This document shows positions 1 through 30,901 of a stretch of DNA of 30,901 bases, one piece after another. The position numbers and the translations under genes are program-made. Every line of letters begins with the position of its first letter. Within the stretch, counting starts at the first letter, position 1. The notes below the pieces were generated by a model. The model was not told the origin of the DNA. It did not search any database and saw only the letters and a program-made list of their open reading frames with translations. This stretch comes from a virus. The stretch spans positions 1 through 30,901 of IMG/VR virus record IMGVR_UViG_3300027741_000185; one strand, 5' to 3'.

Positions 1-2
1 CA

Positions 3-74
3 TATGGTTATACATCACCAAATGGTGGAGAAGTGTTAAAACAAACCGTGGTAAGCCCACCCTTCACTTTATAA
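3..74 (+). CDS. 3' end of an upstream gene (partial, unrecognised)
   Basis: Reading frame 3 is open from the left edge and stops at TAA 72-74, giving 23 residues that end in SPPFTL. Codon choice (GGT, GGA, ACA, CCA, TTA, AAA) matches the rest of the window, and the stop lies just before the promoter-like box of the next gene, so this is probably the C-terminus of a phage gene beginning outside the window. It is too short to assign a function. The other two forward frames are also short and open, so the frame choice is tentative. Confidence 0.4.
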   Translation, partial: YGYTSPNGGEVLKQTVVSPPFTL

Positions 75-84
75 CATAACAATA

Positions 85-93
85 TATTTATAA
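85..93 (+). promoter_or_regulatory. TATTTATNA box upstream of the 74-aa gene
   Basis: TATTTATAA ends 13 nt before the ATG at 107. The same nonamer pattern recurs in front of most other transcription units in the window, which is why it is listed as a putative phage promoter element. No -35-like element is obvious. Confidence 0.4.
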
Positions 94-106
94 TAAAAGA
101 TTTTTT

Positions 107-331
107 ATGGATTTAAGAACATCATTAAACAATTACCTTGGAAAATCAGTGAGATATTCTGAGGAAGATAATGGAGATGGAACTAAACAAGTTTGTGACT
201 TGGATACAGGCGATTGTTATACTGTAAGAGAAAGAGATGGTCTAATTGAAAGAGCGGGTCATCAAACAACAATAAATAAAAGAGTTAGAGTTGAAACTGC
301 GAGAGGAGTTAAGACTTTATTAAACGGATAA
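107..331 (+). CDS. Hypothetical 74-aa protein
   Basis: I do not recognise this protein. It is small, polar and charged, with a central DLDTGDCYTVRERDG stretch that looks like two short beta strands joined by an acidic turn (residues about 31-45) and a basic C-terminal third (NKRVRVETARGVK). It has two cysteines and no signal peptide or membrane segment. The ATG follows an A/T-rich leader with no Shine-Dalgarno site, as at its neighbours. It ends 4 nt before the next gene, so the two are probably co-transcribed from the TATTTATAA box at 85-93 and ended by the terminator at 1026-1051. Confidence 0.7.
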   Translation: MDLRTSLNNYLGKSVRYSEEDNGDGTKQVCDLDTGDCYTVRERDGLIERAGHQTTINKRVRVETARGVKTLLNG

Positions 332-335
332 CAAA

Positions 336-1016
336 ATGAGTTTAGATAAAAAAATTATCAGCGAGATTGAAAGATATAAGAATATTAATAACTATATCTT
401 AGAACAAGCGGCACCACCGCCTGATTTGGGACCATTGGCACCTGAAGGTGGAGAAGGAGAGGGAGCACCTCCACCACCAGCACCAGCTGAGGCGACACCG
501 CCACCAGCACCTGATGCAGGTCCACAAAAAATTGATGTGGATAATGACCCAGATGTTGAAAAGGTTGATGATAAAGGCAAATCAGAAGATAAAGGTGATG
601 CTGATGACGAAGGAACTGAAACGTTGGACATCACTGATTTAGTAGATTCTCAAAAAAATATTGAGAACAAACAAAATGAATACTTTGAAAATCTATTTAG
701 TCAAATTCAAAATCTTGAATCCAAATTGGGTGAGATGGATAATATTATGAACAAGCTGAACGCACTTGAAAATAAGATTGAAAAATATAGAGAAAAAACA
801 CCACAAGAAAAATTAGAATTAAGAAGTTTAGATTCATATCCATTCAACCAAAAGTTATCACAATTCTTCGATGATAAACAAGAAGATATGGAAAAAACTG
901 GAAAACATGATTATATTTTAACCACAGATGATGTGAAAGATATTAATGTAAATGATATTAAAAATTCATTCCAACCAGGGGGAGGCGACAAGTACAACGA
1001 CGAATTCAAACGTTAA
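336..1016 (+). CDS. Hypothetical Pro/Ala-rich, coiled-coil protein (226 aa)
   Basis: Function is not recognised. The layout is clear. A short N-terminal helix (residues 1-24) leads into a Pro/Ala/Gly-rich linker (about 25-65, with runs such as APPPPAPAEATPPPAP), then a strongly acidic Asp/Glu/Lys segment (about 66-100), a DITDLVDSQKNI motif, a predicted coiled coil (about 105-160, heptad-like LESKLGEMDNIMNKLNALENKI) and a mixed C-terminus. No cysteine or membrane segment is present. Such a flexible linker plus oligomerising coil suits a virion-associated or scaffold-type adaptor, but that is inference. It starts 4 nt after the preceding gene and is followed directly by an intrinsic terminator. 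Confidence 0.75.
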   Translation: MSLDKKIISEIERYKNINNYILEQAAPPPDLGPLAPEGGEGEGAPPPPAPAEATPPPAPDAGPQKIDVDNDPDVEKVDDKGKSEDKGDADDEGTETLDITDLVDSQKNIENKQNEYFENLFSQIQNLESKLGEMDNIMNKLNALENKIEKYREKTPQEKLELRSLDSYPFNQKLSQFFDDKQEDMEKTGKHDYILTTDDVKDINVNDIKNSFQPGGGDKYNDEFKR

Positions 1017-1025
1017 AAATAAATT

Positions 1026-1053
1026 AAAAGGTCATCGAAAGATGACCTTTTTT
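1026..1053 (+). terminator. Intrinsic terminator after the 226-aa gene
   Basis: A perfect 11-bp stem AAAAGGTCATC (1026-1036) pairs with GATGACCTTTT (1041-1051) across a stable GAAA tetraloop, and the T-run continues to 1053. It begins 9 nt after the stop codon at 1016 and separates the two small upstream genes from the replication block. Confidence 0.9.
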
Positions 1054-1055
1054 AT

Positions 1056-1084
1056 TTGACATCCGCCTTATTTATTACTATATT
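1056..1084 (+). promoter_or_regulatory. Sigma70-like promoter for the gp32-like gene
   Basis: TTGACA (1056-1061) and TATATT (1079-1084) are separated by 17 bp, a near-consensus housekeeping-type promoter. It lies directly behind the terminator and 33 nt before the ATG at 1118. A TATTTATTA box (1069-1077) sits inside the spacer, so two overlapping promoters for different polymerase forms are possible. Bacteroidetes hosts normally use a different consensus (-7 TAnnTTTG), so host use of this -35/-10 pair is uncertain. Confidence 0.55.
1069..1077 (+). promoter_or_regulatory. TATTTATNA box upstream of the gp32-like gene
   Basis: TATTTATTA is located 40 nt before the ATG at 1118, between the -35-like and -10-like hexamers described separately. 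It belongs to the recurring motif set of this window. Confidence 0.35.
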
Positions 1085-1117
1085 TTATAAACAATTTAAT
1101 AATTTAATTTAAAAAAA

Positions 1118-1978
1118 ATGAGTAATGTATTAGACGCCGTATTGGCACAGTATGAGAAATCACAAAACGCATCGGGCGGGGCCCAAAGTAAAATGTCGCA
1201 AGACGAAAGAATGAAAAAGTATTTCGCTTTAATCCTTGGTGATAAAGAGAAATCAGGTCAAAGAAAAATTAGAATCCTACCAACAACAGATGGTTCATCA
1301 CCTTTCAAAGAGGCTTGGTATCATGAAATTCAAGTAGGTGGACAATGGCAAAAGTTCTATGACCCAGCTAAGAATAACAACGAACGTTCACCTTTGAATG
1401 AGGTTTATGAGGAGTTGATGTCAACTGGCAAAGAATCAGACAAAGAATTGGCGAAACAATATAAGTCTCGTAAGTTCTATATTGTAAAAGTAATCGACAG
1501 AGACCACGAAGAAGATGGTCCAAAGTTTTGGAGATTCAAACACAACTACAAGAATGATGGTATCTTGGATAAAATCATTCCTATTTGGAGAAACAAAGGC
1601 GACATCACTGACCCTGAAAAAGGACGTGACTTAATCATCGAGTTAACAAAATCTAAAACACCTGCTGGTAAAGAGTATACAAGTGTATCAACAATTATGT
1701 ATGAAGACCAAGGTCCTGTTCACGAAGAAAAAGAACAAGCAAATGCTTGGATTAATGACGAGTTAACATGGAATGATGTATATAGTAAAAAACCTGTAGA
1801 ATATCTTGAAGCTATCGCAAGAGGAGAAACTCCAAAATGGGATAACGATAAAGGTGGATATGTTTACGGAGACGCAACAGTATCTGAAGAAAGTTTTGGT
1901 GGAACAAAAAAATCAACACCATCTAAAATGGTTGACCCACAAGCAGATGCTGATGTGGATTCAGATTTACCATTCTAA
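1118..1978 (+). CDS. 32: gp32-like single-stranded DNA-binding protein
   Basis: Recognised as a T4 gp32-type ssDNA-binding protein, which coats ssDNA at the replication fork and works with UvsX and the gp41 helicase, both encoded just downstream. A KIRILPTTDGSSPFKEAWYH block (about 49-68) matches the start of the gp32 OB-fold core. A Lys/Arg/aromatic-rich middle (KFWRFKHNYKN) fits DNA contact. A Ser/Thr-rich linker ends in an acidic tail, DADVDSDLPF, like the protein-interaction tip of bacterial SSBs. Length 286 aa compares with 301 aa in T4. The protein contains no cysteine at all, so the T4 zinc ligands (H64, C77, C87, C90) are not conserved: where T4 has CPVCQ this one reads SPLNE. It has its own promoter and terminator, fitting high, separate expression. 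Confidence 0.85.
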   Translation: MSNVLDAVLAQYEKSQNASGGAQSKMSQDERMKKYFALILGDKEKSGQRKIRILPTTDGSSPFKEAWYHEIQVGGQWQKFYDPAKNNNERSPLNEVYEELMSTGKESDKELAKQYKSRKFYIVKVIDRDHEEDGPKFWRFKHNYKNDGILDKIIPIWRNKGDITDPEKGRDLIIELTKSKTPAGKEYTSVSTIMYEDQGPVHEEKEQANAWINDELTWNDVYSKKPVEYLEAIARGETPKWDNDKGGYVYGDATVSEESFGGTKKSTPSKMVDPQADADVDSDLPF

Positions 1979-1985
1979 ATTATAC

Positions 1986-2012
1986 GGGTGGAGATAATAC
2001 TCCACCCTTTTT
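1986..2012 (+). terminator. Intrinsic terminator after the gp32-like gene
   Basis: Perfect 8-bp stem GGGTGGAG (1986-1993) / CTCCACCC (2000-2007), loop ATAATA, followed by TTTTT (2008-2012). It begins 7 nt after the stop codon. The next gene starts at 2023 with no clear new promoter, so read-through probably supplies the UvsX operon while gp32 is made in excess. Confidence 0.9.
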
Positions 2013-2022
2013 AATCTATAAT

Positions 2023-2313
2023 ATGACATTCAAAGAAGAAGTTGACTTACAGTTAAGAGATAATAAGATGATATCTTACGAGATATTGAGTCAGTTAAAA
2101 GATAAAGGATACTTCTCAGGAAGACCTAAACAAATTGGTGATACCGTTTTATTCGGTATGTTAAGAGAAGAAGAAGGTGAGTCAATTATCAAACTAATAA
2201 CATTCCATGAAGATGAAATAGGTGAACTTTATGAAGAGGATAAAATATTCTACAACCGAAACAAAACAAATAAATTACCAAGCATTAAAAGAATAGAAGA
2301 TGGCGGGAATTAA
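2023..2313 (+). CDS. Hypothetical 96-aa protein between gp32 and uvsX
   Basis: I do not recognise this protein. It begins with a helical, charged segment (residues 1-30, containing MISYEILSQLKDKGYF), followed by probable beta strands (GDTVLFGML, ESIIKLITF) and an acidic helix (HEDEIGELYEEDKIFY), with no cysteine or membrane segment. It starts 10 nt after the gp32 terminator, and its last 14 nt overlap the start of uvsX. The coupling and position imply a role with DNA recombination or replication, possibly as an accessory factor to gp32 or UvsX. It is too short for a gp59-type helicase loader and does not look like UvsY. Confidence 0.7.
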   Translation: MTFKEEVDLQLRDNKMISYEILSQLKDKGYFSGRPKQIGDTVLFGMLREEEGESIIKLITFHEDEIGELYEEDKIFYNRNKTNKLPSIKRIEDGGN

Positions 2314-3283
2314 GAAAAAAGAGGTTGGAGGATTCAAAGATAAATTCTCAACCAAAACAAAGTATAAAGAAACTAGCTACTATTTTTGTGGTGAAGCGTT
2401 CTTAAGTGCCAGTGGATTACCAGGTCCTGTTATGGGTGGCATCAATATGTTCTTGGGACATAGTAATAGTTCAAAAACAACTGCTATGATTTTAGCAGCT
2501 GCTGATGCACAAAAGAAAGGTCATTTACCTGTCTTTATCATTACCGAAAAGAAGTGGAGTTGGGAACATGCTGTTGAGTTAGGTTTGGGTGCTAAAAAGA
2601 ATTCTGACGGTGAGTGGGATGGTGATTTCATCTTCAACGACAGTTTTGACTATATTGAACAAGTAACAGATTTCATTAATGAAGTGTTAGATGCTCAAGA
2701 GAAAGGTGAAATACAACAATCTATTTTATTCCTTTGGGATTCTGTAGGTTCAATCCCTTGTAAGATGACCTTCGATGGTAAGGGTGGTAAGCAACATAAC
2801 GCTGCAACACTTGCTGACAAAATTGGTATGGGAGTTCATTCAAGAATTTCTAAATCAAAGAAAGAAGATTATGCATATTACAATACTTTAGTTGTTGTTA
2901 ATCAACCTTGGGTTGCTCTTCCCGACAATCCGTTTGGACAACCTACAATCAAAGCAAAAGGTGGAGAGGCGTTATGGTTAGCATCTTCATTAGTATTCTT
3001 ATTTGGTAATCAAGCAAGTGCGGGTATCAACCATATCACGGCAACCAAAGGAGGAAGAACTGTGAGATATGCTATCAGAACTAAAATTTCAATATTGAAG
3101 AACCACGTAAATGGTTTGGGGTATAATGATGGAAAGTTAATTGCAGTACCACAAGGATATATTGAAGATACTAAAGAAGCTTTGGAATCTTATAAGAAAG
3201 AGTATTCCCAATATTGGAACGGTATCTTATCAGGAACTGGTGAGTTAACCTTAGAAGAAACAACTGATGATATCAGCGAGTAA
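2300..3283 (+). CDS. uvsX: UvsX-like RecA-family recombinase
   Basis: RecA/UvsX-family ATPase that forms filaments on ssDNA and catalyses strand exchange, which in T4-like phages starts recombination-dependent replication and repairs breaks. The Walker A motif is GHSNSSKT (residues 53-60, Lys59), the same atypical form as T4 UvsX GPSKSFKS. Walker B is SILFLWDSVG with Asp147. A VVVNQPW segment and the following KAKGGEALW block correspond to the L2/Q-loop and C-terminal core of the RecA fold. Length 327 aa compares with 391 in T4, so the terminal extensions are shorter. It overlaps the preceding small gene by 14 nt (translational coupling) and is followed 32 nt later by the 5' nuclease. Confidence in the family is high. 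Confidence 0.9.
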   Translation: MAGIKKKEVGGFKDKFSTKTKYKETSYYFCGEAFLSASGLPGPVMGGINMFLGHSNSSKTTAMILAAADAQKKGHLPVFIITEKKWSWEHAVELGLGAKKNSDGEWDGDFIFNDSFDYIEQVTDFINEVLDAQEKGEIQQSILFLWDSVGSIPCKMTFDGKGGKQHNAATLADKIGMGVHSRISKSKKEDYAYYNTLVVVNQPWVALPDNPFGQPTIKAKGGEALWLASSLVFLFGNQASAGINHITATKGGRTVRYAIRTKISILKNHVNGLGYNDGKLIAVPQGYIEDTKEALESYKKEYSQYWNGILSGTGELTLEETTDDISE

Positions 3284-3315
3284 GAAACAATTTTTATCAC
3301 CTCTAATTTAACAAA

Positions 3316-4311
3316 GTGACTAAAACACTTTTAGTAGACGGAAACAATTTATTCAAAATAGGATTTCACGGAGTAAGAGATTTATACAGTGATGGAGACC
3401 ATTTAGGTGGAATCTATCACTTTATAAACATCCTTAGAAAATTCTTAGAAGAACATGACCACGATAAGGTGGTTGTATTTTGGGATTCCAATTCCTCCAT
3501 CCGTAAATCAATTTACCCACAATATAAGGCGAACAGACGCCAAGATATGAATGAGTACAAGTACGAGTCGTATCTTAATCAACAATCAAGGGTTAAACAA
3601 TACCTCGAAGAAATTTTTGTAAGACAAGTTGAAATGATTGATAATGAGGCAGATGACCTTATCGCCTATTATTGTAAGATTGCTACCGATGAGCAGATAA
3701 TCATCTTCTCAGCTGATAAGGACCTTACCCAGTTGATTAACGAGAATATCAGCGTGTATTCTCCCATCTCAAAGCAATACTTCGGTAACGGGGATAATAT
3801 CGTCATTAATAAGGTTCACATTCCACATTATAATGTTTTACTTTGTAAAATATTCACAGGAGACAAATCAGATAACATAGATGGTATCGAAGGTCTCGGA
3901 GAAAAAACTTTAATAAAGTATTTCCCTCAAGTGCAGGAAAAACCCTGCACTGTGGAAGAATTACTCGATATTGCACGAAATATCCCGCAAAAGAAACCTA
4001 TTAAAACTTTATCAAATCTTTTGAATGGTAAAACAAAATCAACTATACTTGGAGAAGAGTTTTATATCACAAACAAAAAAATTGTTGACCTCACGAACCC
4101 ATTGATTACAGATGATGGAAAGACATTAGTTGAACAAATAATCACAGACATAATTGACCCCACCGATAGAGGTTATAAAAACTTAATGAGAATGATGATG
4201 GAAGATGGTCTCTTTAAGTATCTACCTAAGGATGATAATGCTTGGGTAAACTTCCTCACCCCTTTTATGAAATTAACAAGAAAAGAAAAACGAAACACAA
4301 ACAAAAATTAA
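3316..4311 (+). CDS. rnh: 5'-3' exonuclease / flap endonuclease (T4 RNase H-like)
   Basis: PIN/FEN-family 5' nuclease, the T4 RNase H type that removes RNA primers and trims 5' flaps of lagging-strand fragments. The metal-binding acidic residues are visible in order: Asp8 (LLVDGNNL), Asp57 (VVFWDSN), Glu111/Asp113/Asp114 (NEADDL), Asp134/Asp136 (SADKDL) and Asp183/Asp186 (TGDKSDN). The last pair starts the helix-three-turn DNA-binding region GIEGLGEKT. Length 331 aa compares with 305 in T4. The start is GTG: no ATG fits, and residue 5 already enters the first beta strand. The gene carries an unusually perfect internal hairpin (3930-3951), and its last 23 nt contain half of a 15-nt direct repeat. 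Confidence 0.9.
   Translation: MTKTLLVDGNNLFKIGFHGVRDLYSDGDHLGGIYHFINILRKFLEEHDHDKVVVFWDSNSSIRKSIYPQYKANRRQDMNEYKYESYLNQQSRVKQYLEEIFVRQVEMIDNEADDLIAYYCKIATDEQIIIFSADKDLTQLINENISVYSPISKQYFGNGDNIVINKVHIPHYNVLLCKIFTGDKSDNIDGIEGLGEKTLIKYFPQVQEKPCTVEELLDIARNIPQKKPIKTLSNLLNGKTKSTILGEEFYITNKKIVDLTNPLITDDGKTLVEQIITDIIDPTDRGYKNLMRMMMEDGLFKYLPKDDNAWVNFLTPFMKLTRKEKRNTNKN
3930..3951 (+). other. Perfect hairpin inside the 5' nuclease gene
   Basis: AGTGCAGG (3930-3937) pairs perfectly with CCTGCACT (3944-3951) around a 6-nt A-rich loop AAAAAC. It is GC-rich for this genome and has no following T-run, so it is not a terminator. It encodes part of QVQEKPCTV. Confidence 0.5.
4289..4303 (+). repeat. 15-nt direct repeat, copy 1
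   Basis: AACGAAACACAAACA is found here, ending 13 nt before the ATG at 4317, and again at 4790-4804, where its last A is the first base of the helicase start codon. The two copies precede two neighbouring replication genes, so a shared translational operator is possible. Confidence 0.7.
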
Positions 4312-4316
4312 ACGCT

Positions 4317-4769
4317 ATGAAAGAAATGGACAGCACCAAAATGGAGTTTCTCTTGACACTTAACGATAACATCGTTGTTCAAAGATTCTTCAACGTCAGA
4401 GGGTTTAACCCAAAGGCAAAAAACTCTTTAGAGTTGTATGAGTTCATGAAGTCTCTAAAAGAAGAGCTTCAGTATTACCTAAAGATGAAAACAGTTATCT
4501 ACATGATGGATAATAGAAACGCTATTGAAAGCGACGCAAGTATCATGAATACATCATTCACTGATGGGCCTGAAGTTTTTAACCTTTTTGTTAAGGTTGG
4601 AGAGCAGACAATTTGTCATAGAATTTTTGACGGAAAATTATTTCCACCAAAAGTTCGTTATACGGTTGATGTACGACCATTTTTGAGAGATGTCTTAAGA
4701 GAGTTGACTGACATTTTTTCAAACAACAGATTAACTTACGAATATTTGGATTTTGACTTGAGCAAGTAA
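4317..4769 (+). CDS. Hypothetical 150-aa protein between nuclease and helicase
   Basis: Function is not recognised. The frame is open upstream to an ATG at 4242, but the extra 25 residues lie inside the nuclease gene and are a low-complexity Lys-rich shadow, so the ATG at 4317, 5 nt after the nuclease stop, is preferred. The protein reads as alpha/beta: strand MEFLLTLND, helix around ELYEFMKSLKEEL, then FNLFVKVG and ICHRIFDG strands, a FPPKVRYTVDVRPFLRDVL block, and a C-terminal acidic helix. It has no Walker motif, zinc cluster or membrane segment. Its place inside the uvsX-nuclease-helicase block suggests a replication accessory role. Confidence 0.75.
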   Translation: MKEMDSTKMEFLLTLNDNIVVQRFFNVRGFNPKAKNSLELYEFMKSLKEELQYYLKMKTVIYMMDNRNAIESDASIMNTSFTDGPEVFNLFVKVGEQTICHRIFDGKLFPPKVRYTVDVRPFLRDVLRELTDIFSNNRLTYEYLDFDLSK

Positions 4770-4789
4770 GTATTTAATAATAAGGGGAG

Positions 4790-4804
4790 AACGAAACACA
4801 AACA
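4790..4804 (+). repeat. 15-nt direct repeat, copy 2 (abuts helicase start)
   Basis: Identical to AACGAAACACAAACA at 4289-4303. Here it covers the 14 nt directly before the helicase ATG plus its A, which is where a translational repressor such as T4 RegA would act. A purine-rich AAGGGGAGA lies just upstream, but too far for normal Shine-Dalgarno spacing. Confidence 0.7.
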
Positions 4805-6186
4805 TGAATAAAAATTTTGACTACTTAGGGAACACTTTTCAGATACAATTATTGAACCAAATTATCGAAGATAAAGATTTTGCATCATCTATTATTGATG
4901 TAATTGAGAGTTCATACTTCGATAACAAATACTTTAAAATCATTTTACAAATGATAAAAGAGTATTATGTGAAGTACAAATCTTGTCCAAACTTTGATAC
5001 GTTGGAACAGATTGTTAAATCAGAAATTTCACAGGAATTGGTTGCAAAGATTGTTTTGGATACTCTAAAACAAGTCAAAGATGCACCATTTGAGGGTACA
5101 CATTTTGTACAAGAAAAAGCATTGAAATTCTGTAAACAACAAGAGTTACAAAAGGCGATGGATAAGTCTCAGAAGATTATTACTGAGGGTGATTTTGAGT
5201 CTTACGACAAAGTTGAAGGTTTGATTAGAGAAGCACTTCAGGTGGGTGAAATTGAAAAAGATGTTACTGATATCTTCATGGGACTTGATACAGTATTGGA
5301 TGAGGACTATAGACATCCAATTCCGATGGGTATTGCAGGTCTTGATAATCTTCTTAAGGGTGGATTAGCCAAAGGTGAGATTGGAGTTATATTAGCTCCT
5401 ACGGGGGTTGGTAAAACCACAATCCTGACCAAGATTGCAAATACTGCCTTTAACTTGGGGTATAATGTTCTTCAAATATTTTTTGAGGACAATCCTAAAA
5501 TTGTTCAAAGAAAGCACTTCACAATATGGACAGGTATTGAACCTGATAATTTGGCAAATCACAAAGATGAGGTATTAAAAAAGATTGGTGAGATTCAAGA
5601 TACAATGAAAAACAAATTGATTCTTAAAAAACTTGCATCTGATACAACTACTATGGGTCAAATTAAAAATCAGGTTAGAAAAATGATTGCCGATGGAAAT
5701 AAGATTGACTTAGTCTTGTTAGACTATATTGATTGTGTATTACCTGAATCAAGTGCTAAGGATGAATGGAAAGCTGAGGGTTCTGTAATGAGGGGATTTG
5801 AAGCGATGTGTCACGAATTGAATCTTGTTGGTTGGACAGCAACACAAGGTAACAGAAGTTCAATTTCATCTGAAGTTGTAACTACTGACCAAATGGGAGG
5901 TTCAATTAAGAAGGCTCAAGTGGGACACGTAATCATAACAGTAGCTAAGACTCTTGTACAAAAAGAGATGAACTTAGCAACGATTGCCATCACAAAGTCA
6001 CGTCTTGGTAAAGACGGAGTTGTATTTGAAAACTGCAAATTTAATAACGAACTTCTTGAAATAGACACCGAATCTTCAGTAACATTCTTAGGTTTTGAAG
6101 GACAACAAGAAGAGAAAAAAAGAGATAGAGTTAAAGAGCTCTTAGAAAAAAGAAAAGAAAGAGAAGCGCAACAAAAATCAATTTAA
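4804..6186 (+). CDS. 41: Replicative DNA helicase (gp41/DnaB-like)
   Basis: Hexameric 5'-3' replicative helicase of the DnaB/gp41 family, which unwinds the fork and works with a primase not present in this window. An N-terminal helical domain (about 1-110) is followed by a linker and the RecA-like motor. The motor has PMGIAGLDNLLKGGL, Walker A APTGVGKTT (198-206, Lys204), and Walker B IDLVLLDYID (Asp307). Further on come WTATQGNR, which corresponds to the sensor region, and a VQKEMNLATIAITKSRLGKDG region typical of DnaB motif 4 with its Arg finger. Length 460 aa compares with 475 in T4 gp41. The C-terminus is a highly charged Lys/Arg/Glu helix, probably for partner binding. It is the last gene of the replication block. 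Confidence 0.9.
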   Translation: MNKNFDYLGNTFQIQLLNQIIEDKDFASSIIDVIESSYFDNKYFKIILQMIKEYYVKYKSCPNFDTLEQIVKSEISQELVAKIVLDTLKQVKDAPFEGTHFVQEKALKFCKQQELQKAMDKSQKIITEGDFESYDKVEGLIREALQVGEIEKDVTDIFMGLDTVLDEDYRHPIPMGIAGLDNLLKGGLAKGEIGVILAPTGVGKTTILTKIANTAFNLGYNVLQIFFEDNPKIVQRKHFTIWTGIEPDNLANHKDEVLKKIGEIQDTMKNKLILKKLASDTTTMGQIKNQVRKMIADGNKIDLVLLDYIDCVLPESSAKDEWKAEGSVMRGFEAMCHELNLVGWTATQGNRSSISSEVVTTDQMGGSIKKAQVGHVIITVAKTLVQKEMNLATIAITKSRLGKDGVVFENCKFNNELLEIDTESSVTFLGFEGQQEEKKRDRVKELLEKRKEREAQQKSI

Positions 6187-6319
6187 TTAAATATCTACTT
6201 TTTTAAAAAAAAACTTATTTTTTTAATCTAAATTGTTGGTCGCTTGGTGTTCGACCACATATTTATCATAAAAATCGTTGATTTTTTAATAAAATAACTA
6301 CACCTTAAAATTTACAAAA
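6187..6319 (+). promoter_or_regulatory. Intergenic region before the ribonucleotide reductase, with hairpin and TATTTATCA box
   Basis: This 133-nt gap holds an A/T hairpin (A-run 6205-6213, CTTA, T-run 6218-6224) that may act as a weak terminator for the helicase operon. A second small hairpin, TGGTCG (6237-6242) / CGACCA (6252-6257), is immediately followed by a TATTTATCA box (6260-6268), 51 nt before the reductase ATG. No cobalamin-riboswitch-like structure is visible, and the gap is too short for one. Confidence 0.45.
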
Positions 6320-8182
6320 ATGGACATTTCAAACAGAATTTTATCGGATATAACTGTGTATATGAAATACGCAAAGTATATCCCTGAACTAAAAAGAAGA
6401 GAAACTTGGCAAGAATTAGTTTCAAGAAACATGGAGATGCATATTAAGCAATATCCTAAATTAGAAAAAGAAATTCGTGAGAATTACATGTACGTTTTCA
6501 AAAAACAAGTATTACCCTCAATGAGGTCAATGCAGTTCGCAGGAAAACCAATTGAAATCTCACCTAACAGAATTTACAACTGTGCCTTCGCACCGATTGA
6601 TGATTGGAGAGTGTTCTCTGAAATAATGTTCTTACTTTTAGGTGGAACAGGTGTTGGTTACTCAGTACAAAAACATCACGTTGATGCTTTACCTGAAATC
6701 AGAAAACCAAATAAAGAAAGAGGTAGAAGATGGTTAGTTGCCGACTCAATAGAAGGATGGGCTGATGCTGTTAAAGTATTAGTTAAATCATATTTCTTCG
6801 GTGGTTCAAAAATTGAATTCGACTTCAGTGACATCAGACCAAAAGGTGCAAGACTTATCACATCAGGTGGTAAAGCTCCTGGCCCACAACCATTGAAAGA
6901 ATGTTTAATTAAAGTTGAGGGAATCTTAGATTCAAAAGAAGGTGGTGAAAAATTGAAACCAATTGAAGTACATGATATTGTTTGTCATATTGCAGATGCA
7001 GTATTAGCTGGTGGTATCAGAAGAGCAGCACTTATTTCATTATTCTCAGCAACTGACGAAGAAATGATTGGATGTAAGAGTGGAGCATGGTGGGAAACAA
7101 ATCCACAAAGAGGTAGAGCTAATAACTCTGCAGTTTTGATGAGACACAAAATTACCAAAGAATACTTCATGGAATTATGGAAGAGAATTGAAGCAAGTGG
7201 GGCAGGAGAACCTGGTATCTACCTAAGTAATGATAAAGATTGGGGAACTAATCCTTGTTGTGAAATTGCTTTAAGACCATTCCAATTCTGTAACCTCACA
7301 GAGGTTAACGTATCTAATGTTGTATCACAAGAAGATTATGAAGATAGAGTTAGAGCGGCATCTTTTATTGGAACATTACAAGCGGGATATACTAACTTTC
7401 ACTATTTGAGACCGATATGGCAAAGAACAACCGAGAAAGACGCATTGATTGGAATATCAATGACAGGTATCGGTTCAGGAGCTGTTTTGGGTTTAAACAT
7501 GAAATCAGCGGCAAAAGTAGTTAAGGAAGAAAACAAAAGAGTTGCAGAATTATTGAATATTAACGTATCGGCAAGAACAACAACAGTTAAACCTGCGGGA
7601 ACTACATCATTGACTTTAGGTACATCATCAGGTATTCACGCATGGCATAATGAATATTATGTGAGAAGAGTTAGAGTTGGTAAGAATGAAGCAATTTATT
7701 CACATTTAAAAAATAATCATCCCGAATTAGTTGAGGATGAATATTTTAGACCACACGATACTGCGGTTATTGGAATACCACAAAAAGCACCTGAAGGGTC
7801 AATTTTAAGAAACGAATCACCAATCCAATTATTGGAAAGAGTTAAAAAAGTTCAACAAGAATGGATTAAACCTGGTCATAGAAATGGAAATAATGCACAC
7901 AACGTATCGGCAACAATCTCAATTAGAGAGCATGAGTGGCCAGCAGTTGGTGAGTGGATGTGGGAAAATAAAGAATCTTACAATGGACTTTCAGTATTAC
8001 CTTATGATGGCGGAACATATATTCAAGCACCGTTTGAAGATTGTACAAAAGAAAAATACGAAGAATTAATGAAGACTCTTCATGATGTTGATTTATCAAA
8101 AATTGTTGAAATGCATGATGATACTGACTTGAGTGGAGAGGTAGCATGCGCGGGTGGAGCTTGTGAAGTTACACTAGTTTAA
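6320..8182 (+). CDS. nrdJ: Adenosylcobalamin-dependent (class II) ribonucleotide reductase
   Basis: Single-chain class II reductase, most like the monomeric ribonucleoside-triphosphate reductase of Lactobacillus leichmannii, which makes dNTPs using adenosylcobalamin to generate the thiyl radical. Active-site pieces are complete: partner Cys88 (IYNCAF), the thiyl loop NPCCEI with Asn311, Cys313 and Glu315, second redox Cys324 (FCNLTEVN), AGGIRRAALISL, KPAGTTSL (phosphate loop), and the C-terminal reducing pair Cys610/Cys615 in CAGGACE. Length 620 aa is shorter than the 739-aa L. leichmannii enzyme. No small (beta) subunit gene, needed for class I, is nearby. Activity depends on cobalamin made or imported by the host. 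It starts after its own promoter-like box. Confidence 0.92.
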   Translation: MDISNRILSDITVYMKYAKYIPELKRRETWQELVSRNMEMHIKQYPKLEKEIRENYMYVFKKQVLPSMRSMQFAGKPIEISPNRIYNCAFAPIDDWRVFSEIMFLLLGGTGVGYSVQKHHVDALPEIRKPNKERGRRWLVADSIEGWADAVKVLVKSYFFGGSKIEFDFSDIRPKGARLITSGGKAPGPQPLKECLIKVEGILDSKEGGEKLKPIEVHDIVCHIADAVLAGGIRRAALISLFSATDEEMIGCKSGAWWETNPQRGRANNSAVLMRHKITKEYFMELWKRIEASGAGEPGIYLSNDKDWGTNPCCEIALRPFQFCNLTEVNVSNVVSQEDYEDRVRAASFIGTLQAGYTNFHYLRPIWQRTTEKDALIGISMTGIGSGAVLGLNMKSAAKVVKEENKRVAELLNINVSARTTTVKPAGTTSLTLGTSSGIHAWHNEYYVRRVRVGKNEAIYSHLKNNHPELVEDEYFRPHDTAVIGIPQKAPEGSILRNESPIQLLERVKKVQQEWIKPGHRNGNNAHNVSATISIREHEWPAVGEWMWENKESYNGLSVLPYDGGTYIQAPFEDCTKEKYEELMKTLHDVDLSKIVEMHDDTDLSGEVACAGGACEVTLV

Positions 8183-8217
8183 AATCATGAGAGATAATTT
8201 AGTTCAAAACATTATTA

Positions 8218-8430
8218 ATGGAATCTACTATTCAATTAAAGGAAATAGATAATAATAAGAGGGAGGAGTCTAATAAACTTCTCCCTTCTCATTATTATAT
8301 GGAAGGTGATAGAGTTATTTTCACAGAAGAGTTTCACAAAAAAAGAGGGAGTTGTTGTGGTAATTATTGCAGACATTGCCCTTACGACCCAAAACATACT
8401 AAGGGAACAAGCTCTTTAAGAAAAAAATAA
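8218..8430 (+). CDS. DUF5522-like small Cys-rich protein (70 aa)
   Basis: Residues 26-57 carry a HYYMEGDRVIFTEEFHKKRG segment followed by SCCGNYCRHCPYDPK, which I recognise from memory as the DUF5522 pattern, common as a small chromosomal gene in Bacteroidetes and of unknown function. The CC-x3-C-x2-C cluster suggests metal binding. The first 20 residues are polar and divergent. It begins 35 nt after the ribonucleotide reductase and ends 20 nt before gp25, so it lies at the boundary between metabolism and structural genes and looks like a host-derived gene. A redox or metal role next to the reductase is possible but not shown. The start at 8218 is the only ATG in frame before the conserved part. 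Confidence 0.75.
   Translation: MESTIQLKEIDNNKREESNKLLPSHYYMEGDRVIFTEEFHKKRGSCCGNYCRHCPYDPKHTKGTSSLRKK
8249..8299 (+). other. Long imperfect inverted repeat in the 5' part of the DUF5522-like gene
   Basis: The left arm (about 8249-8268, ATAATAATAAGAGGGAGGAG) and the right arm (about 8279-8299, reverse complement ATAATAATGAGAAGGGAGAA and one more base) pair over about 20 positions with few mismatches around a 10-nt loop. It lies 31-81 nt into the gene and would fold the mRNA near the start codon. Confidence 0.5.
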
Positions 8431-8438
8431 TCCATGTA

Positions 8439-8447
8439 TATTTATAT
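8439..8447 (+). promoter_or_regulatory. TATTTATNA-like box before gp25
   Basis: TATTTATAT lies only 3 nt before the gp25 ATG. It matches 8 of 9 positions of the recurring motif. The spacing would imply a near-leaderless transcript, so this copy is the weakest of the set. Confidence 0.25.
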
Positions 8448-8450
8448 TAT

Positions 8451-8921
8451 ATGGCAGCAGGAGTAACATATGGTTTGAACTTCCCGTTTCAAAATTCAAT
8501 TAAAGGAGATTATCTTCAACTTACAGAATTAGAATCAGAAGAAATTAAGGCAGATTTAATTCATCTTTTATTAACAAGAAAGGGTTCAAGATATTTTCTA
8601 CCCGATTTTGGTACAAGATTATATGAATTTTTATTTGAACCATTTGATGGTTTGACTTTCGACGCAATACAATCCGACATTAGAGATGCGGTCGGAAGAT
8701 TTATGCCCAACCTACTATTAAATAATATTACAATAACTCCATTAGACCCAATGGAAGAATATGATTTAAATACAGGACAAGCAACAGCTGGTACAAGTAG
8801 TTCACCAATATATAGGTTTCCTGGTAAAGGAACCGCTGAATATACTGCAAAAATTAAAATAGACTACTCTAACAACAAAAATACTTTTGCACAAAGTGAT
8901 TTTGTAATCATCAATATTTAA
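8451..8921 (+). CDS. 25: Baseplate wedge protein gp25 (GPW/gp25 family)
   Basis: Member of the gp25/gpW family, a small wedge component that, with gp6 and gp7, forms the core bundle around the baseplate hub and helps nucleate sheath assembly. The diagnostic block is residues 34-64, with LIHLLLTRKGSRYF, then LPDFGTRLYEFLFEP. The C-terminal part alternates strands (AEYTAKIKIDYS), as in the family. Length 156 aa compares with 132 in T4. The ATG is preceded by an A/T leader without Shine-Dalgarno. It is followed 5 nt later by gp6, the usual partner, confirming the start of the baseplate operon. Confidence 0.92.
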   Translation: MAAGVTYGLNFPFQNSIKGDYLQLTELESEEIKADLIHLLLTRKGSRYFLPDFGTRLYEFLFEPFDGLTFDAIQSDIRDAVGRFMPNLLLNNITITPLDPMEEYDLNTGQATAGTSSSPIYRFPGKGTAEYTAKIKIDYSNNKNTFAQSDFVIINI

Positions 8922-8926
8922 TAATA

Positions 8927-10765
8927 ATGGCTAATCGTAAAATATCGTATACAACTAGAGATTTTGAAGGTATAAGAACCGAGCTTCTAAATTATGTAAG
9001 GACATACTATCCAGAATTAATTCAGGATTTTAATGACGCATCAGTATTTTCAGTTTTTATTGATTTAAATGCCGCAGTTGCCGATAACTTACACTATCAT
9101 ATAGATAGAAGTGTTCAAGAGACTGTTTTACAATATGCACAACAAAGGTCCTCAATTTATAATATTGCCAGGACTTATGGTTTAAAATTACCAGGACAAA
9201 GACCTTCAGTTGCTTTAGTCGACTTCTCAATTACAGTTCCAGCTTTTGGAGACAAAGAAGATGAGAGATATCTTGGTATTCTAACAAGAGGTTCACAAGT
9301 AACAGGAGCGGGAATTGTATTTGAAAATATCTACGATATCGATTTTTCATCACCATACAATGCTCAAGGATATCCAAATAGATTGAAAATACCTAACTTC
9401 AACGCCAACAACGTATTAATAAATTATACAATTACTAAAAGAGAACTTGTTGTAAATGGTATCACAAAAGTATTCAAAAGAGTTATTACACCAAATGACG
9501 TAGTTCCATTCTTTGAATTATTTTTACCTGAAAAAAATGTTTTAGGTATAACAAGTGTTTTGTTGAAAAGTGGTACAGAATATACAAACACTCCTACAGC
9601 TGCAGAATTTTTAGGAGTATCTAATAGATGGTATGAAGTAGACGCTTTAGCAGAAGATAGAGTTTTTGTTGAAGACCCTACAAAGGTTTCAGACCAACCT
9701 GGTATTAAAGTTGGTAGATACATACAAACATCAAATAGATTTATCAGTGAATTTACACCCGAAGGATTTAAGAAAATGACTTTTGGTGGTGGAACAAACA
9801 CAGCCCAAGACGCACTTAATCAATTCACAACGGTAGGTGCAACTTTAGATTTACAAAGATATATGAATAACTTTTCATTAGGTTCTACATTAATTCCAAA
9901 TTCAACATTATTTGTTCAATACAGAGTTGGTGGTGGTTTGGCAACAAATTTAGGAACTAATGTTATTAATCAAATTGGTACAGTTTCTTTTTATGTTAAT
10001 GGTCCTTCTGAATTGACTAACTCATCTGTTGTTAACTCTTTAAGGGCTAATAACGTTACAGCAGCTGTTGGTGGAGCAGGAGTTCCTTCATTAGAAGAAA
10101 TTAGAAACTACGTTTCATTTAACTTTTCAGCACAAAAAAGAGCGGTAACTGTTCAAGATTATGAATCAATTATTAGAAATATGCCATCTGAATTTGGTGC
10201 ACCAGCTAAGGTATCAATAACAGAAAACGACAACAAAATTTTGATTCAACTCTTATCTTATGATACATCAGGTAAATTAACAAACTTGGTATCTAACACA
10301 TTAAGACAAAACGTGGCCAATTATCTTTCTAACTATAGAATGATGAATGACTATATTTCGATATTAAGTGCTGAAGTTATCGACTTAAGTATTGAAGTTT
10401 CAATTGTATTAGACTCAGCACAAAACTCAGGACAGATTATTTCAAATGTTATTGATAAAGTTAATACGTACTTCAACCCACAAACAAGACAATTAGGTCA
10501 AAACGTATATCTATCAGAACTTAGAAGTATTATACAAAATCAAAATGGTGTATTAACCGTTGCGGGATTGAATGTTTATAACATGGTTGGAGGACAATAT
10601 TCTTCAGCACAAACATCTATGGTCTATTCAGACCCAGCAACTAATCAAATAAAACCTGTTGATGATACAATTTTTGCACAACCTTCTCAGGTTTATCAGA
10701 TTCGTTATCCAAACAAAGATGTGAAAGTCTTAGTTAAGAACTTCCAATCTGTGACTTTCTCTTAA
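8927..10765 (+). CDS. 6: Baseplate wedge protein gp6 (baseplate J-like)
   Basis: Large baseplate wedge subunit, the gp6/gpJ family, which dimerises to link wedges into the baseplate ring and relays the switch to sheath contraction. N-terminal residues 1-90 (TTRDFEGIRTELLNYV, PELIQDFNDASVFSVFIDL, VQETVLQYAQQRSSIYNIA) form the helical family signature. The C-terminal baseplate-J block begins near EIRNYVSFNFSAQKRAVTVQ and continues through YESIIRNMPSEFGAPAKV and a beta-rich end. Length 612 aa compares with 660 in T4. The 98-nt gap that follows holds two promoter-like boxes, so this gene ends the gp25-gp6 unit. Confidence 0.9.
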   Translation: MANRKISYTTRDFEGIRTELLNYVRTYYPELIQDFNDASVFSVFIDLNAAVADNLHYHIDRSVQETVLQYAQQRSSIYNIARTYGLKLPGQRPSVALVDFSITVPAFGDKEDERYLGILTRGSQVTGAGIVFENIYDIDFSSPYNAQGYPNRLKIPNFNANNVLINYTITKRELVVNGITKVFKRVITPNDVVPFFELFLPEKNVLGITSVLLKSGTEYTNTPTAAEFLGVSNRWYEVDALAEDRVFVEDPTKVSDQPGIKVGRYIQTSNRFISEFTPEGFKKMTFGGGTNTAQDALNQFTTVGATLDLQRYMNNFSLGSTLIPNSTLFVQYRVGGGLATNLGTNVINQIGTVSFYVNGPSELTNSSVVNSLRANNVTAAVGGAGVPSLEEIRNYVSFNFSAQKRAVTVQDYESIIRNMPSEFGAPAKVSITENDNKILIQLLSYDTSGKLTNLVSNTLRQNVANYLSNYRMMNDYISILSAEVIDLSIEVSIVLDSAQNSGQIISNVIDKVNTYFNPQTRQLGQNVYLSELRSIIQNQNGVLTVAGLNVYNMVGGQYSSAQTSMVYSDPATNQIKPVDDTIFAQPSQVYQIRYPNKDVKVLVKNFQSVTFS

Positions 10766-10771
10766 CACATT

Positions 10772-10780
10772 TATTTATTA
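10772..10780 (+). promoter_or_regulatory. TATTTATNA box, distal copy before the 1614-aa gene
   Basis: TATTTATTA is 7 nt after the gp6 stop and 83 nt before the ATG at 10864. With the second box at 10840-10848, this leader has two copies, possibly two start sites. Confidence 0.35.
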
Positions 10781-10790
10781 AAACTTTGAC

Positions 10791-10848
10791 TTATAATTTA
10801 TAATGTGTATGTGTGCACCTTGAAAAATAACACATAAACTATTTATAA
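10791..10848 (+). other. Imperfect inverted repeat in the leader of the 1614-aa gene
   Basis: ATGTGT (10803-10808) pairs with ACACAT (10830-10835), and TTATAA (10791-10796) with TTATAA (10843-10848), giving two stem blocks with an internal loop and a 21-nt apical loop. The right arm contains most of the second TATTTATAA box, so the structure could occlude or present it. Confidence 0.35.
10840..10848 (+). promoter_or_regulatory. TATTTATNA box, proximal copy before the 1614-aa gene
   Basis: TATTTATAA ends 15 nt before the ATG at 10864, a spacing shared with the boxes before 107, 19357 and 25870 (13-14 nt). Confidence 0.45.
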
Positions 10849-10863
10849 GTTAAAGAGATTTTA

Positions 10864-13800
10864 ATGGGTCAATCCTACAGAATAAAAACCGATATCGGAG
10901 TAAACAAAACAATCAATGTAGATTTAGAACAAGATTTTGAATTTTTAGAGATTCTATCTCTAAAGATACAACAAACAGATATCTATACAAGAAATTGTGC
11001 CGATTATGGTGTAATTGTGGGTAGAGTTACCGCAAATAATGGATTTGGTCTTCCAAATGCAAGAGTTTCGATTTTTATACCAATTGAGGTAGTTGATGAA
11101 TCGAATCCAATTATCTCATCAATATATCCTTATAAATCACCAAGTGATAAGAATTCCGACGGGTATAGATATAATCTATTACCCTATGAAAAATCATACT
11201 CAACACACGCAGCAACAGGGACGTTACCATCAAGATTAGATGTTTTAACAGGCTCTACCACAATAGAATTGTACGATAAATATTATAAATATACTTCTAA
11301 GACTAATGAAAGTGGGGATTATATGATTATGGGGGTTCCTTTGGGTTCTCAGACAATTTTCATGGACGTTGACTTATCAGATATTGGTGAGTTTTCGTTA
11401 ACTCCACAAGATTTAATTAGGATGGGAAAAGCAACTCAAGCTCAAGTTGCTGGAAATAGATTTAAGACATCACAAGATTTAAATTCTTTACCACAAATTG
11501 TTAGTTTAACAAAACTAATCGAAATTTCACCATTGTGGGGAGACCCAACAATATGCCAAATTGCGGTTAATAGGTTAGATTTCGATTTAAGAGACGACGT
11601 AAATATTGATATACAACCAACGTCTGTTTTTATGGGTTCAATGGTATCCTCAACAGACAAATACAGAATTAGAAAAAATGGTAAACCACGAGATGACATG
11701 GGAAATCTTTGTGGTTTAATTGCGGGTACTGGACAAATATTAGCTATTAGACAAACAATCCAACAAGATTCTAATGGAAATCCTGTTTTAGAAGAGTATC
11801 AAATGGAGCAAGCTGGAAATGTGATTGATGGAAGCGGTACATGGTTAACAGAACTACCAATGAATTTGGACTACCTAATAACTAATGAGTTTGGAGAAAA
11901 GGTTTTATCAAATAATCCATCATTAGGTATTCCAACAAAAGCAAAATATAGATTTAAAATAAAATGGTCTCAATCATCTTCAGTAAATGAAGATACTAAG
12001 AGAGCCTATTGGTTGGTACCAAACGTGAGAGAATATGGTTGGAATGTATCAACATCAAATACTGACCCTATCAATGGTAGTACAACACAACAACAACAAG
12101 TTGCTAGTTCATATTATTTTGGACTTAATTGGACAGGATACACTCAAGGATTTTCAGGACCAGCTAAAATAAACTTATTAAATGAAAAAATTAATGGAGA
12201 GGATACTTTTTATAATTTCGAATTTAATAGAGTTTATACCATATCAAGTTTAATTAGTGAATATAAAAATGGAGTTGCTAGAGGTAGATTTGTCGGCATC
12301 AAAGAAATTGATTCTTCTGATTGCGAATCAACAGTCAATAAATTTCCAGTAAATGATGGATTTAGAAATTTTGATTTTCTTTATTTTTTATTTGCAATCA
12401 TTATGCAAATAATTCAATTATTAGGGTTACCATTATTAATTATATTTGAGTTTTTAGCCTTTTTATGGAATAATTTTGCGGTGTTACTCCTCTTATTTTT
12501 AATACCATTTTTATTTTCTCAAGCATATCAAAATTTTATTGCAGCAAGTGTTGCGTTCCCAGCGGTAGGTTTAATAGTTATGCATATCATTTTTGGTATA
12601 TTATTTTTAATCTTAGGTATAACGGCAATCGTTAAGTTCAGAAGTATTGTAAAATATAAGTTTGGTAGGATAAAATTACCAATGATAACTTATCCTGAGT
12701 GTCAAGCTTGTGACTGCGAACCTGAAGTTACTAAACAAGATGGAAGTGTTACTGCATTTAGTTTGTTGACTCAATTTTCAAATAATGGTTTATATTATGA
12801 GAAATTAAATAAATTGTTAGAATCCCAAAGTATTTCAGAGTTAGATGACCCAAATTCAGTAAATGACAAATCCGTTTTGTCTTTGATGTTTTCACAAGCG
12901 ATGGGTACACGAACGGATAAAAGGGATGATAATACAGTTTATAAAACTACTAAATCCCAAGACTTAAGATTACCTGACACTACAAATTTTGCTGGGACTC
13001 CAAAACCAACATTTGCGGCATCTTCAGATTTAAGTATGGGAGAAAGAATTAATATTTTTAATTCAAGAAAAAGGTATTTTGATGGTATTAATAAAATTAG
13101 CGTAACTTTTGATGTTGCTTCAAACGTTGGAATCAATCACTTCGACAATACATTAACAGTATTGATGAATCAAAAATTAGAGTCAGGAACACTTTATACT
13201 TTTGTTGACCCTTTTACGACATCTGATGTGAATTATACCTATACAGCACAAACATCTTCTGGGTTAATAGTGACTGGTATTAGCGGTGTAACTAAACAAA
13301 TAGGTGCAGGATTAGTAACGGTTGATTACGCTAATCCAACAAATCAAACTTTAAACTCATCTCAAACATATTTTTTAAGTACTGGCTCTACAGAAGTTAA
13401 TTATAAATTCCCTAGTGATAGAGAATATTATCAAGTTATTACAGCAATAACAATATCTGAAGCGGCAAAATTATGGAATACTTCAAATCAAAATTCATTA
13501 CCAGGTGCTCTATTGGCTCCAACAAACATTTTGTGGAATATAAAAGACGCATTTGGTTGGCAACATTCAAAAGGTGCAACATATAATACGTCCGATGTAT
13601 TTAGTGATTTTGACAATCAATACATCACAATTATTCAAAGAGGAGTTGACCCTTATTCTCCAATATATATTAATGGTTATGGTATAGGAAAAATATTAGG
13701 ATTATCTAATGAAAATGATTTTTATCTTACTGCGAATACAAGATTGAATATACCAATTCAAAAAATTACAAGTGGTATTGCAACACAGGAATTTACATCG

Positions 13801-15708
13801 CAATCTAACATTTTTTATCCATCTTATTTCTTTGAAGCTGGTGACGGATTCACAGGATTCTCAACTTCATCTGTTGGATATTATGGAAGATTTGACGCTC
13901 ATTTTCCTGCTTACGGTTCATCAAATAATGTTTATTGGAATGGGTTGCAGGGAAAAGTTTCAAACTCGGGTAATGGTTGTTGGAATGGTAGTACATATGC
14001 TCAAAAATATGACAGTGCTGAAGATTTGTCAGGTATTGGAATGATATTCATGAACGTTGATTATAAACCTAGTTTAACTTATGGACAATATTACTCACCG
14101 AGTTTAATTAATAGTTTAACCGCCAACCCAATGTCAATAACATCTAAGGTTAATAACGTTTTAAGAACCGATAGATTACCTTCATCAGATTATATGGATG
14201 GTAGTGGGTGGAATAGTAATGCCGCAGTTTTACAAGAAAATCTTGGATTTGCCATTTATAATATTAATACGGATACCGAAGACTTTAGTAGTCAAAAATT
14301 TGCAACAGGTGCTCAAGTTGTTACTGCTGATATTGAAGGACAAGCATATAGTGGACAAGTTATTCAAAGTTTAAGTACCTGTCAAAATATGGTTGGTTTA
14401 GATTGTTATAGTGGTTCTTCAGGAACATTTGGTATCAGTAATGGTTGTCAGGCTACAGATTCAATTGAGAATGGATGTTATATCTTAATGAATAAGCCTT
14501 TAGTTGACTTAAAAAAAGACATAAATGCGTTTGAGGAATGGGCTTATAGATTTAGATTTTTCTATGGATTATGTAGAGGAGTATTGGCACAATCATTTGT
14601 AAATAATTGGGTGAACGGTGTTCTTTATAGTTTTCCAATTCAAGTTGTTGTGTATTTTGATAAGAAGAATAAACCATTACCACCACAGTTTGCCACACAA
14701 GTTGTATATTTTGATTCAGCGTCTAATAACTTCTACTATAGAAGTTCCCCTTATTTCAGTGGAGAAACAATGCCGTTCTTAGGAGGACCACCAAGTGCTG
14801 GAGCAGTTAATGCAAGAGAACTAAAATATCCAACTACAATAATTAATTTAGGTATTAAAGATTCTTTCTATCAAGAAATAATTTTTGACCCCTCAGCAAG
14901 AGCTTATGTAATGAGAACTTTAAATCCAACAAGTTATTCAGATACGTCAGATTTAGTTAACTTATTTGTTATCTCGAGAATAGCCAACTCAAGTTTCTTA
15001 CAAGAATTGGGTATCGCTAAAGACACTGGATTAAATAAATTGTTCTCAAGACCTGAATTAAGAATTGACGGTGATTTGGCACAAACAATGTCAATTAACA
15101 GCGAATATGGTGTGGTACCATTCTCACCTGATTTTTATCCTACCGATGGAACAACTAACTCACCCGTTGCGGTATATGGTGGAAGTAATAACCCCACCAT
15201 TGGTGTATTCTTTTCTTCATCAACTACAAACTTACAAAACAAAGATTTTATAACTCCTGGTGTTATTGATTTCAGGCCAGATGCTGAACCATACACATAC
15301 TCAGCAATAACATATCCGTATGGAATTTATTCACAATTAGTTCCATTTTACCGTTGGGGTTATAATGGTAATAGTACGGGTACAATTTTCGGCGACCAGT
15401 ATAATTCATGGAAGACAGATAAGGTAAATATTATTGCAAAAAATTATCAATCTTTAGACAGAAGAGCAATACCTGGAAATAATGAATATTTCATAGGTCC
15501 AAACACGGCTTTGGGTGATATATATGAACGTGGATATATATTCAATGTTACAGGAACGACAGGAGGTAACGCGGGGTATTCTTCAACAGTTCAAGGAATA
15601 ACTTTCAAATCATTTTTAGTTGGGGCACCCTTTCATTTTTATTTTGGGTTACTGAAGGGAGATTCTGCATTAGATAAATTCAAAACAAAATACTCAGTAA
15701 GTGAATAA
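10864..15708 (+). CDS. Giant baseplate/tail structural protein with internal hydrophobic segments (1614 aa)
   Basis: No single family is recognised. Residues about 45-177 look like a carboxypeptidase-regulatory-type beta sandwich (GVIVGRVTANNGFGLPNARV, then TNESGDYMIMGVPLGSQ). Residues about 500-598 are an exceptionally hydrophobic cluster of probably four membrane-type helices (for example LLGLPLLIIFEFLAFLW and LIVMHIIFGILFLILGITAI). A Cys cluster CQACDC follows (Cys613, 616, 618). The remaining thousand residues are Asn/Ser/Thr/Tyr-rich and beta-like. It lies directly after gp6, where T4 has gp7, and is coupled to the next structural gene by an 8-nt overlap, so a wedge or tail-tip component is likely. 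Long membrane-type segments in a virion protein are unusual. The structural role is inferred from position and composition. Confidence 0.8.
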   Translation: MGQSYRIKTDIGVNKTINVDLEQDFEFLEILSLKIQQTDIYTRNCADYGVIVGRVTANNGFGLPNARVSIFIPIEVVDESNPIISSIYPYKSPSDKNSDGYRYNLLPYEKSYSTHAATGTLPSRLDVLTGSTTIELYDKYYKYTSKTNESGDYMIMGVPLGSQTIFMDVDLSDIGEFSLTPQDLIRMGKATQAQVAGNRFKTSQDLNSLPQIVSLTKLIEISPLWGDPTICQIAVNRLDFDLRDDVNIDIQPTSVFMGSMVSSTDKYRIRKNGKPRDDMGNLCGLIAGTGQILAIRQTIQQDSNGNPVLEEYQMEQAGNVIDGSGTWLTELPMNLDYLITNEFGEKVLSNNPSLGIPTKAKYRFKIKWSQSSSVNEDTKRAYWLVPNVREYGWNVSTSNTDPINGSTTQQQQVASSYYFGLNWTGYTQGFSGPAKINLLNEKINGEDTFYNFEFNRVYTISSLISEYKNGVARGRFVGIKEIDSSDCESTVNKFPVNDGFRNFDFLYFLFAIIMQIIQLLGLPLLIIFEFLAFLWNNFAVLLLLFLIPFLFSQAYQNFIAASVAFPAVGLIVMHIIFGILFLILGITAIVKFRSIVKYKFGRIKLPMITYPECQACDCEPEVTKQDGSVTAFSLLTQFSNNGLYYEKLNKLLESQSISELDDPNSVNDKSVLSLMFSQAMGTRTDKRDDNTVYKTTKSQDLRLPDTTNFAGTPKPTFAASSDLSMGERINIFNSRKRYFDGINKISVTFDVASNVGINHFDNTLTVLMNQKLESGTLYTFVDPFTTSDVNYTYTAQTSSGLIVTGISGVTKQIGAGLVTVDYANPTNQTLNSSQTYFLSTGSTEVNYKFPSDREYYQVITAITISEAAKLWNTSNQNSLPGALLAPTNILWNIKDAFGWQHSKGATYNTSDVFSDFDNQYITIIQRGVDPYSPIYINGYGIGKILGLSNENDFYLTANTRLNIPIQKITSGIATQEFTSQSNIFYPSYFFEAGDGFTGFSTSSVGYYGRFDAHFPAYGSSNNVYWNGLQGKVSNSGNGCWNGSTYAQKYDSAEDLSGIGMIFMNVDYKPSLTYGQYYSPSLINSLTANPMSITSKVNNVLRTDRLPSSDYMDGSGWNSNAAVLQENLGFAIYNINTDTEDFSSQKFATGAQVVTADIEGQAYSGQVIQSLSTCQNMVGLDCYSGSSGTFGISNGCQATDSIENGCYILMNKPLVDLKKDINAFEEWAYRFRFFYGLCRGVLAQSFVNNWVNGVLYSFPIQVVVYFDKKNKPLPPQFATQVVYFDSASNNFYYRSSPYFSGETMPFLGGPPSAGAVNARELKYPTTIINLGIKDSFYQEIIFDPSARAYVMRTLNPTSYSDTSDLVNLFVISRIANSSFLQELGIAKDTGLNKLFSRPELRIDGDLAQTMSINSEYGVVPFSPDFYPTDGTTNSPVAVYGGSNNPTIGVFFSSSTTNLQNKDFITPGVIDFRPDAEPYTYSAITYPYGIYSQLVPFYRWGYNGNSTGTIFGDQYNSWKTDKVNIIAKNYQSLDRRAIPGNNEYFIGPNTALGDIYERGYIFNVTGTTGGNAGYSSTVQGITFKSFLVGAPFHFYFGLLKGDSALDKFKTKYSVSE

Positions 15709-17389
15709 GTTTACAATCATACCGAGTAATTTTTTATATAAGTCAGCACCATTTGTTGATGAAAAAATTTCTATTTCTTTGGACCAAACAAGTCAACAAA
15801 CAATAGAATATGATAGAAGCTCAACAATCAGTCTTGCACAAACATATAATGATGAAAGACAAGGAACACAAATTTTTAGACCAACATTTAAGGTAACGTA
15901 TTTGTATGGGAATACTTATTTTGGTACAACAGATTATTTGCCATTTCAATATAATTTATATTATTTGAATGCCGAACAATCCGTTGTGAGTGGATTATGG
16001 AAAGGGTATCCACAATATTATGAGTTTGATTTTTATAGACCACCAGTTGATGACCAACATATTGATTATAAGTCAAAAAGTGCATATACGTATAATTGGA
16101 ATTTTTATTTAAGTTATGCATATAAGAATAACTACGATAAAAAAATGACCTATAATACAACATCTAGTACAAATATTAATTGGGTCGCTTCAGATGGAAT
16201 ACCATTTACTATTTTGAATTCCACAAGTGATGGTGACGGTGTTATAAGATTTGAATGTATTGCATCTCACGGATTAATCGTTGGAGAATACGTTGAGTTA
16301 TCTCTAACTTATAGAAATTCAAAAATATTTCAGGTTTACAGCCTTGGTAACGGACAATTTGGAAGCGATGTTTATATCTTTAATGTTTTAAACATTGGTT
16401 ACACAGGAAACACATTTAATAATGGTGTAACAGGAACATTTAAAAGGATTATCAATCCTAATAATATGGAAACCAAATCAAAATATTATATTAGAGAAAA
16501 TAAAATATTAACAAATATTGATGATTTAATTATAACAAAAGTTGGATTTGAAAAAAATGTATTTACTGAAGAAAATAAATTTGAATATAGTTCAATAACT
16601 CCAAATCAAGTATCAAGAATTTCAAAAAAGACGAGTAGTAATGCTTATAATATAACATCAACATATGACTTGGATTTCAGTAAATTGAAAGATAACCAAA
16701 AAAGACCAATCAGTGAAATCTTTTTAACAACTGTATTTAAAGGATATTCAGGATATTTTAATCAACCCTATAATGGTGTTGGTTTAAAACAAGGATGGGA
16801 ATTTAATATTACAAAAAAAACTAACGCATGGTGGGATTTAAATAACATTGAATCAAACACATCAATTCCTGTTTCTGAATATACAAAAACGAGTGGTGCA
16901 ACTAAAACATTTTATTATAATTCTAACTTGAAATCGGATGATGTAATCGATGGAGATTTCTGTGAGTGGAATGATTATGAACAAGTGGAAAGAGTCATTT
17001 CATCATATATTCAAAAGATAAAATATAATCAAAACGTATTTCAAACTACAAATGATTATAGTACAAATTCTCCAGGTTTTTATTATAAACCACACAGTTC
17101 GATGACAATCAGAGTTTTTTCTGACTATGTTGAGACTGGCCAAGTTGGATTGGTTGATAATATACCAAGTTGGTCTTTCTATTCATCCGCAGACCAACAA
17201 TTTAGATGGAGAGATTTATATAGCTATGGATTTATAGACAACTTAGGAAGAGGTGTGAATTATCCATATTTGAATACAGCTCAATATCCATTTGCGGATG
17301 TTATATTTCGTTTGATTCCTGAAGGAACAAATCAAAACTTAACAGGTGTTAACGAGCCGATAAAACCATTAATTGATAAGTGTGAATAA
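15701..17389 (+). CDS. Structural protein of the baseplate operon (562 aa)
   Basis: Not assigned to a family. It is Tyr/Asn/Ser/Thr-rich and beta-like throughout, with aromatic clusters such as YLPFQYNLYYLN and YTYNWNFYLSYAYKNNY. It has one cysteine in the middle (DGDFCEWND) and one next to the C-terminus. No signal peptide or membrane segment is present. It starts with GTG, and its first 8 nt, GTGAATAA, contain the stop codon of the 1614-aa gene. The next gene begins in the same way at its own end. It occupies the slot of T4 gp8 between gp7 and gp9, but I see no sequence signature for gp8, so only a baseplate-associated role is proposed. Confidence 0.75.
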   Translation: MNKFTIIPSNFLYKSAPFVDEKISISLDQTSQQTIEYDRSSTISLAQTYNDERQGTQIFRPTFKVTYLYGNTYFGTTDYLPFQYNLYYLNAEQSVVSGLWKGYPQYYEFDFYRPPVDDQHIDYKSKSAYTYNWNFYLSYAYKNNYDKKMTYNTTSSTNINWVASDGIPFTILNSTSDGDGVIRFECIASHGLIVGEYVELSLTYRNSKIFQVYSLGNGQFGSDVYIFNVLNIGYTGNTFNNGVTGTFKRIINPNNMETKSKYYIRENKILTNIDDLIITKVGFEKNVFTEENKFEYSSITPNQVSRISKKTSSNAYNITSTYDLDFSKLKDNQKRPISEIFLTTVFKGYSGYFNQPYNGVGLKQGWEFNITKKTNAWWDLNNIESNTSIPVSEYTKTSGATKTFYYNSNLKSDDVIDGDFCEWNDYEQVERVISSYIQKIKYNQNVFQTTNDYSTNSPGFYYKPHSSMTIRVFSDYVETGQVGLVDNIPSWSFYSSADQQFRWRDLYSYGFIDNLGRGVNYPYLNTAQYPFADVIFRLIPEGTNQNLTGVNEPIKPLIDKCE

Positions 17390-18218
17390 TTTTATAATTA
17401 GACAGGAAATCATTCCAAATGACAAACAAATTAATATCCCCGTTCAATTGACGTGGGATTATTTAGGTATGGATACGGCAATTGATGAATATGAAACTGA
17501 TGTAATTACTGAAGTCATTGGTGTCGGTAGAGATTTTGAAGTTTCAAGGTTTTCACATGCACCAGCAACTGGAACAACAGACATGACTCAGGCAAATTAT
17601 GAGTTTTATTTTTATTCAGGAGGTTCTTTAGACGACATTACAAATTGGAGAATTAATTATATATCTGAAGGATTTACACCACAAGAGATATACTATTATG
17701 CCAAAGATTTTTCTAACTCATTTTTCAAATTGGATTTATATGACACACCAGATGAAAAAAGACAAAAGAATTATATTACAATAATAATTCCAACACAACA
17801 AGGATTAAAAATGGATACTCAAATGCAAAGAACTACAGTATCGATTAAGAAACCACAATTTGTTTTGGATTTTATTGGTGACAAAGAAGGATTTTTTATT
17901 TATTGGTTAAAGGGTAAAACTTTCTTAGATATTGATACGTTTTACATGACGGCTAAATTCTACAATGCCAAGACGGGACAATTCACAAAAATGATGACAG
18001 GTCATGGAACAAGTTCAGTTGATTTAACGAATGGTCCACAAGCATATCTTCCATCAATAGGTCAGGGTAAATATAATTTTGATAACACACAATATTTCTA
18101 TTATACGGTTAAGTTAGATTATGAGGGCCGAACTTATCAAATCTTTAATACACACAATCAAAGATTGGGAACTAACATCCCCATAAAATGGTATGAATAT
18201 GTAAACCCACCACAATAA
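17382..18218 (+). CDS. Structural protein of the baseplate operon (278 aa)
   Basis: Unrecognised beta-rich protein. It opens with MNNFIIRQEIIPND and a VQLTWDYLGMDTAI segment. A block of alternating strands follows, with a YITIIIPTQQGLKM strand and a VLDFIGDKEGFFIYWLKG motif in the middle. A TTG nine nt upstream (17373) could also start the frame. GTG at 17382 is preferred because it recreates the GTGAATAA overlap used by the preceding gene, including GTG-Asn-Asn/Lys-Phe. The N-terminal QEIIPND-type strand followed by a coiled beta core suggests a small wedge or tail-fibre-attachment protein. It is coupled to the next gene by TAATG. Confidence 0.75.
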   Translation: MNNFIIRQEIIPNDKQINIPVQLTWDYLGMDTAIDEYETDVITEVIGVGRDFEVSRFSHAPATGTTDMTQANYEFYFYSGGSLDDITNWRINYISEGFTPQEIYYYAKDFSNSFFKLDLYDTPDEKRQKNYITIIIPTQQGLKMDTQMQRTTVSIKKPQFVLDFIGDKEGFFIYWLKGKTFLDIDTFYMTAKFYNAKTGQFTKMMTGHGTSSVDLTNGPQAYLPSIGQGKYNFDNTQYFYYTVKLDYEGRTYQIFNTHNQRLGTNIPIKWYEYVNPPQ

Positions 18219-19315
18219 TGGAACAAGATTATTATAAGTTTATCGTATCACCTGAAAACGTTAAGAGTGATTTATCAGTTGTATATAACAATGGAACTCC
18301 TGTTGGTGTTTATTCTGCAATGACAAAAGTTGTTAGTTCAGGACCTAACGGCGCTTCGATAATGACTCATTTATCCGTACCTGTTTTATTAAGACAAACT
18401 GCGGTTGACGCTGGATATTATTCAGAATTTGATGGTGCTGTATTACAGAAAGATGTTGTTGCGAACTTTATATTCTCGGCAACCACAGGAAGTCCGTATG
18501 TTTATTATGTTTATAATACATCAGACCAATTTCAAAAATTTTTGGAGTTGTCGGCATATTCAATAGATTGGGGGGACGGTTCACCAATACAAAACATAAC
18601 AATCTTTACTCCAAATTCTTTACATCATACTTATCCTGTTGCTGATGCTCAATACACAATAACAATGAAACAAGTTAATCCTTGGGGAATAACTACTGTA
18701 TCTAAAACTGTTACAACTCCATATAAATTGGTAACAGATTATAACCCACAAGGGGAAGCTTTCTTTGCACCTTCTTATGGGAATTGGGTTGGTACACCGA
18801 TATCTTACAATTACATTTTTTCAGGTGACGCGGTTAATGAAGTGGCACCACAAGAGTCTTTTAATTATGTTTCAGTTCCATTTACCATATCAGGACTAAC
18901 TAAATCAAGGATTACAGAATTAACTCCTTATGGTAATTTAACAATACAACAAAGAATCGGATTACCTATTATTAGTAATGGACAAATATGGGGCGCAATA
19001 AGTAATGTAACACCAGTCTTTACTGCCTATACAATTACAGGAATTGATTATTATGATTATGTTGACGGGACAACAATATTTTTTGAACAATCATCGGGGT
19101 TAACTCAATATAATATGACAGCGGTTCCAATCACTAAAAACGAAGCATTATTGAAAGTTATGGACCAACCACAGATTCAAACTAATGTATTTGTGGAGAG
19201 AGGTAAAAATAGTGCATATGAAAGAGTTCAAAGACTTGGCGAAGTAGATAACATTGGAGATATGATTAACTACGGTTATGGTTTTTTTAATGTTGTTGAT
19301 AAGAAATTGAAGTAA
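18218..19315 (+). CDS. PKD-domain baseplate/tail protein (365 aa)
   Basis: Residues about 113-165 fit a PKD-type Ig-like domain. The diagnostic WGDGS turn (SIDWGDGSPIQN) is followed by the HHTYPVADAQYTITMKQVN strand pair, the usual HTY...Y.VT arrangement. PKD domains are common in surface and adhesion proteins and also serve as spacers in phage tails. The N-terminal 100 residues and the C-terminal 200 are beta-rich. The C-terminus ends in a helical motif NVFVERGKNSAYERVQRLGE followed by VDNIGDMINYGYGFF, probably the assembly or anchoring part. The start codon overlaps the previous stop as TAATG. It closes the 10864-19315 unit, with a new TATTTATTA box 18 nt after the stop. Confidence 0.8.
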   Translation: MEQDYYKFIVSPENVKSDLSVVYNNGTPVGVYSAMTKVVSSGPNGASIMTHLSVPVLLRQTAVDAGYYSEFDGAVLQKDVVANFIFSATTGSPYVYYVYNTSDQFQKFLELSAYSIDWGDGSPIQNITIFTPNSLHHTYPVADAQYTITMKQVNPWGITTVSKTVTTPYKLVTDYNPQGEAFFAPSYGNWVGTPISYNYIFSGDAVNEVAPQESFNYVSVPFTISGLTKSRITELTPYGNLTIQQRIGLPIISNGQIWGAISNVTPVFTAYTITGIDYYDYVDGTTIFFEQSSGLTQYNMTAVPITKNEALLKVMDQPQIQTNVFVERGKNSAYERVQRLGEVDNIGDMINYGYGFFNVVDKKLK

Positions 19316-19333
19316 TGAAAAAAATAACTAAAC

Positions 19334-19342
19334 TATTTATTA
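19334..19342 (+). promoter_or_regulatory. TATTTATNA box before the 302-aa gene
   Basis: TATTTATTA ends 14 nt before the ATG at 19357, in the only gap (41 nt) between 10864 and 25797. It probably starts a second transcription unit covering the four genes 19357-25797. Confidence 0.5.
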
Positions 19343-19356
19343 AAAAATAAAAACAA

Positions 19357-20265
19357 ATGGCAATAGGTTCATATGGTACAATAAGACCGAGTGATGTTTC
19401 ACCAGCAGATGTTGAGATAATCATGAATTATACTGCGACTAGAGACGTAACCGATTCTTTTGTCCTATCAAAATTAGATGCCCAAACAATATTAAGACCA
19501 TATTTTAATAATTCAGAAACAGGTGGAAATGCTGGAGTCGAAGTTTTGGGTGGACTATATAATTTAACACTACCAGCGACACAATTTAATGCGTTAGGTA
19601 TATATACACTTTATTTAAGACCAGCTCAAATTAGAACATCAATTACAGATTGTGGGGTATTAAGTGCTTTACCAAATGTTAAAGGTATTGTCATAAATTT
19701 AGCTAATGTACCAACACAATACGTTAATAAATTTGTACCACAAGGGTTGGTGGGATTTAGAATTGAATATTTGAATGCTGATGGCTCAAAAATACCTAAT
19801 TTCTTCAGAGTTGTGACTTCTTGTTTTTATTGTGAGCCTGTGGTGACTAATGAAGTTAACACATCACAAAAAGCAATTAGATATAGATATGTTGACGGAG
19901 ATTCTAACTTATTATTCTTAACATTATCACCATCATCATCACCAACAAACAAACCAAACGCTACTCCCTTTATTGGACAGCCTGACCAAAATATTATTAT
20001 AACAAATACTTTTTTTAATCCAGTAACAATTGAAATTGAAATGGTTGAATACGATATTTCATCTCTTGCAATTGCTCTATACGGTAATCAAACTAAGTCA
20101 ATTGATGATGGTATTTACACAATTTACGATTCTCAAAATAATATATACAGACAATATAACTTATACGAAATTAGAGACCAATTTAATGCATTACTTTATG
20201 AAGTTAGACAAAGTAGAGGTAATAATATTGATTTCAGTAAAAATTTCACAACAATAACTAGTTAA
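19357..20265 (+). CDS. Structural tail/baseplate protein (302 aa)
   Basis: Family not recognised. The N-terminus (MAIGSYGTIRPSDVSPADVE) is followed by a mixed alpha/beta region with a hydrophobic LYNLTLPATQFNALGIYTLY stretch, then beta strands with two close cysteines (SCFYCEPVV). A Ser/Pro/Asn linker (SPSSSPTNKPN) follows, and the C-terminal helix (YNLYEIRDQFNALLYEVRQS) would suit trimerisation or attachment. It is the first gene of its unit and is joined to the next by TAATG, so it is probably assembled with the 992-aa protein. No enzyme motif is seen. Confidence 0.75.
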   Translation: MAIGSYGTIRPSDVSPADVEIIMNYTATRDVTDSFVLSKLDAQTILRPYFNNSETGGNAGVEVLGGLYNLTLPATQFNALGIYTLYLRPAQIRTSITDCGVLSALPNVKGIVINLANVPTQYVNKFVPQGLVGFRIEYLNADGSKIPNFFRVVTSCFYCEPVVTNEVNTSQKAIRYRYVDGDSNLLFLTLSPSSSPTNKPNATPFIGQPDQNIIITNTFFNPVTIEIEMVEYDISSLAIALYGNQTKSIDDGIYTIYDSQNNIYRQYNLYEIRDQFNALLYEVRQSRGNNIDFSKNFTTITS

Positions 20266-23243
20266 TGGCGACATCTAAAAAATATTTTTATCCACCAGTA
20301 CCAGGTAATGGTGCTGGTACTTTTTCAGATAACATTGTTGGTTTACAAACCGTGCAAGGTGGAGGACTTACGCAAGGTAATTTTGATTTTACAACTTCTG
20401 TTGTTGAAAAAGTTGATAGAAGATTTAATGTAGGAGCATTTTCAGAACCTGTTAATTTAGGTGATTTGAACATCGATAATTTAGCTGAAAGTAGAAGTAT
20501 ATTAGCAACACAATTTAGAGTGTATCCTAACTATGATGTATCTCAGGTCCTGAATTTTTCAATGTATGGTTCATTATCTAAAAGATTACAAGTTTCCGCA
20601 ACACAAATTATTAATTATTTTCCAGCATCTTTGGATATTATGTTTTCAAATTTATCGTTTGTTACAGGTGCAACAGCAATTAATATTCAATACGATTCAG
20701 TTTCAGACGAAACTTATTTTGAAATAAATGTAGATAGGATTAATAATCCATTTGATATTGATTACTCAATTAGTGCTGCGACTAACCTAAATTTACGTGA
20801 AATAACAGTTTCTAAGTATAGAAACCTATATAATACTTACCTTGACTATGCAGTTGCAATTGACGGTGAAATATTTAAAGTATTATCTTTTACTCCTTCA
20901 GAAACACTCTCATCAGGTAGTATTGCATTTTATGTTTCGGGAACACCGTTTGGGACAACTGCAACAACAATCTACGATAATTTTCAAATAAGACCAAATG
21001 ATTTTGTTGCGGATAGAGTGTTTGCTGAAGACTTCGATGAAGTCGAAAAATTTATGTTGAATAGATTAATTCAACCCGAATTTACTGCAGTATTCCAAGT
21101 CCCACAACAAACTGAGAACGGTGAGTTTTATACAGATTATCAACAAGTAACTTGGCCAAAAGATGGGCCATGGAATTTAGATATTAGGTCTTTTCTATTT
21201 GATGACTACCTAAGCCAACTTGAAGCAATTGCTGTTAATTTAGATTCATTTAAGAGTAATTTAATTTCAAGATTTTTAGTAACAGATTCACTTAAAGAAT
21301 TTGACACACTTGGACAAAAAGTTGAAAAAATATTTCAAATATATGGTAGAAGTTTTGACCAAATAAAACAATTTATTGATGGATTGGCTTATATGAACTC
21401 AGTTAATTACAATCCTGAAAATGATATACCATCTCAATTATTAGTTAACTTGGCTCAAACATTAGGATGGTCCTCAAATTTTTCACCAATAACAAACGAT
21501 GATTTTTTAAGTTCAGTATTTGGTAACACTTCAATACCTACATATCCTGGTTATACCAGGGCTTTAACACCAACAGAACTTAATTACGCGTATTATAGAA
21601 ATCTTATTATGAATGCTTCATACCTTTTCAAATCTAAAGGTACAAGAAGGTCAGTCGAATTTATGTTAAGATTAATTGGTGCACCTGATTCATTGATTGA
21701 ATATAATGAACATATCTACTTAGCGGACCAAAAAATTAACTTGGACCAATTCGCATATCAATGGGCTAAAATATCAGGAGGTACATACGTTCAAAATACT
21801 CCAACTTATTTACCTGGTTCAACATATAAGATTAAAGGTGTAACATACACCGCATTCACAACCACAGACACATATTCAGACGTTTCAATAACCTTAGCCG
21901 ATTATCCTATAGATGACTTAGGGTTCCCTAAAGCACCTCTAAACACCGAAACATACTTTTTTCAATTGGGTGCTGGTTGGTATGAGCAAACACCATCGCA
22001 TAGAAGTCCTGATGAGGTCGTATTAACTGGTGACGTTTATACGGGACAGAACTATTCAATACAAACTCAACTTCAACCATTCACATATGGTCAACCTTAT
22101 TTAAATAGATTTAGACAATTTCCTTACATGACCGAAGGATTCAAATTACAAAAAGTTGTTGATAACAAAAAGTCATGGTTAGAAGAAGATAATAAAATTA
22201 GACTTTCAGTTGATGGTGATTATGATGCCTATTATTATGTTGATAATGAAAAATTAGTATTAAATGTTAAGAACGTTGATTTATTTTTAAATCCTGCACA
22301 AGGTTTAGTTTATGACGTTTGGGACGAATCTAGAAGATATGATTATCCAATTCCTGAATCAGGTTTAACAGTTGGTTACCCTGTTCCTGGCGGTCTTGAT
22401 TGGACATACGTTAATCCTGAGCCAAAGAAAAAAACATTTTTTGAATTCTCACAAACATTTTGGGAGAACATGATTAATGTTAGAAATAGACAGTGGATTA
22501 GTGATGGTAAAACAGGAGGATATCCAACATTGCAATCAATATGGTGGAAGTATATCGAGTCAGAACAAACTGTGGGGTTACCCAATAACAAATACACTTA
22601 TCAAAAGTTAATTGATTACGTAAATGGTTTAGGTCCTTATTGGATGAAATTAGTTGAGCAAATGGTTCCTGCAACAACAATTTGGAATACAGGAGTTAAA
22701 ATGGAAAACTCAATCTTACAAAAACAAAAGTTTGTTTACAGAAGACAAAGAGGTTGCCAAATTATACCAGTACCTGTTGAACCTTGTTATATTATTGGTA
22801 ACATATTTGATTTCACATGTGCGGCTGAATATGTTAATTTTTACATATATCCTTGGTTAAATGGTGATATTAATGTAAGTAATTTTAATAGCATTTTGGC
22901 AAATAGGGTTAATAATATGTTAGCATCAAGCGGTTTAACATTAAATCAATGTGTAAAAAATTCAACACAAACTGAATGGTATGTTGATTTAAGAATAGGT
23001 GAAAATATTATTATACAAGAAATGTTTTATAGTGGATATGGATATGTAGATGTGCCAACAAATATGACTTGGAGAAATGCTCTAATAGAATACCTACCAA
23101 ATATATATGATTATGGGTATACTTATTTTCTTAACGGTAATACGTTAACAATAACAAGTTTGACTTGTACACCAAATAATTTGAAAGATATTGTTTCATT
23201 AAATGTTGGAATAAACATAAGTATAAATTGTAATAATCAATAA
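20265..23243 (+). CDS. Large tail protein with tail-protein-I / gp7-like core (992 aa)
   Basis: Residues about 355-484 contain a helical block: FQIYGRSFDQIKQFIDGLAY, PSQLLVNLAQTLGW, and YLFKSKGTRRSVEFMLRLIG. A YK-KGT motif in such a block is what I know from the P2 gpI (phage tail protein I) family, whose T4 counterpart is gp7, the third member of the wedge core with gp6 and gp25. So this may be the real wedge core partner rather than the 1614-aa protein. Beta-rich segments flank it. A second conserved-looking helical part (MKLVEQMVPATTIWNTGVKM) precedes a C-terminal region with paired cysteines. The C-terminal 55 residues resemble the end of the following SprB-repeat protein. TAATG coupling occurs on both sides, and a terminator-like hairpin lies at 20297-20325. 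Confidence 0.75.
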   Translation: MATSKKYFYPPVPGNGAGTFSDNIVGLQTVQGGGLTQGNFDFTTSVVEKVDRRFNVGAFSEPVNLGDLNIDNLAESRSILATQFRVYPNYDVSQVLNFSMYGSLSKRLQVSATQIINYFPASLDIMFSNLSFVTGATAINIQYDSVSDETYFEINVDRINNPFDIDYSISAATNLNLREITVSKYRNLYNTYLDYAVAIDGEIFKVLSFTPSETLSSGSIAFYVSGTPFGTTATTIYDNFQIRPNDFVADRVFAEDFDEVEKFMLNRLIQPEFTAVFQVPQQTENGEFYTDYQQVTWPKDGPWNLDIRSFLFDDYLSQLEAIAVNLDSFKSNLISRFLVTDSLKEFDTLGQKVEKIFQIYGRSFDQIKQFIDGLAYMNSVNYNPENDIPSQLLVNLAQTLGWSSNFSPITNDDFLSSVFGNTSIPTYPGYTRALTPTELNYAYYRNLIMNASYLFKSKGTRRSVEFMLRLIGAPDSLIEYNEHIYLADQKINLDQFAYQWAKISGGTYVQNTPTYLPGSTYKIKGVTYTAFTTTDTYSDVSITLADYPIDDLGFPKAPLNTETYFFQLGAGWYEQTPSHRSPDEVVLTGDVYTGQNYSIQTQLQPFTYGQPYLNRFRQFPYMTEGFKLQKVVDNKKSWLEEDNKIRLSVDGDYDAYYYVDNEKLVLNVKNVDLFLNPAQGLVYDVWDESRRYDYPIPESGLTVGYPVPGGLDWTYVNPEPKKKTFFEFSQTFWENMINVRNRQWISDGKTGGYPTLQSIWWKYIESEQTVGLPNNKYTYQKLIDYVNGLGPYWMKLVEQMVPATTIWNTGVKMENSILQKQKFVYRRQRGCQIIPVPVEPCYIIGNIFDFTCAAEYVNFYIYPWLNGDINVSNFNSILANRVNNMLASSGLTLNQCVKNSTQTEWYVDLRIGENIIIQEMFYSGYGYVDVPTNMTWRNALIEYLPNIYDYGYTYFLNGNTLTITSLTCTPNNLKDIVSLNVGINISINCNNQ
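20297..20325 (+). other. Terminator-like hairpin inside the 5' end of the 992-aa gene
   Basis: AGTACCAG (20297-20304) pairs perfectly with CTGGTACT (20314-20321) over a 9-nt loop, followed by a T-run to 20325. It has the form of an intrinsic terminator but lies 33 nt inside an intact coding region, so it might attenuate transcription when translation lags. Coding for VPGNGAGTF may be the simple cause. Confidence 0.45.
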
Positions 23244-25381
23244 TGGCATCATTTAATTATTTGGTAAATGTAACAGGTGATTGTTCCCATAATAGTGTGG
23301 GTTCCATCAGTATACTACCTTATGGAGGAACTCCTCCATATACAGTACAATGGTATGACCCATCATTACCTCCAAATGAAGTAGTTGTAGATACACCATC
23401 AGTTAAGTCGGGTTTAGCGTACGGAACATACTCAATAAGACTTAATGATAGTACAATACCAACAAACTACGAGTTTTATGTTAACGTTCCAGTTTCGAGT
23501 GGTGTCTGTGCTAATGTCGTTTATGTTCAAGGAACGACTTGTGGGTTGAATAATGGTTCTGTTACAGGAACATCAACAAGTTTATATTCTTCAACAAATT
23601 ATTACTTGTTTTCAGGAGATGGTACATATATAATCTCAGCGTCAACAAATCAACCAAATGTTACATTTGGAAATTTGACTGCTGGAACTTATTACATGGA
23701 AGCCCTTGATTTGGGCGGATGTACAGGAAAAAGCCAAGACTTTATAATTGAAGATTCTTCACAATTGGATTTTGGATTATACATTGTTCCAAATTCAACT
23801 TGTTCAAATATACCAAATGGTAAATTATATGTCACAGGACAGACAGGTACAGCACCTTATACATATCTCTGGAGTAATAGTGCCACAACAAGTTATATAT
23901 CAGGATTAACTGAAGGAAATTATTCAGTATCTGTCACTGATGCCTATGGATGTGTTCAATCAAGAGCAGGAAATGTTACAAAAGTACCAAAAATTGGAGT
24001 TGGAGCCGTAACAAGCACACCACCAACTTGTTTTCAAAGTAATGGTGTGATAAATGTTACAGTAACAGGAGGTACTTCACCTTTTTATTATTCGGCATCA
24101 ACGGGTGATGTTTTAATTTCATACTCAACAACATATTCACTTTCAGGACTTTCGGCTGGAGATTATCAATTCTTAATTACTGATTCAGGACTTTGTAGTG
24201 TGGGTGCAACGGCATCAATACAATCAGCTCAAGGAATGGCAAAAGTTACTGTCACAGGACAAAATTCAGTATGCTCAACTTCAAATGGTTTAATTACCAT
24301 AAGCGTTGTTGGTGGAGTAGCACCTTATTCATATACTTTAGTTTATCCAGATGCTACTCAACAGACTGTAAATACATCACAACTAACTCAAGTTTTTTCA
24401 AATTTAGGTAGTGGAATTTATAGTGTTTATGTTACGGATAGTTCAAACTGTACCTATAGTCAAGAAGTTGTAATAATTACCGAAAACAAATATACAATAT
24501 CAACGGTTGTTACACCAACAACTTGTGGTCAAAATAATGGAAAAATATTAGTAACATCAACTTCAGGAGCAACTTTACCTATAGATTATTCAATTGACGA
24601 CATTTATAAAGTAATTGATACGTCATTAAGTGCTGTTACGTTTTCAAACATACCTTCAGGTACTCACGTTGTTACTGTGACAGATGCATCGGGTTGTGTA
24701 CAAACTTCAAATGTTTATATACCATCAAGCCAACCTTTGAATTATACTTTATATAGTACGTCTTGTGGTACAGGAAATAACGGAACAATAACAGCATTTA
24801 TTTCTACGGGAAATCCACCATTTACATTTAATTGGTCTAATAATGTTGTTGGAAATCCACAACAAATTCAAGTATCAGGATTGACTGCGGGAACATATAA
24901 TTTGATTATTACAGATTCGGATGGATGTTCACAACAAAGAAGTACAACAATAAATTGTAACACTAATTATGTATCTTATCAAACATACGTAATGGGTTCA
25001 GAATCATTTAAGATTAATTCACCCGTTAAGTATGGTTTATTACAAATGTTAAATGAAGGGTATGTTGATTTAACATCAGGAAATACAAATTGTAACTTAA
25101 TAACAGCAACATTTTCGATTGACGTGTATGTAAAACCTGCAGGGTACACTGCAAGTGCGACATTCTATACATCAAAATCATTAAATGATGCACCAACAGA
25201 CAACTTATACTATGATACTCTAACGCAATTATTATTGAGTATACCAGGAATCGGAAATGTAACCATAAATCAACTCGAAAATCAAATTACAATTCAAACA
25301 AACGCAAGTGGTACATCACTTAACGGACAAGAAATTATTGTTGACCTTGTAATTGTTTATGATACAATGTGCTTAACATGA
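23243..25381 (+). CDS. Tail adhesin with seven SprB-type repeats (712 aa)
   Basis: Residues 12-571 are seven degenerate repeats of about 65-80 residues with the SprB-repeat pattern: a starting Cys, NG.I.V...GG.APY.Y.W, a GL.AG.Y.V.VTD strand pair, then GC. Approximate borders are 12-82, 89-170, 184-245, 259-327, 339-412, 424-493 and 504-571. The clearest copy is 3, with TAPYTYLWSNSATTSYISGL. SprB repeats are typical of Bacteroidetes surface adhesins, notably the gliding-motility adhesin SprB. The C-terminal domain (572-712) is different and may trimerise or bind the receptor. No signal peptide is present, as expected for a virion protein. It is coupled to both neighbours (TAATG and ATGA). The role as distal fibre or receptor-binding protein is inferred from repeats and position. 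Confidence 0.85.
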   Translation: MASFNYLVNVTGDCSHNSVGSISILPYGGTPPYTVQWYDPSLPPNEVVVDTPSVKSGLAYGTYSIRLNDSTIPTNYEFYVNVPVSSGVCANVVYVQGTTCGLNNGSVTGTSTSLYSSTNYYLFSGDGTYIISASTNQPNVTFGNLTAGTYYMEALDLGGCTGKSQDFIIEDSSQLDFGLYIVPNSTCSNIPNGKLYVTGQTGTAPYTYLWSNSATTSYISGLTEGNYSVSVTDAYGCVQSRAGNVTKVPKIGVGAVTSTPPTCFQSNGVINVTVTGGTSPFYYSASTGDVLISYSTTYSLSGLSAGDYQFLITDSGLCSVGATASIQSAQGMAKVTVTGQNSVCSTSNGLITISVVGGVAPYSYTLVYPDATQQTVNTSQLTQVFSNLGSGIYSVYVTDSSNCTYSQEVVIITENKYTISTVVTPTTCGQNNGKILVTSTSGATLPIDYSIDDIYKVIDTSLSAVTFSNIPSGTHVVTVTDASGCVQTSNVYIPSSQPLNYTLYSTSCGTGNNGTITAFISTGNPPFTFNWSNNVVGNPQQIQVSGLTAGTYNLIITDSDGCSQQRSTTINCNTNYVSYQTYVMGSESFKINSPVKYGLLQMLNEGYVDLTSGNTNCNLITATFSIDVYVKPAGYTASATFYTSKSLNDAPTDNLYYDTLTQLLLSIPGIGNVTINQLENQITIQTNASGTSLNGQEIIVDLVIVYDTMCLT
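23321..23340 (+). other. Perfect hairpin near the 5' end of the SprB-repeat gene
   Basis: TATGGAGG (23321-23328) pairs with CCTCCATA (23333-23340) over an AACT tetraloop, 79 nt into the gene. It encodes YGGTPPY, a conserved turn of the SprB repeat, so codon constraint may explain it. Confidence 0.4.
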
Positions 25382-25797
25382 CGCAGGTAAGAATTACAAA
25401 TATATCAGGAGGGACATATCCGATTAATGTTTACATAGCAGATGTTTATGGAAATAATCAGTCATTACTTGGTACAATAGCAACAGGAACAACAGTTCCT
25501 CCAACAGTTTATTTCAACACTGCAATACCTTCAATTTTTGAAACCGCACCTGAAATTATGATTTTGTTGGTTGATGCAAATGGGTGTCAAGTTTTCAAAA
25601 TTCTTCAGTGTACTTTTGGATGTACATTCCAAATTACAATTGAGATGGAAAGTTGCGTTGTTGATATTAATATTCAAAATTCTTCTTGTGTTTTTGGGGT
25701 CACTTTAGCTGACCCAAGTTGTTTTATTAATTCAATCAAATTTGATGACCCGAGTTGTTTTGTTGAACCTTTAAAAATATCATATCCATCTTGCTAA
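25378..25797 (+). CDS. Small tail protein with Cys-periodic C-terminus (139 aa)
   Basis: Unrecognised. Residues 1-80 are a beta-sandwich-like domain (TYPINVYIADVYGNN, TVPPTVYFNT, then EIMILLVDANGCQ). The last 50 residues are a degenerate repeat in which Cys returns every 11-12 residues, mostly as PSC or SSC (ESCVVDINIQNSSC, ADPSC, DDPSC, YPSC). This could be a small stacked-strand spine or an intersubunit disulfide/metal array. ATG 25378 overlaps the previous stop as ATGA. A GTG nine nt upstream (25369) is a less likely start. Close coupling to the SprB-repeat gene suggests that it caps, attaches or folds that adhesin. It ends the 19357-25797 unit. Confidence 0.75.
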   Translation: MTQVRITNISGGTYPINVYIADVYGNNQSLLGTIATGTTVPPTVYFNTAIPSIFETAPEIMILLVDANGCQVFKILQCTFGCTFQITIEMESCVVDINIQNSSCVFGVTLADPSCFINSIKFDDPSCFVEPLKISYPSC

Positions 25798-25846
25798 TTA
25801 AAAATAAATAATTTGAAATAAAGTTCATCAAATAATATCAACGCGG

Positions 25847-25855
25847 TATTTATTA
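25847..25855 (+). promoter_or_regulatory. TATTTATNA box before the Thr/Pro-stalk gene
   Basis: TATTTATTA ends 14 nt before the ATG at 25870, in a 72-nt gap that is otherwise featureless A/T-rich sequence. Confidence 0.5.
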
Positions 25856-25869
25856 AATAAAATCAGCGG

Positions 25870-28245
25870 ATGTCCCTTTATAATATATTAGTCGTAAATA
25901 ACGCACCTGGTTGTAATGATACTTCAGTAACACAACAAATTAGTGCAACTACATGTACAACATACATTGTAAGGTTGGCGTCCAACTCAAACGCTTTAGG
26001 TCCATTCAGCGTTTATGTTAATGCATCTTTATTCGGTTCGGGGTATACAAGAACAGATATGTTCAACGGAGTAGTCGTTTCTTTAGGTTGTGCAACTCCA
26101 ACACCAACACCAACACGTACACCGACTCCTGGAGTAAGCCCAACTCCAACTCAAACACCAACCGCGACATCATTAATACCTAACCAAATTGTTGTTAATG
26201 GATATTACTTCTCAGGTTCGATTGGTGCGGGATATTCTGCAGTTGCATCATATGTTGTTGATAATGATGTTAATGTTAATTTCCAAAGTACTTTACAAAC
26301 AACAACAGGTAGTCCAATAACTCAAAACGTTGTTGTAACTATTAATTCGGGACAAATTTCAGGATATACACAAACTTTTATCCAAGGTTTATATGTTGAT
26401 TTAACACAACAAGCATCATTAACAGGATTTACTACTTCCGTTGATGGAGGAACAATTTACAACTACTCTGCTGACACAGGTACAACAGTATTTAATGTAA
26501 CACCAACTCCAACACCATCAATTACACCATCACCGACAGTAACACCAACAGTAACTCCAACTAGTACTACAACTCCAACTCAAACTCAAACTGCAACACC
26601 TGGTCTAACTCCAACTCAAACTCCTACTCAAACTGCAACAGCAGGAGCTACACCTACACCAACTTCAAGTGTAACGCCAAGCGAGACTCCAACTAATACG
26701 CCAACAATAACTCAAACACCAACTAATACATCAACTCAAACACCAACACCAACTCCAACGTTAAGTCCTGGAGCAACACCTTATCCAACAAGTTCACCTA
26801 CACCAACTAATACAGAAACCCCAACACAAACTCCGACTAACACTGCGACATTAACACCAACTCAAACTGCTTCAGAAACACCTACGCAAACTCCTACACC
26901 AAGTGAGACTCCAACACAGACTCCAAGTGTTACACCTACATTAACACCAACACAAACTATAACACAAACACCGACTAATAGTGAAACTCCAACACAGACT
27001 CCAACTAATACTGCAACTCCAAGTGAAACTCCAACACAAACTCCAACTACAACTCCAACGTTAAGTCCTGGTGCAACTCCAGCAGTAACACCAACTTCAA
27101 CAGCAACTCCAACTGTAACACCTTCAATAACACCGTCTGAAACACCTACTAACACTCCAACAAATACTGAGACTTCAACTCCAACTCCAACTAACACTAC
27201 AACATTAACACCAACAAATACTGCGTCTCAAACTCCAACAAATACACCTACAACAACTCAAACACCAACTCAGACTCCTTCAGTTACACCTTCGGTAACA
27301 CCAACAAATACAATAACACAAACTCCAACAACAACGCAAACACCTTCAGTTACTCCAAGTGAAACACCAACAAATACACCTACACCAAGTATAACCGCGT
27401 CACCAACTGAAACGGTAACACCAACACCGTCAATCACAGCATCGGCAAGTGACACACCAACGCCTACACCAACACCAACTGTAACACCAACGGAGTCACT
27501 AACACCAACTCCTTCGGTAACAACTACGGCTACACCGACACTTACACCTACACAAACTCAAACGATGACTCCGACTCAGACAATGACTCCGACAACATCG
27601 GTTACAGCGACACAAACATTGACTCCAACGGCGAGTGAAACGCCAACACAAACACCTTCACCAACACCTACTAAACCTGCGTTATATGCATACATTTTCT
27701 TTGATGTTAGTGGAGGGGGAAGTACAGCACCTTTATCTAGCTACATGTTATCGCAAGGTAGTACTTGGAAAGGTTTTAATGTGGTTCCAACAGCACCATC
27801 AACAAACCAAGCAACATTTGATGCTCAAATGAATTCTTACTTAAGTTACTCAGGATGGGGAGTTAATGAACCAGCAATAATTCAAGCACCAATATCAACA
27901 ACATCTGGTGGATTTGATGTTTATGGTAATGCAATCGTGGCTTATACGTTCCAAACAGTTCAAATTCCAGCGGCTTATTTTTCAGCAACAACTTGGATTA
28001 CAGTATTTGTTTCAACAGGAGCGACTAATGGACAGAAGTATTCAACAGTTAAAAACGGAACATCTCCAGGTGGAATGTTATCAAGAACTATGAGTAATAC
28101 ATATAATAGTTTAGTAATAAACTACTCTGGTAGTACAAATATACCAGCAGGAACTTATAGAATGTACAGTACATATAGTTCCACATCGTTCCAAATATCA
28201 CCAGCAGGATTACCAAACTACTTCCAAGGAGGAACGTTGGTTTAG
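25870..28245 (+). CDS. Tail fibre protein with long Thr/Pro stalk (791 aa)
   Basis: Domain layout: an N-terminal beta domain (about 1-74) rich in Cys and Asn; a short Thr/Pro linker (75-100); a middle beta domain (about 101-210, starting [14 protein letters not shown]); a Thr/Pro stalk (about 211-603) made almost wholly of 4-residue PTxT-type units such as TPTNTPTQTPT; and a C-terminal domain (604-791, from [16 protein letters not shown]). The stalk is punctuated by PG turns (TPGLTP, LSPGATP). Such a mucin-like rod is extended and potentially O-glycosylated. It would hold the C-terminal, probably receptor-binding domain away from the virion. No signal peptide is present. It is a single-gene unit between two promoter-like boxes. 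Function is inferred from architecture and position among tail genes. Confidence 0.8.
26500..27680 (+). repeat. Degenerate 12-nt repeat array encoding the Thr/Pro stalk
   Basis: About 1.2 kb of ACA/ACT/CCA-type codons repeating in 12-nt (4-codon) units, with larger copies inside. For example, the block CCAACGTTAAGTCCTGG occurs at 26756 and again exactly 300 nt later at 27056. This implies past expansion by slippage or unequal recombination. Confidence 0.8.
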
Positions 28246-28248
28246 AAC

Positions 28249-28257
28249 TATTTATAA
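28249..28257 (+). promoter_or_regulatory. TATTTATNA box before the collagen-like gene
   Basis: TATTTATAA overlaps the region just after the previous stop (28245) and is followed by a 35-nt leader that is 30 A's out of 35, up to the ATG at 28293. Confidence 0.45.
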
Positions 28258-28292
28258 AATAAAAAAAAAGAATAAAAGAAAAATAAAAAAAA

Positions 28293-30901
28293 ATGAGCTT
28301 TAATTATAAAAACCCTACATCAGACAGTTTAGTGTTTTCACCTTTTTCAGTAGAAAGAGCTGCAGATACTGGTGTAAATTTTAGTGTAAATACCGTCGGA
28401 GGTTATCAAGAAGTTTGGTCGTTATCTGACTTAAATTGGACAATTCCACAAGACACCTATAATGGAGGTGGACAGGTGTTTTATTCAGGCAATACTATTC
28501 CAATTAGTTTTATTTGTGGTGGATACGTTCCATACAATCCGCCAGTAATCAACCAATTAAACTTATATAATGATGGAATCTCTTCGGGTAGAAGAAGATT
28601 AGGAATGTTGGTATATGTTCATCAAGCTCAGACAACTTACCAATATACAATACCTAATTATGATTCTCTTTGGAACTTAGCAGTTGCTGCTGGAGATGTT
28701 TTTGAATTAGAAACAGGTTATCAAGTATTCAATACAACAGGTGCAGGTCAAAATTTGATGAATGCATGGACTGGTTCAACGGTTGAAGGAGTAAGTGGTG
28801 TAACAAAAGCAGATGCAAGATGGGTAATAGCTGATTTTAATAATACGACAATTACAGGTGGAACTTATTATTCTGCAACAACAACATTAAGCTTGTTTGA
28901 TAGTTCTGGCGGAACAGTATCAATTACAGGTTTTACAGGAACTGTTACAGGAGGAACATATAATAGCGGAAGTTCAACTTTAACTTTAAATAATAGTGAT
29001 GGTACTGCGGTATCAATTACAGGTATAACTTCAGGGTCAGGTTCAGCCTTATCAGTTGGAGATGGAACAACAACGGTAAATCCTGTTTCAGGAATTACAT
29101 TCAGTGGTGCGGTTGTAACAAATAACGGAAACGGAAATATTACAGTAACAATAACAGGTGGAACTAGTGGAACTTCAGGGGTTAGCGGAATTGATGGTAC
29201 ATCTGGTACAAATGGTTCTTCGGGAACAAGTGGTACAAATGGTTCTTCGGGGACAAGTGGTTCAAATGGTTCTTCAGGGACATCTGGTACAAATGGAACT
29301 AATGGTTCATCAGGAACTTCAGGATTAGACGGAACAAATGGTAGCTCAGGAACAAGTGGTTCATCAGGAACAAGTGGTTCATCAGGAACATCAGGTTCTA
29401 ACGGAACTTCTGGCTCAAATGGTACTAATGGTACTTCAGGTTCTAATGGAACAGATGGTACTTCAGGTTCTAATGGAACAGATGGTACTTCAGGTTCTAA
29501 TGGAACAGATGGTACTTCAGGAACTAATGGTTCAAATGGTACAGACGGTACTTCAGGAACTAATGGTTCAAATGGTACAGACGGTACTTCAGGAACAAGC
29601 GGTAGTAACGGTACAGACGGTACTTCAGGAATAAGCGGTACAGATGGTACTTCAGGAACTTCTGGTTCGAATGGTACGGATGGTACTTCAGGAACAAGTG
29701 GTAGTAATGGTACTGATGGTTCATCAGGTACTTCGGGTATAAGTGGTGTGGATGGTACAGATGGTTCAAGTGGAACCTCAGGTACATCAGGTTCTAACGG
29801 AACAGATGGTACTTCAGGTACATCTGGCTCAAACGGAACGGATGGTAGTTCAGGAACTTCAGGAACAAGTGGTAGTAATGGTACAGATGGTACGTCAGGA
29901 ACGAGCGGTTCAAACGGAACTGACGGCTCTTCAGGAACAAGTGGTACAGACGGTACAAGTGGAAGTAATGGTACAGATGGAACTAGTGGTACATCTGGCT
30001 CAAATGGAACAGATGGTAGCTCAGGTACTTCAGGAACTAGCGGTTCAAATGGAACGGATGGAACTTCAGGAACTAGCGGTTCAAATGGTACGGATGGTAC
30101 TTCAGGAACAAGTGGTAGTAATGGTACAGATGGAACTAGCGGAACAAGCGGTTCTAACGGTACAGATGGTTCTTCAGGAACTAGCGGTACAGATGGTTCA
30201 AGTGGTACTTCAGGAACAAGTGGTAGTAATGGTACAGATGGTAGCTCAGGAACTAGCGGAACTTCAGGTTCAAATGGTACTGATGGTTCATCAGGTACTT
30301 CAGGTAGTAATGGTACAGATGGTTCAAGTGGTACATCTGGAACTGATGGAACAAGTGGTAGTAATGGTACAGATGGTAGCTCAGGAACTAGCGGAACTTC
30401 AGGTTCAAATGGTACAGATGGTTCATCAGGAACTTCTGGTACGTCAGGTAGTAATGGTTCGGATGGTACTTCAGGTACATCGGGCTCAAACGGAACTGAT
30501 GGCACTTCAGGAACTAGTGGTTCTAACGGAACAGATGGTTCTTCGGGAACAAGTGGTACTGATGGTACTAGTGGTTCAAACGGAACTGATGGCACTTCAG
30601 GAACTAGTGGTTCTAACGGAACAGATGGTTCATCGGGAACATCAGGTACTTCAGGTTCAAATGGTACTGATGGTACTTCGGGAACTAGTGGCTCTAACGG
30701 AACAGATGGTACTTCAGGTACTTCAGGCTCAAACGGAACAGATGGTTCTTCGGGAACAAGTGGTACTGATGGTACTAGTGGTACAAACGGAACAGATGGT
30801 ACTTCTGGTACAAGTGGAAGCAACGGTACTGATGGCACATCAGGCTCAAATGGAACAGATGGTACATCAGGAACAAGTGGTAGTAACGGTACTGATGGCA
30901 C
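28293..30901 (+). CDS. Collagen-like tail fibre protein, truncated by the window edge
   Basis: The frame is open from ATG 28293 to the window end (869 codons, no stop). The N-terminal domain (about 1-195, beta-rich, with a FICGGYVPYNPPVINQL segment) is probably the virion attachment part. Two short beta repeats with the pattern TxxGGTYxSxxxTLxLxxSxGTxVSITG follow (about 197-250). From residue 290 a strict Gly-X-Y repeat runs for at least 580 residues, with X almost always Thr or Ser and Y Ser, Asn or Asp, often as the 12-residue unit GTSGTSGSNGTD. It has no Pro, Lys or Arg. The A-rich leader fits Bacteroidetes-type initiation without Shine-Dalgarno. It is most likely a long trimeric side-fibre stalk, with the receptor-binding tip beyond the window. 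A polyglycine-II-like bundle is an alternative to a collagen triple helix. Confidence 0.85.
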   Translation, partial: MSFNYKNPTSDSLVFSPFSVERAADTGVNFSVNTVGGYQEVWSLSDLNWTIPQDTYNGGGQVFYSGNTIPISFICGGYVPYNPPVINQLNLYNDGISSGRRRLGMLVYVHQAQTTYQYTIPNYDSLWNLAVAAGDVFELETGYQVFNTTGAGQNLMNAWTGSTVEGVSGVTKADARWVIADFNNTTITGGTYYSATTTLSLFDSSGGTVSITGFTGTVTGGTYNSGSSTLTLNNSDGTAVSITGITSGSGSALSVGDGTTTVNPVSGITFSGAVVTNNGNGNITVTITGGTSGTSGVSGIDGTSGTNGSSGTSGTNGSSGTSGSNGSSGTSGTNGTNGSSGTSGLDGTNGSSGTSGSSGTSGSSGTSGSNGTSGSNGTNGTSGSNGTDGTSGSNGTDGTSGSNGTDGTSGTNGSNGTDGTSGTNGSNGTDGTSGTSGSNGTDGTSGISGTDGTSGTSGSNGTDGTSGTSGSNGTDGSSGTSGISGVDGTDGSSGTSGTSGSNGTDGTSGTSGSNGTDGSSGTSGTSGSNGTDGTSGTSGSNGTDGSSGTSGTDGTSGSNGTDGTSGTSGSNGTDGSSGTSGTSGSNGTDGTSGTSGSNGTDGTSGTSGSNGTDGTSGTSGSNGTDGSSGTSGTDGSSGTSGTSGSNGTDGSSGTSGTSGSNGTDGSSGTSGSNGTDGSSGTSGTDGTSGSNGTDGSSGTSGTSGSNGTDGSSGTSGTSGSNGSDGTSGTSGSNGTDGTSGTSGSNGTDGSSGTSGTDGTSGSNGTDGTSGTSGSNGTDGSSGTSGTSGSNGTDGTSGTSGSNGTDGTSGTSGSNGTDGSSGTSGTDGTSGTNGTDGTSGTSGSNGTDGTSGSNGTDGTSGTSGSNGTDG
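29160..30901 (+). repeat. Gly-X-Y coding repeat array (9-nt base, 27/36-nt higher-order units)
   Basis: The array is in phase with codons throughout. Exact copies show recent expansion. A 27-nt unit is repeated three times in tandem at 29430-29510. A 36-nt unit is repeated twice at 29520-29591. A 56-nt block at 30486-30541 recurs at 30576-30631. Glycine codons are GGT, GGA, GGC or GGG. Confidence 0.9.

Follow-up and report, generated by a model that had tools for sequence, protein, structure and literature searches.

The gene that follows gp6 in the baseplate run of this virus raises the question of what a cluster of strongly hydrophobic, membrane-type helices is doing in the interior of an otherwise soluble tail protein. 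The stretch of DNA analyzed (the window, 30,901 bases of an IMG/VR virus fragment) has a T4-like gene layout, in which replication genes (encoding a single-strand DNA-binding protein, a UvsX-like recombinase, an exonuclease, a DnaB helicase, and a ribonucleotide reductase) precede gp25, gp6, the 1614-aa protein examined here (P1614), and further tail genes, the last of which encodes a collagen-like fiber. A gp25-like baseplate wedge protein (156 aa, positions 8451 to 8921, plus strand; PF04965 at 40.9 bits with a cutoff of 27.2, phrog_261/phrog_43) and a gp6-like (Baseplate_J) wedge protein (612 aa, 8927 to 10765, plus strand; phrog_219, PF04865) precede P1614 (10864 to 15708, plus strand), which occupies the slot of T4 gene 7. 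Its constant downstream neighbor, a 562-aa protein that corresponds in position to T4 gene 8 (o562; 15701 to 17389, plus strand), overlaps the end of P1614 and had no PHROG or Pfam match above cutoff. In all fetched loci where the contig was long enough, the order gp25-gp6-P1614-o562 was followed by the same run of tail genes, and gp6 was 69 to 90% identical among related loci. Membership of P1614 in a baseplate operon, proposed earlier from the letters of the window, is thus upheld by gp25 and gp6/BaseplateJ directly upstream and by invariant synteny.

Relatives of P1614 were found on at least 482 viral contigs (up to 309 kb in length) in a scan of viral contigs, of which 80 were kept; distant-member scans added more. 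The carriers comprise hundreds of uncultured T4-like phages, mostly from freshwater, and near-identical pieces of the window were present in two further samples (L003 and L030). Contractile-sheath genes (PF04984) were detected on 7 of 9 related contigs (2 above cutoff) and a gp23-type capsid gene on three. By capsid and gp6, the closest cultured phages are Rhodothermus phage RM378, Flavobacterium phage immuto (whose gp6-like protein shares 27% identity over 98% with that of the window), and Microcystis phage Mel-JY01. No match to P1614 was obtained in 50,697 phage records (queried with the whole protein, its N-terminal part, and a distant member), and no copy was found in GTDB genomes, in which host or prophage copies were sought. 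We suspect a host among the Bacteroidota, the weak grounds being the nearest cultured relatives and the missing Shine-Dalgarno site of most window ORFs. The ribonucleotide reductase of the window (6320 to 8182) is 69% identical to that of Mel-JY01, whereas gp6 is only 26% identical to its counterpart in the same phage, which points to a mosaic history.

The hydropathy of P1614 was assessed by Kyte-Doolittle (KD) scans and by an unweighted sum of biological-scale values. The sequence-only reading had described probably four consecutive membrane-type helices at about residues 500 to 598 (residue 500 being base 12361). A cluster of this type was indeed present, since residues 503 to 590, the sole hydrophobic stretch of P1614, gave a best 88-aa mean KD of 2.00 (highest value among 5,000 shuffles, 1.24). 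The number of helices held up less well: the simple scan gave three clear 19-aa maxima (residues 509 to 527, KD 2.49; 533 to 551, KD 2.19; 568 to 586, KD 2.83) rather than four, the window at residues 553 to 571 being weak (KD 1.12). Because lone 19-aa peaks are not rare in shuffles of the P1614 composition (544 of 5,000 reached KD 2.19), the significance lies in the clustering of the segments. The best 19-aa window elsewhere in P1614 had a KD of 1.26, and hydropathy bore out the proposed soluble nature of both flanks. Hydrophobic moments of the module helices were low (0.11 to 0.31), i.e., the helices have no polar face. The longest comparable hydrophobic run was 44 residues in P1614 versus 19 in T4 gp7, and KD maxima of the other tail proteins of the window were at most 1.82. 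In the 309-kb relative (L017), which was read in 16 pieces, P1614 was the only ORF of at least 500 aa with a window of KD ≥1.8, sheath, capsid, and giant tail-region ORFs included. The CxxCxC motif (C613-x2-C616-x-C618; 12700 to 12717) was found where it had been reported, about 15 residues past the last helix, and occurred in 3 of 5,000 shuffles. Cys487 (12322 to 12324), just N-terminal of the module, had been passed over and is as invariant as the motif.

The main comparison was made with 56 nonredundant homologues, differing by >5%. All 56 contained the hydrophobic module, as one to four separate segments of KD ≥1.6 with a peak KD of 2.1 to 3.2 (at most 1.81 elsewhere), and all had Cys487, Cys613, Cys616, and Cys618, the Cys-to-Cys span of the module being 76 to 147 aa. 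The module was likewise present in 181 of 181 proteins spanning the site, from which 84 distinct modules were measured; the 33 proteins that fell outside the cysteine regular expression were judged by eye and had the same cysteines and module in sequence. A KD window of ≥1.8 also occurred outside the module in 2 of the 84 measured proteins. A frame error or gene fusion as the origin of the module was ruled out, because all homologues carry it in frame. Large ORFs near gp6 in immuto, Mel-JY01, and LR756508 contained neither the module nor CxxCxC, and those of immuto and Mel-JY01 had no profile similarity to P1614.

Conservation per column was about 0.75 in the flanks (0.6 to 0.87 over residues 1 to 260, and mostly so over the conserved N-terminal part as a whole, residues 1 to 480, 10864 to 12303; 0.68 over residues 601 to 620). 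It was low in the helices, at 0.53 to 0.57 in the first hydrophobic stretch, which all homologues share (residues 503 to 541; 12370 to 12486), and 0.29 to 0.40 in the variable second half of the module (residues 542 to 590; 12487 to 12633), and sequence conservation was lowest where hydrophobicity was highest. A variable linker with many indels (residues 620 to 720; 12721 to 13023; conservation, 0.26 to 0.37) leads to the C-terminal part (residues 721 to 1614; 13024 to 15705), which has five more invariant cysteines (in 52 of 52 or 53 of 53 homologues). Cys1173, Cys1181, Cys1195, Cys1205, and Cys1237 (14380 to 14574) make up another conserved cysteine cluster there. Across the family, charged residues made up 4.3% of the hydrophobic core versus 17.7% of the remaining protein, the module being nearly without charges, loops included; a positive-inside test across the family gave no clear charge signal. 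A pattern in which hydrophobicity and bracketing cysteines are kept and sequence and helix number vary would fit contact with lipid better than a fixed buried core.

Three forms of the module were distinguished among the 56 homologues, i.e., a long form (≥118 aa as counted here; n = 32), a short form with at least two extra cysteines (n = 22), and a short form without them (n = 2), which has one hydrophobic stretch. Across forms, the initial hydrophobic stretch and the cysteines on either side of the module were constant, and the second half alternated between another hydrophobic stretch and a short segment containing 2 to 4 extra cysteines. In a maximum-likelihood tree built from the N-terminal domain (residues 1 to 480, module excluded), the forms needed 9 changes, and at least 7 long-form changes were forced by well-supported branches. 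Either exchange between phages or repeated loss and gain may have produced these switches, in either direction. The extra-cysteine form (window positions 12487 to 12657 and relatives L016, L022, L094, and L075) has the pattern CxxC...C...C, and its wording, LCxxC...FxWICRSLGIxC, is alike in distantly related lineages, which suggests an exchanged or ancient zinc-finger-like cassette.

AlphaFold2 models were made of P1614 as monomer halves and were of moderate quality. In the N-terminal model (residues 1 to 870), residues 503 to 563 and 568 to 590 were helical (pLDDT mostly 70 to 94), the former as a single 61-residue helix rather than two short ones; overall quality was moderate (pTM, 0.46), confidence was low in the linkers at residues 465 to 504 and 604 to 632, and pLDDT was below 50 at the cysteine site. 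The C-terminal model (mean pLDDT, 63.5) had no match in a PDB fold search, and the models were beta-rich. A PDB fold search (Foldseek) with residues 1 to 870 returned Ig-like beta folds, pilins, and cholesterol-dependent cytolysins, to which we attach no functional meaning, as TM-scores were about 0.1; no baseplate protein was among the listed PDB fold matches of either half-model. The same model matched an uncharacterized viral protein of Myoviridae sp. ctPuP5 in BFVD (A0A8S5LA66; Foldseek E value, 3e-39; 39% identity over 468 columns), which, judged from the model, is evidently a homologue of P1614. Pfam and PHROG searches with 24 members gave no family assignment, the only signal being weak CarboxypepD_reg matches in the N-terminal part of 4 of the 24 (E value down to 4e-4), from which this part may contain a carboxypeptidase-regulatory/Ig-like beta-sandwich.

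Since the T4 gene after 6 is 7 (order 6-7-8), P1614 is the gp7 equivalent by position. Gp7 is large, is present in one copy per wedge in T4, and, like P1614, has its gene immediately downstream of that for gp6 in the baseplate run. It also has a hydrophobic segment (residues 886 to 904; KD 2.07), the highest among the T4 tail proteins scanned and the only one >1.8. The gene (8061 to 11159 of T4) is annotated "C-terminus is predicted integral membrane domain," yet gp7 has been solved within soluble baseplates (PDB 5HX2 and 5IV5). It differs from P1614 in that its one hydrophobic segment lies near the C terminus and CxxCxC is missing. When a 24-sequence P1614 profile was compared with gp7 in hhalign, homology was not detected (probability, 0.1%; E value, 0.77). 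A PDB profile search with P1614 gave no chain at an E value of ≤1, and gp7 was not among the listed PDB fold matches of the half-models (monomers of moderate confidence). With no sequence or fold relation to gp7 detectable, P1614 is placed in the wedge by gene order alone.

We tentatively favor the explanation that P1614, in the gene 7 slot, belongs to the baseplate wedge and that its built-in membrane module tethers the growing baseplate to the infected cell's cytoplasmic membrane. Two to four strongly hydrophobic helices would project from soluble P1614, the first stretch (residues 503 to 541) as a possible, constant helical hairpin and the second stretch as an optional one. Cys487 and Cys613, Cys616, and Cys618 would meet at the base of the module and join its two ends, probably as a metal site or through disulfides. 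With an even helix count, both soluble parts would stay on the cytoplasmic side, where gp6 and gp25 are; we infer this topology, the charge pattern giving no clear positive-inside signal. Long, nearly uncharged helices are expected to reach the cytoplasmic membrane co-translationally. It is from this expected insertion of the nascent helices, and from the role of a gp7-like protein as a contact to the membrane complex of the type VI secretion system (T6SS), that an anchor is proposed.

Several findings would agree with such an anchor. Module and cysteines are kept in 56 of 56 homologues, with few charges and no polar face, and low conservation together with variable length and segment number would be unusual for a packed core. 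P1614 stands alone among the ORFs of ≥500 aa of the 309-kb relative in having a window of KD ≥1.8. The gp25-gp6-P1614 order is invariant, related contigs carry contractile-sheath and gp23-type capsid genes, and TssG-TssM and the thylakoid contractile injection system (CIS) may serve as precedents. Arguing against it are the analogy with T4 gp7, membrane-annotated but solved in soluble baseplates, a wedge assignment that comes from gene order, the single 61-residue helix predicted by AlphaFold2 at moderate overall quality, and the charge pattern; the exit of the baseplate from the membrane at lysis also lacks an explanation. A wider formulation, in which the wedge of this T4-like group is an integral membrane protein and baseplates nucleate in the cytoplasmic membrane via a switchable, cysteine-closed helix module, as a viral counterpart of T6SS and thylakoid CIS docking possibly reused at entry, we consider doubtful.

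The sequence-only reading had put forward a buried, releasable hydrophobic module that could insert into or perforate the host envelope at genome delivery, with assembly at the membrane as its alternative; we regard the latter as at least as likely. Use at entry, with the helices shielded in the virion, exposed when the baseplate changes at the cell surface, and inserted as hairpins into the host envelope to secure the baseplate or make a passage for tube and DNA, is in our estimation rather unlikely, and the preference for an assembly anchor over it rests on general argument. The charge-poor module, loops included, would suit posttranslational insertion of hairpins, and fast change with a repeatedly switched second half is as expected of a host-facing part. 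Membrane segments occur in tape-measure proteins of other phages (phiCD508; PMC11948020); the 309-kb relative yielded no large tape-measure-like ORF with such segments, and P1614 could fill this role. However, the wedge of T4 remains external to the cell, a position from which alpha-helical hairpins would encounter the outer membrane of a Gram-negative host and not the inner one, and the helices would need chaperoning or hiding while they are made and once in the particle. P1614 does not itself resemble a long coiled-coil tape-measure protein with internal membrane segments, encoded near tube and sheath: its model is beta-rich, and its gene lies next to gp6 rather than the sheath gene.

That the helices are buried in the wedge without membrane contact, e.g., in a helix bundle of the gp7-(gp6)2 type, appears unlikely as well. 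T4 gp7 sets a precedent in the same gene slot, (gp6)2-gp7 and (TssF)2-TssG have a common three-helix bundle and trifurcation domain (PMC6300606), and the very long single helix modeled at residues 503 to 563 would be compatible with a bundle. Such burial has to accommodate about 88 residues at a mean KD of 2.0 with no polar face and a hydrophobic run more than twice that of T4 gp7. Moreover, burial against gp6 should keep the contact surface conserved, whereas helix number varies and helix conservation is low while gp6 itself stays 69 to 90% identical.

That P1614 is a baseplate scaffold or chaperone bound to the membrane and absent from the particle seems quite improbable. Phage assembly factors are usually small, whereas P1614 is large and beta-rich, always lies beside gp6 in the structural-gene run, and has many invariant cysteines along its whole length, as would be expected of a stable structural protein. 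In favor of such a role are the lack of any detectable link to known wedge proteins and the membrane-associated capsid precursors that assemble at the membrane in SPP1 (PMC13212656).

For the favored reading, that of a membrane anchor at assembly, related machines offer partial parallels. In the thylakoid CIS (tCIS) of Anabaena, baseplate and fiber components have extensions that anchor the contractile machine to a membrane, namely, a transmembrane (TM) helix in Cis13 and an extension of Cis12 (PMC8894136). There, the fiber-like Cis13 has a single TM helix and the baseplate protein Cis12 only a putative amphipathic helix (PMC8894136), whereas P1614 would have a predicted module of two to four helices inside a wedge-slot protein, in viruses with capsid genes. 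In the T6SS, gp7-like TssG binds the inner-membrane protein TssM (PMC4604203) and is a contact site with the inner membrane complex, as is TssK on TssL/TssM (PMC4604203, PMC6300606); TssF and TssG, however, are soluble and recruited via a separate membrane complex, whereas P1614 would carry its own anchor. In AlgoCIS, the gp7-like lateral wedge part is described as a hotspot of evolutionary re-engineering; there, the gp7-like part of Alg12 binds tail fibers, TM parts being unmentioned in the text (PMC8894135). The Streptomyces contractile system needs a membrane protein, CisA (PMC12237407). The present locus is itself no membrane-anchored CIS of the tCIS or T6SS kind, which would lack capsid genes and work from within the cell that makes it: gp23-type capsid genes occur on three related contigs, and viral replication genes stand beside the baseplate run. 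A literature search of partial coverage returned no contractile phage with a multihelix module inside a wedge-slot protein, and novelty is accordingly provisional.

If the module is membrane embedded, contractile phages would own an intrinsic baseplate membrane anchor, tying their tails to the membrane-docked T6SS and thylakoid CIS; P1614 would be a concrete gene with which to study the assembly site of contractile tails and membranes at entry, and the finding would bear on the old "integral membrane" annotation of T4 gp7. If the helices form a soluble bundle instead, they would be a striking case of membrane-like sequence within a soluble protein. Even then, the P1614 family (at least 482 viral contigs, with no Pfam or PHROG entry) would be an unannotated core tail protein of abundant, mostly freshwater phages.

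Further features were observed in the tail region. Among the tail genes of the run, the best conserved (71 to 93% identity) encodes a 302-aa protein (19357 to 20265) that contains CFYC and had no PHROG or phage-record match. Two cysteine-rich tail-region proteins (23243 to 25797), one of 712 aa with 17 cysteines and one of 142 aa with 8, are unusual for virion proteins. The collagen-like fiber ORF (28293 to 30901), with GTSG-type repeats, runs off the end of the window, and a long ORF on the opposite strand (28868 to 30901) is probably a shadow of these repeats. A repeat-rich fiber region in the 309-kb relative (C1:163290-164591) gives rise to hydrophobic shadow ORFs in other frames, which can mislead automatic membrane-protein calls.
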